From Haloprofundus salinisoli (GTDB lineage: Archaea; Halobacteriota; Halobacteria; Halobacteriales; Haloferacaceae): 64,000 nucleotides of DNA. The stretch lies in the NCBI RefSeq assembly GCF_020097815.1, contig NZ_CP083664.1, forward strand, positions 124,001 through 188,000. Reading direction: 5' to 3'. The translations under genes and the position numbers were made by a program. Of this stretch, positions 1-64,000 are shown piece by piece (position 1 is the stretch's first letter; every line of letters begins with the position of its first letter). Below the pieces are notes generated by a model. That model worked only from the letters and a program-made list of their open reading frames with translations, was not told the origin of the DNA and did no database searches.

Positions 1-309
1 CCACGTCTGGGCGTCTTTACGCGCGAGCGTCTCGTGATATCCGGGTTCGACAGGCTCGTAGTCGGCGACCTCCTCTCCCGGGAGGTGTGTCGTTTCTGTT
101 ATCTCGAAGCCGTATTGAGCTTCCGCGAGTTCGAGGTAGCCCTGAGCAGTTCCTGGGTTCGTGTCCATTGCTCGGGCCATCCCGGACACTGAGTATCCGC
201 GCTCGGAGTAGGCGACCGCCTTCGCCTCAACCATCCGGAGCTCCGTTTTCCGCGAGAGGTACCGTGCGCGTTGGGTCGCATACCGGTCGTCGTCTTCGTA
301 CTCAGGCAT
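1..309 (-). CDS. Helix-turn-helix protein, cut off by window edge
   Basis: The reading frame opens at an ATG at 309 and runs off the window start without a stop, giving 103 visible residues. Residues 25-58 read as an HTH of the sigma-region-4 type: a helix with VEAKAVAYSERGYS followed by VSGMARAMDTNPGTAQGYL. The N-terminus is charged (EDDDRYATQRARYL). It is probably a small DNA-binding protein. The family is not recognised and the C-terminus is outside the window. Confidence 0.6.
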   Translation of the reverse strand, partial: MPEYEDDDRYATQRARYLSRKTELRMVEAKAVAYSERGYSVSGMARAMDTNPGTAQGYLELAEAQYGFEITETTHLPGEEVADYEPVEPGYHETLARKDAQTW

Positions 310-377
310 AGTGACCAGCCGGTCGACAGTAAGTAAAAATGTTCGTGGACTGGGGTGAAAGTGAAACCCGGCGTAGA

Positions 378-602
378 CCCCACTGTTTCCGTTACAAATT
401 CTGGGGACACCGCATCGCGAGTGAAATCGAGACAAACGTGTCTCTTGTTTACAGAAAGACTACATATGTAAGTCTGAAAGCAGTGCTCAGCGAGGTCGCC
501 TCGCTCCCCCGCTGGCGCTCACCTCTTCAACACCCCGCCGTTTCCGCTGCAAATCCTGGGTACCCGTCGTTACGAGTGCAATCCAGACACCGCATCGCGA
601 GT
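378..602. repeat. Duplicated motif region, possibly ORB-like
   Basis: This non-coding stretch holds two related blocks. CCCCACTGTTTCCGTTACAAA starts at 378 without its last base and CCCCGCCGTTTCCGCTGC at 533, each ending in a run of G (CTGGGG, CTGGG). Each is followed by an identical 17-mer, GACACCGCATCGCGAGT, at 406-422 and 586-602. The CCCC...GTTTC...TG.AA layout resembles degenerate haloarchaeal origin recognition boxes. No orc1/cdc6 gene is visible here, so an origin role is only a suggestion. No gene is seen between 310 and 776. Confidence 0.4.
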
Positions 603-776
603 AAAAACCGGGCGCGTTGAGGCTACAGCAAACCGAATTCGTGGAGTCGGTCACAGAACTCCTTAGACGACATCTCTGGTCTACTCACCGTTAGTTTTCA
701 AGTCTAAAGAGATACAATATACTGCAAATGCGTCAGACCAGGAGACTTATCATTAGGGACTTCAAAATCCTTTAAA

Positions 777-1700
777 ATGGCTGCCATTAAAACGGAGGAG
801 TTAACGAAGCAATACGACGGTGTGACCGCCGTCCAAAATCTGGACCTGACCGTTCAGGAGGGTGAGGTGTTCGGCTTCCTCGGCCCGAACGGGGCTGGCA
901 AATCGACGACCATCAACGTTCTCTTGGATTTCGTGCGGCCGACCTCGGGGCACGTGTCCGTGCTGGGTCACGATCCGCGGACGGGGAGTCGGGCCATCCG
1001 CAACCGAATCGGTATCCTCCCTGAAGGGTACAGCCTGTATGACCGCCTCTCTGCGCGCGAACACATCAAATTCGCCATCGAGATGGAGGAAAGCGACGAC
1101 GACCCCCGCGCTGTCCTTGACCGCGTTGGCCTAGCAGACGACGCCGGGCGTTCGGTCGGCGGATTCTCGAAGGGGATGGGTCAACGACTCGCGCTTGGAA
1201 TGGCGCTGGTCGGCAAGCCAGACCTGCTCATCCTTGACGAACCGACATCCGGACTCGACCCTTCGGGCACGCTGAAGATGCGAGAGATTGTCCGTGAGGA
1301 GGTCGACCGCGGTGCGACGGTGTTCTTCTCCAGTCACCTGCTCGACCAGGTCGAAGCCATCTGCGATCGGGTCGGCATCATGACCAGCGGCGAACTCGTC
1401 ACCGTCGACTCCGTTGAGGGCCTGCGCGAGTCAGTAGGTGCTGAGTCGACGCTAATCCTGACCGTGGACGACCGTCCCGGCTCGCTCGATTTGGAGACCA
1501 TCAAGGGAGTCACGGGTGTGACCATCAACGGAGCGACACTTCGGGTGTCGTGTTCCGAACCTGGCGTCAAAGCAGCGGTCATCTCCCAGGTCCAATCGGC
1601 TGGAGCCACCGTCACCGATATCACGACCGAGGAGACGTCGCTTGAAGATGTCTTCGAGAAGTACACGGCCAACGGGATCGCAATGGAGCCGGACGCATGA
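777..1700 (+). CDS. ABC-2 type exporter ATP-binding protein
   Basis: A 307-residue ATPase that powers export through the partner permease just downstream. Walker A GPNGAGKST is at residues 36-44, the signature GGFSKGMGQRL near 128-138, and Walker B LLILDEPTSGLDP near 150, followed by the switch histidine in FFSSHLLDQ. The C-terminal 90 residues match the accessory domain of the NatA/NosF group. The last four bases overlap the permease start, so the pair is translationally coupled. The substrate cannot be read from the sequence; the gene could serve drug, copper-maturation or Na+ export. Confidence 0.93.
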   Translation: MAAIKTEELTKQYDGVTAVQNLDLTVQEGEVFGFLGPNGAGKSTTINVLLDFVRPTSGHVSVLGHDPRTGSRAIRNRIGILPEGYSLYDRLSAREHIKFAIEMEESDDDPRAVLDRVGLADDAGRSVGGFSKGMGQRLALGMALVGKPDLLILDEPTSGLDPSGTLKMREIVREEVDRGATVFFSSHLLDQVEAICDRVGIMTSGELVTVDSVEGLRESVGAESTLILTVDDRPGSLDLETIKGVTGVTINGATLRVSCSEPGVKAAVISQVQSAGATVTDITTEETSLEDVFEKYTANGIAMEPDA

Positions 1701-2542
1701 ACTCGAAGCTCTGGGTCATCGCGAAGCGGGATTTCGTCGATGCCGCTCGGTCTCGGCTGCTGTGGGGTACCGCCCTGGTGTTGCTGGTCGTGATGATACC
1801 CGACTACCTCGGAATGCTTAACGGAAACTTCATCAGCTCAGCGGAGCAGGCGGTTCGGTTTATCCCAATAATCTTCCAGTACTTCGTCGCGCCCGTTGCG
1901 ATGATTACAGCGTACCGGGCTGTCGTAGGTGAACGAGAGTCCGGCAGCCTACGCGTGCTGTTCGGGCATCCAGCGACCCGGCGGGATTTCGTCTTCGGGA
2001 AGCTCCTCAGCCGGTCGGCCCTCCTCGTGGTGATCCTCACACTCGCCACACTCGGTCTTGGCGTCGTCACCTTTGTGATATATGGAACCCTCGACATCCC
2101 ACTGTTCGTCGCCATTGCTGGCTATGTCGCGTTCTACGGCATCGTCTGGGCCGGGATAATTGTCGGAATCTCGGCGGCCGTCTCCTCGCGGTTGCAGGCT
2201 GTCACGGCGGGTCTCGCACTGTTCCTCTTCTTCGGCCCCTTCCAACTCTGGGATCGCCTAGCAATTCCCGCGTTCGCACTCCTGTTCACCGGGAGCACGT
2301 CGCCCGGGCTTAACCCATTACGTCCGTCTACGTGGCCGACCTGGTACGAGTACGTCCTCCGACTAAACCCGATGAGCAACTTCGATCAGGGTCGCTACTT
2401 CGTCCACCAGCTAGTCGACCCGGGGTTGTCCGCGAGCGGTCACCTCGCCGTGAATCTCTTCGGACTGGCAATGCTCGTCGTCTGGTGCGCCGTTCCCGTC
2501 TTGATCGGATACTTGCGCTTCGAGCGCGTCGACCTTGGGTAA
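1697..2542 (+). CDS. ABC-2 type transporter permease
   Basis: A 281-residue integral membrane protein with about six hydrophobic segments. A first segment lies near residues 20-40 (LLWGTALVLLVVMIP). A conserved cytoplasmic stretch follows, VVGERESGSLRVLFGHPATRRDFVFGK cut into the usual ERESG...L..P..R motif of NosY/ABC-2 permeases. It overlaps the ATPase gene by 4 bp, so the two form one operon and one complex. Confidence 0.9.
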   Translation: MNSKLWVIAKRDFVDAARSRLLWGTALVLLVVMIPDYLGMLNGNFISSAEQAVRFIPIIFQYFVAPVAMITAYRAVVGERESGSLRVLFGHPATRRDFVFGKLLSRSALLVVILTLATLGLGVVTFVIYGTLDIPLFVAIAGYVAFYGIVWAGIIVGISAAVSSRLQAVTAGLALFLFFGPFQLWDRLAIPAFALLFTGSTSPGLNPLRPSTWPTWYEYVLRLNPMSNFDQGRYFVHQLVDPGLSASGHLAVNLFGLAMLVVWCAVPVLIGYLRFERVDLG

Positions 2543-2810
2543 CTAAGGTCAGTAGATGTAAGATATGCTGTTGTTACGAATCCGAGCGGGTCGAGAACGA
2601 GCGCCAAGACGATAATCTGTACCGAGAACGATTTCGACTCGAACCACCGAGAAACGTCGCGTATCATGGAGGGTTGCTAACGGATCTTCAGCACCGCTAT
2701 TTAACTCTATTCGACTGACGTGACTATTCGGAGCTGTGTTGTTTTCCCAAGAGTACGCTGGTGGTCGTAATGTCGCTGTATTTATAGTCTCCGTGTCACT
2801 GGAGGCGACG

Positions 2811-3033
2811 ATGATGACGACGGAAACAACTGAGTAGGAAATCGCCACCTATGATGAGGACGTAATCGCCGGTAGCGCGAAGGAACTCCACGAAGTCCCT
2901 GGCGTAGCGCCCGGCGTGGTCGTGAAGGGCACGTACTGCGATCTCCTGAAGGAGTACCACCTCAACCACGGCGGGAGTCAGAGGGTTCAACGAATTCCAC
3001 GCAGCGGAGGGGAGCCTTATTTCTGAATTCTGA
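2811..3033 (+). pseudogene. Broken small gene of unknown family
   Basis: The start ATG at 2811 has a good ribosome-binding site (GGAGG) just upstream. The frame reads MMTTETTE, then a TAG, then continues as EIATYDEDVIAGSAKELHEV...YCDLLKEYHLNHGG. A one-base shift near 2980 restores RGFNEFHAAEGSLISEF and a TGA at 3031. One nonsense codon plus one frameshift in otherwise coherent codons marks a recent pseudogene. I do not recognise the family. Confidence 0.6.
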
Positions 3034-3151
3034 GTGGGCTTACGAGGATTGGTGGTCAGTGAACACATTTCCATGAATACCGCGCCCGACTACATCGCGT
3101 TGGCGTTTGTCAGCGGTCTAAACTCGTGAATAAATTTGGACTCTCTGGTAG

Positions 3152-3236
3152 ATTCAACCTCTGTATTCAGCACGTGACTTCTGACAGGGACTGAGTAGGT
3201 TTCTGCGAGTATGCTGAATACAGTGCGCGTATGCAA
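3152..3236 (+). repeat. Dispersed repeat copy R1 (TCAGCA-type)
   Basis: Left end CCTCTGTATTCAGCA, central TTCTGACAG, inner hairpin GTAG-GTTT-CTGC, and right end TGCTGAATACAGTGCGCG. Full length. It separates the broken gene at 2811-3033 from the gene at 3412-4488. No other gene is seen between 3034 and 3411. Confidence 0.85.
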
Positions 3237-3411
3237 CAGGGAAAGCCACGTCGGTGAGTTCGAGGTGAACCGGTGTCGGGAGTCCGTAATCGTCGAGCGT
3301 TCAGAGCAATCATCGAGTTTCTCTGAGAACTCGAATCCGTCGGAATCGTCACCTGTTCGTGGGTGGGATGTCGTGATTCAGATGAACCCGGTTCACGGAG
3401 TCGGCCAGTAT

Positions 3412-4488
3412 TCACTCTGACAGGCCGTCGGCCCACTCCGCAGGGAGGACGCGAAGCAGGCCGTCGGTCGAAAGACTCTCGGTAGTAACGAAGAGAATTT
3501 CATCGCCGCCGGTGACGGCCATACCGCCGCCGACCACCTCGTCCCAGTGGTTGAGGACGGAGTCGGGGATCGGGAGCTCGCGGACGTCCTTACCGATCTC
3601 AGTGCTGGCGACGTACTTCACCCCGTCGCGGCCCTCGATGGCGTCGAAGTCTTGGGCGATCAACACCGCGTCATCGCGTGCGCGGATGCCCCAACACACC
3701 ATAGAGGAGTGCGCCAGAAAGCCCCGATTGAACGCCTGCTGTGGCGCCGGAACCTCCAGGCTCTGACTGTCGAAGGCTGCCTCGCCCAGGCGATCGATAT
3801 CCTCGGTCTCGGTGCCGTCGCCGACGTCAGTGCTCTCCTCGGTCGTCGTCTCGTCGCTCGTTCCCTCCTCGCCACCGGCGCCCCCCGTTTCGCGCTCAAC
3901 TGCCTCCGCGAGGTCCTCGCTATCGACGCCGGTGTCGGCGATCTCGCGCTGGTCGATCGATGCCGGCTCGGCGTCGGTGTCAGCGTCGGATTCGAGCCCC
4001 GACTCCACGTCCTCGATGTCCGGAGACGTGTCCGCGATCTCCGCGGTTGCCTCGCTGGCGGCGTGGTCTTCCTCGCCGGCGCCGCCGGCCTCATCGGCAA
4101 TCGCATCGGCGTCGGGCCCGGTGTCAACCACATCGGTTTCCTCAACGTCGGGCTCTCCGCTGCGGTTGTGGGACCGCCGCTGGAGGAGCGCAGCCGTCAG
4201 GAACCCGATTCCCAGAGCGAGTCTAGCGAGCCCGAACTTACGCCTGCCGGCCAGGAACGCTCGGAGGCCGCTGAGGAGGCCGACCCCCCCGATGGTCGCC
4301 GTCACTGCGCCCGATCCGACACCGCGCCGGAGATACGGCGCTGCCTTCGAGATGTACTCACGGCCGCTCTTCGCTACGGTCCGCGAGGTATCGATTGTCG
4401 CCTCTGGCTCCGTTCGTGCGTTGGGGTCAGTCTGGTCCACACCAGATCGTTGGGTCGCGACACACAAATCTTCACTGTCCCCCATCAT
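3412..4488 (-). CDS. Acidic membrane-anchored protein, unknown function
   Basis: 358 residues. Residues 45-105 hold a basic patch and two hydrophobic stretches (GAVTATIGGVGLLSGLRAFL and ARLALGIGFLTAALL), so it is probably membrane-anchored. Residues 110-240 are a very acidic, Ala/Asp/Glu/Thr-rich linker. The last 110 residues form a compact domain (AFNRGFLAHSSMVCWGIRARDDAVLIAQDFDAI) of unknown type. Two ATGs stand at the start and I kept the first. Repeats R1 and R2 flank it as the only gene in the interval. Confidence 0.8.
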   Translation of the reverse strand: MMGDSEDLCVATQRSGVDQTDPNARTEPEATIDTSRTVAKSGREYISKAAPYLRRGVGSGAVTATIGGVGLLSGLRAFLAGRRKFGLARLALGIGFLTAALLQRRSHNRSGEPDVEETDVVDTGPDADAIADEAGGAGEEDHAASEATAEIADTSPDIEDVESGLESDADTDAEPASIDQREIADTGVDSEDLAEAVERETGGAGGEEGTSDETTTEESTDVGDGTETEDIDRLGEAAFDSQSLEVPAPQQAFNRGFLAHSSMVCWGIRARDDAVLIAQDFDAIEGRDGVKYVASTEIGKDVRELPIPDSVLNHWDEVVGGGMAVTGGDEILFVTTESLSTDGLLRVLPAEWADGLSE

Positions 4489-4524
4489 ATCTCGAACAGT
4501 ATTCCTGCCCAGTTACCGCTCACT

Positions 4525-4614
4525 AAATAGATACTCTGTATCTCGCACGGTGTTTCTGACTGATCCTTAGTAGTTCGTAGAGGTGTTGCTGAATACAGAG
4601 CGCGAGTCGGTCAC
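4525..4614 (+). repeat. Dispersed repeat copy R2 (CTCGCA-type)
   Basis: Reads ACTCTGTATCTCGCACGG, GTTTCTGACTGA, then AGAGGTGTTGCTGAATACAG and GCGCGAGTCGGTCAC. It belongs to the same subfamily as R6 and R9. Confidence 0.85.
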
Positions 4615-4756
4615 GCAAACTTCCCGGCCTCGGTGTTACATGCAAGGGAGACAAAGATCGTTCGTAATTGGAAAATCGACTTCTAATGCAGAGGCGATGT
4701 GGGAAAGGCACCTAACCTTCACCTTTTCCGGCTGACCGACGAAGAACGATCAACGA

Positions 4757-5668
4757 ATGGACGACCGATTCAGCCGATGGCTGCTCCTCTCCGGACATCG
4801 ATTCAGCGTCACCGCTGGCGTGCTCTCCGCCATGGTTGTGGTGGTGCTTGTGCCTCTCTTCTCGCGGTTCGCCATCCACAGTCTCACACCGCTGATGTAC
4901 ATTGCGAGCGCATTGGTCGGGGGGAATATCACGCTCATCACCCTTGTGGTCGCGCTCAGCCAAGTGATCCTCTCCCAAGAACTGGAGTCACCGGGGTCGC
5001 TCCGAGATGAGGTTGGCCGAACAGCCGACTACCGGCAGGCAGCCCTCACCCAGCCGGCACCACCGACCGATCCAGACGACTTCCTGCAACAGCTCCTTCA
5101 GCAGACCCAAGAGCGCGCCGGTTCGCTCGCGGAACTCCTCTCTGATTCTACCACCGAACCTGGTACCCATCTTATCGATAAACTACCTGAGAAATGTGCT
5201 AAGGTTAGCGAGCAACTCGAGACAGCATCAGATAAGCTCTCTTCGGTAATCGTTCCCCTCCTCGGTATCGAATACGCGACCTACATTCACGACTGTCATC
5301 GGCTCGAGTCGGCTTACGAGGGAGGTGATCACGAACAACTGCTCTCCACACTCGATGCCTTGAGCGCGGATTTGAAGAATCTCGATATCGCTCGACAGTA
5401 CTTTACAACTATATTCATGAAGGAAGAACTCGCGCAGCTCTCTCGATCCCTCTTGTATGTCGGTATACTGGCTGTTCCTCTCCCGGTCGCGTTACTCATC
5501 CAGATTGCTTCCTATCCCACAGCGGCTGCCCCTATGCCAGTGGTATTCGTCTTCACTCTTCTGACGGTTGTGGTTGGGCTCATCCCTCTTGCGCTCTTGA
5601 TAGCGTTTATCCTCCGGGTAGCGACGGTAACCCAACATATCGCGTCGATCGCTCCATTCATGACGTAG
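4757..5668 (+). CDS. Four-TM membrane protein, paralogue of 6120-7187
   Basis: 303 residues with two hydrophobic segments near 18-65, a 130-residue soluble middle, and two more near 225-290. The middle starts with the pattern ALSQVILSQELESPGSLRDE and ends with DIARQYFTTIFMKEELAQLSRSLLY split over the membrane boundary. The same order and motifs (LSISQFVLAGEIGALGQQRE, AREYFKTLYVQWE, SRGVLYG) occur in the opposite-strand gene at 6120-7187, so the two are diverged paralogues. Function unknown. A role in membrane sensing or stress is only a guess. Confidence 0.8.
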   Translation: MDDRFSRWLLLSGHRFSVTAGVLSAMVVVVLVPLFSRFAIHSLTPLMYIASALVGGNITLITLVVALSQVILSQELESPGSLRDEVGRTADYRQAALTQPAPPTDPDDFLQQLLQQTQERAGSLAELLSDSTTEPGTHLIDKLPEKCAKVSEQLETASDKLSSVIVPLLGIEYATYIHDCHRLESAYEGGDHEQLLSTLDALSADLKNLDIARQYFTTIFMKEELAQLSRSLLYVGILAVPLPVALLIQIASYPTAAAPMPVVFVFTLLTVVVGLIPLALLIAFILRVATVTQHIASIAPFMT

Positions 5669-5875
5669 CGACAACCACGACTGGAGACTGACTTCGTTGA
5701 TGTCCGAGAGGGCGAGTTAGTTGTATTACTCCTAGCAAAAGAGCAGCCACCAGTTAGTTGATAGCACGGATTTCGCGCAGTAAGCACACTTACCGAGTGA
5801 CTGTTTCACTCTAAATCAGCTGGCGAGAATTCACCTCGATGTGGGGAATGGCTTCGATAAGTACAGAGAACGAAT

Positions 5876-5989
5876 TTATCGGTCTGTCTCTTTCCAGTCG
5901 TCCGGGTCCCCTTCACGGAATTCACCCTTGGCATGGCGCTCGCGGTGCCAGAAGGTGACGCCCAGTAGTGCGACGTAGAACACTCCCAC
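5876..5989 (-). pseudogene. Short membrane-protein remnant
   Basis: The 37-codon frame opens at a GTG at 5989 and reads VGVFYVALLGVTFWHRER followed by a hydrophilic tail HAKGEFREGDPDDWKETDR and TAA. It looks like the C-terminal half of a small haloarchaeal membrane protein. A TGA stands a few codons upstream. It could be a leaderless microprotein or a relic. Confidence 0.35.
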
Positions 5990-6119
5990 CCGTAAGTAAA
6001 ACCCACCGTATCAGGCGGTCGGTTGCCGAATCCACCGGCGAGATGTTTTCTGATTCAGACACGGTGACCATTACAAGGCGTCATTGGAAATAATCGTGAC
6101 ACTGTACTCCCATCTCTGA

Positions 6120-7187
6120 TCATGTTTCCTCTTGTATTTCACTTGACTCCTCGTTGCGAATTTCTTCTAGGTGCTTGGTCTCTCGGAGGATGAACGGCCC
6201 GATCGAGAGCGTTCGCTTCATAACCGTGAGTACGCGAAGCAGGTAGGCGAGCAATACGGCGAACGGAATGAGCGTGAGTACGTAGAGGGCACTGACGACG
6301 AGGTAGGCAGTACTGACGCCGAACACTGTGCCAGTGATTTTCGCAGCGTCGAACTCGAGTATCATGTAGGCGGCGAGTGCGAGGGTCGGCATCGCCCCGT
6401 ACAGCACTCCGCGTGAAATATTGATGATCTCCCACTGAACGTAGAGTGTCTTGAAGTATTCGCGGGCTGGCCCGAAGAATCGGAGCGCCTCAATCAGGTC
6501 GCCGAATGCATCGTCTGCCTCTTCCGGGAGCGACTCGGTGTACTTATCTCGGAGCGTCCGTGCAGCAAACACCTTCCACGGGTAGTTGTAGTCCAATACG
6601 GGGAGCAACATCTGGAACGATCCGAACTCTGCGTTTTCCAACTCATCGCTGATTTTTTGACTGTGATCGATGAGACCGGCTGCGTATTCAGCAACTTCGT
6701 CGAACCGCTCTGAGTTGTCACTCTCGGAAACCGCATCGCTAAGCCCTCTTGCGTTCGTATCAACCATATCGATGAGTGTTTGGAGGAAGCGGGATGGTTC
6801 GGCGGAACTTACACCGATGCTCGCGGCCTTCTCTACCTCTTCACGAAATTCGGTCTCGTTCGACATGCGCTCGCGCTGTTGACCGAGTGCGCCGATTTCC
6901 CCGGCGAGCACGAACTGGGAGATCGAGAGGACGAGAGTGACACTCGTGACAATGGCGATGACCATCGAGCCGAATAGTGAACCTATCCCACTGGTCGTCA
7001 CGAGTTTCTGTGGTGAAGTCGGGCCAACCACGTGAACGAAGAGCAGGATGAGATACGTGATCAGAAGTAAGATACCGGTGACGAGCCACCGATTCGCGCT
7101 AATGAGAAACCAGATCCTCACACGAGTCTCGCCGACCCGTTCACGCATCGTATCGGCTGGCCGTGAGATTGCCTCCGAGTCACTCAT
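6120..7187 (-). CDS. Four-TM membrane protein, paralogue of 4757-5668
   Basis: I chose the ATG at 7187 (MSDSEAISRPADTMRERVG) over an upstream extension that reads through hydrophobic, non-acidic residues; this gives 355 residues. Two N-terminal TM segments (WLVTGILLLITYLILLF and a second near 60-90) are followed by a helical acidic middle and two C-terminal TM segments. It shares SQFVL, AREYFKTLY and SRGVLYG with the protein at 4757-5668. The two genes point towards each other with about 450 bp between them. Function unknown. Confidence 0.8.
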   Translation of the reverse strand: MSDSEAISRPADTMRERVGETRVRIWFLISANRWLVTGILLLITYLILLFVHVVGPTSPQKLVTTSGIGSLFGSMVIAIVTSVTLVLSISQFVLAGEIGALGQQRERMSNETEFREEVEKAASIGVSSAEPSRFLQTLIDMVDTNARGLSDAVSESDNSERFDEVAEYAAGLIDHSQKISDELENAEFGSFQMLLPVLDYNYPWKVFAARTLRDKYTESLPEEADDAFGDLIEALRFFGPAREYFKTLYVQWEIINISRGVLYGAMPTLALAAYMILEFDAAKITGTVFGVSTAYLVVSALYVLTLIPFAVLLAYLLRVLTVMKRTLSIGPFILRETKHLEEIRNEESSEIQEET

Positions 7188-7332
7188 ATTTCCAATTGTT
7201 ATACTTCGATTCAGAAAATAAAGCACCCGGCCCCGTATTTGTATTGCAGACATTATTGACTGGCTGGTCGTTCTATTGCCGTCGGTATCGCAATCGACGT
7301 ATTCAGCATCGAGGTAGCAGGATGCTATAAAG

Positions 7333-7476
7333 TGTCACCGATGTATCGTCGCCGATTGGTTCATCGCGCGAGGCCACACCGTCGTGGACATTTTCGACCC
7401 TAACCGCGCGAATGACCACGAACTTACGCGGTTTGCAGTCATCGACAATGATTGCGTGTTCTATTCATCATCCTGA
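7333..7476 (+). pseudogene. Possible gene fragment
   Basis: A 47-codon open frame without a convincing start reads VADWFIARGHTVVDIFDP and NDHELTRFAVIDNDCVF before a TGA at 7474. Codon use and acidic residues look like haloarchaeal coding DNA. The parent family is not recognised. Confidence 0.3.
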
Positions 7477-7502
7477 ATTGAGGAAATTCTGCATTCTTGT
7501 GG

Positions 7503-7694
7503 TTATACGGTAAGCGCCTCCTCTAATTCACGTTCTACTTTCTCGTTTTCCCACTCACGCCGCTTACGCAACTTCTCCTCCCCTCGATTCGTGATCTGGT
7601 ATGAATTCGTGCGCCGGTTAATCGTGCCCTTCTCCACCAACCCTTTGTTCACGAGCACGTCCAAGTTAAGTTGCGAACGACAGAAAACGTTCAC
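7503..7694 (-). pseudogene. Winged-helix regulator fragment
   Basis: 63 residues: LDVLVNKGLVEKGTINRRTN, SYQITNRGEEKLRKRREWE, then a charged helix. This is the recognition-helix and wing half of a PadR/MarR-like winged helix. The first helices are missing, and a TAG lies a few codons before the nominal start. It is probably a 5'-truncated regulator gene. Confidence 0.5.
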
Positions 7695-7823
7695 AAGCTA
7701 GTTCCGAACCCGTTGGTTTAGAAAATATCTTGGACAAATTTGTCAATTAGCCGGGAATTTACCACAAGATGAGAAAGTGAACCCAAATCTGTGGTGGCTT
7801 AATTTGAAATAAATTACAATTAA

Positions 7824-8357
7824 ATGTATGTTGTAGGTACGAATGTCAAAATCTGTGCATCGCCGATAGGTGACGGCGGTTGGTCAAATTACAATTGGGA
7901 ACCGATGAAGTTCATAATTGCGCTTCTGACCGCCTTCTTACCCTTTCAGCTCCAAATTGAGCAATCGGACGCGGAAATCACGACGGAGTCACTCCCGCGC
8001 GTTCACGGCGATGGCGGTCAACTCCGGCAGGTGTTTCAGAATCTGTTGAGCAACGCAATCGAGTACAGCGGCGAGGAGCCACCCCGTGTGTACATTTCGG
8101 CAGCACGTGAGGGGGCAAAGTGGCGGATCTCGATTCAGGACGAGGGAATCGGTATCGACCCCACCGATACCGACCGGGTCTTCGAGGTGTTCCAACGTCT
8201 CCATAGCCACGAGGAACACGCCGGGACAGGGATCGGGCTCGCACTTTGTAAGCGCATCGTTGAGCGACATGGCGGAGAGATTTGGGTCGAGTCCGAACCG
8301 GACGAAGGGACGACGTTTTTGTTTACGTTACCGGCTGCACATGATTCATGTGAATGA
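7824..8357 (+). pseudogene. Histidine kinase fragment, ATPase domain only
   Basis: From about residue 43 the protein is a normal HATPase_c domain: N box NLLSNAIEYSG, G1 box DEGIGIDP, F box VFEVFQRL, and G2 box GTGIGLALCKRIVERHGG. The dimerisation helix with the phosphorylated histidine and any sensor domain are missing. The first 40 residues are unrelated to kinases. The domain closely follows the end of the complete kinase at 57187-60084. It is a 5'-truncated kinase, unlikely to autophosphorylate by itself. Confidence 0.75.
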
Positions 8358-8538
8358 CTACTTCGACTGATCGACCACTTACCCCTATTCATCGGCCATC
8401 GAAGACTTCTAAACAAATATCTTGTATTCATCACGACGCACCGAACAGCGTCCCATCTGACAGAAATACCACTGTTCAACTCGCAGACCTACTGAACGGC
8501 TTAGTCATTGGATTTGGCGTAAAAAAAAGAAGTCATCA

Positions 8539-8632
8539 TGCTGAACACACCCTCTCTATTCAGCATGCGATCTCTGACAGCGGGAAGAGAGGTTCCAGCG
8601 ATAGTGCTGAATACAGAGCGCTTATCCGTCAG
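8539..8632 (+). repeat. Dispersed repeat copy R3 (intact left palindrome)
   Basis: The left end shows the full palindrome: TGCTGAACACA, five bases, then a near-perfect reverse complement ending TATTCAGCA. The centre TCTCTGACAG is followed by hairpin GGAA-GAGAGG-TTCC and right end GTGCTGAATACAGAGCGC. It shares its subfamily with R12. The rest of 8358-8691 holds no gene. Confidence 0.85.
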
Positions 8633-8691
8633 CCAGAGTTCGTAACTCTCCTATACGAAAGGCTCTTACAGAGTTAAAATAAACGCGAAAT

Positions 8692-9060
8692 ATGCCCTCC
8701 GATTCCCGCCGCTCGTTTCTATCACGTATCCCGGCAATCATGGCAATCACTGGCCTGAGTGGCTGTACGGCTCTTACATCGACCAACACGACGATTACAT
8801 TTGTGAATGATTACAAATACAAAGAAAAAGAAAAAGCGTCGTTTTATATTCGTCGTGGAAATAAACGAAGCCAAGTGGCGACGATTAGTCTCTCTCCCGG
8901 TGAGGAGCGCGTCTTTACCCGCTCTATGAAACGGGGACATTCTGTCGTGGTTACGAAGCCAAACAACAGACTCTCGTTTACGTTTCAGCGAAGCGTTTGT
9001 CTCGACCCTGTATTAGAAGTCAATATCAGCGGAGGAATCGCCGGTGGGTGGTCTTGCTGA
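8692..9060 (+). CDS. Small Tat lipoprotein, unknown function
   Basis: 122 residues. The signal SRRSFLSRIPAIMAITGLSG ends at a lipobox cysteine (SGC), so the protein should be exported by Tat and lipid-anchored. The rest is a small beta-rich, basic domain ending NISGGIAGGWSC. Its stop codon is three bases before repeat R4. The last 25 codons and the following bases recur at 54029-54103. Function unknown. Confidence 0.75.
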   Translation: MPSDSRRSFLSRIPAIMAITGLSGCTALTSTNTTITFVNDYKYKEKEKASFYIRRGNKRSQVATISLSPGEERVFTRSMKRGHSVVVTKPNNRLSFTFQRSVCLDPVLEVNISGGIAGGWSC

Positions 9061-9063
9061 CCA

Positions 9064-9104
9064 CTACATCCTCTATATTCAGCAGCCGCTTAAGGCCAGT
9101 TATT
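9064..9104 (+). repeat. Partial dispersed repeat R4 (left end only)
   Basis: CCTCTATATTCAGCAGCCG with no matching right end downstream. The sequence just before it (the end of the lipoprotein gene) and its own first bases recur at 54029-54126. Confidence 0.6.
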
Positions 9105-9261
9105 GGATGGAACGATCCGGCCATTCAGTGTTCCACATTCGTCAAGATCGTTCAAGAACTGAGCATCCCCCCGTTAACAAGAGATGGTTGCCGTGCTGAA
9201 TTCGACTGTCGAGCGGCACGGGGCTTTATTTCGTCCCCGGTCGGGGTAGGTACCACAACCC

Positions 9262-10091
9262 ATGAGGGTGATGTCTTGGAATGTTGATGGAACCTTCCCT
9301 CCAGCAGGCTCGCCAAAGAAAATCGAACAACGGGTCCAATGGTTAGCGAGTCTTGAACATCTCCCAGAGATACTTCTCCTCCAGGAAGTCAACCCCCACC
9401 GCCAGGAACTGTGGTACGACCTTCTGCGGAACAACCTTGGCTACAAGGCGATGACGGACACACTTGACCAGGCTCTCGCACTGGACAACAGCAACGGCCA
9501 CATCACCGCCATCGCTGGCGATTGGAACCTCTCGGACAACAAAGCCCAATTAGGGAAGGCCGACGCACCTATCGCCCTCGAAGACCGGGAGCTGGCATTC
9601 CCAGAGAAGTTCCTTGTCACCGACCTCGCTCACCCAGCCGGCAACATTGAGGTATTGAATATCCGGGCGGTCCCCGGCGGCGAGCACGGAGTTGAGAAGC
9701 TCAAACTCCTAGAGGCAGCCTTCGACTGGGTCGAGGCTGCTGACGAGCGCCCTCGGATCTTGGCTGGCGACCTGAACACCCCAAGGCAGAGCTGGCCGAC
9801 GGACAGGCCGTCACCTTCTGTGACTATCGGAAGCCAAATCTGCGCCGCCGGGGCATGGCCGCCGAGCAGAACCTGTTGAAAGGCCTTGGTCACTTCGGGA
9901 TGGTTGACGTGTTCCGCGCCGAACACGGCTACGGCGACCTTGACATCCGCGACGTAAGCCACGGCCAGAAACGGTTCGACCATATTTTCGCCTCTGAGTC
10001 CCTGAAGTCGATTGACTGTCAGTACCTTGATCACGATAATGATTGCAGTGACCACAACCCTATCGTCACGGACTTCGACCTCCAGGGCTAG
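9262..10091 (+). pseudogene. Endonuclease/exonuclease/phosphatase family gene, frameshifted
   Basis: Frame one opens at ATG 9262 (MRVMSWNVDGTFPP) and shows the family motifs WNVDG, LLQEVN and GDLNTP. At about 9780, in the run of C in AACACCCCAAGG, the frame shifts by one base. The second frame continues as AELADGQAVTFCDYRKPN and ends with KRFDHIFAS and the catalytic SDHNP motif. Joined, it would be a complete Mg-dependent DNase or phosphodiesterase of about 275 residues. A single indel in a homopolymer could also be a sequencing error. Confidence 0.75.
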
Positions 10092-10198
10092 TCGTCTGCC
10101 ACCGAACCTCCTTTCTGAGAAATCGACCAGGAGCTGTGGTAAGCCTTAGAGGACGGGGACGGACGGGTATCCAGAGAACGGGAGCGACAGCCCCGGTG

Positions 10199-10711
10199 TC
10201 AGGGTCCTTCAAGTAACGAGCGAGCTTGTTGCACGTAGCTGTTCGCGCCCCAGCTACGGGCATTGCTGATCTCATCGAGGAGCAGCCGTGCATCGGCAGC
10301 TGATAGTTGCTCAGTTCGAACGAGAACCGAGAGTAGCGTCGGTGTCGTAACGAGTCGGGTATCAGCAAGTGAGGCGTGGATCAAGCCAAGTTGGTTGAAC
10401 TCGTCACAGAGGAAGAGCGCAGCATCGAGATCGTTCGCGAGGGTGACAGCCGCGTTTTCACCGTCATCGAGCGGAAACTCGGCATCGAGGTCGACCGGCT
10501 GTGTCGTGAATGAATCCGCTCGGTCGAGCACGGCGGACGCGGCGTGTCCATGGACGTCATCGTACGAAGCAATCTCTCGGAGTTCTTCGATGACCGCCGT
10601 TGGGACGACGACCTCGTACCGGGATAGACAGAGTGCGAGTGGATCGGGATCGTCGTCAGTAACGATCCCGAGACTCACGAGGGCGGAGGCGTCTGCGACA
10701 AACCGCGACAT
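10199..10711 (-). CDS. PIN-domain toxin
   Basis: 170 residues. It starts with the PIN signature FVADASALVSLG (Asp7), has a conserved Glu in VIEELREIASYD, and a third acidic cluster LDDGENAAVTLANDLDA followed by FLCDEFN. PIN proteins are metal-dependent RNases, usually acting on tRNA or mRNA as the toxin of a pair. Its start codon follows the stop of the antitoxin gene with no gap, so the two genes are co-transcribed. Confidence 0.85.
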   Translation of the reverse strand: MSRFVADASALVSLGIVTDDDPDPLALCLSRYEVVVPTAVIEELREIASYDDVHGHAASAVLDRADSFTTQPVDLDAEFPLDDGENAAVTLANDLDAALFLCDEFNQLGLIHASLADTRLVTTPTLLSVLVRTEQLSAADARLLLDEISNARSWGANSYVQQARSLLEGP

Positions 10712-11014
10712 CTATGCGTCGGCGACCTCATCGATGAAGTCCTCGTTCAACTGCTGTTTCAATACCCGGAGGTTTGCCGCCTCTTCGGCGCCAACGAGCG
10801 CTTTGAGTTGCTCGAAGGTGATCTCATCGTCGTAATAGGCGGCGGCAATCTCCTGGATGAGTGCGTCGTCGTGAGCGGCGTCTTGGAGGTACTCCCGAAG
10901 TGCGGTCACGAGGATATCTGTTCGGTCTTCCCCGAGGACTGCGGCCAGTGCGTCTGCCCGGTCGATGAGCCGATTAGGGGCCCGAAACTGTACGCGCTTC
11001 TTATCGGCGCTCAT
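10712..11014 (-). CDS. Ribbon-helix-helix antitoxin
   Basis: 100 residues from ATG 11014 (MSADKKRVQFRAPNRLIDR). Residues 6-45 are a typical RHH: strand KRVQFRAP, helix RLIDRADALAAVLG, turn, helix DRTDILVTALREYL. The C-terminal part (AAYYDDEITFEQLKALVG) should bind and block the toxin encoded immediately downstream. A longer upstream frame reads through the putative operator, so I rejected it. It probably autoregulates the pair. Confidence 0.85.
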   Translation of the reverse strand: MSADKKRVQFRAPNRLIDRADALAAVLGEDRTDILVTALREYLQDAAHDDALIQEIAAAYYDDEITFEQLKALVGAEEAANLRVLKQQLNEDFIDEVADA

Positions 11015-11017
11015 GAT

Positions 11018-11070
11018 GTGTACATTGTGAGCCAACGCACTTAGTCGTTGTCGTGTGTACGATGTGAGCC
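11018..11070 (-). promoter_or_regulatory. Tandem operator of the toxin-antitoxin pair
   Basis: Two near-identical 16-mers, GTGTACATTGTGAGCC at 11018-11033 and GTGTACGATGTGAGCC at 11055-11070, stand directly before the antitoxin start with 37 bp from one start to the next. A related inverted form, TACATCGTGTACAC, lies at 11171-11184. Tandem sites at the start of the operon fit binding by the RHH antitoxin. Confidence 0.5.
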
Positions 11071-11299
11071 TCACTTGGCCCCTATCGATTACTCATCGAT
11101 CTCGTGTTATTCTCCTCGGATGCGGTTCTCATCGAGATTTCGCGTCCAGTACGGTGTCTGCCCACAGATCTACATCGTGTACACGGCTATAGGGAGCCTT
11201 CTAAATAGCCGAGTTCGACACGGAATCGTGTCAGGCTTGCAAGCGCATCAACGACGATTCGGTACACGATTCGCTCGTCTTTTCCGCTCACTAACTATA

Positions 11300-11508
11300 A
11301 AAATGGAAACCGTATCGTAGAGAGTCGAACGGGACACGAGAAGCCAGACGAGTTTGTCACCAACGTCTTGAAGAAGGTCGTTAAGGGGCACAAGATCGAG
11401 CACGGCGATGAGATTCAGTGGGTGCAGAATGCGTGGGACGATAGACCGTCAATCTGTCCTCCGAGTGTTGAGCCAGAGCGTTTTCCGCCGGGATTTGGCG
11501 AAGTGTAA
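11300..11508 (+). pseudogene. 3' relic of unknown gene, copy 1
   Basis: An open frame without a start reads EKPDEFVTNVLKKVVKGHK, IEHGDEIQWVQNAWDDRPS and ends PGFGEV plus TAA. The second half is repeated at 13258-13362. It converges on a PIN (DUF3368-like) relic in both places, so an old two-gene unit was duplicated. The family is not recognised. Confidence 0.45.
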
Positions 11509-11509
11509 T

Positions 11510-11634
11510 CGGAGTAGACTCAGTTGTCAAGTTATACGAGTTTCTGGACGGTTCTTGCATGTGATTTGGGGCATAGTATCATTCACAATCGACCATTGAG
11601 TCGATCGTTTTCCTTGGCTCACTCGTCACGATGT
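11510..11634 (-). pseudogene. DUF3368-like PIN relic, copy 1
   Basis: On the minus strand the codons give IVTSEPRKTIDSMVDCE, a TGA, then YYAPN. This matches copy 2 at 13373-13535 (ITVSEATDTIDSMVNNGWYYAPNLY cut to its key part SMVNNGWYYAPN), with the Trp codon turned into a stop. It is the C-terminal end of a DUF3368-type PIN toxin gene, strongly decayed. Confidence 0.45.
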
Positions 11635-11895
11635 GACCCAGATTCGCAATCAGCAACACTAGAAGACGCTATTTCGACCTTTTCGAGAAGATTGTTATTT
11701 GAAGATAGTGGACGTCTATCCAAAATATATGTTGTGTCCTTGATTTTACTTGCGGATTATGTAACTTCGTACTTCGGACGGGGTATTCTGCTTATCACTG
11801 AATTCGACGACGATTTCGAGGAGTATCTCTCCATCCTCATTTGAATATGGTATTTACAAACGATATCCTCTGTGCATCAAGTTCTCTATTAGCAT

Positions 11896-12390
11896 TTATA
11901 GAGAAGACGTTTCCTTAGCTTTGTTGTGAAGACGCGAAAACCACTCCGCCTTTTCCAATTCTGGATAGAGTTCAAGCGCCTTGTTGCACCAGGCTTTTAT
12001 CGCTGAAATCGTTGTTTCTCTGAATTCGTCTTGTCCAACAGTATAGTTACCAAACACCCGCCTGTCGGGGTCATTAAGTCCTTCTGGGGTTACCACATAA
12101 GCGAGGCGGGCTGACGTTCCGACAGGTTCTACAACGAAATCAGCGTTGTAAATTGCAATTACCGTCCGCTCGCCACCAGCAAGGGCATCGATTGCATCCA
12201 AGAAATCCTCCAAGATGACTCCGAGCGGCATTGCTTCTGGATATTCAGTTTCACTCCCCAATACCCAGTCGTCCTCAATGCGAATCCGAGGCATCGAAGC
12301 TGGCATGTATCCCTCAGTGAGGTCGTCGCCAAACAGCGAGGGAGTCTTAATATCAAACGACATTTGAAAATTAGAATTATCTTTGGTCAT
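11896..12390 (-). CDS. Candidate immunity protein for the orphan toxin
   Basis: 164 residues, acidic, cytosolic and without a signal. It overlaps the end of the toxin relic by 4 bp, the usual place for an immunity gene. A pattern such as GVILEDFLDAIDALAGGERT and a helical C-terminus (AIKAWCNKALELYPELEKAEW) is seen, but I do not recognise the family. Its intact frame next to a broken toxin would fit selection to keep immunity against related strains. Confidence 0.55.
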   Translation of the reverse strand: MTKDNSNFQMSFDIKTPSLFGDDLTEGYMPASMPRIRIEDDWVLGSETEYPEAMPLGVILEDFLDAIDALAGGERTVIAIYNADFVVEPVGTSARLAYVVTPEGLNDPDRRVFGNYTVGQDEFRETTISAIKAWCNKALELYPELEKAEWFSRLHNKAKETSSL

Positions 12391-13031
12391 ATCTTCCCTT
12401 CGATTAGTTCTATCTTTTTAACAGATTGTGAATCAATCTCTTCGTGTTTCCATCCGATATTTTTGATCCATTTCCAGACACTCTCTCCTTCGTACGGATA
12501 TGCAGTTCTAATGCGACCGTTCACAGTCACCACTCTTACCTGTGATATGCCGTATTGTTTTTGGATATTTTGAGCAGGTTTGTAACCAATACGTCCATTG
12601 GCATCAGTTTCGGTGTCAGCTACTGCTTTGTAGATGAGTTGCTTTGCTTCGTTTTCGGTCATCGTCTCTGGGAGAGTATCTCCATCAACCCTCTGGCCTA
12701 ATGGCCAGAAACCGGTTGCTCCTTTGCTGTCTTTCTGTTCTCCTACGATGTGGCGTGCGCTCAAGTAGTTCCATCCATGACTCTTGTCGCCATTCCGATC
12801 ATAGAGCCCGTTCTCAAGCTATCTCACATTGCCCCCAGCGTCTCTGACGACGATTATGGTGTCTTTCAAATCGCCAACCTCAGCGATTTGTAAGAATCCC
12901 TCAACAGGCGTTTGTGAGTCGATGAATTCTGATTCGCTTCTACGGAATTTGTCTATCTTGGTAATATCCTCTGCATCGATTTTTTGGCGTTCTATCAAAT
13001 CAACAGTACGACGTACATCATTACTATCCAT
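12387..13031 (-). pseudogene. Orphan C-terminal toxin domain with in-frame stop
   Basis: Two frames, MDSNDVRRTV...VVRDAGGNVR (13031-12819) and a continuation from 12818, lie in the same phase and are separated only by a TAG that replaces a residue before LENGLYDRNGDKSHGWNYL. Joined, about 214 residues end in SARHIVGEQ, GATGFWPLGQR, YGISQVRVV and GRIRTAYPYEG. The conserved His, the FWP and the closing RTAYP resemble BECR-fold RNase toxins at the ends of polymorphic toxins. No secretion part is attached. The fold assignment is by motif only. Confidence 0.55.
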
Positions 13032-13197
13032 TTGATCGAGAACACGAATTCCAGCAGGCCGTCAACGAAGTATTCGTACGACCCTTCACTTTCGCGAATG
13101 TTCCAGTGACTTCGGAGTAGGCCTTTATACCCTCTACGAACTCGTTTTCAGGCTGTTCAGCGAACAGCAGATACGAAGAAATGGTATCGTCGGTCAT
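13029..13197 (-). pseudogene. Small frameshifted relic, possibly immunity-like
   Basis: It opens at ATG 13197 with MTDDTISSYLLFAEQPENEF. A shift near 13135 leads into YKGLLRSHWNIRESEGSYE and FVDGLLEFVFSI. It is short and cytosolic, and sits directly upstream of the orphan toxin relic. It looks like a decayed immunity or accessory gene. Confidence 0.35.
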
Positions 13198-13257
13198 CTA
13201 TTCCTTCGCTACTCACGAACCATCATCAAGTCGTTGAGTCATCTACTAAGGTGAGTT

Positions 13258-13362
13258 GACGATGAGATTCAGTGGGTGCAGAATGCGTGGGACGATAGAC
13301 CGTCGATTTGTCCTCCGGGTGTTGAACCAGGGTGTTTTCCGACGGGATTCGACGGAGAATGA
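13258..13362 (+). pseudogene. 3' relic of unknown gene, copy 2
   Basis: DDEIQWVQNAWDDRPSICPP and a short tail to TGA match the relic at 11300-11508 almost residue by residue. At DNA level the match continues past the stop codon into the convergent PIN relic. Confidence 0.5.
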
Positions 13363-13372
13363 GAGAAGAAGG

Positions 13373-13535
13373 TTACTCTCTGAGTGTCTCGAGTTTCTGG
13401 ACGATTATGGTGTAGAGGTTCGGAGCATAGTACCATCCATTGTTGACCATCGAGTCGATGGTATCTGTCGCCTCACTTACCGTGATGTGCTCCCGCTTCG
13501 CGAGCATTATCACGATCGAATCGAGATGTCTCCGA
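13373..13535 (-). pseudogene. DUF3368-like PIN relic, copy 2
   Basis: Minus-strand codons read HLDSIVIMLAKREHITVSEA, TDTIDSMVNNGWYYAPNLY, TIIVQKLETLRE and TAA. This is the typical end of DUF3368 PIN proteins (a helix, then GWY.AP.LY). The N-terminal catalytic half is missing. Directly upstream, 13510-13677, another open frame of 55 codons (DYTNELWQKVTEEARPSK) may be a leftover of the partner gene. Confidence 0.5.
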
Positions 13536-13763
13536 TAGGGTTGGTTGCTTTACTAGGTCTTGCTTCCTCCGTTACCTTCTGCCATAGTTCGTTGGTGTAA
13601 TCGACCTCGGTGTGTGTATGTGGACTCTTCTCCAGGGTTACATCCTGTCGAGCTATTCGTCTGCTTGCCCGGACCACCGTCGAAGTATAGACATGATTGA
13701 ATTTATCGTTTTTTCTGATGAGTAAAATTTCAAAATGTCACTTTCGTTGACGACTGAGATGGC

Positions 13764-14225
13764 TTAGTGCGACAGCCCAATCCCGTAGTCGTGTTCGCTG
13801 GCGAATTCACAGAGTGCAAGATACTTAGTTTCAATTCTGTATTCTCTTGAAGAGGGCTTACTAGGATCGTCAATGGCCTTGAGTTGCTCAAAGAGGGCCT
13901 GCAATTCTAGTATTGTCTCACCATAGATCACTAGGTCATTAGTGCCCTTCTGGCGGAAGAACTGCGAAAGCTGATTTGGATCTTGTTCACCAACGTGTCT
14001 GAGATCTTCAAATATATCTGACGTTACTCGAGACGCAATATAAAAGTATCCACCTTCTTGGAGGTGACGTTTCCCACGTTCATAGTCTGGGTCATCTTCG
14101 ATAGATGGCCAGTTGCGTCCGGGAGCGACCTCTTTTTTCCTTTGCAGGACATGCAGGTAATACTGGCGAATCGTCTCAACTGTCTGTTCCTCTTCCGGCA
14201 CTTCAAGATAGAGTGAAGTTCCCAT
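13764..14225 (-). CDS. Candidate immunity protein 3 of the toxin locus
   Basis: 153 residues, cytosolic and acidic. The start MGTSLYLEVPEEEQTVETIR echoes the start of the 194-residue gene upstream (SLYFPERPSTDEEYTAMRK), so the two may be diverged paralogues. A Tyr/Phe-rich centre (EGGYFYIASRVTSDIFEDL) follows. It starts 2 bp after the stop of the next gene, so it is in the toxin operon. Function is inferred from position. Confidence 0.6.
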   Translation of the reverse strand: MGTSLYLEVPEEEQTVETIRQYYLHVLQRKKEVAPGRNWPSIEDDPDYERGKRHLQEGGYFYIASRVTSDIFEDLRHVGEQDPNQLSQFFRQKGTNDLVIYGETILELQALFEQLKAIDDPSKPSSREYRIETKYLALCEFASEHDYGIGLSH

Positions 14226-14227
14226 TT

Positions 14228-14572
14228 TTATTCACCCATCGAGTTTAGCGTGCTGTGTAGTTCATGTAGTTCATCCGAAGTGTACCCAAGTGACTCGTCA
14301 AAGCCCGCGTTCTTTGGTCCAATCGTAATCATCTTATCTACATCTTTACCTGGGTCGAAGGGATGGATGACGAATTGATTCGCAGAAATTCCCTCTGGGG
14401 AGGTCTTTGCTATCTTTGTATTTTTGAAACTCTTCTGTTCTAATGTAGAAAGGGTATCTTCGCAAAAGGAAGAGAGCCACAGAACATCCTCTAGCGAAAT
14501 ACGTTCAGATTCAATAGGTGAGGCGTTTCCACCGCTGTTGACTAAGTAGATATCTTCTGGCTTTGCACCCAA
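14228..14572 (-). CDS. Candidate immunity protein 2 of the toxin locus
   Basis: 114 residues. The segment ERISLEDVLWLSSFCEDTL matches FEPISLEDVEWLESFCNAGL of the neighbour at 14613-15197, so they are paralogues. It lacks the N-terminal third of the longer copy. Arrays of related immunity genes behind a toxin gene are typical of polymorphic toxin loci. Role inferred from context. Confidence 0.6.
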   Translation of the reverse strand: MGAKPEDIYLVNSGGNASPIESERISLEDVLWLSSFCEDTLSTLEQKSFKNTKIAKTSPEGISANQFVIHPFDPGKDVDKMITIGPKNAGFDESLGYTSDELHELHSTLNSMGE

Positions 14573-14612
14573 TTGTGGTGCCGACTGTTTCAGGATGTGA
14601 AGAGCAGGTTCA

Positions 14613-15197
14613 TTAGTTCCTAATCATATCTGGCCGTACACCTAACTCAAGAGCATTTCTACAAAATAGTTTGAGAGCGAAAAGGTGACCGTAGATACGT
14701 AAGTTTCGACGAGTCTTTTTATCTGGCTTCGCTTCTTCATCAAATGACGCTGCACCTTCGACAGTAGCATGCTTTTGATTTCGGATCGCGGATTCAATTT
14801 CCAGCCTCTCCCGCTCAGGAAGAAATTGAAGCGATTGGAGACCAGCGTTGCAGAACGATTCCAGCCATTCAACATCTTCTAAGGATATCGGTTCAAAAGC
14901 ATCGTCCGAGATTTTCTGGATGTCTGATTCAGGGTAGATATCGCGAACTTCAACTCCTAATTCTGGGACTGGAACTTGTAAAACCTCCAGGAATCGCTTG
15001 GTGTCTACGTTATCAGTTGACAACAACTGAGCTGTCTCAACAAGTGTGCGCTCTACAACACGAATGCGATACTCTGGATTCGCATCTATCTCACCATGGT
15101 AAGCTTTCCGCATTGCTGTGTACTCTTCGTCGGTAGATGGTCGTTCTGGGAAGTATAGACTCCGAGTCTTATACGGTCTGGTGAAATATTCGTTCAT
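14613..15197 (-). CDS. Candidate immunity protein 1 of the toxin locus
   Basis: 194 residues, no signal peptide, acidic with many helices. It starts 2 bp after the toxin stop codon, where the cognate immunity gene is expected. The C-terminus (LRIYGHLFALKLFCRNALELG) is helical. It shares ISLEDV.WL.SFC with the next gene. It would bind the nuclease end of the toxin and block it, but this rests on position only. Confidence 0.65.
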   Translation of the reverse strand: MNEYFTRPYKTRSLYFPERPSTDEEYTAMRKAYHGEIDANPEYRIRVVERTLVETAQLLSTDNVDTKRFLEVLQVPVPELGVEVRDIYPESDIQKISDDAFEPISLEDVEWLESFCNAGLQSLQFLPERERLEIESAIRNQKHATVEGAASFDEEAKPDKKTRRNLRIYGHLFALKLFCRNALELGVRPDMIRN

Positions 15198-15199
15198 TT

Positions 15200-18199
15200 T
15201 TAAGTTATCTTCGAATACGTTTCGAACACTTCACTGACTTCTCTTTTAGTTGCCCCAAACGTGTAATCTGCATAGTATTGAGCACCGATAGGTCCCGTAG
15301 TGAAGGTGTCGTAGGTGTTCTCCTTTGGCATTTGGGACAGTGATAATTCACCGCCTCCTGCTGTGGAAATCTTATCAACTTCATCTCGTCGATTGTAAAC
15401 GAGATCCAATACGTTCCTCTGTTGCTCAAGGCCTTTCCCAATGTACTTGTCTTTCTTTATTGAGTTCTTTGTCTCTCCAAACGCTACAACTCGGCCGTTT
15501 TCATCAAGTACGACAGAGTCAATCTCAGCTAGCTCATTGCCTCCTCCACGTATGGAGACTTCTGCTTTGATAGTATAGCTTTGCGGATAGACCTGCCGAA
15601 TCTTCTCATTAGCGAGGGCTTCTGCAATCTTATCCTCGTCGTTTAACGACCGTTCATGACGGAGTTTTAGAACTGTGTTCACCATCCTATTATGATTTCG
15701 TATATCTATCCCTTCTTCTGTCAGATATCTAATGCGCGAATCACTAACACCTACATCCGACAGCTGTTCGGCTACATCTAAATCGTCTTGGTGGAGAAGA
15801 TAGTCTAGTGTGTTATCATCGAATTTGGCGACGAATTTCGCTCCTTCTGCATCTCTGCTTGAGAGATAATTAGCAAGGTTTGATGCTTGGTTGTCATTCA
15901 GATCTTGTCCACCGATGATGTCGTATTTCCGCTCAAGCCTCCAAATTCGATAGGCAGAGCCAACCGAATCGGCGGATGCCATTACTTTCTTCGCTTCATC
16001 ACTCACTCCGGGAGCGTGGCTCACTACTCGGACCTTCCCGGCATCGACACGTCCATTCAGCTTCCGCAGGACGGCCGTTCGTTCCGATTTTCCGACGAAC
16101 TCCTTGACTTTATTGTACTGTTTGGTACTCTTGGCCGCTTGTTTCGCACTCTTCGCTGCGCTTCCACCGAGCGCGATCTTAGAGATCTCTGCAGCGACGT
16201 ATCCTGCGTACCAGTTGTAGCGGTACTCTTCGTAAAGGGCGGTCCCAGGTGTGTACGGATTGTTCGCTTGCTGTTTTTGCTCGAACTCTTGCGCGAAGCT
16301 CTCGATGAGTTGTTCTAAGACTCCAGCCTCGTCGAGGAGCGCGATGAGCTGCTTAATGCCGTCAACGAACCCAAACGGATCTTCGATAAACCCAGTAACT
16401 GCCTCGTGAGCGTCTTTGCCCGTACTACCAAGACTCGCTGCGAATCCAGAGAGTTGCCCGATTTGACCAGCGACCACCGGTGTGAAGATACTATCCTCGT
16501 CGAGTTCTCCGGCGACACTCCCGTAGAAGTTCGCCCGCTGATATCCGATTTCCCTAATTTCGTTGTCGTGACGGTCCTCCGCGGTGATGAACACCGTCGT
16601 CCCAGTGAGCGAATCGAGACTCGTCTCGAAGAACTTCGTCGTGAACTGCGCATCCTCAGTAGTCGATGGTGGGTAATCTGAGAACGACTGATGGTAGCGC
16701 TCAGTGTCACCTTTGACGACGGCCGTGCGCTTGACGCCGCTAGCGTCTTCGACCGTGTAGATGATGCGGTAGTGCGTCTTCGAACTGAACGCTGGCTTAC
16801 GGAACGACGCATAGCGAACACTCACCTCGGGCGGCCGGAAGTCGTGAAGCGTCGGGTCGCCCTCGAGTTGGCGCTCTCTCCCGTCAAGGATGCCGTCTCT
16901 GTCAGTGTCGTACTTCGCGGGATCAGTGCTACTCAGCAGTTCATCAAGGTCGTCGAATCCGTCGAAGTCCGTGTCCGCGTACAATGGATCGGACTTCGAA
17001 GAATACTGGTTCAGGTAGTCGGCTTGGTCCGCTGCATTTGCTTGGAGCAGACCGATCGAGTCGTCTTTGCTCGTCGTCGTGACGACCTTGGTTTCACCGT
17101 TCGATTCTTCGTAGTTGTCGAGACCGTCACCGTCCGTGTCGGCCATCGTCGGATCGCTTTCAATGCGGAAGTACCGCCCGTAGTCGTACAACGACCGAGC
17201 ACCGACTTCTTCGCCGTCGGTCAACCCGTCACCGTCAGTGTCGGCACTGTACGGATCAGTCTTGACCGTCCCACGGTAACCAGTACGAATCTCTGCTTCT
17301 TCGACGGAGTCACTCAGACCATCGCCGTCAGAGTCGTACGAGATCCGCATCGACCGCAACGTCACTTGCGAATCGTTCAGTGCGACGAGTCGGAACGCGA
17401 CTGTCTCGCCTGCGTATTGACTGAGGTCACGACGCACCGTCTGGGAATCTCTTTGAGTGCCATCGTCGCCCTTGCCTTCGACGTTGAAGAAGCGCGTGAC
17501 GTGAGTGTCCTCGTCGACGAGAATGAACATCGCCTGCGAACGGTCGCCCGTCGCTTCGCCAGTGACCTCCACTTCGACGACGATCTCCTCTGCATCTCTG
17601 AACGTCAGCGACCGACCGAACGTGGAGTTAGTCGCCTGCTGGCCCTCGTCGATTGGTTCGTTCGGATCGTCCGCACCGGGATCGTCGCCCGGCGGTGTCG
17701 GGTCGTACCCACCGGTGGGACAGCCGTTAGGTCCGCTACCCGCTTCGTTTGGACAGTCGTCGTCGATGTCGTCGACCCCGTCACCGTCGGAATCCTGCGG
17801 ACACCCGTTGTTCGTCCCCGGCGTACTCGGACAGTCGTCGAAGAAATCGATTCTCCCGTCGTTGTCGCTGTCGGTTGGCGGAATACACCCGTATTCCGTC
17901 GGATAACAGAGGATGCCAATTTCCTCACCTCCGTTCTTTTCGACGCCCTTGACGGAGGCAGTCTTGGAAATCTCCTTCCCCACGGTCACTCCTTCACCGG
18001 AGGTGTCACACGTCGGGTCGTTCTCGCCTTCGCACGCCCAATCGTCCGGCTCGGAGAAGTCCTCGGTAACACTCCAGTTACTCGGCAACGGATCTTCAAA
18101 CTGTTTGGCCCACTCGGACTCTTCGAGGACGACGAACGTCCCAAACGAGTCGGTAGTTCCGGAGACGACGTCTGACTCGGTATCCACCGTCGACTCCAA
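15200..18199 (-). CDS. Polymorphic toxin-like surface protein, 5'-truncated
   Basis: 999 residues from a TTG at 18199. Order: a surface-protein linker (DSFGTFVVLEESEW, 18-31); thrombospondin type-3 repeats (DSDNDGRIDFFDDCP, DSDGDGVDDIDDDCP, about 109-160); a beta-sandwich (195-285); Ca-binding repeats (DSDGDGLSD, DTDGDGLTDGEE, DTDFDGFDDLDE, 286-440); an Ig-like part; a helical pre-toxin region (560-700); and a C-terminal nuclease with NELAEIDSVVLDENGRVVAF followed by GETK, the E..D...ExK core of PD-(D/E)XK enzymes. No signal peptide precedes it: the frame upstream stops at once, and an ATG at 18299 lies in another frame. The 5' part is therefore probably lost or frameshifted. Candidate immunity genes follow. 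Confidence 0.75.
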   Translation of the reverse strand: MESTVDTESDVVSGTTDSFGTFVVLEESEWAKQFEDPLPSNWSVTEDFSEPDDWACEGENDPTCDTSGEGVTVGKEISKTASVKGVEKNGGEEIGILCYPTEYGCIPPTDSDNDGRIDFFDDCPSTPGTNNGCPQDSDGDGVDDIDDDCPNEAGSGPNGCPTGGYDPTPPGDDPGADDPNEPIDEGQQATNSTFGRSLTFRDAEEIVVEVEVTGEATGDRSQAMFILVDEDTHVTRFFNVEGKGDDGTQRDSQTVRRDLSQYAGETVAFRLVALNDSQVTLRSMRISYDSDGDGLSDSVEEAEIRTGYRGTVKTDPYSADTDGDGLTDGEEVGARSLYDYGRYFRIESDPTMADTDGDGLDNYEESNGETKVVTTTSKDDSIGLLQANAADQADYLNQYSSKSDPLYADTDFDGFDDLDELLSSTDPAKYDTDRDGILDGRERQLEGDPTLHDFRPPEVSVRYASFRKPAFSSKTHYRIIYTVEDASGVKRTAVVKGDTERYHQSFSDYPPSTTEDAQFTTKFFETSLDSLTGTTVFITAEDRHDNEIREIGYQRANFYGSVAGELDEDSIFTPVVAGQIGQLSGFAASLGSTGKDAHEAVTGFIEDPFGFVDGIKQLIALLDEAGVLEQLIESFAQEFEQKQQANNPYTPGTALYEEYRYNWYAGYVAAEISKIALGGSAAKSAKQAAKSTKQYNKVKEFVGKSERTAVLRKLNGRVDAGKVRVVSHAPGVSDEAKKVMASADSVGSAYRIWRLERKYDIIGGQDLNDNQASNLANYLSSRDAEGAKFVAKFDDNTLDYLLHQDDLDVAEQLSDVGVSDSRIRYLTEEGIDIRNHNRMVNTVLKLRHERSLNDEDKIAEALANEKIRQVYPQSYTIKAEVSIRGGGNELAEIDSVVLDENGRVVAFGETKNSIKKDKYIGKGLEQQRNVLDLVYNRRDEVDKISTAGGGELSLSQMPKENTYDTFTTGPIGAQYYADYTFGATKREVSEVFETYSKIT

Positions 18200-18364
18200 C
18201 TCGACGAACGTCTGCTTTTCGCGGTCGAATCGGAAGACCGAGATCAGGAGAGGTGGTGCCAGCCGTAGAACTACTCTTATTACGGGAAGAGTAGCTCATA
18301 TTGGGTGGTAACTGTCCGTCTCAGTAGACAAGTTATTCCCATTGGTCATTTGATACGCGGATGA

Positions 18365-20071
18365 ATGAATGCTCATCGTCGTTTCGACATCGTGACCGTC
18401 GCAGGCTTCCTTTGCTGGGCCATCGCTTCAGCACTTGTCACGATTTCTGCGCTCTCATTAGACGGGCCGGCAACCGCTACGCTGGCCATCTCACTGGCCG
18501 TATTCGTGGTTGTTCCGCTGGTTGCACGACTCGCTGATCTTCCGTTTCGAACGGGAAGGCGGTCACGGTGGTATCGAGCAGCCTCGTTTTGTAGTCTTCC
18601 ATCGGCCCTCGCCGCAGTTGCCTCACTTTCCCTACCAGCCGGTTCCATCGCGGCCCTCCTCGCCGTCCCGTGGTTCGTCGTAACCAGCCTGCTCGCTGTC
18701 TTCGGTCTTCAACGAGGCTTCCCGAATACCCACCGGCCCGCTGAACTCGCAGTCAGTGTCGCACTTTTGTACCTTCCAGTCGCGGGCCTCGCGCTTGTGG
18801 CTCACCGCGCCGATGTGACGTTTGGATTCGGTGCGACGACGATGCTTCTCACCGTCGTACATTACCACTATGCCGGCTGCGCGCTCCCAGCGTTCGTCGG
18901 CCTACTCGGTCGTGAATCTGGCGAGTCGAGAACCTACCACGTACTGCTCGCAATCGTGTTGGTTGGCCCCGGCATCATCGGTCTCGGAATCGCGTTCTCA
19001 CCGATGATCGAGCTGGTAGCAGCAGGCGTATTCGGGATTGTTGTCGCCGGGGTCGCAGTCTATACACTCGTCTTAGTTTCTTCCCGAGATGGGATCGGTT
19101 ATGTGTTCGTCAGCGTCGCAGCCGTCACAATCACCATCTCCATGGGAGTTGTCGTAGCCTATCTCGCTACCCGTTTAACGTTGATTACGCTCGTCACGTT
19201 CGATACCATGCTTCGGGGCCACGGATGGCTCAATGCCGTGGGATTTGCGTTAGTAGGACTCGTCGGCTGGCGGGTGCTTAATCCCCCGACTGAGGCCCCA
19301 CTGCTTGGGATGCCCATCAGTCAGATTATTTCGAACGGTCGTGTCGGTGCTGACTACCTTGACCGCTACGACCTCGTCGCAAACGGAAATACGACAGGGA
19401 TGGTCGATGGATTCACCGCGTTCAACAGTTCAACCTTCGAGTCGAGTCAGATAGAAGCAAGCGTTAGAGCGTTCTACGAGCGGACTGCAAATTACGATCT
19501 CCGTATTGAGCCAACGTGGGAGCGTGGATTCCGTCTCGGTGCTCGGCTGTATGCACGGCTCAGTCGCCGCATCGAACAGATGAATTTTCCAATTGATGAC
19601 CGTGATTCAGATAAACTCTCGAGTAGAATCATTCCCATAGGTGATCGCGCCGACGGTCGTGAGAACGTCCGTGCTTGGGTCCGGACGTACGACGAAACAG
19701 GCGCGGCGATATACGTCGCCTTGTACGCAACCCACCGGTTCGACGACCAACCGTATATGAACATCGCGTTTCCGCTCCCGTATTCGAACCTAACGAGCGT
19801 GCTGACGGTCGAACCTCTCGGTGTAGCTGATTCCGATGGGGTTGTTCTCTCGACGAAAGGAGGTGGCGATGCGGGAATATACGTTCGAACACCGGTCGGT
19901 CCACTTCGGATACCGATGAATGAGACAATCCGCGTCTGGGTCTCCGGCATGGGTGATGCGTTTCCCGAGGGGTTCGATGATGACGGCTCGGACCTCTTTG
20001 CCCGTCATGAGGTGACCTTATTCGGTCGGCGGTTTCTCCGCCTTGATTATCGGATAGTTGAGGTTCAATAG
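18365..20071 (+). CDS. YndJ-like membrane protein
   Basis: 568 residues. Residues 10-310 contain about nine or ten TM segments with motifs such as VVHYHYAGCALPAFVGLLGR, seen in YndJ-like proteins. The C-terminal 240 residues are soluble, including TGMVDGFTAFNSSTFE and a beta-rich region ending FGRRFLRLDYRIVEV. The family has no proven function; a transport or lipid role is possible. Three ATGs overlap at 18361-18371; only that at 18365 is in frame. Confidence 0.7.
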   Translation: MNAHRRFDIVTVAGFLCWAIASALVTISALSLDGPATATLAISLAVFVVVPLVARLADLPFRTGRRSRWYRAASFCSLPSALAAVASLSLPAGSIAALLAVPWFVVTSLLAVFGLQRGFPNTHRPAELAVSVALLYLPVAGLALVAHRADVTFGFGATTMLLTVVHYHYAGCALPAFVGLLGRESGESRTYHVLLAIVLVGPGIIGLGIAFSPMIELVAAGVFGIVVAGVAVYTLVLVSSRDGIGYVFVSVAAVTITISMGVVVAYLATRLTLITLVTFDTMLRGHGWLNAVGFALVGLVGWRVLNPPTEAPLLGMPISQIISNGRVGADYLDRYDLVANGNTTGMVDGFTAFNSSTFESSQIEASVRAFYERTANYDLRIEPTWERGFRLGARLYARLSRRIEQMNFPIDDRDSDKLSSRIIPIGDRADGRENVRAWVRTYDETGAAIYVALYATHRFDDQPYMNIAFPLPYSNLTSVLTVEPLGVADSDGVVLSTKGGGDAGIYVRTPVGPLRIPMNETIRVWVSGMGDAFPEGFDDDGSDLFARHEVTLFGRRFLRLDYRIVEVQ

Positions 20072-20177
20072 CCAAGAGACTTCGACTCGACGGTACTTGT
20101 TCGTATCCCGGTCGATTCGCAGCCCTACGAACCAGCAGCGTCAGTAAAACCGAGATGAGTGAAAATATTCTCCGTGA

Positions 20178-20266
20178 TGAATGCATCCTCTATAATCAGT
20201 ATCCGACATTTGACACGGGGTGAGTATGTTCTACAGGAGCGTCAAATAGACTGCGTGTGTTCAGCA
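20178..20266 (+). repeat. Degenerate dispersed repeat copy R10
   Basis: TGAATGCATCCTCTATAATC, then TTTGACACGGGGTGAG, GTTCTACAGG and a worn right end GTCAAATAGACTGCG. Full length but strongly diverged. It lies in the 314 bp gap between the YndJ-like and CPBP genes; nothing else was seen there. Confidence 0.55.
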
Positions 20267-20385
20267 GTAATAGTGGTAGTTCGAAAAGTACCACAGTTGC
20301 TACTGTCTCCGAGACGGGATCAAACGGTTGATGGCGTGAGTCAGACTCTCAGACAATCTATATCTTGGTCTGAGTCTTCATCGCA

Positions 20386-21243
20386 GTGATGAGTTTTCGC
20401 TTACGACTCGCTAGCCGCCCACTGAGGTCGTTCGTTGGGATTACCTTCGGGTTCACGTGGCTGTTCTGGTTCACCGCGCTCCTCCTATACCCTTCTTCAC
20501 TCCCTCCTAGACAACGAGTCCCGGGTCAACTGCTGATGATTATCGGGTCGTTCGGTCCGTTCGTCGCTGCTCTCGTCGTCGCTCGTGCAACCGGTGAGTG
20601 GGACATGTTCAAAGCACGGCTGTTCCGATGGCGGGTGAGTCTTCGCTGGTATCTCCTCGTGCTTGCGCTTCCGGTGACGACCTTCGCTCTCGCCTATGGC
20701 ACCCACCTCGTCCTCGGTGGCGCTCCGTTCGACGCTACTCGTGGGCTTCCGCTCACTGCGCTCCCTGGGGTCTTTCTCGTGACGCTCCTCGTCGGTGGCG
20801 GGAACGAGGAGCCCGGATGGCGCGGATATGCGCTCGACGAACTCGAAGCACGATTTGGCCCGCTAACCGGGACACTCATCCTCGGTGCGCTGTGGGCGCT
20901 CTGGCACTTCCCCGCCTTCCTTGACCCCGCCAGCTCACAGAACACGGTGCCGCTTCTCGCGTGGATGATCGGCGTCTTCCTGAACACCATCGTCTTGACA
21001 TGGTTGTTCAACCATACTCAGAGTATCATCATCGCGGCGCTCTACCACGCCTTCTTCAACGTCGTCGGCATCTGGCCTGCCACTGCCATGCCCCTAGAGC
21101 AGTTCGCTCGGCTCTATTGGATCGCCGTCCTCCTCTATGGCGCCTTCGTCATTGCACTACTGTTAGCGACGCGTGCAACCCTCGGCTTTACGTCCCAGCC
21201 GCCTCTCACCGCCCGGACCAAGACGGTCAGTACTGAAAACTAA
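20386..21243 (+). CDS. CPBP family intramembrane metalloprotease
   Basis: 285 residues with about seven TM segments. The catalytic motif NEEPGWRGYALDEL has Glu141-Glu142 and Arg. A second motif LWALWHFPAFL has the conserved His, and HAFFNVVG supplies the third metal ligand. These are the diagnostic CPBP (CAAX protease/bacteriocin-processing) motifs. Archaeal members have unknown substrates. It stands between R10 and R5 together with the lipoprotein gene. Confidence 0.9.
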   Translation: MMSFRLRLASRPLRSFVGITFGFTWLFWFTALLLYPSSLPPRQRVPGQLLMIIGSFGPFVAALVVARATGEWDMFKARLFRWRVSLRWYLLVLALPVTTFALAYGTHLVLGGAPFDATRGLPLTALPGVFLVTLLVGGGNEEPGWRGYALDELEARFGPLTGTLILGALWALWHFPAFLDPASSQNTVPLLAWMIGVFLNTIVLTWLFNHTQSIIIAALYHAFFNVVGIWPATAMPLEQFARLYWIAVLLYGAFVIALLLATRATLGFTSQPPLTARTKTVSTEN

Positions 21244-21290
21244 AATCCATTCAATCGTCGATCTCCGGACAATCAGTTTCACTTTGCCGG

Positions 21291-21848
21291 TTAGATCGGA
21301 ACCCCTCGGTCCTTGTACAGTTCGCTAAAATTCATCGTCCCGAGTTCCTGTTCCCAGTCGTCGGGGTTTCCCTGTGCACTGGGGTACTGATTGATGACGT
21401 AGACACGAGGCGATCGGAACACGATTTCGGCCTGATCACCGAATTGGATATGATTGAAATCATCTCGTGAGGCGTGAGCGTGATACCAGTCACTCTTGAG
21501 TAGTTCGTAATCGGTTGCATCGAGGCGGGAGAAACCTAATTTGAACCTCACGTCGCTGAAGTCCCGTCGGAGGCGTTCGGCAGTACTGCGAGTCACTCGA
21601 ATGTCGGTAGGCGATCTCACGAGTTCTTGGTATTCCTCGGCAACCCATCCAAAGATTCGCTCTTGCCCATCGGACCACACCCAACACAGATCGGCGCCCA
21701 TGCGTTGGCCCTGGAATTCCCATGTGACCTCAATTCCCTTGTACGAGAGAAACCCGATGTTGGAGATGCCAGTGGCGGTGAGACAGCCACTCACCCCTGT
21801 GGTTGCGAAGAGACCTGCTGCTGTGAGAAATCGCCGTCTGGAGGGCAT
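21291..21848 (-). CDS. Tat lipoprotein, unknown function
   Basis: I start it at ATG 21848 because this gives a Tat signal, MPSRRRFLTAAGLFATTG, with lipobox SGC; the frame's upstream extension has no such features. 185 residues. The mature part has beta strands and Trp/Tyr (YKGIEVTWEFQGQRMGADL, YELLKSDWYHAHASRDDFN). Family not recognised. Repeat R5 lies 73 bp upstream of the start. Confidence 0.75.
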   Translation of the reverse strand: MPSRRRFLTAAGLFATTGVSGCLTATGISNIGFLSYKGIEVTWEFQGQRMGADLCWVWSDGQERIFGWVAEEYQELVRSPTDIRVTRSTAERLRRDFSDVRFKLGFSRLDATDYELLKSDWYHAHASRDDFNHIQFGDQAEIVFRSPRVYVINQYPSAQGNPDDWEQELGTMNFSELYKDRGVPI

Positions 21849-21921
21849 AACCGGAGAGACGGCTCTACGGTGGTATAACTCAATCGTCCCGTGTCGAATA
21901 CCGTCTCTACTCACTTTGGGA

Positions 21922-22012
21922 TGCTGCATACACCCTCGGTATCTCGTACGCTGCTTCTGACAAGGACTGGGTGGGTTTCAGCTATCGTGTTGAATAGAGA
22001 GCGCGTAGAATT
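21922..22012 (+). repeat. Dispersed repeat copy R5
   Basis: TGCTGCATACACCCTCGG, TATCTCGTACGC, TTCTGACAAGG, GGTTTCAGCTATCG and TGTTGAATAGAGAGCGCG. Full length. It lies in the promoter region of the lipoprotein gene at 21291-21848. Confidence 0.8.
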
Positions 22013-22051
22013 GGGGGGAGCCACACCTGCGTAGTTACCCCACTCCCATCA

Positions 22052-22447
22052 TTACTCCTCGTCTGTCAGTGGTTTCTCGACAGGACTGAAGACGGTCACC
22101 CAGCCTTCAGCATCTATCTCTACCTTGTGATTCCTGTAGCGGAACTCGGTTTTTAATTGAGTGCCGTTACGGGTAGCCTCAGGACGGCCAAACAGGGTAT
22201 CTTCGACGCTTTCTGTGTCAACCACCTCGTAAAGCGGTGGCACTTTGATATCCAGAATCTCGACCCCCTCGACCTCCGCGATTGTACCGATGATGACAGT
22301 GGTCAGGTCGCGTTGCTCGTCCGGGTCGTAGTGGGCTTGTGTCTCAAAGGTCCAGTCTTCGCCCGCCGTTTCGCCATTCTTGCTGACTCTCCTCTGTTTT
22401 TTCTTGGGACTCTCTGTTGACATTGGTTTCTCTGAATTATCGTCCAT
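22052..22447 (-). CDS. HalOD1 output-domain protein
   Basis: 131 residues. After a charged N-terminus, residues 35-125 fit the HalOD1 domain: DLTTVIIGTIAEVEGVEILD, then the PLYEVVDTESVEDTLFG signature, and a final beta pair with YRNHKVEIDAEGWVTV. HalOD1 proteins are haloarchaeal output modules of unknown mechanism. It follows the DUF7344 gene by 5 bp, so the two form one operon. Confidence 0.85.
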   Translation of the reverse strand: MDDNSEKPMSTESPKKKQRRVSKNGETAGEDWTFETQAHYDPDEQRDLTTVIIGTIAEVEGVEILDIKVPPLYEVVDTESVEDTLFGRPEATRNGTQLKTEFRYRNHKVEIDAEGWVTVFSPVEKPLTDEE

Positions 22448-22452
22448 CGGAG

Positions 22453-22923
22453 TTACCCTCCTTGATAGTCCTGCCGTGCGTGGATTTCCTGTGCGCTGTC
22501 GAGGCTCGCCCCTGCTCCTTGTAATACCGAGAGCACCTGTATGGCGTTGAAGTCTGCGACGATTGTCTCCTCGACCTCACCATTGTCGAACTCGACGATG
22601 TCCAACTCCATCAGCTTCGGAATGTGAGAATGATAGAGGGAGGTGTACATCTCGTTGCGGTCGAAGTTAGAGACGTCCTCCTCAGGGATTTCGTGCTCCC
22701 ATGCGACGAGTTTCGTCGCCAACTCTGTGAGCGACCAGCGCGAGTTTGAGAGGAGCGAGTAGAGGATGTAGCGCCGCCGTGGGTGTGCGAGCGCATCGAA
22801 GATGAAATCCATCTCCAGAATGGCTGCTGGTGGCGGCTGGACACTTTGGATGTAGTTATCGACAGCTTGTTGTTGTGTCTGTCCGCTCTCAGACTGCTCA
22901 GACTGCCCCGGCTCTTCGTCCAT
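22453..22923 (-). CDS. DUF7344 winged-helix regulator
   Basis: 156 residues. From residue 38 the pattern FIFDALAHPRRRYILYSLL, SLTELATKLVAWE and MYTSLYHSHIPKLMELDIVE is the ArsR-like HTH of DUF7344, common in haloarchaea beside HalOD1 genes. Likely a DNA-binding regulator whose signal comes through the HalOD1 partner. The N-terminal 35 residues are Gln/Glu-rich and disordered. Confidence 0.85.
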   Translation of the reverse strand: MDEEPGQSEQSESGQTQQQAVDNYIQSVQPPPAAILEMDFIFDALAHPRRRYILYSLLSNSRWSLTELATKLVAWEHEIPEEDVSNFDRNEMYTSLYHSHIPKLMELDIVEFDNGEVEETIVADFNAIQVLSVLQGAGASLDSAQEIHARQDYQGG

Positions 22924-23042
22924 CAGGCAGTGTACCCCACGGGAGGGGGTAAAAATTGCCTCTTAGTATTGGAGACAGGGAAATCTTCAGGATTGGGAAG
23001 TTCTCTTCGGGTCATAATCTGTCTCCATTGTAGGTATTACTC

Positions 23043-23136
23043 TGCTGAATACACCCTCTGTATCTCGCACGGTGTTTCTGACTGAACCTTGGTAGTTCGC
23101 AGAGGTGCTGCTAAATACAACGCGCGAATCGGCCAC
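23043..23136 (+). repeat. Dispersed repeat copy R6
   Basis: TGCTGAATACACCCTCTG, TATCTCGCACGG, TTTCTGACTGAACC, CAGAGGTGCTGCTAAATACA and GCGCGAATCGGCCAC. Full length, close to R2 and R9. No gene is seen elsewhere in 22924-23214. Confidence 0.9.
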
Positions 23137-23214
23137 TACAGGACATTTACGAATATTCGGTATAGGTTGTCAGAGATGCAGCTACGTTATTATGCTCAGG
23201 ACTAGAGTAGGGTT

Positions 23215-23763
23215 ATGGTAGTTGAGCGTCCTCCCACAGAAATTACTGAGGAAGGGTGGTACTGGCTTCGGGCAAAGGACGTTACTGGATTCCCTCGAAT
23301 TGCTCGTGACACGTACTTCCCTACACATGATGTCATCCGGCCAGCGGAGACGACTGAAGCCGATAGTCCAGACTCAGAGAACGAAGCGCTACGCCGGATC
23401 GGTCGAAAAGCGCTGGACGAGTCGTATCTAAGTGGAAAGTGGATTATCGAGCAGTCTCCAAACAGAACCGATGCCCTCTGGAACGACATCATCGACGACG
23501 TTTCAGCGGAGTACTTCTGGGATGCGAAGGTCACGACAGTTTTCGGACGAGAAGCATTCGAGGAAGAACTACATGCGATTCTCGTCTACACTCCGAATTA
23601 TTTCGACAAGGCTGACGTAGTGCGAGTTCGAGAACGCCTTCGCGATACCCATGGAATCACTGAAGAAATATGTTATAAAACAGATATATTCACGCTATTG
23701 GGACTCTACGAAGAAACGCTCGATGAGACGGGGGTATCCGATGCGGCCAGATTCGTAGAATAA
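23215..23763 (+). CDS. DUF1917 (BLES03-like) protein
   Basis: 182 residues. It starts YWLRAKDVTGFPRIARDTYF, a common haloarchaeal opening, and then shows the DUF1917 elements: LSGKWIIEQSPNRTDALWND, AKVTTVF, ILVYTPNYFDKADVVRVRE and ICYKTDIFTLLGLYEE. Some annotations call this a putative phosphothreonine-lyase-like fold; enzymatic activity is unproven. It is the only gene between R6 and R7. Confidence 0.8.
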   Translation: MVVERPPTEITEEGWYWLRAKDVTGFPRIARDTYFPTHDVIRPAETTEADSPDSENEALRRIGRKALDESYLSGKWIIEQSPNRTDALWNDIIDDVSAEYFWDAKVTTVFGREAFEEELHAILVYTPNYFDKADVVRVRERLRDTHGITEEICYKTDIFTLLGLYEETLDETGVSDAARFVE

Positions 23764-23861
23764 CGAACCCTTCTATCCACGAGGCTCGCTCTCTCGCTCA
23801 GTAAGCGGCCGGTGTGACCAGTTCATCCTCCTGATCGGCGTGGAAACGAACGCCAGTCCCG

Positions 23862-23955
23862 TGCTGCATACAACCTCTGTATCTCGCACTCCGTTACTGA
23901 CAGCAATTGAGGTGTTCGCTCACCGTCTGCTGAATACAGCGCGCGTCTCGGTCAC
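23862..23955 (+). repeat. Dispersed repeat copy R7
   Basis: TGCTGCATACAACCTCTG, TATCTCGCACTCC, GTTACTGACAG, TTCGCTCACCG, CTGCTGAATACAGC and GCGCGTCTCGGTCAC. Inner stem TGAG/CTCA. Full length. Confidence 0.9.
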
Positions 23956-24010
23956 TAGCTCAACACTTGATATGAGCTAATCAAGCAGCTCGGTACAGAG
24001 AACTGAACCA

Positions 24011-24367
24011 TCAGGGGATTCCAATATGTCGGTGACGTTGGTAGAGATAGACGAGTGCGAATAGGGTGTTAAGAGACGGGAGGAGGAAGAGACCATAGTA
24101 AACTAACGAGGGCGTCCATTCTGAGGAGGGAGCCCCAGTACGACGGTCATGAGAGACACCGATAAGAGACGCAATGACCGTTAGCATGTGAAGTATAGTA
24201 AGACCGGCCAATATCAGCCATCCACCGGATACATTAAAGACGAGGAGTAGGTGACCTGTAAAGTACGCAATGTGAAAAGGGAGAAAGAGCGCCATTAGAG
24301 CTATCGCTACCCACCATCGATTCTGCTTCATTATATCGGAATCCTCTACAGAAGATAATTCAGTCAT
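24011..24367 (-). CDS. Small multi-span membrane protein
   Basis: I use the ATG at 24367 (MTELSSVEDSDIMKQNRWW), which gives 118 residues; the longer frame adds an unlikely N-terminus. Three to four TM segments (VAIALMALFLPFHIAYF, LILAGLTILHMLTVIASLIG, LVYYGLFLLPSLNTLFALVY). No ribosome site is seen, so it is possibly leaderless. Only gene between R7 and R8. Function unknown. Confidence 0.65.
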   Translation of the reverse strand: MTELSSVEDSDIMKQNRWWVAIALMALFLPFHIAYFTGHLLLVFNVSGGWLILAGLTILHMLTVIASLIGVSHDRRTGAPSSEWTPSLVYYGLFLLPSLNTLFALVYLYQRHRHIGIP

Positions 24368-24473
24368 ACATGATACATCACTAGATAGGAGTAAAACAAC
24401 TACTGGTCCATTCGCACTCCTACTTAGCGTTTCGTTCAGCGCCATCGAGGCGAGACAAAACTGGACTCTGTCG

Positions 24474-24562
24474 TGAATACACCCTCTGTATCTTGCACTC
24501 CGTTATTGACAGCTGTCGAGAGGTTCGCTCACCGATTGCTGAATACAAGGCGTGTATGTTGC
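24474..24562 (+). repeat. Dispersed repeat copy R8
   Basis: TGAATACACCCTCTG, TATCTTGCACTCC, GTTATTGACAGC, TTCGCTCACCGA, TTGCTGAATACAAGGCGTG. Full length; the last bases (GTTGCA) differ from the GGTCAC ending. Confidence 0.85.
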
Positions 24563-24568
24563 AGGAGA

Positions 24569-25012
24569 CTACGGACAGGGCGGGGTCCATGGATGTTCAC
24601 TTGCTGGGGTGAGAAAGAAACCCGGCACACCACCTGTTGGAGGAATATCGATTCGAACGAACATACACCCCTCACCGTTAGTCTCGTCATCTTCTGCGGT
24701 CAACTCGTACGTGATTTGAGTTCTCTCAGAGAGACCGTACGAGAGGGTATAACTAGCCGGCTCATTCGACCACGTCGGTTCGAGTTTGATGATGTTCTCA
24801 CCAGGTTCGGTTCCAAGTATGAGGACATCCTCGAAGAGTGTCTCATCTTCACGTTCCAGCTTAAGTGAGAGGTTCTGTGGTTCGTCGCTACCGTTTGTCA
24901 CCCAAAGCGACCCGAGTCGGAACCCGGCGTTACTAACGCTAGGTAACTGATTTAGACAGCCTGCTGTAGCGGTGGTACTTACGAGTGTCAAGACGGTTCG
25001 TCTGGAGGGCAT
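24569..25012 (-). CDS. Small Tat lipoprotein, unknown function
   Basis: 147 residues. Signal MPSRRTVLTLVSTTATAG with cysteine in AGCLN. The mature part looks like a single beta-sandwich (FRLGSLWVTNGSDEPQNLSL, ASYTLSYGLSERTQITYEL) of the kind seen in many haloarchaeal secreted proteins with an FVVRNT-like core. Its stop lies 6 bp after R8, and it is the only gene between R8 and R9. Confidence 0.75.
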   Translation of the reverse strand: MPSRRTVLTLVSTTATAGCLNQLPSVSNAGFRLGSLWVTNGSDEPQNLSLKLEREDETLFEDVLILGTEPGENIIKLEPTWSNEPASYTLSYGLSERTQITYELTAEDDETNGEGCMFVRIDIPPTGGVPGFFLTPASEHPWTPPCP

Positions 25013-25063
25013 TCAGCACATATAATGTGGCTTGTTACTAATAACCTCTCGCGAAGAAAAGTG

Positions 25064-25154
25064 AGAGACGCATCCTCTGTATCTCGCATGGTGTTTCTGA
25101 CTGAACCTTGGTAGTTCGTAGAGGTGCTGCTGAATACGGCGCGTGTATTGGCCA
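25064..25154 (+). repeat. Dispersed repeat copy R9
   Basis: GCATCCTCTGTATCTCGCAT, GGTGTTTCTGACTGAACC, TAGAGGTGCTGCTGAATACG, GCGCGTGTATTGGCCAG. Full length; its core is almost identical to R6. Confidence 0.9.
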
Positions 25155-25270
25155 GCGACGGACAGTTCCTGCTCTTCTCGGTCAAATGTTGGCTTTCAGT
25201 GTCGGCTCTCATCTCGGGTGATCAATGTAAATCACAAATCTCAACTGAAGAAGGTGTGTCCTCCCTGAAG

Positions 25271-25786
25271 TCAACAATTGTAAGCTCCCTCAGCGTAGTC
25301 TCTCTGACCCGTCACTTCGACGTATCGTAGATTGTGGTCACAACTTGCTGTGATTACTCCGATAATTCGGTCATCGCTTTTTACCGAGACGATAACACTG
25401 GGTTCGTTGGGGAGATCCTTGACAGTCAACTCACGAGTTGATCCTTCGGTGAGGTTGGCTGTTGTGACGTGACGGGCAGAGTCTGGTAATACAACCGTTG
25501 TTGGTGGATTTTCGTATCCTGATGGGCGAAATGACCTCAGACCCGGAGGGATAGACAAATTGCCTACATCTCCAGTGCTATTTTGAATGCCAATTTCCTC
25601 TACAGAACCGTCTACGATCCATACCTCAAACGTCTGCGTCTCGTTTGCAGAGTTGATCAGTCCGACTGTGAGAGGCCCTTGCTGGTCTCCACCTACGAGT
25701 GGAGTCATGCTACAGCCAGCAAGGATCATCATCGAGGCGAGGCCAAGAACTGCGAGCAACCGGCTATCTGAATACGTGGAGTTCAA
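25271..25786 (-). CDS. Lipoprotein, third member of a local family
   Basis: 171 residues with a Sec-type signal LLAVLGLASMMILAG and lipobox AGCS. The mature part LTVGLINSANETQTFEVWIV and the later STRELTVKDLPNEPSVIVSV line up with the tandem pair at 26009 and 26648 (NSVNSTTSFEIFVVQ; KRTSVDDLPRNFAIIVVV), including a conserved late Cys (TASCDHNLRYVEV). So it is a diverged paralogue, transcribed away from them. Function unknown. Confidence 0.75.
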   Translation of the reverse strand: MNSTYSDSRLLAVLGLASMMILAGCSMTPLVGGDQQGPLTVGLINSANETQTFEVWIVDGSVEEIGIQNSTGDVGNLSIPPGLRSFRPSGYENPPTTVVLPDSARHVTTANLTEGSTRELTVKDLPNEPSVIVSVKSDDRIIGVITASCDHNLRYVEVTGQRDYAEGAYNC

Positions 25787-25942
25787 CTTTGGCTCTGATC
25801 CACCATCGAATCACCTGTATATTATTCTATCAACTACACAATGTTTTGCACCAATTTCAGCCTCTGAGATGTCGCGGTGATCAGATTTCGTTTGTGTCTG
25901 CCTACCGTCATTGGTCCTCAACACTCGTCCGATACCGAACTC

Positions 25943-26008
25943 TGTCGTTTCTTAGAATTCTCAACTCAGAGACAGCACTAAGCTCCGAGAAGGTAACTCA
26001 GTAACAAC
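25943..26008 (+). repeat. Upstream region duplicated before both tandem lipoproteins
   Basis: The 66 bp before the first tandem lipoprotein match 26580-26647 before the second, including TCTCAACTCAGAGACAGCAC against TCTCAACGCAGAGACACCAC, CTAAGC, and CCGAGAAG. The duplication therefore included the promoter or leader, so both copies are probably expressed alike. Confidence 0.65.
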
Positions 26009-26536
26009 GTGCTCCGACGAACGCTTCTCTCTGTCGTACTCATCGTGGCCCTCGCAGGCTGTACTGGGTTGCCGATAGACCAACCGATTAAGCAAGAGCA
26101 ACTTGCAACAGTCGTGGTTACCAACTCTGTGAACTCGACAACGAGCTTCGAGATTTTCGTCGTTCAGCGCCCGGCAAACCTCACGTACAAGTTAAGCGAT
26201 GGACGGACAGAGACTCGCTCAATTGGTGAAGGAATTCGGAACTCACATCCTGGGGAGGGGCGGTCGTTCGTTTCCGTCGAGCCAGAGGAGTCGGCCCGCC
26301 TTCATGCACGATACACACTGGAACCTAACGAATCAAAACGGACCTCAGTTGATGATCTCCCTCGCAACTTTGCGATAATAGTTGTCGTTTACGATGATAA
26401 CGGCGATATCCCCTCTTTCGCTACGGTCAATTGTGATGACCTTGCGCTCGCTGGTCTTGGAGTCACCCGTACGTCTCATGGTATCAGTATCTCACACTCG
26501 TGTGTTGAACCGGAAGGTGGGTTGCTGAAAATCTAA
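26009..26536 (+). CDS. Lipoprotein, tandem copy 1
   Basis: 175 residues from a GTG start. Signal LRRTLLSVVLIVALAG with lipobox AGCTG. The mature part has VVVTNSVNSTTSFEIFVVQR, a variable middle, ESARLHARYTLEPNESKR, DDLPRNFAIIVVVYDD and a Cys pair (NCDDLALAGLG, SHSCVEPEGGLL) that may form a disulfide. About 60 percent of it is shared with copy 2. Function unknown; an adhesive or shielding surface role is possible. Confidence 0.8.
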   Translation: MLRRTLLSVVLIVALAGCTGLPIDQPIKQEQLATVVVTNSVNSTTSFEIFVVQRPANLTYKLSDGRTETRSIGEGIRNSHPGEGRSFVSVEPEESARLHARYTLEPNESKRTSVDDLPRNFAIIVVVYDDNGDIPSFATVNCDDLALAGLGVTRTSHGISISHSCVEPEGGLLKI

Positions 26537-26647
26537 TCCGATTGGCACCGGCTCTCGATACCCGTCAATACTGGAGTCCGTCGTCGTTTCTCAAAATTCT
26601 CAACGCAGAGACACCACTAAGCCCCGAGAAGATGACTCAGCAACACC

Positions 26648-27175
26648 GTGCTCAGACGAACGCTTCTCTCTGTCGTACTTATCGCTAGTCTCGCAGGTTG
26701 TGCTGGGTTGCCGATTGACCGACCGATTAAGCAAGAACAGCCTGCAACAGTCGTGGTTACCAACTCTGTGAACTCAAAGCAAACATTCGAGGTATTTGTG
26801 GTTCAAAAACCAGCCAAGTATACGATTCGAAGGAGTGATGGAATCAATGCTACCGGCGATATCGGTGAGGGAGTAAATGTCTACGAACCTGGTGACAACC
26901 GCACTTACACAGCGGTCGAATTGCCAGAATCTGCTCGACTACATGGTCGATATACGGTCAGACCAAACGAATCACAGAGAATATCTGTAGATAACCTTCC
27001 CCGTAACTTCGCTATCTTTGTCATCATCTTCCAAGATGAGAATAAAATCAGCTCTTACATAACCGCCAATTGTGATGACCTTGCTCTCGCTGATCTCGGA
27101 GTTGACCGGAAATCCCACGGTGCAAGTGCCTCATATAGGTGCGTTGAACCGCAAGGCGGGTTACTGAACTTCTAA
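26648..27175 (+). CDS. Lipoprotein, tandem copy 2
   Basis: 175 residues from GTG, same length as copy 1. Signal and first 40 residues are nearly identical, as is the end (NCDDLALADLGVDRKSHGAS and CVEPQGGLL). The centre (residues 55-95) differs most, which suggests diversifying selection or relaxed constraint on one face. The pair arose by tandem duplication of a unit of about 639 bp. Confidence 0.8.
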   Translation: MLRRTLLSVVLIASLAGCAGLPIDRPIKQEQPATVVVTNSVNSKQTFEVFVVQKPAKYTIRRSDGINATGDIGEGVNVYEPGDNRTYTAVELPESARLHGRYTVRPNESQRISVDNLPRNFAIFVIIFQDENKISSYITANCDDLALADLGVDRKSHGASASYRCVEPQGGLLNF

Positions 27176-27177
27176 CC

Positions 27178-27438
27178 TCACCGCCAGCGACTCTCAATAC
27201 TCGTCCGATACCTCAACCCAACCACGTCAGTATTACAGCAGTTCTTCACCGTCTGCGGCGGATACTCGTCTCGAACGTCCTCTAAATTCTCTCGACTCTG
27301 CACCAAGTGCGTCAGCGCCGCGTCGATCACCACTGACATCGGCGGATCGTCACTCGGATTACTTGCCACGATTTCCCTGGCTTGCTCTAACAACAGCTGG
27401 CGGTCGTCGGTCAACTTCAGGCTGGTCCGTTTGGTCAT
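27178..27438 (-). CDS. Small RHH-like protein (DUF7386-type)
   Basis: 86 residues from ATG 27438 (MTKRTSLKLTDDRQLLLEQA). The opening TSLKLTDD followed by a helix, then SDDPPMSVVIDAALTHLVQS and another helix, is a ribbon-helix-helix-like layout common in haloarchaea. It converges on the tandem lipoprotein, ending 2 bp after it. It may be a DNA-binding protein, but no partner toxin is present. Confidence 0.6.
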   Translation of the reverse strand: MTKRTSLKLTDDRQLLLEQAREIVASNPSDDPPMSVVIDAALTHLVQSRENLEDVRDEYPPQTVKNCCNTDVVGLRYRTSIESRWR

Positions 27439-27646
27439 ATAAACGAGGGTATGCATCGGGGGGTCCGATGCGTGAATCTGCGGTCACTCAACAGCGATTC
27501 GTTATCAATCGGATCCGCTCGACCGTCGCGGCCGTCTCGATCACGCCGAACGGTGAACCGATTTCTATGCACCTGCGCTCACCGAAGTGAACGGGAGGGT
27601 GCATACATCGAGGATACTGTATACATCTGCGCTCAACTGGGAGGGG

Positions 27647-27949
27647 TTAGAGTTGAACACCCGCTTCCAAGCGCTTGCTGACTTTCTCTTCGGTACGTTG
27701 TTGCTCCTGGTGGAGTTTCATCGCGGCGAGACCTTGCACCATCTCAGTTTCTCGAAGCGGCTTGAGATCTTCCTGGCCGTCGGGGATCGCACGCACGACG
27801 TAGACGCCTTCACCCATACGCTGAAGATGCATCATCTGGCAGTCTGGGATCGTTCCATCCTCGTCCATGATGCCGTCGAGCGCCAGGTCGCCTTTGTCGA
27901 GAGAGATCGTCGGGGTTCCGGTTCGGTTGCTGAGTTTACGAATTGGCAT
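27647..27949 (-). CDS. AbrB-like small protein
   Basis: 100 residues from ATG 27949: MPIRKLSNRTGTPTISLDKG, DLALDGIMDEDGTIPDCQMM, HLQRMGEGVYVVRAI, then a charged helix. The N-terminal half reads as a swapped-hairpin (SpoVT/AbrB-like) fold, and very similar proteins are common in haloarchaea. Probably a DNA-binding or architectural protein. An in-frame ATG 8 codons upstream is less likely. Confidence 0.65.
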   Translation of the reverse strand: MPIRKLSNRTGTPTISLDKGDLALDGIMDEDGTIPDCQMMHLQRMGEGVYVVRAIPDGQEDLKPLRETEMVQGLAAMKLHQEQQRTEEKVSKRLEAGVQL

Positions 27950-28032
27950 TGGTGTGTCCACCACCGCGGCCATCCCATGGTACTTAACTGTACATGGCCC
28001 CCCGAGAAGTCGAGAGAGTGAAACCCAGTTCT

Positions 28033-28096
28033 GTTGAAACCCTCAATAAGTGAGAGTTCGCAGAGGTGCTGCTGAATACAGTGCGCGAGTCGGCCA
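28033..28096 (+). repeat. Short-type dispersed repeat R11
   Basis: GTTGAAACCCTC, AAGTGAGAGTTCGCAGAGG, TGCTGCTGAATACAGTGCGC and GAGTCGGCCAG. It lacks the TCTGACAG arm. R17 has the same short form, so this is a defined subtype rather than a random truncation. Confidence 0.75.
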
Positions 28097-28099
28097 GAT

Positions 28100-28441
28100 C
28101 TACGCAGACGGCTTCGCTGAAGAGTCGCAAAGTGCGATACGGACGCTACTCTTTTTGACACTGATTATTACGACTTCTAATTCATGCCTTTTTGCGATGT
28201 TGCTGATACTTTCAGGTGTAGCCTCTGGGTTAGTAGTGACGGCACCCCCGCTACCCGGAAGTGAATCCCAAATTTGTATCCAGAGGGATTGATTCTCACG
28301 ACGTAGTCCGCCTTCACGTATGATATCTCCAGCGACCCATTCTCCAGATAACCCCGGCACTGCTGTTTCACCACTCTCAAACTCAAACCCCGAATAACCC
28401 GCCTCCTGAAGTTCCTCAACAACCTGTTTCCAATCAGTCAT
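28100..28441 (-). CDS. Small cytosolic protein, unknown
   Basis: 113 residues: MTDWKQVVEELQEAGYSGFE, FESGETAVPGLSGEWVAGDI, a possible beta core (SLWIQIWDSLPG), and ATPESISNIAKRHELEVVII at the end. No signal or TM. It is the only gene between R11 and R12, and its stop lies 4 bp from R11. Family not recognised. Confidence 0.65.
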   Translation of the reverse strand: MTDWKQVVEELQEAGYSGFEFESGETAVPGLSGEWVAGDIIREGGLRRENQSLWIQIWDSLPGSGGAVTTNPEATPESISNIAKRHELEVVIISVKKSSVRIALCDSSAKPSA

Positions 28442-28463
28442 TGGTCATCTGGTTAACCTGTGC

Positions 28464-28559
28464 TGCTGATAAATTCACCCTCTCTATTCAGCACGTGATA
28501 TCTGACAGCGGGAAGAAAGGTTCCAGTGACTGTGCTGAATAGAGAGCGCGTATTGGTCA
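28464..28559 (+). repeat. Dispersed repeat copy R12
   Basis: CACCCTCTCTATTCAGCACG, TATCTGACAGC, hairpin GGAA-GAAAGG-TTCC, GTGCTGAATAGAGAGCGCG and TATTGGTCA. Same subfamily as R3. The final TCA, read on the minus strand, is the stop codon of the next gene. Confidence 0.9.
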
Positions 28560-28988
28560 GTCTCTGATTCGGAAAACCCACCACGACCGTATCCCTTCGG
28601 CGAACACTGTGAGTGGTGACAAAATTGGTGAGAACAGATACCAGTCGTAGTAGATTGAAGGATCGCTACCGATGTCTGGCCCTGTGAAGAAAAGCATGTA
28701 TGCGACAGGGAGTGAAACTGCAACGGTGGCTGATATCGAATAGAGGAATAGACGCACGAGCGCCCGAGTCTGTAACTGCTTGAGTGCCATGAGAGACTTT
28801 GCGACGAGTATCCCTCCAAGAGAGGCGAGTGGAACGATGATAAGTGGTGCAAACAGCCCTCGACCATCGATTGGTGTATGACCAGGCGGTAGGGGATGAT
28901 AGTTGGCCTGAGTGATGTATAGACTAAATCCGAGAAGGGCGATACCGAGGAGTAGTACCAAACCCGAGATTGTCCGACTCTTTAACAC
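28557..28988 (-). CDS. Four-TM membrane protein, unknown
   Basis: 143 residues with four TM segments (SGLVLLLGIALLGFSLYI, APLIIVPLASLGGILVA, LFLYSISATVAVSLPVAYML, LSPLTVFAEGIRSWWVF). Only gene between R12 and R13. Its TGA stop falls inside the last three bases of R12. Function unknown. Confidence 0.7.
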   Translation of the reverse strand: MLKSRTISGLVLLLGIALLGFSLYITQANYHPLPPGHTPIDGRGLFAPLIIVPLASLGGILVAKSLMALKQLQTRALVRLFLYSISATVAVSLPVAYMLFFTGPDIGSDPSIYYDWYLFSPILSPLTVFAEGIRSWWVFRIRD

Positions 28989-29075
28989 CTCTTACGTTGG
29001 TAATGCGGTTGGTAAATGTTTTCTCCTGATTTGATACCCAAACTCGGGGAGATTTCATTCTGAGAAGGGTAACTC

Positions 29076-29168
29076 TGCTGGACGCGGCCTCTGTATATTG
29101 CATCCCTTGCTGACAGCTATTGAGGAGTTCGCTCATCGCCTGCTGAATACAGGGCGCGTATCGGTCAC
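29076..29168 (+). repeat. Dispersed repeat copy R13
   Basis: TGCTGGACGCGGCCTCTG, TATATTGCATCCC, TTGCTGACAGC, GAGTTCGCTCATCG, CTGCTGAATACAGGGCGCG and TATCGGTCAC. Full length. Confidence 0.9.
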
Positions 29169-29238
29169 TGAGACCGCTACGATTTAACCTCATCAGAATC
29201 GCTACAAATATTCGTGTACTGCACGCCGATAGACGCAA

Positions 29239-30123
29239 ATGTCGACCAACCGAGTTCATTTCCTGGATGTATTCGCACAGGGGAAGTACACAGGAAACCA
29301 ACTGGCGGTCGTCCGTGACGCATCGAACTTGTCTACTGATGAGATGCTCGCCTTCACCCGTGAGACAAACTTCTCCGAAGCGACATTCATCGAATCGCCC
29401 GACACGACAGAAGCCGGATACGATGTCCGAATCTTTGACCCCGCTGAGGAGATCCCCTTCGCCGGCCACCCAACACTCGGAACGGCATTCGTAATTCGTA
29501 AACACCTCCGAGACGATCTTCCGGAGGAAGTTGTGCTTAATCTCGGCGTCGGTCAGATTCCCGTTTGGGTTGAAAACCACGACGGCTACGAGACCTACTG
29601 GATGCGGCAAATTCAGCCGACCTTCGAGGACGAGTTCTCATCGGAACTGTTCGGAGATATTCTCGGTCTCGACACAGCGGATATCGATGACTCCCACCCG
29701 ATCAGGCTTGTCTCGACGGGTCTTCCCACCGTCGTTGTCCCCTTGACCTCCCTCAGTGCCGTCCAACGAGCCGAGCCCCAACTGGAACCGTACTATAATC
29801 GACTCATCGATTCCTACGGCAACTTGAACGTGCTCGTGTTCTCTTCTGAGACGTCTGAGGACAACGACCTGCATGTTCGAGTATTCGCTGACTGCGCTGG
29901 CGTCCCAGAAGACCCCGCTACAGGCTCCTCGAACGGTTGCCTCGCCGCCTACCTCGTCGAGCACGACTACTTCGACACGGACGAGATCGAGGTCACCGTT
30001 GAACAGGGCTACGAGATGGATCGCCCCTCACTCCTCCAACTTCGAGCGGCGAAAGTGACAGATGGTATTAACGTCGAAGTCGGAGGGCGCGTGATTTCTG
30101 TCTTAGATGGACAACTTCGATAA
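29239..30123 (+). CDS. PhzF-family isomerase
   Basis: 294 residues matching the PhzF fold (two diaminopimelate-epimerase-like halves). Opening VHFLDVFAQGKYTGNQLAVV, catalytic Glu in TNFSEATFI (position near 47), PAEEIPFAGHPTLGTAFV in half one, and DPATGSSNGCLAAYLVEH in half two. PhzF proteins catalyse a hydrogen shift in phenazine synthesis, but most relatives have unknown substrates and no phenazine genes are here. Only gene between R13 and R14, a cargo unlike its neighbours. Confidence 0.92.
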   Translation: MSTNRVHFLDVFAQGKYTGNQLAVVRDASNLSTDEMLAFTRETNFSEATFIESPDTTEAGYDVRIFDPAEEIPFAGHPTLGTAFVIRKHLRDDLPEEVVLNLGVGQIPVWVENHDGYETYWMRQIQPTFEDEFSSELFGDILGLDTADIDDSHPIRLVSTGLPTVVVPLTSLSAVQRAEPQLEPYYNRLIDSYGNLNVLVFSSETSEDNDLHVRVFADCAGVPEDPATGSSNGCLAAYLVEHDYFDTDEIEVTVEQGYEMDRPSLLQLRAAKVTDGINVEVGGRVISVLDGQLR

Positions 30124-30188
30124 ATACGTACTGATGTTGAAATAGAATTTTCACCCAAATCAACATGAACACATTGTGTCTTCCGTAA

Positions 30189-30279
30189 TGAATGAACGCT
30201 CTGTATCTTGCAATCCGTTACTGACAGCGGTTGAGGAATTCGCTCACCAACTGCTGAATAGAAGGCACGTATCTTGCAG
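30189..30279 (+). repeat. Dispersed repeat copy R14
   Basis: TGAATGAACGCTCTG, TATCTTGCAATCC, GTTACTGACAGC, GAATTCGCTCACC, AACTGCTGAATAGAAGGCAC. Full length; ends GTATCTTGCA like R8. Confidence 0.9.
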
Positions 30280-30377
30280 AAACAGGAAATTTCGATTACG
30301 GCTATTGAATTGGCCGATACAGGGAGGTACTCGTTATCTGCTTGCAGACTTCACTAATCAAACCAGTCGGTGATCCC

Positions 30378-30698
30378 CTACACGAGTGGGCTCGCATCGT
30401 CACTGAACCCACTTCCATATGTCTCAACGACTTCTGTAACGGTGACCTCATAGGCATCGTACCACTCCGTCCACCGCTGTTTCGCGCGTTTGTGGTCCGT
30501 ATCCGCTCCAAACGACTCGATTGCGTCCAACGACTCCCAGTAGTAAACGACAAGAACCTCCTCACTATCCGGTGCATGCCACGTCTGCTTGCCCAGATAT
30601 CCCTCCGTATCCTCGGCAGCCGCTTGTATCGCGTCATTCAACTCATGAAACTCCGCATCGTACTCACCCGGAGCGAGGCGGAACGTTACCAAATACAT
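30378..30698 (-). CDS. Antibiotic-biosynthesis-monooxygenase-like protein
   Basis: 106 residues of a single ferredoxin-like ABM domain: MYLVTFRLAPGEYDAEFHEL, IQAAAEDTEGYLGKQTWHAP, EEVLVVYYWESLDAIESFG, RAKQRWTEWYDAYEVTVTE. The pattern of a strand, a helix, GYL, VVYYWES and W at the dimer core fits. Such proteins may be monooxygenases or only fold relatives. Only complete gene between R14 and R15. Confidence 0.75.
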   Translation of the reverse strand: MYLVTFRLAPGEYDAEFHELNDAIQAAAEDTEGYLGKQTWHAPDSEEVLVVYYWESLDAIESFGADTDHKRAKQRWTEWYDAYEVTVTEVVETYGSGFSDDASPLV

Positions 30699-31056
30699 CT
30701 GGACTATTCACTCGTCCACGCAAAGAAGACGCTTCCCCTCAGGTCATACAACGGTTAGCAATCAACGACTCACTGACCCACACCCAAGTCGGGGTTGGGT
30801 TTCTGGCCACCCTCGCCGGGAACTTCACTGTACTACTTGACCATTAGTGTGTTTATGGGTACACTACTCTGTGGGTTTGCCGTGGCTCTGATATATCAAG
30901 TGTATCGCACACCCGCGAATCGTCATTCAAGTTAAAGAAAGTCTCCAGAGGTGGTGTTGAGTGTTGACTCGCGAGATCGAGTTCGTTCTTTGATAGATAT
31001 GCACACCTACCTAACGGTTGTTTCGCCATCGAGAAAGTGAAAGCAATTATACACAA
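30699..31056. other. Gap without recognised gene
   Basis: I see no convincing gene. The region separates the ABM gene from the truncated conjugation ATPase and ends at repeat stub R15. Confidence 0.5.
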
Positions 31057-32706
31057 TTACTGAATACACCCTCTGTCGAATCGGTCTTGGCCCATGATGC
31101 CCTGCAGAATTTCGATGTAGTGGTCGACGATGTCTTCGACGGCCGTCGTGCGGTCGATGCCTGCGTTGAGTTGGTCGCGAATATCGAAAAACGAGAGCGC
31201 GGGGAGGACCTTCGCACAGTCGAAGTAGTAGACGTTCTCAAGTGAGCCATATTTGGCGTAGTGCGCTCGGAGGTACTCTTCGGGCATTCCGTCGCCTTTC
31301 GGGTCGATGAGGATGTCAGCACCGTCTGTGACGTTGTGGTTCGTGAGCATCGCGTTGATGAGCGAGGTCGATTTCCCGGAGCCAGTTTTCCCGAACCACG
31401 CAACGTGGAGCGGTTGGAGTGATGGTGGCAGGACAATTGGGTCGTCGTCGGGCGTACCGTCTTGGATAAGTGGCTGTCCGAGCGTGAGACCTGCCCCGCG
31501 GTAGTGTTTGAGTTCGGTTGTAGGTGGACGTGGTTGTGCGGTCCGTTCACCAAGTGTTGGATCGACAGCGCGTTTCCCAGCGGCGGTGAGTGCCGCTCCA
31601 TCGAGGACAGTGAAGTTACCGAGTTCCGCTGGGTCGGCGATGATGGCTTTCGAGCGCGTCGGTGTCCACGGCAGTCGCGTTCGGAGAGTGTCGTAATCGG
31701 GTCGGTGGAGTGATTGGGTTCGGACATCGTCGACAACATCTCGTGGGCTGCGTTTCGAGTCGGGTGTTCGGACTACGCCGGTGATCGCATAGCAGGTGCG
31801 GCCGACATCGCTCAGTGCTTTACTGAGTTCTTGGGCAACGGTTTCGGGGGCTGGTAAACTCGGTTTCGAGGGATTTTCATCCGCGACGGTGGCGGGGTCG
31901 ATTGCGACGGCACGAGCGTTGACGACGAACGTATGGCGAGCGTCTCGAGCGTCGATTTCTTCGAGGCGGGGTTTCGCGCTATCTGGTATTCGGGTGTTCT
32001 CTGGAGGAGTGTCCGTTGTCGTTGGCCCGAACAGGGTCGCGGCACCGCGCTGTGTGACGGTGTCCTCTCCATTCTTGAGTTGGTGTTTGCGATAGCTGGC
32101 ATCACCGCGCCAGTCCCGATACGGGTAGATGAGTGCTTGGTAGACGACCGGTAGCGGTTGGTTGGCCATCGTTTCGACGACTGCAGCGAGGGGGACGCGG
32201 GCGGTGTCGTCGTCGAAGAAGTCTGCGAGTGGCGTCAGTTGTGTCTGCCAGTCGTCGTAGCGGTCAACGTCGCCACAGAACTCGACTGTGGCGCAATCTT
32301 CTGGTTCGTTGGCTTTGTCAAGTGGATGTTCGGTGAACTGCGTGCGCTCGAACTCGTACGTTTCCGGGAATAGCCCACGGAGTATCCGTTCGAGTTACGT
32401 GAGAAGCGAGTCTGTGGTTTCGGTTGCTTGCGTTTCTGTGGTCAGGCCGACATAGTAGGTGACGCTTGGGTCTGTACCACCATCACTGACGAGCAACCAT
32501 TCGAGAGTGGGCTTCTGTGTGTCGTTGAACAGTGTGGTGAGCCAACTGCCGTCGACGCTGTATTCGAGATTGTGGAGTCGTTTCCAGTGTCTTGCGACGG
32601 TGTCTGGGTCGACCACGTCGGCGCTCGGTGTGATCTCGATGTATTCGGAAGATTGGTTATCAATCCCGGCGTCAGAATTTTTAGTAGAAATATCGTCGGT
32701 GGCCAT
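31057..32706 (-). pseudogene. TraD/VirB4-like conjugation ATPase, broken
   Basis: The frame opens at 32706 (MATDDISTKNSDAGIDNQSS) and is interrupted by a TAA at 32395 (SLLT, stop, LERILRGLFPETYEFE), then continues in the same phase. Walker A AWFGKTGSGKSTSLINAML is followed by ADILIDPKGDG, as in TraD/VirD4/HerA-like ATPases of haloarchaeal conjugative elements. It ends abruptly at QDRFD inside the ATPase domain, exactly where repeat stub R15 begins. So it has one nonsense codon and loss of the C-terminal half. A remnant of an integrated plasmid. Confidence 0.8.
31060..31076 (+). repeat. Repeat stub R15 at a gene break
   Basis: CTGAATACACCCTCTGT is the exact left end of the dispersed repeat; nothing of the rest follows. 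Read on the minus strand it supplies the last residues (RGCIQ) and is followed by the stop codon of the truncated ATPase gene. Confidence 0.75.
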
Positions 32707-32959
32707 TGTTAGTAGCTAGAGGTTTTGGAACGTCTGTTTGTGCACAATTTTGGTGAGTCAGGATTCGGTCATAAGTGCTACTGTCTTCGAGCCCTGCGAC
32801 TCGCTGCGCGCCTCGCCCTGTTCGGTGCTTACGTCGTCGGGGGACCGCGACGACGTCGGCCCCGTTCATTCCCACCCTGTCGGGTGGGTAGTGAGCCTCT
32901 GTACCGTGTTTGACTGGTGTGTGCGATAGCGAGTTTATCGGCCCCCTGACGGCGGAGGG

Positions 32960-33339
32960 AAAGTCAATGAGTCTGCTTTCGCAGTTCGACAGTCGTATCG
33001 TTCGAATCTGGATTCGGAGTTTGAGATCGTTTCGTCGACAGCCTTCAGCACCAGTTCTAGTGTCCTGTAACCATCCAATCGCTGACCGAAAAACCCACCA
33101 GAGAGGATATCGACTATGACTTCCTTGAAGAAGATCGAAAAGACGGGATCTACGACGTCCTTGATTCGGGTAAAGACGACTTGAACACCCTCACCGACGA
33201 CCTGCCAGAGTTAGATTCGGTCGTCGATGAAGGCATTGACGGATCGAAGAAAGCTCAAGGAGCTATCGAACGCTTCTGGGCCAATGTCAGCGAGGGTTCT
33301 GAACCACGCCCAGGATCGTTCGTCTCCAAATCTGAGTAG
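32960..33339 (+). pseudogene. Frameshifted relic of an unknown gene
   Basis: Frame one reads VNESAFAVRQSYRSNLDSEF and EIVSSTAFSTSSSV up to 33067. A shift by one base near 33065 leads into TIQSLTEKPTREDIDYDFLE, EDRKDGIYDVLDSGKDDLN, TLTDDLPELDSVVDEGIDG and a TAG at 33337. The acidic, helical C-terminus looks like a DNA-processing or conjugation accessory protein, but I do not recognise it. Confidence 0.45.
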
Positions 33340-33509
33340 CTCACAGTACCACTAATACCCGTTCCCCAGTCTCCAGCACTTTCGACGGGAATAGGAGCCG
33401 ATTGAGCCCACAACGAGGAGCATTTTCCGAAATATGATCCATATTTGGAACCAATACGCAAGCTAATTTCGGACGTTCGATACACTTCCGGCACGTCTCT
33501 CAACTACGA

Positions 33510-34640
33510 TTACTGTGGGAGTCTGTCCACCGATCCGGTGGAACTCGGACGAGGCTGCTGCCGCGCTGTCGACGTCAGGTGGTCGACGACGTACTCCGCG
33601 TCCCTGCCGACGCCGGTGAGCAGCCCAGACGTCATTGCGTACAGGAAGAACAGGCCGACGAAGTACAGTCCCGGTTCGTCCGGGACGACGCCGCGCACGT
33701 GGACGGGCTCCTTGGACTGTTCCCCTCCGTCGAAGATCGGGAGCTCTATCCACGAAAAGTCAGGGCGGAAGCCAGTGCACCAGATGACGTTCTTGACGTC
33801 GAGAACGTCGTCATCCCCGACGACGGGGCAACCGTCGCGAACGCCGGTCGTGCGAGGCACCCGTTCGACGCCAGCCGCGGCCAGGTCACTCGGCTTCGTG
33901 CGAACCAGCGGACCGCCCTGTGAGAGCACCTTCGGGCGAATACGACGCCCGATCGGCGTTTTCGTCGTGAAGATCCGGTGGAAGAGCACACGCATCACGA
34001 ACGGGACCCCGAGGTGACGGCCGACCCACGAGTCGATGTGGAACGGTATGTGGCCGACATCCCGGCCCGACAGCCACGTTCTATGCTCGGAGGCGACGTC
34101 GAGGGCGATCTCGGCACCGGAGTTGCCTGCCCCGACGATGAGCACGTCCCCGTCCTGGAGCTGATCGGGGTTACGGTAGTCGCTCGTGTGCAGTTGGACG
34201 ACGTCGTCGGAGAGCTCCGCCCCGAAATCCGGGACCTTCGGGACCTGGTAGCTCGCCATCGCTACCACGACGTTGGCCGCCTTGATTCGTCGGTCGCCCG
34301 CGGTGACGAGGAAGCCATCGCCGCTCCGTTTCAGCCCGTCCACCCGGACGCCAAGTTCGACGGGCAGGTCGAACCGCTGGGCATAGGTCTCCAGGTAGTC
34401 GGCCACCTCGTCCTTCGGGGGGAAGGTGTACGGTGAGCCTGGAAAGTTCATCCCCGGAAGGCTCGAGTAGCGGGCGGGCGTGAATACCTGAAGGGAGTCC
34501 CAGCGGGCCCGCCATGCGTCGCCGACGCGGTCGCTCGCATCGAGGATGACGAAGTCCTGGTCGTGCTGCTGTAGATAGTACCCAGTCGCCAGTCCGGCCT
34601 GGCCCCCACCGATGACGACGGTGTCATGTCGTTCGATCAT
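33510..34640 (-). CDS. Flavin-containing monooxygenase-like oxidoreductase
   Basis: 376 residues. FAD motif VVIGGGQAGLATGYYL at 8-23, the FMO-like stretch VFTPARYSSLPGMNFPG, a second Rossmann motif VLIVGAGNSGAEIALDVA for NAD(P)H near 165-182, and the late motif WCTGFRPDFSWIELP. Enzymes of this group (FMO, Baeyer-Villiger relatives, CzcO-like) oxidise N, S or carbonyl compounds. No partner gene is adjacent, but an HTH regulator ends 160 bp upstream on the same strand. Confidence 0.9.
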   Translation of the reverse strand: MIERHDTVVIGGGQAGLATGYYLQQHDQDFVILDASDRVGDAWRARWDSLQVFTPARYSSLPGMNFPGSPYTFPPKDEVADYLETYAQRFDLPVELGVRVDGLKRSGDGFLVTAGDRRIKAANVVVAMASYQVPKVPDFGAELSDDVVQLHTSDYRNPDQLQDGDVLIVGAGNSGAEIALDVASEHRTWLSGRDVGHIPFHIDSWVGRHLGVPFVMRVLFHRIFTTKTPIGRRIRPKVLSQGGPLVRTKPSDLAAAGVERVPRTTGVRDGCPVVGDDDVLDVKNVIWCTGFRPDFSWIELPIFDGGEQSKEPVHVRGVVPDEPGLYFVGLFFLYAMTSGLLTGVGRDAEYVVDHLTSTARQQPRPSSTGSVDRLPQ

Positions 34641-34799
34641 GTCTTCGTTCCTCGGTAAACGTACGCGCCGGAGGGAAGTGATGATGCCGCGTGCAGGATT
34701 TCACGCCCTGAAATCTCGAGCACGCCAGGTGCTTGCTGCGTGAGAGGCTCTCGGCTGACCGATTTGCCAGTCCGATAGCGGCGGTCGTCGCCAGTGGCG

Positions 34800-35612
34800 C
34801 TACGACTGCGCGTGTTCCGCGAAGGCGGCGGGGTCTACCGGGGTTGCCTCCGCGCGAACTTGCTCGAAGACCGAGATGGCCCAGTCACGGGCCTCCGGGG
34901 CGTCGGTATCGATAACCGCTACGAGCGCACCAGTCTCGGCGTCATGGCAGCAGATACCGGCTCGGTCATCCACGATGCCGAGGCCGCAGCGGTCGCCATC
35001 GGGGAGGTAGTGGTGGATGAGGACGGTCGCGTTCTCGCAGGCGGTGACCTCCATAATCCGGTCTGGGTTCCAGGCGACCATCCCCTTCAGGGCCTCGGGC
35101 GTGAACACGTACTCGAACGTCATCCCCTTGAGGACCGCGCCGCAGGCCGTCTCAAGGTTGCTTGACTTATAAACGATGTTGTCGAACCCGCGCAACGACG
35201 AAGTAGACGCAATGAGCTGGCCGAGACGCTCTACGGGCTCGTAGGGGTAACCTGGCCCGGGGTAGGAGACTACCGCGTCGGCGAAGAGGTCGACGGAGAA
35301 GCCCGGCATCTCGACCGGCAGCCACTGCCAGACGTGGCGGAGCTTCTCCTCAATCTCCATCGCGTCTTGGAGAGCCAGGAACCGGTCGGCGACGTACTCG
35401 CCGAGGGGGGTCAGCCCGTATGTGGAGCCGTCCCTGACGAGCCACTTGCGCTCTTGGAAGTCGGCGAGCACCCGTCCGACGGTCGGCGAGGAGGCGCCGG
35501 TAGCCTCACACAGCTCTCGTCGGTCGGTCGGGCCGTCGCGTAACGTTTCGAGGACGCCGACGCGGTGGGCTGACGTAGCCAGAAACTGGATGTTGTCGAT
35601 TCCCACAGTCAT
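34800..35612 (-). CDS. Winged-helix regulator, paralogue of 39635-40426
   Basis: 270 residues. An N-terminal winged helix (FLATSAHRVGVLETLRDGP, RRELCEATGASSPTVGRVL, FQERKWLVRDGSTYGLTPLG) is followed by a helix AVADRF-like segment and a 180-residue ligand-type domain with PYEPVERLGQLIASTSSLRG and AVLKGMTFEYVFTPEALKGM. This layout is a frequent haloarchaeal regulator family. It lies upstream of the monooxygenase on the same strand and may control it. Its paralogue at 39635 has the same domain order. Confidence 0.8.
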   Translation of the reverse strand: MTVGIDNIQFLATSAHRVGVLETLRDGPTDRRELCEATGASSPTVGRVLADFQERKWLVRDGSTYGLTPLGEYVADRFLALQDAMEIEEKLRHVWQWLPVEMPGFSVDLFADAVVSYPGPGYPYEPVERLGQLIASTSSLRGFDNIVYKSSNLETACGAVLKGMTFEYVFTPEALKGMVAWNPDRIMEVTACENATVLIHHYLPDGDRCGLGIVDDRAGICCHDAETGALVAVIDTDAPEARDWAISVFEQVRAEATPVDPAAFAEHAQS

Positions 35613-35786
35613 ATGTGATGTAGGAGGGCGAGAAGCTTAGCGTTTCTACCGTGGGGAGAGACAGGCAACTCTACGTTTAAGGAGCTCAGCTGGATCGAAT
35701 GGCGTGTCCTCCGCCTGCTTTCTAGCCCCGATGGTGGCGACGTATCTCAGTCGTGGTGCTAACGTCGCAGGCACCACTTGCTACAA

Positions 35787-35810
35787 TCGCGTCTTGTATT
35801 CAGCAGTATC
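35787..35810 (-). repeat. Reversed repeat stub R16
   Basis: ATCGCGTCTTGTATTCAGCA is the reverse complement of the right end of the repeat. It is the only copy in this orientation, is incomplete, and lies about 40 bp before the break point of the SDR fragment. Confidence 0.5.
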
Positions 35811-35847
35811 TGAGTAACCTATCGAAATACAGTCAGGACCGGTATAG

Positions 35848-36530
35848 TTGATCGAGGAGAACGGCGGCGAGGCAGTTGCGGTCGAACCCGACCTCACCGA
35901 CGGCGAGGCCGTTGCTGCCCTTGGAGACGCCGTCGAGAAACGATTCGGTCGCGTCGATGTCCTCGTGAACAAAGCCGGCATCAGAATCGAAGGAGGGCCG
36001 CTGACCGACGTCGATACCGCGGCGATCGAGCGGATTGTCGACGTGAATCTCACTGGAATCATGCGAGCGTGTAAACATCTCATCCCCCCCCTCATGGCCG
36101 ACACGGGCGGCGGTACGATAGTCATCATCTCGTCGGCGAACGCGGAAGTCGGCCCCTCGGGCTGGGGACCCTACGACGCGTCGAAGGCAGGCCTCTTGGC
36201 ACTCACCCGTAACATGGCTGCCGACCACGCAGCGGACGACATCCGCGTGAACACGCAAGTGAACGCAACTGATGACGTCGTGGTCTATGAGGCGAACGTT
36301 TCGGGTCTCACCGCGTTCGCACTGGCAACCAACGCACCCGAGGAATCCACGACCATCACCGAAGCACCGCTCACGGAGAACGATTCACTGCGGAACCCAC
36401 CCCGACGACAATCTCGACCACCACGACCGACACACCCGGATTCGGTCTCGACCTGACGTTACTCTCACTACTTGCCGTCGTGAGTCTCTTCAGGCGGCGT
36501 CACAATCGAGAGAAGTCTAAGAGAAAGTGA
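35848..36530 (+). pseudogene. Chimeric relic: SDR fragment joined to PGF-CTERM protein end
   Basis: Residues 1-137 are the middle of a short-chain dehydrogenase (VDVLVNKAGI, IIISSANAEVG-like strand, and YDASKAG with catalytic Tyr and Lys). The cofactor motif at the N-terminus is missing. At about 36258 the frame passes into VNATDDVVVYEANVSGLTAF, typical of the PGF-pre-PGF region of surface glycoproteins. After a frameshift a Thr-rich stretch, PGFGLDLTLLSLLAVVSLF and RRR follow up to TGA 36528, a PGF-CTERM sorting signal for archaeosortase A. Two unrelated genes were fused by deletion; neither part can work. Confidence 0.7.
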
Positions 36531-36888
36531 AGCGCCTTGGGCTTTCCGCCCCGAAACACTCCGGCTGGGTTATCTTCATCGCCTCAGTTCATAAGGCGCT
36601 CACTGACCGGTCCTGTGCGACCGAATAAGCCTGTAGCGAGCGAGTCCGTTGGGGGCATACTTCGAGGACGATGTGCCACTCGATCTCAGAGAGTCCTCCG
36701 ACGCGGCGCTGCTTCTCCTTTGTGAGATGACCATTAGCGAGTTCAATTATCGAATCGAGTGTCCGACGTACCAGGTCTTTTGGGGAGTGACCATGACCAA
36801 CATTTTTTCCCAATATTTCCCAGAGAGAGCCCCTCCAGAGGATATTTAACTAGATAGTTAAATAGCTACAGCACGTCCATTCAACTGG
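36531..36888. other. Gap with possible minus-strand fragment
   Basis: A 74-codon minus frame (36589-36813) reads SPKDLVRRTLDSIIELANGH, KQRRVGGLSEIEWHIVLEV and CPQRTRSLQAY. It may be a transposase or other gene fragment, but I cannot assign it. The last 45 bp before 36889 are AT-rich (AACTAGATAGTTAAATAGC) and probably carry the promoter of the arsR-type gene. Confidence 0.3.
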
Positions 36889-37233
36889 ATGGTTGAACAG
36901 CCCTCGGACGACCTCGACCTCGACTTGGACGCAATCTTCCAAGCGCTTGCCCACCCGACCCGTCGGGAACTCCTCGAACAGCTTGCCGATGGCCCTGAGA
37001 GTGTCAGTGAACTCGCCGACCCTCACGACGTCTCTTTGGCGGCAGTGTCGAAACATCTGCAGGTGCTGAAGGAGGCGGGTCTAATCGAAGTCGAGAAGGA
37101 CGGACGGGTTCGCCGATGCCACCTCAACGCAGCGCCGTTGAGCGCGGCTTTCGGTTGGCTGACCCGCTACCGCGTCTTCTGGGAGGATCGATTCGACGCG
37201 CTTGCCATCCACCTGGAGGAAGAAGACCAATGA
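36889..37233 (+). CDS. ArsR-family regulator
   Basis: 114 residues. AIFQALAHPTRRELLEQLAD, SVSELADPHDVSLAAVSKHL, QVLKEAGLIEVEKDGRVRRC is the standard ArsR winged helix; no metal-binding Cys pair is visible. The AHSA1-type SRPBCC gene starts within its stop codon (ATGA overlap). ArsR regulators paired with SRPBCC proteins are a common two-gene module, and this one probably controls its own operon. Confidence 0.92.
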   Translation: MVEQPSDDLDLDLDAIFQALAHPTRRELLEQLADGPESVSELADPHDVSLAAVSKHLQVLKEAGLIEVEKDGRVRRCHLNAAPLSAAFGWLTRYRVFWEDRFDALAIHLEEEDQ

Positions 37234-37748
37234 CCGACGAACAAAGGAGTACAGAAATGGGAACCGAAACGACGCTGACGGTTGAGCCGGACAGCCAAAC
37301 GATCGAGATCGCGAGAACATTCGAGGCATCACGGCAACGCGTCTTCGAGGTATACACGGATCCAGAATTGATTCCGGAGTGGTGGGGACCGAGAAACTAC
37401 TCGACGTCCGTTGACGAGATGGACGTGCGGCCCGGTGGAATCTGGCGGTTCCTCAATTACGACGGAGACGGTAACGAGTACGGCTTCCACGGTGTCTACC
37501 ACGACATCGTCGAACCAGAACGGATTGTACAGACGTTCGAATTCGAGGGCACACCCGGACGCGTCCAACTCGAGACCGCGACGTTCGACGAACAGGACGG
37601 CAAGACACGGCTGACGGCTCAGTCTGTTTTTCAGTCTATAGAAGACCGCGATGCAATGCTTGAATCAGGAATGGAGGACGGCGCTCGAGAGACATGGGAG
37701 CGGTTTGCAGAGTTACTGGGGTCGATAGAGGGGGCGACTACCCGATGA
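37230..37748 (+). CDS. SRPBCC (AHSA1-like) protein
   Basis: 172 residues from ATG 37230, which overlaps the arsR stop. IEIARTFEASRQRVFEVYTD, PELIPEWWGPRNYSTSVDEM, DVRPGGIWRFLNYDGDG and GMEDGARETWERFAELL are the conserved elements of the activator-of-Hsp90 / SRPBCC ligand-binding fold. The actual ligand is unknown. I rejected the longer frame beginning at 37116 because it lies inside the arsR gene. Confidence 0.9.
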   Translation: MTDEQRSTEMGTETTLTVEPDSQTIEIARTFEASRQRVFEVYTDPELIPEWWGPRNYSTSVDEMDVRPGGIWRFLNYDGDGNEYGFHGVYHDIVEPERIVQTFEFEGTPGRVQLETATFDEQDGKTRLTAQSVFQSIEDRDAMLESGMEDGARETWERFAELLGSIEGATTR

Positions 37749-37810
37749 CGAATCAGGATTCGAATTCGGGGTAGAGCATCACGGTGAGTCGTGTTATTTG
37801 ACTTGCTGAC

Positions 37811-38389
37811 TCAGTACTGGTGCTCGAAGCTCAAGTCTCCGTGTTCGTACGTGTATGACTTGATATCCATCTCGTCACAGTAGTCTGTGAGTTCTGATGG
37901 CAGAAGATATGGGTCCTCTCCGAGATGTTCCTTGAGATGGTCAACGAATGCGATACAGACTTCGTCGTGGTTGCCACCCTCTTCTGAAACCTCGAGTACG
38001 ACGGCTAAGTCTGGATCGTGGTAATCGGGCTTGATGACGTAATCGCCGAGTGTGAATGGGTTCGCTGCCGACTCCAGATTGGTGTGTTTGTACGTATAGA
38101 GTCTGATGTCTTGGTCGTCACAGTACGAGGCTAGTTTCGCGGGATGGATTTCACGCCAATTCGCAGGGCCGGCGTCGAGCATGTCCGGGAAGGCGACGCT
38201 GACTGCCTCGCCATCCATCGTCTGTCCGTATACGTTGACGTTATTCTCGGGTAGAAGGACCTCGATGACGACCGCCACTGACGCATCATCATCGCCTTTC
38301 TTTACGACACGGTCACCAGGTGAGAACGGATTCTGTGGTTTCTGATTCAAGTGGGCAGTATTCGGCCCGAGATTGTGCAGCTCATTCAT
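37811..38389 (-). CDS. Two-repeat cytosolic protein, unknown
   Basis: 192 residues from ATG 38389; a longer TTG start at 38491 is possible. It consists of two copies of an 80-residue unit: NPFSPGDRVVKKGDDDASVA with KLASYCDDQDIRLYTYKH, and NPFTLGDYVIKPDYHDPDLA with ELTDYCDEMDIKSYTYEH. Each unit opens with a small SH3-like barrel pattern (PGDRVV) and closes with a C-D-x-x-D-I-x-Y-T-Y motif. Probably an internal duplication. Function unknown; possibly a host-modulating gene of the adjacent plasmid remnant. Confidence 0.7.
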   Translation of the reverse strand: MNELHNLGPNTAHLNQKPQNPFSPGDRVVKKGDDDASVAVVIEVLLPENNVNVYGQTMDGEAVSVAFPDMLDAGPANWREIHPAKLASYCDDQDIRLYTYKHTNLESAANPFTLGDYVIKPDYHDPDLAVVLEVSEEGGNHDEVCIAFVDHLKEHLGEDPYLLPSELTDYCDEMDIKSYTYEHGDLSFEHQY

Positions 38390-38628
38390 TGGCCGTGCTG
38401 CGAGGTGTGCTAATTTCTCTGGTTCCTCCCCGGAGTAGGCGTCCTGTGTCTTGACCTTTGGAGAGAGTACCGATGTTTTTCGTGTCCGCAATCGAGATAC
38501 CCTGTACTGGGTTTGCTCAATTGCGGCTGTATGCCCTAGTTAGGACACGAATTCCGAAGCACAATCATGTTCAACGCGTGTGTTCATTAGTTGTGTTCAT
38601 TGCGTTCATTCTGCGGAACACATTGTAG

Positions 38629-39375
38629 CTACCCGCTCCGGTACTCCTCAAGGACAATTTCGACTGTCATTTCACCCGTTTCACCGCCGTAGTAAGCAGT
38701 GTAGAGCGCGAGGCTCGCGTCCGGTGAGATACAGGACTCGAACTCGTAGGAGTCTTCCCACTCTTCGGTATCGGGGACACGAATTGCCGTTTCGTAACAA
38801 TCCTGCCCGGCGTACTGGGTTCGACCTTCGACGTTGGCAGTCATGTACCCTGCATCGGGGGTACCCGAGAGCCGCCAGCTGTTCCCGACTTTGAGATCAC
38901 GGTGCTGGTAGTAGGCCGTCATCGGGCTGAACGGCCCGAGTGAGAGGTAACCGAGGGTCCGGAGAGTGGCCTCTGCCTCTTCGCTTTCGGGGTCGATGTC
39001 CCTGAGATCGAAGAGTATCGTGGCATTCTGGCCTGTCACCGTTCTACTGAAGGAATCAGTTCCGTTGTCGTAGGTGATTTCAGCAGTCACCTCCTCTCCA
39101 TCGACGGACAGAACGTCCCACGTTATCGTCGCTGTTTCGTCGTTTCTGATGTCGTTTACGCGGTAGCGATAGTACTCACCTTCTTCGAAGGTGAATCGTT
39201 CCCATTGGGTGATAACTTCATCTTCACCCGCTTCGTCGGTGCCTGACTGCTCGTTGCTCGAATCGCCGGCGTCGACATCGGCCGTCGAACTGTCCGACGG
39301 AGAGCCACCGCCGATACATCCTGCGAGGACGACGAGCAAGACGACGAGGCCGAGGACCAGAGGTCGTCGACTCAT
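38629..39375 (-). CDS. Lipoprotein with beta-rich domain
   Basis: 248 residues. Signal SRRPLVLGLVVLLVVLAG with lipobox AGCIGG, an acidic/Ser-rich spacer to residue 55, then FTFEEGEYYRYRVNDIRNDE and later MTAYYQHRDLKVGNSWRL, TQYAGQDCYETAIRV, YEFESCISPDASLALYTAYY. The two Cys may pair. This domain type is widespread in haloarchaeal envelope proteins without known function. Confidence 0.75.
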   Translation of the reverse strand: MSRRPLVLGLVVLLVVLAGCIGGGSPSDSSTADVDAGDSSNEQSGTDEAGEDEVITQWERFTFEEGEYYRYRVNDIRNDETATITWDVLSVDGEEVTAEITYDNGTDSFSRTVTGQNATILFDLRDIDPESEEAEATLRTLGYLSLGPFSPMTAYYQHRDLKVGNSWRLSGTPDAGYMTANVEGRTQYAGQDCYETAIRVPDTEEWEDSYEFESCISPDASLALYTAYYGGETGEMTVEIVLEEYRSG

Positions 39376-39634
39376 CGTCCGACCCCTCCAGAACGGCTCC
39401 CGTGTCGCCGGTCAGGCCGCTTTAGTTGTGGGACGAGCAGGCATACGGATAGTGATATGTCTCTGGGCATTGGTGGGCGTTCGCTCCTGTGAATCCGCCA
39501 AATTACGGACCTAAGCGCCTGATAGGCACGTATATTGGCTGATATGGTACTTAATACCAAGCGAGACTATAATGTTATCTGTTCAATACATGAACGAGGT
39601 TCACCGCGTGAACATCGCCACGCACCGAACCGTC

Positions 39635-40426
39635 TCAGAGTGGTTCGTCGAGCCACTCGGCCAAGGGAATGGCGGTATCACGAACAGTAGCAAAGCTTCT
39701 GAGCGCCCACTCTCGGACTACGGGGTCATCGCTTTCGACTAGTACCTCGAGCATTCCCGTCTCCACGTCATAGACACCGATAGCGATGCAATCGTCGAAG
39801 ATAGCCAGGCCACAGGGCAACTCTTCGACGACCCACAGCGTCAAGTGTCCGCTGTTAACGGCTCCGGCCACCTCCTTGCGGTAGTCCGAGACGAGTTGGT
39901 CAATTACTGGCGGACGGTACACGATTTCGGTGGTCATGCCGTTTAGGATTTGCTCGCGAATCTCCTCCACGTAGATGGGTGCTACTGTCGTGGTGTCGTA
40001 CCCGGAAAGCGAGTCAGTGTCGCATAGTAGCTCCATGAACCGTCGAACGGGTGCATAGGGGTCGCCCTCGGCGGTAGTCGTCACCGTCCCTTCGGTGAGC
40101 CGATGCAACGAGAAGTCGAACATATCGATGGGAAGAGACCCGACGAGCGGCTGCAAGTCTCGAGTAGTCGCCATGAACGCCCGGAACTCGCTGAATTTGT
40201 CGGCGACGAGGTCGCCAAGGAAGGTTGTAGCGTATTGGCTGCCGTTATCGACGACCCACTTGCGGTCCTCGAACGCCGTGAGAATACGTCCGAGCGTGAC
40301 GCGATCGATGTCCAGGCGGTCTTGGAGGGTTGTTCTAGATGCCGGAGACTCGTGAAGCAAATCCAAAACTGCGATCCGATTCTGCGAGCGGGCAAGAAAC
40401 TCGATGTCTTCAGTCGGACCGGTCAT
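39635..40426 (-). CDS. Winged-helix regulator, paralogue of 34800-35612
   Basis: 263 residues from ATG 40426 (MTGPTEDIEFLARSQNRIAV); the ten upstream codons of the open frame are not conserved in the paralogue. FLARSQNRIAVLDLLHESPA, SRTTLQDRLDIDRVTLGRIL and FEDRKWVVDNGSQYATTFLG give the winged helix, followed by the same 180-residue domain as the paralogue (DPYAPVRRFMELLCDTDSLS, EQILNGMTTEIVYRPPVIDQ). It is probably a repressor or activator of a nearby gene that I cannot identify. Confidence 0.8.
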   Translation of the reverse strand: MTGPTEDIEFLARSQNRIAVLDLLHESPASRTTLQDRLDIDRVTLGRILTAFEDRKWVVDNGSQYATTFLGDLVADKFSEFRAFMATTRDLQPLVGSLPIDMFDFSLHRLTEGTVTTTAEGDPYAPVRRFMELLCDTDSLSGYDTTTVAPIYVEEIREQILNGMTTEIVYRPPVIDQLVSDYRKEVAGAVNSGHLTLWVVEELPCGLAIFDDCIAIGVYDVETGMLEVLVESDDPVVREWALRSFATVRDTAIPLAEWLDEPL

Positions 40427-40699
40427 CGAAACTGTGATCCTCACCCCGCAGAACACGCAAATACGACTTTAGTGTTCCGGCCTTCGAACCTCGCTGCTCC
40501 GCCGAGAGCTCGTCGTAACGGGCGAACCGAATCTCAGATTTGACTGGCGAGAAGTGATTATCCTCACCGAACGAGCCTGGTGAGCGCAGGTCAATCGGAA
40601 TCCCTGCCCAAGACAGATTCAATGTACTCTATCTGTGGTTATAACCGCGACCGCAGCCTCAGCGTGGCTATCAGGAGCTACCGCGCTGCAGGTTCCGTG

Positions 40700-41872
40700 T
40701 CAATAACCCAGTTTGAACACCGTGTTGACGGTGATCGCAATCGCCGTTATCAGAAACAGCCCGGCGAGCACCGTGAACGCCATCTCCCAGCCGTAGGTGT
40801 CCGCGAGGAGTCCGACCCCGACCGAACCACTCGATCCGAGCATGGTGTACACCGTGCGGACAAGTCCGAAGCCAGCACCGCGCTCCGCCTCGGAGAGGTT
40901 GTCGATGAAGCGGGGATCGAGCGCCGCGAAGAAACTCGACCCGATTCCGGCCAACAAAACCGCGACGCCGGCTACGACGCGACTAGAGCTGACAACGAGG
41001 AGAAGGAGGCCTACACCGCCAGCGAACATCGATACGCCGAGCGCGAAATCGCGACCGAGGCGGTCCGAGAGCTCACCGAGCACTATCTGACCGCCGCCGC
41101 GAACGACGAAAAACGCAGAGAACACGACCCCGGCGAGTGTCGCCGTCACCCCTCTTGTCTCGATGAGAAACGTCGGAAGGAACGACAGCAACCCCTGGGC
41201 CACGAACGTCCCGAGCGCAGCGATGAACAGCGTGAACACGATGGGCGGTCGCGACACGAGCGCCATCAGCGAGCCGAGTTCGAAACGCTCGCGCATGCGC
41301 TGGTCGGGGCGCCGCGGCGGCGTCGGGCGGACACGCCAGGCGAACAACGCGAACACCGGAACGCCGACGACCGCCGCGAGCGCGACCGCGGGACGCCAGC
41401 CGTACCGTGACCCGACCCACGCGGCCGCGATGGGTGCGGTCAGTCCCGCCAGCGGGCCGCCGAGAGAGTGGATTCCGACCGCGCGGCCGACGTCCTCGAA
41501 TGTTCGGGACAGGAGCGTCGTTGCGACGCTGTAGTGGAGTCCCGCAACCGCTCCGAGAGCCACGGTGGAGGCGACGAACAGCGGGAACGCCGGAGCGAGT
41601 GCGAGCAGCAGACCCATCAGCGCGGTTCCGCCCACGGCGACGAGTATCACCCGACGCTCGCCGAACCGGTCGGCGAGGACACCGCTCGGGAACTGCGCGA
41701 GACCGTAGGTGAGCCACATCCCCGTCAGCGCCATTCCGATGGCCGTATTCGTGACGGTGAACTCCGCGGTGATGAGCGGGATCACCGGACTGATTGCCAG
41801 TCGCGCGAAGTACGTCACGAGGAACGCAAACATACAGAGAACGAGCACCGAATGTCGGTAGTGCCAGCGCAT
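40700..41872 (-). CDS. MFS transporter
   Basis: 390 residues from ATG 41872 (MRWHYRHSVLVLCMFAFLVT); the extra 12 codons from a TTG are less likely. Twelve TM segments. The MFS loop motif appears as GVLADRFGERRVI between TM2 and TM3, and again as GELSDRLGRDFAL between TM8 and TM9. Substrate unknown. It begins the repeat-free, GC-rich block and is transcribed in the same direction as the TRAP genes. Confidence 0.9.
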   Translation of the reverse strand: MRWHYRHSVLVLCMFAFLVTYFARLAISPVIPLITAEFTVTNTAIGMALTGMWLTYGLAQFPSGVLADRFGERRVILVAVGGTALMGLLLALAPAFPLFVASTVALGAVAGLHYSVATTLLSRTFEDVGRAVGIHSLGGPLAGLTAPIAAAWVGSRYGWRPAVALAAVVGVPVFALFAWRVRPTPPRRPDQRMRERFELGSLMALVSRPPIVFTLFIAALGTFVAQGLLSFLPTFLIETRGVTATLAGVVFSAFFVVRGGGQIVLGELSDRLGRDFALGVSMFAGGVGLLLLVVSSSRVVAGVAVLLAGIGSSFFAALDPRFIDNLSEAERGAGFGLVRTVYTMLGSSGSVGVGLLADTYGWEMAFTVLAGLFLITAIAITVNTVFKLGY

Positions 41873-42016
41873 CAGAATGGTTGATTGTCCGTTCACTGGC
41901 CCCGACAATGAGTGCGCGGTTCGCTGCGAATCCCGCCGGGTCGCCTGGGGGCTGGGTCACTGACGAACCGTTGCCTAGGGCCGAAGGTTCACCAGAATCG
42001 GCGACCAACACCGCGT

Positions 42017-42214
42017 ATGAACCGAGATCACGTCCTCGCGGTCGTCCCACACTACCTCGCCATGTTCCTCGTCATCGCTGGCGTCCTCGCGGCGACGGAC
42101 GCGTTTTTCGGCGGCTTGGGCTTCTGGATCGAACTCGCTATCGTCATCGTCGTTGCGTCGCTCTACCGTCCGGTCGTTCGCCACCTGAGGATCGCACCCG
42201 AGCCGTGGCAGTAA
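42017..42214 (+). CDS. Small two-TM membrane protein
   Basis: 65 residues from ATG 42017: YLAMFLVIAGVLAATDAFFG and FWIELAIVIVVASLYRPVV are two TM helices, with a short tail RHLRIAPEPWQ. It is compact and typical of conserved haloarchaeal small membrane proteins. The longer open frame from 41912 covers the promoter of the MFS gene and was rejected. It is divergent from the MFS gene. Confidence 0.6.
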   Translation: MNRDHVLAVVPHYLAMFLVIAGVLAATDAFFGGLGFWIELAIVIVVASLYRPVVRHLRIAPEPWQ

Positions 42215-42430
42215 GTGCGTTTCGACGGTGTAGCCGCTCAGTCCGCCGCCGCGTTGTCTACTGACGACACTGCCTCCATACGGTCCGGAGGGAGAGAAGA
42301 CGACTCTGTCTCAGCTGGTCTGCGAAAGCGGCGAGCTCCTGCAGTAGGTAGCGTCGGTGCAGCTCTTGGAAATCGTAACGGAAGAGATGCGGGAACTGGT
42401 GATACAGCAGTCGTACCGGGGAACGGATTC

Positions 42431-44482
42431 TTATCGTGCTGTGCCCGGCAGTCGTGCTGCGACCGAGTCAGGCAGAAGGTTCCCCTGCCAAACGAGGATG
42501 CTGACCACGAGCACCGCGGCAACGACCCGAATCACGCCAGCAGCCGGCAGTAGCGGCGCGAACAGCAGTAGCATCGACAGAACCAGTAGCACCGCGCGGA
42601 TCGGTAGCGGGACGGGACCGTCGAGGTAGTTGACGAGCGCGACCGCGATTGCGATGAACCCGATGAGGACGAATAGGAAGACGCTGGCTGTTGTCGGGAA
42701 CGCCCAGAACAGGAGGCTGTCGTTGAGGACGAACACGTACGGGAGGATGAAAAGCGGCGCTGCCAGTATCAGCGAGCGTCGGGCCGTCTCCCAGAAGGAC
42801 CCACCACTGATCCTGGAGGTGACCAGACACGCGATGGCGACCGGCGGCGTTATCGCCGAGAGAATCGCGAAGTAGAAGACGAAGAAGTGCGCCGCGAGCA
42901 GCGGAATCCCCGCTTCCGCAAGCGCGGGCGCGATCAGCAGCACCGCGGTGATGTACGCGGCAACGGTGGGCATCCCGAGCCCGAACAGCAGCGCGGCGAC
43001 CATCGTCAACACGAGCAGGAACGCCGTTACCCCGCCCGAGAGGGTCAGCAGACTGTTGGCGAACACCTGCGTGAACCCCGTGATGTTCAGCACACCGACG
43101 AAGACGTTCATCACGCCGATGGCGACGCCGATGGGCGCCGCGTTCTCGAGTCCGCGGCCGAAGCCGTCGAGCGTGTCGACGCCGAAGTCCTTCAGGCCGT
43201 AGCTCTCTCGCAGTCCGACGCTCTGTACGAACGCCGCTGGAATGGACGAGGCAACCGCCCAGAAGCCAGCGTACAGCGGGTCCCACCTGAGGGCGATCAT
43301 CGTGAACAGCAGGACGGCGACGGGGATCCACAGCGCGAGCCCCTCGACGACGAGGTTGCGGACCGTGATATTGTCGAACGAGACGGACTCAGTCAATCGC
43401 CCGAACAGATTTTCGATCGCGTCTTCGCGCTGGAGGCCGACCGCGTCGACCTCCATTTTGTCCATGTCGATCTCCTCGATTCCCTCCTTCATCGTGGTGA
43501 GGTGGACCCCAACCGCGACGGAGAAGTAGAACAGAAGCGCAGGCAGCGCGCCGATAACGATGATGTCGAGATAGCTGTTACCGGTGATCTGTGCCATCAC
43601 GAACGCCGCTGCTCCCATGATCGGCGGCATAATCTGGCCGCCGCTGGACGCGACGGACTCGAAGGCGGACGCGGTGTTCTTGTTGAGTCCGTGCCGCTTC
43701 AGCAGCGGGATGGTGAACGCGCCAGTCGTCGCGGCGTTTGCGGCCGCGCTCCCGTTGATCGAGCCCATCCCGAGACTCGCGACGACGGTCATCTGTGCGA
43801 GACCGGATTTGATCCGCCGGCCGACCATCGTCCCGAGTTGGATGAAGTAGTCGAGGGCCCCGTACGCCTCCAGTAACCCGGCGAGGATCATGAATATGAT
43901 GATGTACGTCGCCGAAACGCCGGTGATGACGCCGTAGAGGCCGCTGCCGTAGTCGATAGTCAGCCCTTGGATGAGCCTGTTGAGACTGATTCCGTTGTGG
44001 TTGAGGATGCCCGGGAAGTAGGGGCCCCAGTAGGCGTACGCGAGACCGACCAGACCCACGATAGAGAGGATCGGACCGTAAACGCGTCTGGTCACGTCGA
44101 AGACGACGATCAGCATGAGGACCCCGGCGAGCATGTCCGTCGGGGTGTAGATTCCGAGCTGTTCGTACACCATTCGCTCGTAGCTGGTGACGAGATAGTA
44201 GGTGACGCCGATGGCGACGAGTCCCTCGAGCAGTCCGATGTAGTTGCCGATCCGCTGTCGGGTCGTCTGCGGGTCGACCTCGTACGCGACGATGGCCGCC
44301 CCGAGCGTCATCGTCCCGATGTGGATGAGTCGGTGCTGGTTCTGTTCGACGAAGAACGTTCTGACGTAGCCGAGATGGTAACCGGCGATGAGCACCCCCA
44401 GAACGATGAGGAGACCGTACTTCGCCATTCGCAGTCGCTCGACGCGACTCTTCCGGTTCGATGTGGTTTCTGTTGCTGTCAT
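42431..44482 (-). CDS. TRAP transporter fused 4TM/12TM permease
   Basis: 683 residues, the length of TAXI-type TRAP permeases in which the small (DctQ) and large (DctM) subunits are fused. Typical DctM stretches include MASLGMGSINGSAAANAATT-like sequence (residues near 240), LKRHGLNKNTASAFESVASS, GGQIMPPIMGAAAFVMA and, in the second half, GLGMPTVAAYITAVLLIAPA. It lies 89 bp after the binding-protein gene, so together they form one Na+-driven importer for a small organic acid. Confidence 0.93.
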   Translation of the reverse strand: MTATETTSNRKSRVERLRMAKYGLLIVLGVLIAGYHLGYVRTFFVEQNQHRLIHIGTMTLGAAIVAYEVDPQTTRQRIGNYIGLLEGLVAIGVTYYLVTSYERMVYEQLGIYTPTDMLAGVLMLIVVFDVTRRVYGPILSIVGLVGLAYAYWGPYFPGILNHNGISLNRLIQGLTIDYGSGLYGVITGVSATYIIIFMILAGLLEAYGALDYFIQLGTMVGRRIKSGLAQMTVVASLGMGSINGSAAANAATTGAFTIPLLKRHGLNKNTASAFESVASSGGQIMPPIMGAAAFVMAQITGNSYLDIIVIGALPALLFYFSVAVGVHLTTMKEGIEEIDMDKMEVDAVGLQREDAIENLFGRLTESVSFDNITVRNLVVEGLALWIPVAVLLFTMIALRWDPLYAGFWAVASSIPAAFVQSVGLRESYGLKDFGVDTLDGFGRGLENAAPIGVAIGVMNVFVGVLNITGFTQVFANSLLTLSGGVTAFLLVLTMVAALLFGLGMPTVAAYITAVLLIAPALAEAGIPLLAAHFFVFYFAILSAITPPVAIACLVTSRISGGSFWETARRSLILAAPLFILPYVFVLNDSLLFWAFPTTASVFLFVLIGFIAIAVALVNYLDGPVPLPIRAVLLVLSMLLLFAPLLPAAGVIRVVAAVLVVSILVWQGNLLPDSVAARLPGTAR

Positions 44483-44571
44483 ATATCGAGGTGGTTGGCG
44501 GTCCGCGTCGTCTCACGGAGACGAAGGATGTGAGATGATATCAAAGGCGGGTACCGTTCGTAGCCGGGAAG

Positions 44572-45756
44572 CTACTGGTTGGACTCGTACTGTTCGAGCG
44601 TCGTCATGTTGTCGCTCCAGAGCCCTTCCTCACGCATGTACTTCTCTGCGCCGGGGTGGACAGGCGCGTCCGGCGAGGCGAGCGTCAGCTCCTTAGTGAG
44701 CTCCGGACCGGCACCCTCCAGCACCGCGCTGGCGTTGCGCACCTGGTCGATGTTGTCGTGGACGACGGAGATGAACTCGTAGGCGAGCTCGTCGTCTATC
44801 TCGGAGGGGAACACCGTCTCGTACCCGACGCCCAGCGACGGGATGGTGCTGACCGACATCTCCTGCTCCCACACGTCCGCGGGCGCTTCGAGGTAGATGT
44901 ACGGCAGCCCGGAGTTAGCCACGTCTGACTGGTCGAACTCCCACTCAACAACGTCGATCTCGGTTGTCGCGTCGACCTCCTGCTCCCAGCCGACGGTCGT
45001 CACCTGGCTGACGGTGTAGCCCATACAGATGTCGAGGCGACCGTCGCGTATCGCCGACCCCTGGCTCCCCCAGTCCATCGAGCTGATGTTGTACTTCTCC
45101 TCTGGGTTCTCGATGCCGGACATCTCGAACGCGTCGATGCCCGCGAAGTAGTTGGTCCCCGCGCGGTCGCCGAACGCCATGTTGATCGAACCGTCCTGCG
45201 GGATGTCCGAGACCGTCTTGATGTCCGCGAGCTTGTCCACGTCCCGCTTGATGAGGAAGTACTCGATGGACATGAACGGAATAACCTGGGTCATCGTCTT
45301 CCCTAACTTCTCGTTGTACGGCGGGTTGCCGGCGTTCGCCTGAACGACTCCCCAAGAGGTACTCTGGGCGATATCCAGCTCACCGTTGGCGATAAGCGGG
45401 AGGTTCGCCGCGGTCCCGCCGGTCGTCTGGGCGCTCATGTCGATCATGTCCGAGTTGTTGGAGATGACCTGCGCCATCGCGACCCCGGACGCGTGCGTCG
45501 CGGAGTCCGGGCCTGACGTCCCGATCGTCCAGCTCACGGTGTCGCTACCGTTGCCGCCGTTACTCCCGTTACCGCCGCTGCCGCCATCGCCACCGCCACC
45601 ACTGCCACCGTTGCCTCCGTTGCCGCCATTACCGCCATTACCGCCGTTGCCGCTGTCGCTACAGCCGGCTAGACCGACGACGCCGAGTGCGCCGGTCGCC
45701 TTCAGGAACTTTCGCCGATTGGTGCCGCCCTTGATTGTGGATTTCCAGTCTTTCAT
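44572..45756 (-). CDS. TAXI-family TRAP solute-binding lipoprotein
   Basis: 394 residues from ATG 45756, preceded by AAGGGAG as ribosome site. Tat signal NRRKFLKATGALGVVGLAG with lipobox AGCSD, then a long Gly/Asn/Ser linker (GGNGGNGGNGG...) typical of haloarchaeal binding proteins. The TAXI domain starts SWTIGTSGPDSATHASGVAM and includes ELDIAQSTSWGVVQANAG and later SVSTIPSLGVGYETVFPSEI. It should capture the substrate outside and deliver it to the fused permease. Confidence 0.93.
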   Translation of the reverse strand: MKDWKSTIKGGTNRRKFLKATGALGVVGLAGCSDSGNGGNGGNGGNGGNGGSGGGGDGGSGGNGSNGGNGSDTVSWTIGTSGPDSATHASGVAMAQVISNNSDMIDMSAQTTGGTAANLPLIANGELDIAQSTSWGVVQANAGNPPYNEKLGKTMTQVIPFMSIEYFLIKRDVDKLADIKTVSDIPQDGSINMAFGDRAGTNYFAGIDAFEMSGIENPEEKYNISSMDWGSQGSAIRDGRLDICMGYTVSQVTTVGWEQEVDATTEIDVVEWEFDQSDVANSGLPYIYLEAPADVWEQEMSVSTIPSLGVGYETVFPSEIDDELAYEFISVVHDNIDQVRNASAVLEGAGPELTKELTLASPDAPVHPGAEKYMREEGLWSDNMTTLEQYESNQ

Positions 45757-45939
45757 GAATGTTACTCCCTTGCATATCGATGGGAACATCACTATTTATG
45801 TATTTCGTCAATTATTTATTCTTTGAATATCCCCGCGAATGGAAAATGGGACACGGGAGCGGGACATTCGGCGAATCACTCACGTCGTCGACCAGATGCT
45901 GGCGTCACGACGCGCCGTGGGCAAGTCGTCTCGCGCAGG

Positions 45940-46719
45940 TTAGCGCTCCAGCGACGCGAGGCGCTCGCCGAGTACCTGTCGAGCGGCGCTTATTTCCCCG
46001 CCGATCCGCAGGACGCGATAGCCGTCATCGATCGCGTTGTCGATCGCTTGCGGATCGTTGTGGATGCCGGCGAGGGCGACGTCCGACTTCCGCACCGCCG
46101 ACTCCGCACGGTCGACGAGCGTCCGCACGTCCGGGTGTTCCTTCTCCATCGGATGGCCGACAGAGACCGAGAGGTCGGCGGGGCCGATGAACGCGAAGCC
46201 GAGCTCCGGGACGGCGAGGATCTCCTCGATGTTGTCAATCGCGGTCTCGTTTTCGATCATCACGCCGACGAGCGTCTCCGCGTCCTCACGCGCCGCGTGG
46301 TCGTCGAAGTCAGCGCCCCAGGTCGACCCCCGTCCCACGCCGATTCCGCGGTCGGCTGGGTCGCCATCGATGCTGAACCGAGCCGCCGACACCGCCTCGC
46401 GAACTTCCGCCGCCGTCTCCACACGGGGAATCAGAATCGTCCGGACGCCAGCGTCGAGCACCTTTCTTACGAGCGGCGGATCGCCCGATGGGAGTCGCAC
46501 GAACAGCTCGATATCGGCCGCCTCGGCCGCCCGTGTCAGGCCCTCGAAGACGGTGCTGTCGTACGGACTGGGACCACCGTGTTCGAAGTCCAGCCAGACG
46601 AAGTCCAACCCGATAGCTCCGAACGTCTCGACCACGGCCGGGGAGAAGGTTGCCGCGCTCGCTCCGAACACTGGCTCGTCTCGCTCTAGGCGCCGCCGAA
46701 GCTGATTCTCTCGTTTCAC
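45940..46719 (-). CDS. HpcH/HpaI-type aldolase
   Basis: 259 residues: FGASAATFSPAVVETFGAIG, LDFVWLDFEHGGPSPYD, RLPSGDPPLVRKVLDAGVRT, ILIPRVETAAEVREAVSAAR, GVMIENETAIDNIEEILAVP and FIGPADLSVSVG. The metal-binding Glu (IENETA) and Asp (GPADLS) are present, as is the active-site Arg. This family cleaves 2-keto-3-deoxy or 4-hydroxy-2-oxo acids to pyruvate and an aldehyde. It follows the TRAP genes in direction and probably acts on the imported compound or a product. Confidence 0.9.
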   Translation of the reverse strand: MKRENQLRRRLERDEPVFGASAATFSPAVVETFGAIGLDFVWLDFEHGGPSPYDSTVFEGLTRAAEAADIELFVRLPSGDPPLVRKVLDAGVRTILIPRVETAAEVREAVSAARFSIDGDPADRGIGVGRGSTWGADFDDHAAREDAETLVGVMIENETAIDNIEEILAVPELGFAFIGPADLSVSVGHPMEKEHPDVRTLVDRAESAVRKSDVALAGIHNDPQAIDNAIDDGYRVLRIGGEISAARQVLGERLASLER

Positions 46720-46825
46720 GGCCGGTAGTCTTCTCTGGACGGTATGAATCTTCGTGCTGCGGCGGCGGCGGACGGCTTCCGTCGGGCGAGCGAGTGCGAA
46801 AGCGTTCCTCCCGCGTGGGGTAAAG

Positions 46826-47179
46826 TCACTCGGGGAGATAGTCCTCGCGGACCGGGTGGAAGATGTCGATCACTTCGAGCGGCACGTCACGGTCGGCCCG
46901 CATCGAGTGCCTCTCGCCGGACTCCAACCGGTAGCACGTCCCCGGCGTCAGATCGTACTCCTCGCCGTCGACGATTTGAGTTCCCTCGCCGCTGACGACG
47001 TAGCCGATCTGCTCGTGGGGGTGGCTGTGATACGGCGACTCGGCGTCGGCCGCGATGACGTTGTGCGTCAGCATCATGTTGTAGTTGTACAGCAGGACGT
47101 GTTGTTCGAATCCGTCGACGTCGGAGTTGTCGGGAACCTCAGTGTACGCGAGATGTTCAACCATGTGTTGGCAACTCAT
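46826..47179 (-). CDS. Small cupin protein
   Basis: 117 residues (MSCQHMVEHLAYTEVPDNSD start; MVEHLA at 47164 is an alternative). One cupin barrel with metal ligands in SPYHSHPHEQIGYVVSGEGT and later LTPGTCYRLESGERHSMRAD. Such proteins act as isomerases, dioxygenases or ligand binders. In this cluster it may act on the same substrate pool as the aldolase. Confidence 0.85.
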   Translation of the reverse strand: MSCQHMVEHLAYTEVPDNSDVDGFEQHVLLYNYNMMLTHNVIAADAESPYHSHPHEQIGYVVSGEGTQIVDGEEYDLTPGTCYRLESGERHSMRADRDVPLEVIDIFHPVREDYLPE

Positions 47180-47266
47180 CACAGGAGGGGCTAACAAATT
47201 AAGCGGTTCGCGGTGATTGCCGCCGCAACCTTCTCGCAGGGGCCTTCCGACGACGTCCCACGCTGT

Positions 47267-47818
47267 TTACTCGGCCAACGAGTCGCGCACCCGGCGTGGG
47301 ATGTGCGGGAAGTCGAACGTCGGGCGCGCCTCGGGGTCGCTCGGTTCGACCATGCACTCGATGAGCGACGGGCCGTCACGGGCGACCGCGTCCGCGTACG
47401 CCTCGGCGAACGCAGCATCGTCCGCAACGCTCGTCGCGGGCAGCCCCTGCGCCTCCGCGGCGGCCGCGAAGTCGATCGAGGGGGTGGGCTGGCCGCCGGT
47501 CGTCCCGTAGATGCCGTTGTCGAAGCAGACTACGGTCAGATTCGGAGGGGCCGCGGTCGCGACCGTCGAGCAGACGCCGAGCGACATCGTCAGTGAGCCG
47601 TCGCCAGCGAGCACCGTTACCTGCTCGTCCGTGCCGAGCGCAACACCGATTCCGGTCGCGGTCGTCGAACCCATGCTTCCCCAGAGGTAGAAGTTCCGCT
47701 CGCGGTCCTGAACCTCTGCGAGGACGTAGGAGGCGACGCCGAGGTTCGAGACGACGACGGCGTCCGGCGTCTCCTCCAGCACAGCCGCCGTACAGGCGAA
47801 CTGGTCGGCAACCATCAC
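47267..47818 (-). CDS. TPP-dependent decarboxylase, C-terminal subunit (ComE-like)
   Basis: 183 residues from GTG 47818. The TPP/Mg motif is clear: VLAGDGSLTMSLGVCSTVAT followed by PPNLTVVCFDNGIYGTTGGQ. The preceding YLWGSMGSTTATGIGVALGT is the usual substrate-side loop. Together with the subunit encoded next it forms a split enzyme like sulfopyruvate or phosphonopyruvate decarboxylase. Its start overlaps the stop of the partner (GTGA). Confidence 0.88.
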   Translation of the reverse strand: MMVADQFACTAAVLEETPDAVVVSNLGVASYVLAEVQDRERNFYLWGSMGSTTATGIGVALGTDEQVTVLAGDGSLTMSLGVCSTVATAAPPNLTVVCFDNGIYGTTGGQPTPSIDFAAAAEAQGLPATSVADDAAFAEAYADAVARDGPSLIECMVEPSDPEARPTFDFPHIPRRVRDSLAE

Positions 47819-48324
47819 TGAGCCTCCTGGCCGTAGCCGGTGACGGTCGTGTCGAAGAACACGACGTACGGCGTCCGCGTCGAGAACGCGGTCTCGGCGG
47901 CCATCCGGACGGTCTGCCGAATTGACTCCGGCTCGGAGACGACCGTGTTTCGCACCCCCATCTCGTCCATCATCGCCGGGAGCCCGTAGCCAGCGGGCAC
48001 CTGCGCGACGTTGAACTCCCCGAGATCGCCTCGCCGCGTGACGAGCGCGAGGAAGGGGAGACGCGCCGGAACCGACAGCGACCCGATGGCGTTGAGCGTG
48101 TTCGCGAGCCCGCTCGACTGGCAGATGACCGCACCGCGGTTACCCGTCACCCAGATGCCCGAGGCGGCCGCGATGGCGCTCTCCTCGCGCTCGACGCGGA
48201 GCGTGCGCACGCCCGCTTCGTCGAGTCCCTCCACGACAGCGTCCATCGCGCCGTCAGGCAGCTGCGTTACGAGGTCTATGTTCGCGTCTCTCAGCCCGTC
48301 GATGACATCGGTCTCCCAACTCAT
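47815..48324 (-). CDS. TPP-dependent decarboxylase, N-terminal subunit (ComD-like)
   Basis: 169 residues: DLVTQLPDGAMDAVVEGLDE, LRVEREESAIAAASGIWVTG (with the Glu that activates TPP), RGAVICQSSGLANTLNAIGS and LVTRRGDLGEFNVAQVPAGY. This is the pyrimidine-binding half, as in ComD of sulfopyruvate decarboxylase; phosphonopyruvate decarboxylase is an alternative. The two halves are encoded with a 4 bp overlap. Confidence 0.88.
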   Translation of the reverse strand: MSWETDVIDGLRDANIDLVTQLPDGAMDAVVEGLDEAGVRTLRVEREESAIAAASGIWVTGNRGAVICQSSGLANTLNAIGSLSVPARLPFLALVTRRGDLGEFNVAQVPAGYGLPAMMDEMGVRNTVVSEPESIRQTVRMAAETAFSTRTPYVVFFDTTVTGYGQEAQ

Positions 48325-48512
48325 GGTTCCCCCTCAAAACCGAGCGTCTTGACCCTTGTGGCGTCGGCCAACGTGACCCCCTCCGTCGCACGGCCAGTCC
48401 GTCTCCGACCGCGACGCCGCTGGTCGACGCAATCGGAAAGTCCCCGCCCCGAGCGCTCGTCACCCACCTCCGGGAACCGCATCGTTAAGGTGTATCACGG
48501 CCACACTCACCC

Positions 48513-49703
48513 GTGTTTCAGACGGCCGATTCCTTCGAGTTCGAGTATCGGGGCGGCGACGTGGTGTACGGCCGGGGCCGCGTCGCGGAGCTCGGCGACC
48601 GACTCCGGTCACGCGGGTTCGAGCGGGCGCTGCTGGTTTGCGGGTCCAACGTCGGCGCAAACGACGCGCTGATGGAGCCCGTGCGACGAGGTCTCGGCGA
48701 CGCGCTCGCAGACGTCTTCGACAAGACTACCTCCGCGAAGTCAGTCGAGACTGCCTACGATGCCGTCGAGGCAATGCGGGAGGCGGACGCAGACGTAATC
48801 GTCGGCCTGGGCGGCGGCAGCAGCCTCAACGTCGCCAGACAGCTCAGCGCACTGGCGGCGGACGGCCGCTCGCTCGCGGCGCTGCGCGACGAGGCCGAGT
48901 CGGGGAGCGTCGAGACACCCGCCCCTGAGGGCCCGCTCACTCCCGTCGCGGTCGTTCCGACGACGCTGACCGGCGCGGACCTCTCCGCCGGCGGCAGCCT
49001 CGTCGTTCTCCCGCGGTCGGCGTCCCCCACCGGCCAACCCGTCGTCGCGAGCTGGTCGGTGCCGCCTACGTTGGTGCTCGAGGATCCCAACCTGTTCGAG
49101 ACGACGCCGCTCGGTCCACTCGCGGGCTCCGCGATGAACGGGTTCAACAAGGGACTGGAGACAGTCTACGCCCGTAGGGGGTCGCCGGTCACCGACGCGA
49201 CGGCGACACACGGGCTGCGTCACCTCGCCTCCGGGCTCCCCGAACTCGACGGAGACGACCCGACTGCGGTCGACCGCGCGGTTGTCGGGATGGTCCTCGT
49301 CCAGTACGAGAGTCGAATCAACGTCGTCCACGCGTTCGGACAGGCGCTCTCGCGCCGATACCCGGTCCAGCAGGGGGTCGCCCACGCGGTGATGGTGCCG
49401 CACGTGCTCGCGTTCCTCTTCGACCGCGTCGACGGGCGGCGACGCCTCCTCGCGGAGGGACTCGGTCTCTCCGTCGAAGGTCGCTCCGACGCGGAGGTAG
49501 CGGCGGATGTAGTCGACGCCGTGACCGAGGTACGAGACGCCCTCGGCGTGGCGACGCGCCTCCGGGAGCTCGATGGCGTCCACCGCAATGACCTTCGAGC
49601 GATCGCCGAGTACGTCGCCGTCAACGGCGTCCTCGACGAGGCGCCATCCGACCTCGACGTGGACGTCGACGCCGCCGAGGCGGTTCTCAACGCGGCGTGG
49701 TGA
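48513..49703 (+). CDS. Iron-containing alcohol dehydrogenase
   Basis: 396 residues from GTG. FEYRGGDVVYGRGRVAELGD at the start, VIVGLGGGSSLNVARQLSAL for NAD binding, VPTTLTGADLSAGGSLVVLP, PLAGSAMNGFNKGLETVYAR, and the metal site INVVHAFGQALSRRYPVQQG followed by VAHAVMVPHVLAFLFD. Family III enzymes reduce or oxidise aldehydes. It is divergent from the TPP genes by 188 bp, so shared control is likely. It may handle the aldehyde produced by the decarboxylase or aldolase. Confidence 0.92.
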   Translation: MFQTADSFEFEYRGGDVVYGRGRVAELGDRLRSRGFERALLVCGSNVGANDALMEPVRRGLGDALADVFDKTTSAKSVETAYDAVEAMREADADVIVGLGGGSSLNVARQLSALAADGRSLAALRDEAESGSVETPAPEGPLTPVAVVPTTLTGADLSAGGSLVVLPRSASPTGQPVVASWSVPPTLVLEDPNLFETTPLGPLAGSAMNGFNKGLETVYARRGSPVTDATATHGLRHLASGLPELDGDDPTAVDRAVVGMVLVQYESRINVVHAFGQALSRRYPVQQGVAHAVMVPHVLAFLFDRVDGRRRLLAEGLGLSVEGRSDAEVAADVVDAVTEVRDALGVATRLRELDGVHRNDLRAIAEYVAVNGVLDEAPSDLDVDVDAAEAVLNAAW

Positions 49704-49766
49704 GATGGCTTCGGACGGCGTCCGACCGACCCGCGGACATTTGTAGGTCGACTCCGATGGGCATTC

Positions 49767-50720
49767 ATGGCAGATATCGTGGTTTTGAACCACACGGCAC
49801 ACGGTATTCCGGCCGAAGAGTGCGCCGCGGCGATTCGAGAGCGCGTCGACGACCGCACCGTCGCGTTAGCGGAGTCGGCGCGCGCCGAGCGCGAACTCGT
49901 GTCGGATGCGGAGATAATCGTCGGCGGTGACCTCGAATCCGATCTCCTCGACCGCGCCGAGAAGCTGCGCCTGTTCGCGTGCACCTCCGCGGGCACCGAC
50001 CGGCTCGACATGGACGCGTTCCGAGAACGGGGCGTTGCCGTGACGAACGCCTCCGGCGTCCACGGACCGAACATCGCCGAACACGTGCTCGGATGGATGC
50101 TCACGATCACCCGCCGACTCGACGAGGGACTCCGACGCGACGAGCGCGGCGAGTGGCGTCACTTCCAGGCGTTCGGCGAGTTGCAGGGCTCGCGCGTCTG
50201 CGTGGTCGGACTCGGCGCTATCGGAAGTGCAGTCGTCGAGCGACTGTCGGGGTTCGGCGTGGAGACCGTCGGCGTCCGCTACACGCCGGAGAAAGGCGGC
50301 CCGACCGACGAGGTGTACGGCTTCGACGAGTTCGCTGACGCGCTGGTCGGGACGGACTTTCTGGTGCTGGCGTGTCCGTTGACCGAGACGACGCGAGGGC
50401 TCGTCGACGCGGACGCGCTCGCTGCGCTCCCGCCGAACGCGGTCGTCATCAACATCGCTCGCGGTCCGGTCGTGGAGACGGACGCGCTCGTGACCGCCCT
50501 CAGGAAGAGCGACCTCCGCGCGGCCGCCCTCGACGTGACCGACCCCGAGCCGCTACCCGCCGATCACCCGCTGTGGTCGCTCGGCAATGCGTACGTCACC
50601 GCCCACGTCTCCGGGTACACGCCGCACTACTTCGAGCGCGTCGCCGACATCCTCGCCGCGAACCTCGACCGCCTCGACGAGGAAGGAGGCGACGCCGACC
50701 TGGAGAACCGGGTCGACTGA
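49767..50720 (+). CDS. D-2-hydroxyacid dehydrogenase
   Basis: 317 residues. NAD motif CVVGLGAIGSAVVERLSGFG, NIARGPVVETDALVTALRKS with the substrate-binding Arg, the Glu in DVTDPEPLPADHPLWSLGN, and catalytic His in YVTAHVSGYTPHYFERVADI. It lies 63 bp after the alcohol dehydrogenase on the same strand. It could interconvert the 2-oxo acid used by the TPP enzyme and its hydroxy form. Confidence 0.92.
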   Translation: MADIVVLNHTAHGIPAEECAAAIRERVDDRTVALAESARAERELVSDAEIIVGGDLESDLLDRAEKLRLFACTSAGTDRLDMDAFRERGVAVTNASGVHGPNIAEHVLGWMLTITRRLDEGLRRDERGEWRHFQAFGELQGSRVCVVGLGAIGSAVVERLSGFGVETVGVRYTPEKGGPTDEVYGFDEFADALVGTDFLVLACPLTETTRGLVDADALAALPPNAVVINIARGPVVETDALVTALRKSDLRAAALDVTDPEPLPADHPLWSLGNAYVTAHVSGYTPHYFERVADILAANLDRLDEEGGDADLENRVD

Positions 50721-50854
50721 GCGGCGGCGTCGTCAGGTGACCCAAAAGATGGGTAAGAGGCGGTCTAACGACGTCAGCATCCAGAAGCTTCTCTCCCGAC
50801 AACCATACCGATAGACGAACGGCAGATCGAGATACCCACTGAGCAGTGACCCAG

Positions 50855-51517
50855 TCACCCCGTCACCGACGTTTCGCTCCCGACCGCATCCGTCTCAGCC
50901 GTCCAGAGCTCGTAGCCGAGCGTGATAAACGCCAAATCGAGTGGTGCACCGATTAACACGCCCGGGAAACCGACCTGGGTGAGCGGTGCAAGGACGAATA
51001 TCGCCGGAAAGAGGACGATGAACAGGCCTGCAGTCAGTCGGCTCGCCCTCCCGTGGCGCCAGAGACTGATTCCGTAGAGGGTGCCGAAGAGTCGTATCGC
51101 CATGTACATCGCGGCGTGGACAATTCCGATAGGGATTAGCAGTCCGCCGAGCATGGACTGGCCTCCCAGAAGGACGACGATGGTGCCCGCTTCGCCGAAC
51201 AGCGAGAGGACCCCCAACCAGGCGACGATGCGACCGCGGCGACCGTCACTGAGACCGTATCTCGCGGCGGCGGCAAGTAGGCTGACGGCGAACAAAATAT
51301 GGAAGACAGGATAGAGGACGATGATGATACCGGATGTGATTCCGGCACCGGTTTCGCCGAGCGACGGCCCAACGAGACTCAGTCCTCCGAAACTGCTGAG
51401 GATGCCGCCGACGCCACCGACGAGACCGCAGAGTCCGGCGAGTCTCGTCCGTCGCGGGGTCCACCACGTGGGAGCTTCCGTACGCTGTGCGCGTGTTTCC
51501 GAGTCACCGGCCGTCAT
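50855..51517 (-). CDS. Multi-span membrane protein
   Basis: 220 residues with six TM segments (LAGLCGLVGGVGGILSSFG, IIIVLYPVFHILFAVSLLA, IVAWLGVLSLFGEAGTIVVL, LIPIGIVHAAMYMAIRLFG, GLFIVLFPAIFVLAP, VLIGAPLDLAFITLGYELW). Its start overlaps the stop of the halocyanin gene, so the two are one operon. It may anchor or serve an electron-transfer step; family not recognised. Confidence 0.75.
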   Translation of the reverse strand: MTAGDSETRAQRTEAPTWWTPRRTRLAGLCGLVGGVGGILSSFGGLSLVGPSLGETGAGITSGIIIVLYPVFHILFAVSLLAAAARYGLSDGRRGRIVAWLGVLSLFGEAGTIVVLLGGQSMLGGLLIPIGIVHAAMYMAIRLFGTLYGISLWRHGRASRLTAGLFIVLFPAIFVLAPLTQVGFPGVLIGAPLDLAFITLGYELWTAETDAVGSETSVTG

Positions 51518-52062
51518 CGTAAACTCCCACTGTTGTCTTCCGAGACGATGATTGCGCCTTTCATGTCTATCGAGCGATGCGGCTCGCAGTAGTAATACAC
51601 CGTCCCGGCCGCCTCGAACGTGTGTTCGAAGGCCGCGTTCTGTTCGGCCTCGCCGCTATCGAACTGCCCCGCCGTGGCGACGACGTTGTGATAGCCGTCG
51701 ACCCACTCCCACGTCACCGTCGTTCCGGGAGAGATCTCAATCGCGGCTGGGGCGAACGCGTTGGCACCGTTGTTCCCTCGGGCCCCGACCTCGACGGTCA
51801 CCGACGCCGATTCGGTTGCGTCCACGACGCCGTCGTAGTTACCAGTATTCGAAAGCCAGCTGTCGACGCTCGTCGGGTCGTTTTCTCCATTCGACCCGGA
51901 ACCTCCGCCGTTTGGGGCATTTGTACAGCCCGCAAGCAGACCCACAAGTGCGAGCCTGCTCGCTACACCGAGGAGTCGACGTCGGTCAGTTGATGGCTGT
52001 TCCGGCGGCGACTCCGCAAACTGGTTCGATCTGTTACGCTTGGCGGTCGTATCCTTCTCCAT
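51514..52062 (-). CDS. Halocyanin-like blue copper lipoprotein
   Basis: 182 residues. A Tat signal, TDRRRLLGVASRLALVGLLAG, leads to lipobox AGCTN, preceded by a 25-residue charged tail. The cupredoxin domain has PAAIEISPGTTVTWEWVDGY and HNVV for the first His, then VYYYCEPHRSIDMKGAIIV with Cys, His and Met ligands. It carries electrons outside the membrane. The gene is coupled to the membrane protein downstream. Confidence 0.92.
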   Translation of the reverse strand: MEKDTTAKRNRSNQFAESPPEQPSTDRRRLLGVASRLALVGLLAGCTNAPNGGGSGSNGENDPTSVDSWLSNTGNYDGVVDATESASVTVEVGARGNNGANAFAPAAIEISPGTTVTWEWVDGYHNVVATAGQFDSGEAEQNAAFEHTFEAAGTVYYYCEPHRSIDMKGAIIVSEDNSGSLR

Positions 52063-52243
52063 ACCTTACCTGAGCGTGGACGGCCCATAGAGCGGACAGC
52101 ATACTGCCGGGACAGCGTTTGTGCACAAGACGTTTATACGAGGTTCGATATTGCAACTCGTCGGACCGACCAAATCCGTGGGTCCCACCAAGCAACGCCT
52201 TTTCGACTGAAAGACGGTCCAGGCTCTTACCCTGCCGTGACTC

Positions 52244-52308
52244 CGTGAAACCCTCTGTCGGTGATAGTTTGGCGAGGCTGTGCTGAATAGAAAGCGCAAG
52301 TCGGTCGC
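52244..52308 (+). repeat. Short-type dispersed repeat R17
   Basis: CGTGAAACCCTCTG, GGTGATAGTTTGGCGAGG, CTGTGCTGAATAGAAAGCGC and AAGTCGGTCGC. Same short form as R11; a CCTC/GAGG stem is present in both. It opens the second dense array. The rest of 52063-52243 holds no gene. Confidence 0.75.
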
Positions 52309-52358
52309 GAGAGAATCTCATCAGAAAGCCTACAACCAGACAAGTTGTAGATCAAGTC

Positions 52359-52709
52359 ATGCATCCGTCGGTTCCCGGGATGGATGTACTCGTCCCTCTA
52401 ACTGCGCTTAGCGTAGGTGCTCTCGCAGGATTCCTCGTATATCGTAACGCGAAACATCAAAACATCCCATTACCCCATCTATGGGCCGGATTAGTTGGGA
52501 TAACATTCTTCCTTGCCCCGGTTATCCTCACTCCCGTTCTGCTTCCGGTCTATTCTTCTCTATTCATCCCATCTGGTCCGGGTCTTGTTGTTAAACCGTT
52601 ACACGCGTTCGCAACGATTCTCGGAGGGGGTTCGTTGGTCGGATTGGGAACTCTCCTCATCTTCTTTGGATATAAGAACCTCTACCACCGGCGAGAAGAC
52701 GTATCTTGA
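52359..52709 (+). CDS. Three-TM membrane protein, unknown
   Basis: 116 residues (ATG at 52380, MDVLVPLTALSVGALAGFLV, is an alternative start). TM segments: VLVPLTALSVGALAGFLVY, LVGITFFLAPVILTPVLLPV, TILGGGSLVGLGTLLIFFGY. The short C-terminus is basic then acidic. Only gene between R17 and R18. Confidence 0.7.
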   Translation: MHPSVPGMDVLVPLTALSVGALAGFLVYRNAKHQNIPLPHLWAGLVGITFFLAPVILTPVLLPVYSSLFIPSGPGLVVKPLHAFATILGGGSLVGLGTLLIFFGYKNLYHRREDVS

Positions 52710-52734
52710 AAATCGGACACACCCTTTCTGAAGT

Positions 52735-52827
52735 GACCGACACACCCTCTGTATCTTGCAATCCAGTACTGACAGCCGTTGAGGAGTTCGCTCACCGACT
52801 GCTGAATACAAGGCGCGAGTCGGTTAT
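52735..52827 (+). repeat. Dispersed repeat copy R18
   Basis: GACACACCCTCTGTATCTTG, CAATCCAGTACTGACAGCC, GTTGAGGAGTTCGCTCACCG, ACTGCTGAATACAAGGCGCG and AGTCGGTTAT. Full length. A near copy of its first bases, GGACACACCCTTTCTGAAGT, stands 19 bp upstream at about 52716. Confidence 0.9.
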
Positions 52828-52965
52828 CTCGGTTCGGTCCTTGAGGTGGGTGACTTGAATCGCTTAACACGAGTAATATACCTTGTAATGCCCTCTTACT
52901 GGGTCTGAATTAATAACGTTCTCTATTCTCAGAAGACACTTACACATCTACGTGTACGGGACAGT

Positions 52966-53391
52966 ATGAATCGTCGCCAATTCCTCTCAATCTCGGCGCT
53001 TTCCATATCTCTCTCCGGCTGTATTGAGGGTGATTTCGGTGGTACAACGAGAAATAACTCTACAACACCGAAAACCGAGACACTGTCTCCCGAAGGCGTG
53101 ACACCTGAGTGTTGGCCGTCGATGTGTAAAGGAACGAAACTCGTAGAGGTATTCGTAGCGCTGGGCGTTTCGGGCGACGTGGTACTACAAGCCGAATGTC
53201 GAGGCGAGGAGTTCCCAATTCGATCAGGAGAATCGGCTCAACTCGACCGCGAGGAGGACGCCGAGACCTGCGAAATCAGCGTATCTATCGACGGTGAACA
53301 AGTATATAGAGAAAACGTTGAGGATTACGAGAGCGTGACTCTGACTGTTAGTTCAAGCGGCGAGGTCGAGGAGGAAAGGGTCACTATTTAA
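52966..53391 (+). CDS. Small Tat lipoprotein, unknown
   Basis: 141 residues. MNRRQFLSISALSISLSG with lipobox SGCIE; a Thr/Asn spacer; then a beta domain beginning TKLVEVFVALGVSGDVVLQA and including a Cys pair (AECRGEEF, AETCEISV) and a final acidic strand. Similar in design to the other cassette lipoproteins but not alignable by eye. Only gene between R18 and R19. Confidence 0.75.
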   Translation: MNRRQFLSISALSISLSGCIEGDFGGTTRNNSTTPKTETLSPEGVTPECWPSMCKGTKLVEVFVALGVSGDVVLQAECRGEEFPIRSGESAQLDREEDAETCEISVSIDGEQVYRENVEDYESVTLTVSSSGEVEEERVTI

Positions 53392-53518
53392 GCGTAACTC
53401 AAAGGCTGATTAGGCCCCCTCCCGCGAGTTCAGAATCAGGAGTAACTACTGTTCACTGCCCGCGCGCTACCTCGCAGTTAATTTAGCTCCGATGAGATGG
53501 AAAAACCGAGGATTCAGT

Positions 53519-53610
53519 GAGAGATACATCCTCTGTATCTCGCATTCCGTTACTGACAGCAGTCGAGGGTTTCGCTTACCGACTGCTGAATAGAGAGCAC
53601 GAATGTGCCG
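53519..53610 (+). repeat. Dispersed repeat copy R19
   Basis: GATACATCCTCTGTATCTCG, CATTCCGTTACTGACAGC, GTTTCGCTTACCG, ACTGCTGAATAGAGAGCACG, AATGTGCCG. Full length. The next gene's stop codon begins at the following base (53611). Confidence 0.9.
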
Positions 53611-53862
53611 TTAGCGCATGGTCTGCATCGAGTCAGACAGCACTCGATGAACAACGCCAACAAAACCTCCGAAGAGGAGCGTAAGACCAAAAAGAGCCGC
53701 TATTAATGAGACAAGAGTTTCCAGTACTGGATTTGGAATGATAAAGAAGCCTCCCCGTGAGAACTCAATAATGAACCATCCCAGTACAGTCACCACGTAA
53801 AGCTTCACCAACTCGGGATTGAGAGCGTACCGAAACGAGTCTACAGCGGCGTCTTCAGGCAT
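53611..53862 (-). CDS. Small two-TM membrane protein
   Basis: 83 residues: LVKLYVVTVLGWFIIEFSRG and ETLVSLIAALFGLTLLFGGF are TM segments, with VVHRVLSDSMQTMR at the end. Its stop directly abuts R19. Only gene between R19 and R20. Confidence 0.65.
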   Translation of the reverse strand: MPEDAAVDSFRYALNPELVKLYVVTVLGWFIIEFSRGGFFIIPNPVLETLVSLIAALFGLTLLFGGFVGVVHRVLSDSMQTMR

Positions 53863-53975
53863 AAAATGTAGTTCAGTCTAATCTACAAATATCTTGTCGT
53901 GTTCAACAACAGATTCTTCGCTGCACCAATCGCCTATTTCACCGCTGGCCAAACAACAAACGAAGACCGTTTGCG

Positions 53976-54025
53976 GACTACACCCTCTGTATTCAGCAGA
54001 TGTCTACAGACAGTAATTGGGCAGA
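53976..54025 (+). repeat. Truncated dispersed repeat R20
   Basis: CTACACCCTCTGTATTCAGC, then CAGACAG and GGGCAGA. It stops at TTTCAGCG, where the 3' fragment of the lipoprotein gene of 8692-9060 begins. The bases TTTCAGCG are common to both parents, so joining at microhomology is likely. Confidence 0.7.
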
Positions 54026-54028
54026 TTT

Positions 54029-54103
54029 CAGCGAAGCGTTTGTCTCGACCCTGTATTAAAAGTCAATATCAGCGGAGGAATCGCCGGTGGGTGGTCTTAC
54101 TGA
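54029..54103 (+). pseudogene. 3' fragment of the lipoprotein gene of 8692-9060
   Basis: The codons read QRSVCLDPVLKVNISGGIAG, GWSY and TGA, identical to the last 25 codons of the gene at 8692-9060 except Glu to Lys and Cys to Tyr. The following bases GACCACTACA and the start of repeat R21 also match the region after that gene (R4). Confidence 0.85.
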
Positions 54104-54193
54104 CCACTACAACCTCTGTATTCACCACGTCGTTTGTGACAGCATTTGAATGGGTTTTAGCGACTGTGCTGAATAGAAGGCGCGTATCTTGTA
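54104..54193 (+). repeat. Dispersed repeat copy R21
   Basis: CTACAACCTCTGTATTCACC, ACGTCGTTTGTGACAGC, GGTTTTAGCGACTG, TGCTGAATAGAAGGCGCG, TATCTTGTA. Full length. Its left neighbour is the lipoprotein fragment, as at R4. Confidence 0.85.
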
Positions 54194-54325
54194 TCCGAAG
54201 CCATAACGAACCCACCGATATCTACGCCCGCCTAGTTATCGAGGCCGACCATCCCGCTTGAATCGTGCCTACGACTCCCACCCCTACCGCAACCGGGGCA
54301 AGCACTGCTGCTCGTACTTGGATGG

Positions 54326-54694
54326 CTAGAACGACAGCAGGTGGAATCTCGTCACGAGAAGTCCGGTGGTGAGATAGATCGCTGGCCCCACAAATCTCCA
54401 GAGCGGGTCGTCAACCCGGAAGAGATGTGTGAGGATGGCCCCGGCCATCGTGGCGACGATTAACAGTCCGCCGAGAACAGCGAGAATCGGCGTGAACACG
54501 AGACCGACGAGCAAGCCGAGACCCCCAAAAGCCTCGATGCCACCAGTAACGAACCGGAACCACTCTGGATAGCCGTACCGGTCGAAATCCTCTACCACCA
54601 GGTCAATGCCGATTAGCTTCGCAATGCCCGCAGCCAGCATGATGAGTCCGAGCAGCCCTTGCACGAGAGGGATGGCCGTTGCAATTGTGCTCAT
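54326..54694 (-). CDS. DoxX-family membrane protein
   Basis: 122 residues with four TM segments: PLVQGLLGLIMLAAGIAKLI, GGIEAFGGLGLLVGLVFTPI, AVLGGLLIVATMAGAILTHL and IYLTTGLLVTRFHLL. The AGIAKLIG... and G.IE..GG.GLL patterns are those of DoxX-like proteins. These are often linked to thiol or quinone metabolism, but the role here is unknown. It is divergent from the bat-type regulator. Confidence 0.85.
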   Translation of the reverse strand: MSTIATAIPLVQGLLGLIMLAAGIAKLIGIDLVVEDFDRYGYPEWFRFVTGGIEAFGGLGLLVGLVFTPILAVLGGLLIVATMAGAILTHLFRVDDPLWRFVGPAIYLTTGLLVTRFHLLSF

Positions 54695-54870
54695 AGTCTA
54701 CTACTCTTACGCGGTTCGGACAGGCGTTCATTCATCACGTTCCATCCTGTCTCCGACGAGAGCCATGGGTCTACTACGCTTGTTGAGACTACGGATTTCC
54801 CCGTGAATATATTCACCTTATTAAGCCACTAGGAAGTCTGTTAAGCCACTCGCCGGCCAACTCCGGTGGT

Positions 54871-55497
54871 ATGGTCCGTGCACACCTGAAGGTCGAGATC
54901 GGGGCAGACGACGACAACTGGCTGGCTGATGTCTCGACCGACTTCTCGGACGCCGAGTTCAAGATTCTGACGAGCCAGCCCGTAGACGATGGCGTGCTCG
55001 AACTGATCGAAGTAACGACATCGGATGGGGACGCCATCGTTCGCCGGTTCGACGACGCACCGGAGGTGCGCTCGTACGAAGTGCTCCATTCCGACGGCGG
55101 GATGGTACTGGTCCAGTTGGTGTTCCCGATGCCGTCAACGTATGAGGCAAGGCGTTCGATGGGGGTCCTTCCGAGATTTCCTATCACCATCCGAGACGGG
55201 TGGGCATCCGGTGAACAAACTACCTCACAGGAGCAGTTGTCGGAGTTGACTACCGAGTTAGCGGCGGCTCACATTCCGTACGAGATACTGTCGTTAACCC
55301 AATCATACGACCCGAACGGAGTTCTGACCGAGCGTCAACGGGAGGTCATCACTGAAGCTGTTGAACGGGGCTATTACGACAGTCCTCGCGGCTGTACCCT
55401 AGTTGAACTTGCAGAAACATTGGGGGTCAATCAATCAGCGGCTAGTGGTGTCCTCCATCGAGCTGAAGGGCGGATTATTAAGGAGTTCATCTCGTAG
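54871..55497 (+). CDS. Bat-type HTH transcriptional regulator
   Basis: 208 residues. The C-terminal bacterioopsin-activator HTH is plain: LTERQREVITEAVERGYYDS, PRGCTLVELAETLGVNQSAA, SGVLHRAEGRIIKEF. The N-terminal 140 residues form the sensor-like domain seen in many haloarchaeal HTH_10 proteins. It is divergent from the DoxX gene 176 bp away and likely regulates it. Between R21 and R22. Confidence 0.92.
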   Translation: MVRAHLKVEIGADDDNWLADVSTDFSDAEFKILTSQPVDDGVLELIEVTTSDGDAIVRRFDDAPEVRSYEVLHSDGGMVLVQLVFPMPSTYEARRSMGVLPRFPITIRDGWASGEQTTSQEQLSELTTELAAAHIPYEILSLTQSYDPNGVLTERQREVITEAVERGYYDSPRGCTLVELAETLGVNQSAASGVLHRAEGRIIKEFIS

Positions 55498-55597
55498 GCG
55501 GCGACAGAGGTAGACAAATCGCTCTCGTCTCATCCGATTGTCGCAGGATAATCGATGACGAATTCACCGAGAGCTACACCGCTTGTAGATACTACGT

Positions 55598-55690
55598 TGC
55601 TGAATGCATTCTCTGTACCTCGCATCCGTTACTGACAATAGGTGAGGAATTCGCTCACCGACTGCTGAATAGAAGGCGCATATGTCTCAC
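55598..55690 (+). repeat. Dispersed repeat copy R22
   Basis: TGCTGAATGCATTCTCTG, TACCTCGCATCC, GTTACTGACAAT, inner stem GGTGAG-GAATTCG-CTCACC, GACTGCTGAATAGAAGGCGC and ATATGTCTCAC. Full length. The inner hairpin is perfect here. The TCA at 55687-55689 is the stop codon of the next gene. Confidence 0.9.
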
Positions 55691-56109
55691 TGGGCTTCAT
55701 GTGTTACGACTCTTGACACAGTAACACCGACGCCGAGGAGGATGAGCACGCCACCGACCAGTACACTGTAGATAAAATCTGTAGCCACATGGTGTAGCTC
55801 AACGAGATTCGTTCGATAGTAGATGGGCAGACCGACATAAAAGAGACCACTGAGTAGCCCGGTTGCGTGTGCAACCCGTGATCTCGGATCTTGAGCAATC
55901 AACATGACCGTCAGTACTAGTGGAAGCAATGTGAGTACGTCTGCCTGAAAATAATCCAGGTCGAACGCCGTATTCTGACGCCAGAACATGATATCTGCGA
56001 CTGGGCCTTCGTGATCAGGGTCAACGACTGCCCACGGTGAAAGGTAGCCAATAACGACGAATACACCACCAGCGGCGACTATCGCTTGGCTGATTCTGGA
56101 GGATTTCAC
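55687..56109 (-). CDS. Four-TM membrane protein, unknown
   Basis: 140 residues from GTG 56109 (VKSSRISQAIVAAGGVFVVI); the open frame continues upstream into repeat R23, which is not coding. TM segments: AIVAAGGVFVVIGYLSPW, VLTLLPLVLTVMLIA, GLLSGLFYVGLPIYY, FIYSVLVGGVLILLGVGVTV. Its stop is inside the end of R22. Only gene between R22 and R23. Confidence 0.65.
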   Translation of the reverse strand: MKSSRISQAIVAAGGVFVVIGYLSPWAVVDPDHEGPVADIMFWRQNTAFDLDYFQADVLTLLPLVLTVMLIAQDPRSRVAHATGLLSGLFYVGLPIYYRTNLVELHHVATDFIYSVLVGGVLILLGVGVTVSRVVTHEAQ

Positions 56110-56191
56110 GAGTTGCACTGTTACTGGATGTAGTAAATGTCTTCTGTAGGACGTTAACAGGACCGAAACCGATGAGGGGGTATGAGATGAA

Positions 56192-56283
56192 ACCAATACA
56201 CCCTCTGTAGTCAGCACGTCGATTCTGACAGAGGATAGGTAGGTTTCTACGGGTATGCTGAATACAAGGCGCGTATCGGTCAC
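56192..56283 (+). repeat. Dispersed repeat copy R23
   Basis: CCAATACACCCTCTGTAGTC, AGCACGTCGATTCTGACAG, hairpin GTAG-GTTT-CTAC, TATGCTGAATACAAGGCGCG and TATCGGTCAC. Full length; same type as R1. Confidence 0.9.
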
Positions 56284-56393
56284 ACGCTAATCATCGTCTG
56301 GTGGTAGTTCGGAATGGTGTTTATTAATCTAAATAACGAAAGCTAACCCGCGTATATAACAAACCTTACATAGTCTAATTAGGTAGCATCGGC

Positions 56394-56858
56394 ATGGGGC
56401 GCTCAGGGTTGCCACCGGGTGAGGATATCATTATCCTGTTGGTTGAAGACAATCAGGGTGACGTTCGTCTCCTTGAAGAAGCATTCCACGACGCGTCGAT
56501 AGCCAATACGCTCTACATCGTTAACGACGGAGACGAAGCATTAGATTTCGTCAAGCAGCGCAACGAATATGCAGACGTTGCACGCCCGGACCTTATCCTC
56601 CTTGATTGGAAGCTCCCCACGCTTAGTGGGGAGGAGGTGCTGAAAGAGATAAAATCCAACTCATCGCTTGAGCAAATCCCCGTCATCGTATTGACCGGGT
56701 CTGAGGCACAGACGGACATCATCACTTCATACAACAACCAGGCAAATGCATACGTCCCCAAGCCGGTTGACCCAGACGAGTTCATCGATGTAATTCGGAC
56801 GTTAGAGAATTTCTGGCTCTCTGTAGTCCGCTTCCCGACTCACACTGACGAAGATTGA
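56394..56858 (+). CDS. Single-domain response regulator (Rcp1-like)
   Basis: 154 residues of receiver domain: ILLVEDNQGDVRLLEEAFHD with the acidic pair, PDLILLDWKLPTLSGEEVLK with the phosphoacceptor Asp71, VIVLTGSEAQTDI with the Thr, and AYVPKPVDPDEFIDVIRTLE with the Lys. There is no output domain, so it passes phosphate or binds partners. Only gene between R23 and R24. The large kinase at 57187 could be its donor. Confidence 0.9.
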   Translation: MGRSGLPPGEDIIILLVEDNQGDVRLLEEAFHDASIANTLYIVNDGDEALDFVKQRNEYADVARPDLILLDWKLPTLSGEEVLKEIKSNSSLEQIPVIVLTGSEAQTDIITSYNNQANAYVPKPVDPDEFIDVIRTLENFWLSVVRFPTHTDED

Positions 56859-56963
56859 GGCAGTTAGCGCCATCTCGATGCGACAGAGATGCCGAAAGAT
56901 ACGCAGTCTCGATTCATCTGTTAATTCGACTCTTCAAATATGACATAAAAGATGGCAGGATGA

Positions 56964-57053
56964 TGAATACCTCCTCTGTATTTCGCACAAGATTTTAACA
57001 ATTATTTGTCACTTCACCCATCGGCTGCTGAATACAAAGCGCTTCTCGGTCAT
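56964..57053 (+). repeat. Dispersed repeat copy R24
   Basis: TGAATACCTCCTCTGTATTT, CGCACAAGATTTTAACAATT, CACCCATCGG, CTGCTGAATACAAAGCGC and TTCTCGGTCAT. Full length; the TCTGACAG box is worn. Last copy in the window. The rest of 56859-57186 has no gene. Confidence 0.85.
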
Positions 57054-57186
57054 GTGGACTCCCCGATCTCAGTATACATACAGGGCGTATATCTACCGAT
57101 CGGTCACTCAAACGAGAGGAATACGAGGACGTATCACTCCCCTGCGACGATAATGCCCAATCTTAAACGTTCCCTGTGAGTAAGGG

Positions 57187-60084
57187 GTGGCAGTGAGTCA
57201 AAGGAACGAGCCGAGGGACCAAGGGAAAGTGAACATCGAGCGGGGACTCGAAGCACTGCGTCAGAGTTCGGAGTTTCGCGGCCCGGTCGAACCCCTCGAC
57301 GATCATACCCACGCGAACGACCATTTCGCACTCATCTACGAGACCCAAGAGGAGCAGTTTGCAGCCGCCGTCCCGTTCATGCGCCAGGGGCTCGAACGGG
57401 GCGAACGGTGCCTGTACATCACCTATGAGAACTCCAGAGAAGAGATCCTTGAGGCCATGCGGGCCGATGGCATTGACGTCGACGCCGCACTCGAATCGGG
57501 CGCATTCTCCATCCACACCGCCCAGGACAGCTACCTCCGGAACGGGACGTTCGACCCAGACGATACGATTGCGTTCCTCGACGAGGCCATCGAGGAGGCC
57601 ACCGAGGAGTACGAGGCGCTCCGGGTGACCGGCGAGATGAGTAGTGTCTTGGAGGAGGACCCCGACGGTGAGGATCTCATCAGGTGCGAGGCCAAGGCCA
57701 ACTACCTCTTCGATGACGTGGACGGCATCGCGCTCTGTCAGTACAACTGCGCGCGATTCTCGCCGGAGATCATCCACGACGTCATCAGCACCCATCCCCA
57801 CATCATCCACGGCAACAGGGTCAGTCACAACGTCTACTACACACCGCCCGAGGAATTCTTCGGTCCCGAGAAATCGGCCCGCGAAGTCGACCGGATGATG
57901 GGGACGCTGCGTAATCTGACTGAGGCGAAGACGGAACTCCAGAATCACAAGCAGGCTCAGCGAACGTTGTACGAGATTGTGGCCGGTTCCGACCGGACGT
58001 TCGAGGAGAAACTTCAGGCACTGTTCGACCTCGGGTGCGAACGGCTCGGCCTCGAACTGGGCGGGATGGCCTGCGTAGACCCGGCGACCGACCGCTTCGA
58101 GGTGGAAGTCATGAGCGGAGACCATGAACACCTCGTTCCGGGAGCCCAAGTCGAGCTTTCGGAGTCCTACTGTCGAGTAATTGCTGGCGGTGAGCGGACG
58201 GCTGGCGACTCAGACTCCGTAGACAGCGGGTTCGAAGACACGAATGCCTACGAGGAGTTCGGCAGGAGAGCCTACCTTAGGACCCACGTCGAAGTCGACG
58301 GCGATGTCGACCGGATACTCTTCTTCGTCTCGACTGAGCCACGGGACCGTGAGTTCTCGGACGAGGAACGCACGTTCCACCGCCTGATGGGCCAGTGGGT
58401 AGAGTACGAACTTGAACGCAGGCAGGCCGCGGAGGCACTGCGCGAACATACCCACACCCTCGAAACAATCAACGAGGTAGGCAACTCACTGGCCGCCGAA
58501 CTCGACCTCGAGAATCTGGTGCAGGAGGTTACAGACGCCGGTACGGAAATAACCGACGCGGAGTTTGGTGCCTTCTTCTATAACGTCATCGATGATCAGG
58601 GCGAATCCTACACGCTTTATACCATCTCAGGAGTTCCTGATGAGGCATTCGAGGACTTCCCGATGCCGCGCAATACGGAGGTCTTCGGTCCGACCTTTCA
58701 CGGCGAGGGGGTCGTCCGTTCGGACGACATCACCAAAGATCCGCGCTACGGTAATAACGCGCCCTACAAGGGGATGCCCGAAGGCCATCTGCCCGTATGC
58801 AGTTACCTGGCGGTTCCTGTAATTTCGAACTCCGGTGAAGTACACGGCGGCCTTTTCTTCGGCCATTCGGAGCCGGGTATATTCACCGAGAAGGATGAAA
58901 ACATCATCACCGGGATTGCTGCCCAAGCAGCCGTAGCCATTGATAACGCTCGTCTGTATGAAACGGTGCGCGAAAGCGAGGAGCGATTCCGTGCGTTGGT
59001 CTCCGCGAGTTCAGATGTCGTATATCGCATGAGCTCTGATTGGAGTGAAATGTACTATCTCGAAGGCAAGGAGTTCATCCCCGATACGCAGGAAGCGACC
59101 AACGATTGGCTTGATAAATACATTCATCCAGACGACCAGGAGCGAGTTATGGAGGCCATCAACGAAGCGATCCAGACCAAGAGCATCTTTGAGTTGGAAT
59201 CTCAGGTGGAGCAGGTCGATGGGAGCCTGGGTTGGACGTACTGGCGTGCGGTCCCGATGCTTGACGAGGACGGTATTATCGACGAATGGATCGGGATGGC
59301 GAGAGACATCACCGAGCGCAAAGAGTATGAGCAGGAACTCGAACAAACCAACGCCCAACTGGAACGCTCGAACGAACGATTGGAGCGGTCGAACACCGAA
59401 TTGAAGCGGTTTGCCTACGCCGCCTCCCACGATCTTCAGGAACCACTGCGGATGGTATCCAGCTATCTGCAACTCCTCGAACACCGCTATACGGACGATC
59501 TCGACGCCGACGCACAGGACTACATCGAGTTCGCCGTCGATGGTGCCGATCGGATGCGCGAGATGATCGACGCGCTCCTCAAATACTCGCGGCTCGACCG
59601 GGACGGCGACGAATTTGAACCAGTTGACTGTGCCGTTGTCCTCCGTGAGGCCATGGGCAATCTCCAGATCGCCATCGAGGAGAACGACGCCGAGATCACC
59701 TCGGACTCACTTCCGACGGTCATGGGTGACAAACAACAGCTGGTCCCACTGTTCCAGAACCTGCTCGATAACGCCATCACGTACGCCGGCGATGAACCAC
59801 CGCGTATTCACGTCACCGCCGAGAAGCCGAACGATGAGTGGGTGCTGTCCGTCCGTGATAACGGGATCGGGATTGATCCAGACAAGACCGACGGTATCTT
59901 CAGGGTGTTCAACCGCCTCCATACCACTGACGAGTTTGCGGGCACTGGCATCGGTCTCGCACTCTGCCAACGGATCGTCGATATTCACGACGGCCGCATT
60001 TGGGTCGATTCAAAACCCGGTGAGGGGTCGACCTTCTCCTTCACGGTTCCCGATGCAAAGGAGTACGTAGATGGTGATTCGTAG
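57187..60084 (+). CDS. MEDS-GAF-GAF-PAS sensor histidine kinase
   Basis: 965 residues from GTG 57187 (GTG 57193 also possible). Residues 40-240: MEDS domain (HFALIYETQEEQFAAAVPFM, RCLYITYENSREEILEAMRA). Residues 255-415: first GAF; 420-590: second GAF (GTEITDAEFGAFFYNVIDDQ, LAVPVISNSGEVHGGLFFGH). Residues 595-715: PAS. The HisKA box YAASHDLQEPLRMVSSYLQL has phospho-His748. HATPase: NLLDNAITYAG, DNGIGIDPDKTD, GTGIGLALCQRI. No TM segment, so it is cytosolic and senses a soluble or redox signal. The response regulator follows at once. Confidence 0.95.
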   Translation: MAVSQRNEPRDQGKVNIERGLEALRQSSEFRGPVEPLDDHTHANDHFALIYETQEEQFAAAVPFMRQGLERGERCLYITYENSREEILEAMRADGIDVDAALESGAFSIHTAQDSYLRNGTFDPDDTIAFLDEAIEEATEEYEALRVTGEMSSVLEEDPDGEDLIRCEAKANYLFDDVDGIALCQYNCARFSPEIIHDVISTHPHIIHGNRVSHNVYYTPPEEFFGPEKSAREVDRMMGTLRNLTEAKTELQNHKQAQRTLYEIVAGSDRTFEEKLQALFDLGCERLGLELGGMACVDPATDRFEVEVMSGDHEHLVPGAQVELSESYCRVIAGGERTAGDSDSVDSGFEDTNAYEEFGRRAYLRTHVEVDGDVDRILFFVSTEPRDREFSDEERTFHRLMGQWVEYELERRQAAEALREHTHTLETINEVGNSLAAELDLENLVQEVTDAGTEITDAEFGAFFYNVIDDQGESYTLYTISGVPDEAFEDFPMPRNTEVFGPTFHGEGVVRSDDITKDPRYGNNAPYKGMPEGHLPVCSYLAVPVISNSGEVHGGLFFGHSEPGIFTEKDENIITGIAAQAAVAIDNARLYETVRESEERFRALVSASSDVVYRMSSDWSEMYYLEGKEFIPDTQEATNDWLDKYIHPDDQERVMEAINEAIQTKSIFELESQVEQVDGSLGWTYWRAVPMLDEDGIIDEWIGMARDITERKEYEQELEQTNAQLERSNERLERSNTELKRFAYAASHDLQEPLRMVSSYLQLLEHRYTDDLDADAQDYIEFAVDGADRMREMIDALLKYSRLDRDGDEFEPVDCAVVLREAMGNLQIAIEENDAEITSDSLPTVMGDKQQLVPLFQNLLDNAITYAGDEPPRIHVTAEKPNDEWVLSVRDNGIGIDPDKTDGIFRVFNRLHTTDEFAGTGIGLALCQRIVDIHDGRIWVDSKPGEGSTFSFTVPDAKEYVDGDS

Positions 60085-60519
60085 GTGAGTGAGAAAATTG
60101 AAATTCTGCTGGTCGAAGATAATCCGGGAGATATCCGCCTCACACAGGAGGCATTTAGCGAATGCAAAACCAATTGCCAAATCCACGTTACGCGGGATGG
60201 GGAGGAGGCCACGGACTTCCTGGATCAACGGGGCGCGTACGCCGACGCCACCCGCCCCGACCTCATCCTGCTCGATCTGAATCTCCCGAACAAGGACGGT
60301 GGCGAACTCCTCACAGAGATTGCAGAGGACCCTGACGTGCGACGGATTCCCGTAATCATCCTCTCGAGTTCGGCCAGCGAAGAGGACATCAGCAACGCCT
60401 ACGCCCACTGCGCAAACGCGTATCTCATCAAGCCCGTTGATCCGCTCAAGTTCGTTTCACTGGCGAGAACGGTCGAGGAGTTTTGGTTCTCCCTCGCAGA
60501 ACTCCCATCTACGCACTGA
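60085..60519 (+). CDS. Single-domain response regulator (Rcp1-like)
   Basis: 144 residues from a GTG directly after the kinase stop. ILLVEDNPGDIRLTQEAFSE, DLILLDLNLPNKDGGELLTE with Asp64, VIILSSSASEEDI, and AYLIKPVDPLKFVSLARTVE. It is the obvious partner of the kinase and a paralogue of the regulator at 56394. No output domain. Confidence 0.93.
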   Translation: MSEKIEILLVEDNPGDIRLTQEAFSECKTNCQIHVTRDGEEATDFLDQRGAYADATRPDLILLDLNLPNKDGGELLTEIAEDPDVRRIPVIILSSSASEEDISNAYAHCANAYLIKPVDPLKFVSLARTVEEFWFSLAELPSTH

Positions 60520-60609
60520 ACAGTGTGATTGCTATGGAAGAGGACATATCCACATCCTCCCGCTGCTGACGGGCGAGGCTTTCACCTCAAATTTTCCGTG
60601 ATCAACCTC

Positions 60610-62184
60610 TCACGCTAGCGCCGCGTCGAGTGCCCCCTCTACGTTTTCGAGTAACGCATCGGTGCGAAGAATCTCCACCATTACCTCCATATCCCGATGG
60701 ATGGGACGGTCGTCGTCCAGATGTTCGAGATGCTCTCGAACCGTCTGATACGCCGCGTCAGTTCCGATTCCTGGGGTCTGCTCGCCCACGAAATCGAGCG
60801 CCTGCGCCGCACAGGCCAGTTCGATGCCGACGACGCACAGCGCGGATTCGACGGCCTCGCGTGCGACGTACGCGCTCTGTGCGCTCATGCTGACGTGGTC
60901 CTCCTGGTTCCCGCTGACGGGGATGTTGTCCGTGGATGGACGCCCCTGTGATCGGATCGTACTCACGAGGTCGGCCGCCGTGTACTGGGCGATCATATAG
61001 CCCGAGCGAAGCCCGCTCCGTTCGGTCAGGAACGGGGGGAGATGCGCCTCCTGAACGTTGGGATTGAGCATCCGGTCGATCCGCCGCTCAGCAATCGATG
61101 CCAGTTCCGAGAGACCGCTCGTGACGTAATCCAGCCGCAGCGCCAGTGGTTGGCCGTGGAAGTTCCCACCGGAGAGGACGGCCGCCGTCTCAGTTCCGCT
61201 GGCTCGGTCGTCCGCTTCGTCTGCGGCGAACACGAGCGGATTATCCGTCGCGCTGTTGAGCTCAGTCTCGACGGCCTCACGAAGGTGTCGAATGGAATCT
61301 CGGACCGCTCCGTGAACCTGCGGGAGACAGCGAATCGAGTAGGCGTCCTGTACCCGGTCGCAGTTCCGATGTGACTCGACGATTTCGGAGTCGCGGGTGA
61401 GTCGACGGATATTCTCGGCACTCTCGGCCTGCCCTCGGTGAGGTCGAACGCGCTGGATGCTCGAGTGTGAACTTGCGGTCGTCCCCATCGTCGCCTCCGT
61501 GGTCATCGCGCCGGCGATATCCGCCGCGCGCATCGCGCGTTCGGCGTCACAGACGACGAGCGAGGCCAGCCCGAGGGTCAGTTGCGTCCCGTTGATGAGT
61601 CCCAATCCCTCCTTTGCTCGAAGCGTCACCGGTTCGAGATTCTTCCGCGTCAGCGCCTCGTCGCCGGGCAGGCGTTCCCCATCTACCGTGGCTTCGCCCT
61701 CTCCGGTGACGACGAGCGCGAGGTGCGCCAGCGGTGCGAGGTCACCGCTGGCACCTAAACTTCCCTTGGCCTTCACGACGGGATGGATACCCTCGTTCAA
61801 CATCCCGGCGAGGACGTCCACGATTCGTTCTCGGACGCCGCTGTACCCCTTCACGAGCGCGTTGAGCCGAGTGACGAGCATCGCACGGACCTCCTCTTCG
61901 GCGAGTTCGCGGCCAGCTCCGGCAGCGTGACTCCGGACGAGGTTCTGCTGGAGCGTTTCGATGTCGTCTGCAGGAATGCGTTCTTGGACGAGCTCGCCGA
62001 ATCCGGTATTCACACCGTAGACGGCCTGACCGGACTCGACGATGTCGACGATGCGTTCGCGTGACTCGCGGACGCGCTCGCGTGCCTCGTCGGGGACACG
62101 GACGGTCGCTCCCTCCTGGGCGACGCGTTCGACGGCTTCCGGCGTAAGCGATTCGCCGTCGACGATGACCGGGCCGTCAGTCAC
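60610..62184 (-). CDS. hutH: Histidine ammonia-lyase
   Basis: 524 residues from GTG 62184 ([20 protein letters not shown]). The self-forming MIO cofactor triad Ala-Ser-Gly is at 145-147 in KGSLGASGDLAPLAHLAL. YGVNTGFGELV carries the catalytic Tyr, and QEDHVSMSAQSA is also conserved. It releases ammonia from histidine to give urocanate, the first step of histidine use. It overlaps the end of hutI by 8 bp. A longer frame from 62235 lies inside hutI. Confidence 0.97.
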   Translation of the reverse strand: MTDGPVIVDGESLTPEAVERVAQEGATVRVPDEARERVRESRERIVDIVESGQAVYGVNTGFGELVQERIPADDIETLQQNLVRSHAAGAGRELAEEEVRAMLVTRLNALVKGYSGVRERIVDVLAGMLNEGIHPVVKAKGSLGASGDLAPLAHLALVVTGEGEATVDGERLPGDEALTRKNLEPVTLRAKEGLGLINGTQLTLGLASLVVCDAERAMRAADIAGAMTTEATMGTTASSHSSIQRVRPHRGQAESAENIRRLTRDSEIVESHRNCDRVQDAYSIRCLPQVHGAVRDSIRHLREAVETELNSATDNPLVFAADEADDRASGTETAAVLSGGNFHGQPLALRLDYVTSGLSELASIAERRIDRMLNPNVQEAHLPPFLTERSGLRSGYMIAQYTAADLVSTIRSQGRPSTDNIPVSGNQEDHVSMSAQSAYVAREAVESALCVVGIELACAAQALDFVGEQTPGIGTDAAYQTVREHLEHLDDDRPIHRDMEVMVEILRTDALLENVEGALDAALA

Positions 62185-63394
62185 GGTGGACCACCTCCCC
62201 ACCTTTGACGACCGTCTCGACGTTCCGCACGCCAAAATTGTACGGGAGGTGCTCGTAGTCGGGTACGCCGGCGACGACCAGGTCGCCGGGCGAATCTACC
62301 TGAAGCGTGCCCGTACCGTCCGTTCGGTCCAGCGCCTCGGCGGCCGTCGCCGTCGCGCTGCGAATGGCCGACGCGGGCGACATCCGCATGCCGTTGCAGG
62401 CGAGCTCGATTGCGAACTCCATACTCTGAGAGTAGCAGTTCGGGTTAAAGTCGGTCGCAATTGCGACCGGAATGTCGGCCGCCTCGAATGCGCTCGCATC
62501 GGCGTAGTCAGTCGCCAAGGAGAACGCGGTTCCCGGGAGGAGAACGGGCGTCACGTTCGCTTCGCCGAGCGCCGAGATATCCTCCGTCGTCGACTGCAAG
62601 AGGTGGTCTGCACTCGTGGCTCCGATTTCGGCAGCCAACTGTGCGCCGCCGAGCCGTTCGAATTCGTCGGCGTGAATCTTCGGCTTCAACCCGTGTTCTC
62701 GTCCCGCTTCGAGGACGCGACGGGACTGTTCGACCGAGAAAACGCCCGCCTCACAGAAGACGTCGCAGAACTCGGCGAGGCCGCGCTCCGCGATTGCGGG
62801 TAACTGCTCCTCGACGACTCGGTCGACGTATGCGTCGGCCTCCATGTCCTCTGGAACCGCGTGTGCACCCATGAACGTCGCAACCACGTCAATCGGGTGA
62901 CGGTCGTTCGCTTCGGCGATGGCTTCGAGCATCTTCACTTCCGTCTCGACGTCGAGTCCGTAGCCGGACTTCACCTCGACTGTCGTCGTCCCGGAGGCGA
63001 GCATGACATCGAGCTGCTGAAGGAGATTCTGCACGAGTCCGTCCCGAGTGGCTTCACGCACCGCTCGAACAGTTCGCAGGATGCCGCCCCCTTCAGCGAG
63101 GATTTCTTGGTAGGTTGCGCCTCTGAGTTTCGCGGAGAACTCGTCGGCGCGGTCGCCCGCGAACGACGCGTGGGTATGAGGGTCGACGAAGCCCGGCAAC
63201 ACCGTCTTCCCGGAAGCGTCGATAGCGGCCGTCGCGTTCTCTGGCGGACGTTCTCGGGCGACTTCGTCAGTCGGTCCGACCGCGACGACCGCGCCGTCTT
63301 CGATGGCCACGGCACCGTCACGAATCGTCTCGAGTTCGCTGCCGTCGGTCGGCGTTACAACCTGCGCCGCATCGTGGACGACGAGGTCGGTCAC
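62177..63394 (-). CDS. hutI: Imidazolonepropionase
   Basis: 405 residues from GTG 63394, which overlaps the hutG stop. [20 protein letters not shown] binds the metal, [20 protein letters not shown] and [12 protein letters not shown] follow, and [20 protein letters not shown] is the late motif. It opens the ring of imidazolonepropionate to formimidoylglutamate. The order hutG-hutI-hutH with overlaps shows one operon. Confidence 0.97.
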
Positions 63395-64000
63395 GCAGAC
63401 CACCCCGACAGGAAGTGTGCAATCGTCCGCGCAGCGGCGTCGACGGTCCGTCCCTCGGCGTCGAGTGATGGCGCGCACTCGACGAGTTCGAAGCCCGCGA
63501 TTCGCTCGTCGGCGGCGACGAGGCGGACGAGTTGGAACAACTCCCGCGGCGTAAGACCGCCGGGCGTCGGGGCGCTACACCCGCAGTAAGTCGCATCGAG
63601 GACATCTATATCGACGCTGCAGTAGAGTCGATCGACGGAATCGAGACCCGAGAGCGCTCGGTCGACGGCCGCAACTAAATCCGCCGCGACTTCCTCTGCC
63701 GTCACGACGGTGCCACCGTTTTCGCGGACGTAGTCGTGGTAGGCCGTACTCGTCTCGAAGTGTCGAGCGCCGATACAGGCGTAGCCGTCGAGCCCGGCCT
63801 CGTGTAACTGGCGATAAGGTGTCCCGCTCGTCGGCCCGTTTCGGACCTCTCGAACGTCGAGGTGCGCATCGATGTTGAGCACTCCGATGCTCGCCGCTTC
63901 GAGCAACGGTGCGACGTTCGGGACGGTCACCGAGTTGTCGCCGCCGAGAAACACGGGAAGCGCATCGAGTTCATGAACCGCCTCGACGGCCTCTCGGATG
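63391..64000 (-). CDS. hutG: Formimidoylglutamase, N-terminus outside window
   Basis: The C-terminal 202 residues are visible; the frame continues past 64000 without a start. Arginase-family metal motifs are [40 protein letters not shown] and [20 protein letters not shown]. It splits formimidoylglutamate to glutamate and formamide, the last step of this pathway. hutU is not in the window and presumably lies upstream. Confidence 0.95.

Follow-up and report, generated by a model that had tools for sequence, protein, structure and literature searches.

This study revealed that the small genes located between repeated sites in a Haloprofundus genome behave as swappable cassettes: their boundaries lie within short core sequences of the sites and the cassettes are reassorted between contexts, which we regard as shown, whereas present-day activity is not. 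We consider it likely (probability approximately 0.77) that this reflects cassette exchange by an integron-like system whose sites are not those of integrons, together with a transposon layer of IS5 type; no activity data are available for it.

The window, i.e. the whole 64-kb stretch of DNA that was analysed, contains two arrays (Table 1). Profile searches located eight sites at 52238-57053, all on the plus strand, which confirms the claim of the initial annotation that a second array (R17-R24) shares its repeat and orientation with the first, whose sites (3146-30279) are of the same family and strand. Its description of separate small genes also held: seven genes lie between the sites, encoding a small membrane protein, a lipoprotein-type protein, a membrane protein, DoxX_2, an HTH_10 regulator, a further membrane protein and a response regulator. 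These family names are those of Pfam; no Pfam family was assigned to the lipoprotein or to any of the three membrane proteins, which were named by eye. The block between the arrays (40.7-52 kb), described as more GC-rich and repeat-free, indeed contains no site and has a GC content of 0.648, against a cassette mean of 0.519. Two points required correction. The supposedly uniform repeat comprises three related site types with differing halves (LE, F and RE), and what had been reported as a single array includes, at 53972, an RE that is the end of one element inside the array. The label "cassette-like" is supported, as homologous cassettes occur in unrelated contexts and have sharp ends in the cores. 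That first reading had not seen the two cores of each site, the IS5-type ends and target duplications at array borders, or the recombinase gene present in some sites. Rfam and tRNA scans of the window gave no match.

With regard to the whole genome (3.42 Mb in three contigs), a profile search found approximately 75 sites in about a dozen clusters on the chromosome and plasmid, which supports the proposal that the sites form a dispersed system and do not stem from a single local duplication. Neighbouring sites less than 3.5 kb apart were observed 57 times, while 5.5 such pairs were expected by random placement (maximum 13 in 2000 trials), and 56 of the 57 pairs have the same orientation. Uniform spread, the outcome named beforehand as refuting the proposal, was tested for and fails, the sites being strongly clustered.

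Table 1. Sites and cassettes of the two arrays, with one isolated site (window positions)
Feature	Position	Strand	Content
Array 1 F sites	3146..25155	+	3146, 4521, 8539, 20175 (degenerate), 21922, 23043, 23862, 24471, 25062
LE of last element, array 1	28027..28095	+	R-core 28070-28096
F site of array 1	28467..28560	+	
Array 1 F sites	29076..30279	+	29076-29168, 30186-30279
Isolated degenerate site	35779..35845	-	Strand opposite to the arrays
LE (5' end of second array)	52238..52306	+	Degenerate IS5-type inverted repeat (GACTCCGTGAAACCCTC) and R-core 52281-52307
Cassette 1	52308..52733	+	Small membrane protein 52359-52709 (+), no Pfam family
F site	52734..52827	+	L-core 52734-52760, R-core 52800-52826
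Cassette 2	52828..53517	+	Lipoprotein-type protein 52966-53391 (+), no Pfam family
F site	53518..53611	+	L-core 53518-53544, R-core 53584-53610
Cassette 3	53612..53971	-	83-aa membrane protein 53611-53862 (-)
RE (3' end of first element)	53972..54038	+	L-core 53972-53998 and degenerate outer repeat
F site	54101..54194	+	L-core 54101-54127, R-core 54167-54193
Cassette 4	54195..55597	.	DoxX_2 54326-54694 (-), HTH_10 regulator 54871-55497 (+)
F site	55598..55690	+	L-core 55598-55624, R-core 55663-55689
Cassette 5	55691..56189	-	Membrane protein 55687-56118 (-), no Pfam family
F site	56190..56283	+	L-core 56190-56216, R-core 56256-56282
Cassette 6	56284..56960	+	Response regulator 56394-56858 (+)
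F site, last of second array	56961..57053	+	

A full site (F) is 94 nt long and consists of two 27-bp cores facing away from each other across a centre of ~40 bp, each core being composed of an 11-bp arm, a 5-bp spacer and a second 11-bp arm. The consensus is TGCTGAATACA-nCCTC-TGTATtcaGCA for the L-core and TGCTGAATACA-gRGCG-CGTATcGGTCA for the R-core. Read backwards, the L-core has the consensus TGCGAGATACAGAGGGTGTATTCAGCA, which is close to the R-core; the F site therefore holds two outward-facing inverted cores. The 5' outermost (LE) and 3' outermost (RE) sites have only one core, on the side facing the cassette. Their outer ends are GGCTCTGTTGAAATCCTC and its reverse complement, respectively; haloarchaeal IS5-family elements have this inverted repeat. 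In this genome, the outer motif is found mostly at array ends. In F sites, the outer 18 bp are absent from both sides, yet the cores are conserved. As a speculation, F might derive from two adjoining transposon ends whose outer palindrome was lost. The arrays follow the grammar LE - (cassette - F)n - cassette - RE: over 74 loci, the transitions LE-F (28), LE-RE (27), F-F (81) and F-RE (27) add up to 163 allowed cases, compared with 14 forbidden ones. Both the sites and their grammar are shown by these data.

The cassette boundaries and the reassortment of cassettes are likewise shown. The homologous cassettes compared come from five Haloprofundus genomes and a small number of others; they form 37 pairs, 29 of which are >= 85% identical, so that these statistics concern mainly one genus. 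In the 29 pairs, identity drops to background inside the two core spacers, at points that are defined to one or two bases. At the 3' border, it is ~0.83-1.0 up to site position 11 and falls from 0.96 at position 11 to 0.38 at position 12, against 0.96 and 0.32, respectively, for random pairs. At the 5' border, it is 0.81-0.88 at positions 80-81 and falls from 0.81 at position 80 to 0.44 at position 79 (random pairs: 0.73 and 0.43). There is no resolution inside invariant bases. Given that homologues are no more alike beyond these borders than random sites are, neither neighbouring centre travels with the cassette. Of 21 cases in which neighbouring cassettes could be compared, only 1 had a neighbour in common. 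A given cassette can stand alone between LE and RE in one genome and belong to an array in another (L131 and L039, 96%; L038 and L137, 87%). Examples from the window that are found elsewhere with different borders are cassette 3 (53518 unit) and the array 1 cassette at 28096-28466 (28027 unit), which have 94% and 97% identical counterparts, respectively, each flanked by two F sites, in another Haloprofundus (L137), and cassette 4 (54101 unit), which is 95% identical to a cassette with other neighbours in L161. The histidine kinase gene following the last F site (57187-60084) has a 97% identical copy in another Haloprofundus, likewise directly behind an F site. Most cassettes contain a single gene, which may point either way (26 and 22), and their median length is 618 bp.

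These borders bear on the possibility that homologous recombination between dispersed 94-bp repeats shuffles the genes, the repeats having another role, such as regulation. Haloarchaea recombine freely, which favours this explanation, as does the fact that sites of one type are 80-90% alike. We nevertheless consider it unlikely: the breakpoints lie at two fixed points instead of being spread over the repeat, exchange also takes place among LE, RE and F contexts, where only half a site is in common, and F centres show linkage to neither neighbouring cassette.

Single LE-gene-RE units are common in other Halobacteria, LE being present in 88 of 145 genomes. Direct repeats of at least 7 bp flank 9 of 27 single units (0.4 expected), and exact flanking repeats of 9-10 bp were found in 7 of 31 LE-RE units, with more when one mismatch is allowed; once the element end is set correctly, these repeats are 8 bp long. 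The unit at C1:2023100-2023490 of this genome has AGTTGTT on both sides. At six loci, genes for IS5-family transposases (NF033579) have the same 17-bp ends and 7-8 of 8 bp of target duplication. The target duplications are thus shown, and LE-RE units meet the IS5 features of shared terminal inverted repeats and 8-bp target duplication. F junctions, which are missing the outer repeat, do not qualify as transposon ends. That an IS5 transposase moves LE-RE units in trans is inferred, without activity data. No transposase was found among ten proteins scanned from single units, and the only IS5 transposase of this genome is a distant relative, 41% identical, which speaks against our main reading.

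Two other origins of the outer ends were rejected. An IS6-family source is not supported, as no IS6 transposase is present in this genome and the elements found to share these ends belong to IS5. A free palindromic attB built from the outer ends was sought in 145 haloarchaeal genomes and in a further genome-contig collection without a single exact match, and the outer ends are therefore read as transposon ends.

It could be argued that only IS5-type miniature elements are present and that F sites arose by decay where neighbouring elements meet, without any site-specific recombination. In favour of this explanation, the inverted ends LE and RE are nearly identical, have termini of IS5 type and are accompanied by 8-bp duplications, and IS5 elements with the same ends exist. 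However, F sites keep conserved cores while missing the outer 18 bp on both sides, the cassette boundaries fall in core spacers, at a distance of 40 bp inward from the transposon ends, and a recombinase gene bracketed by cores is left unexplained; this alternative is thus improbable. Haloarchaeal IS5-family elements and their miniature derivatives share the outer ends and the 8-bp target duplication with the units described here, which differ in their passenger gene, inner 27-bp cores and cassette exchange.

The recombinase gene in question (C1:1480861-1481574, minus strand) encodes 234 aa and is present as a single copy in this genome. It lies inside an array, exactly between an L-core and an R-core forming an outward-facing pair, in place of the F centre. 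The setting recurs for a 92% identical copy in H. halobius, and a remnant is found next to an L-core. We searched with a core matrix for cores within 130 bp, scoring above 99% background, of 30 orthologues (69-100% identical, from many genera) and 20 distant homologues (32-54% identity). At least one core was found for 29 of the 30 orthologues and both cores for 21; all of these 21 pairs are outward-inverted, and 20 consist of one L-core and one R-core. None of the 20 distant homologues had a core. For nine of the 30 orthologues, only one core or none was recognisable, and several genes are broken. Orthologues were also found inside arrays. The association of this recombinase clade with the cores is therefore shown. 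Co-occurrence of recombinase and sites over genomes was not used, because the cores flanking the gene can match the site model.

The protein belongs to the tyrosine recombinase superfamily: it has a Phage_integrase domain (PF00589, E=6e-15), and the catalytic residues R65, K124, R184, W207 and Y216 are invariant, H181 being nearly so. It consists of the catalytic part only. Its best matches among profiles and PDB sequences are Xer proteins, far below the Xer cut-offs. As the AlphaFold model was poor (mean pLDDT 44), its structure matches were not used. XerA/XerC/XerD with dif resemble the present system in having 11-bp inverted arms around a short spacer; in contrast, paired cores and gene cassettes are found here, not one dif site per replicon. 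FimB/FimE-type invertases are proteins of ~200 aa that lack the usual N-terminal core-binding domain and act on inverted short sites. The minimal recombinase and inverted short sites are common to both systems, with a weak profile match (21 bits, cut-off 221). Unlike with these invertases, cassettes here have the same orientation from one genome to the next (homologous pairs: 37 on the same strand, one weak pair reversed), and inversion is therefore not the main outcome. Cassette inversion, which inverted cores would lead one to expect, was accordingly rejected on the near absence of reversed homologues.

No recombinase was detected at E<=1e-10 in three of the five sampled Haloprofundus genomes (G019, G055 and G081), in which arrays are present. 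The window arrays also have no recombinase gene, and the enzyme would therefore act on them in trans. A second integrase (374 aa, C1:548020), near another array end, is a possible participant. The integrase at C1:377565, beside an array end, was rejected as a candidate: it abuts an apparent tRNA gene and has an 84% copy in L115 with no site nearby, and therefore looks like a separate island. The tRNA gene was called from sequence only.

A true bacterial-type integron, or an attC cluster without integrase, would require the site to be an attC that folds as single-stranded DNA. This is very unlikely and largely refuted. In its favour, the sites have the same orientation, with one small gene between them, and each is made of two inverted simple sites; good single-stranded folding is also seen for some copies (28465-28564, z -4.9). 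However, the RNAalifold consensus has no site-wide structure (4 pairs, no compensation, -2.5 kcal/mol), and the outer arms show no covariation, either within one site (p=0.77) or within one cassette (p=0.57). The linked recombinase scores 20.1 bits with the integron integrase profile (TIGR02249, cut-off 265), its gene is inside a connector between cassettes and not beside an attI, and cassettes end in both cores, with no whole site travelling along.

The exchange system that we favour nevertheless resembles integrons and attC clusters without integrase in its small promiscuous genes, one or two per unit, its sites of two inverted simple sites, its tyrosine recombinase and its many arrays with no integrase nearby. 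The integron feature of a cassette array with same-orientation sites is met. The IntI-type criterion is not met by the linked recombinase, to which this test was limited, without extension to the whole genome. Neither are the attC R and L boxes (RYYYAAC...GTTRRRY) met, the arms here being TGCTGAATACA/TGTATtcaGCA, nor an attI beside intI, the recombinase gene lying between two cores instead; no attI was found. As regards the integron trait of cassettes excised as circles and inserted by the integrase, what was observed is reassortment from one genome to another. Further differences from integrons are the recombinase clade, the IS5-type transposon ends of the arrays and the host class, Halobacteria. 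We infer that the system is integron-like in its working while the tested defining features (IntI, folded attC, attI) are not met; activity is untested.

In the mechanism that we propose, a cassette is the DNA from an R-core spacer (5' end) to an L-core spacer (3' end), and consecutive cassettes are joined by connectors of four kinds: F (~40 bp between cores), LE, RE, and a longer one carrying the recombinase gene. The 234-aa tyrosine recombinase would most likely join R-core to R-core and L-core to L-core, so that cassettes may be exchanged, gained or lost while connectors stay or swap separately. The window arrays would be served in trans from the single copy at C1:1480861. An IS5-type transposase, also in trans, may carry a cassette or a whole array to a new place via the LE/RE ends, a move predicted to leave 8-bp target duplications. 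The role of the recombinase as exchanger, the reacting core pairs, the route of array growth and mobilisation in trans are all inferred. Several points weigh against this reading. Array growth lacks a detailed explanation, F centres being linked to neither neighbouring cassette. Trans action must be assumed, with one recombinase copy and none in the window arrays. The three Haloprofundus genomes in which arrays but no recombinase were detected, the possible participation of the 374-aa integrase and the nine orthologues with one core or none count against it as well.

Haloarchaea are known for heavy gene exchange, and no dedicated haloarchaeal cassette machinery was described in the literature searched. 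Archaeal integrons have been reported from other phyla (PMC9668308), a paper in which a word search found no mention of Halobacteria. The passages matched by word search in a survey of integrons in halophiles (PMC7923331) and in a review of archaeal tyrosine recombinases (PMC8371274) do not describe the system. More generally, no description was found by word search of the open-access literature; closed journals and preprints are not excluded. In a bolder reading, towards which we lean only slightly, this is a second, independent gene-cassette system beside integrons, spread over Halobacteria, in which double-stranded paired cores replace the folded attC, a catalytic-part-only recombinase resides in the connector, and IS5-type ends let cassettes and arrays jump. 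If true, accessory genes in most haloarchaeal genomes would have a defined vehicle with readable borders, cassettes could be listed automatically and their flow between species traced, the recombinase could be used as a high-salt tool, and gene-cassette arrays would have arisen outside the integron lineage.

An exact R-core pattern gave no match in viral contigs. Sites are present in at least 275 of 391 sampled Halobacteria genomes; as scoring was restricted to the best candidates of each genome, class-wide counts are minimum values. In a phylum sample of 295 genomes, all 29 matches fell within the same order.

The second array is directly followed, after its last full (F) site, by a gene for a histidine kinase with MEDS, GAF and PAS domains. 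Its counterpart in a relative is 97% identical and there too lies directly after such a site. No 3' array end (RE) was found behind the kinase gene. At the point where the first array ends lies an ATPase-like open frame; judged by eye, it may resemble a conjugation or DNA-transfer ATPase and is perhaps truncated. Within that array, a sequence occurs twice, in copies that are 84% alike and 639 bp apart.

Two further integrases were observed in the chromosome (C1). The first, which carries Phage_integrase and zinc-ribbon domains, lies beside an array end at 549415, about 1 kb outside the largest array on the chromosome, on its 3' side. The second adjoins an RE site and abuts a putative tRNA gene, read as such by sequence only; this integrase probably belongs to a separate integrated island.

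Two miniature elements in haloarchaeal comparison loci possess the IS5-type ends seen in LE and RE (the 5' and 3' array ends) and 8-bp flanking repeats, while lacking the cores. In another such locus, an IS5-family element flanked by an exact 8-bp duplication, AACTCACG, carries as passenger a small membrane protein of 141 aa, of the same general type as that encoded by the first cassette of the second array.

Coordinates of the features described
Location	Positions	Feature	Size
Window	25944-26805	Sequence present twice	223 bp
Window	31057-32169	ATPase-like open frame	370 aa
Window	52359-52709 (+)	Cassette membrane protein	
Window	57187-60084	Histidine kinase	
C1	377565-378011	Second integrase	436 aa
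C1	548020-548562	First integrase	374 aa
L099	1395-2989	IS5-family element	1.6 kb
L105	2596-2970	Miniature element	375 bp
L127	321-661	Miniature element	341 bp
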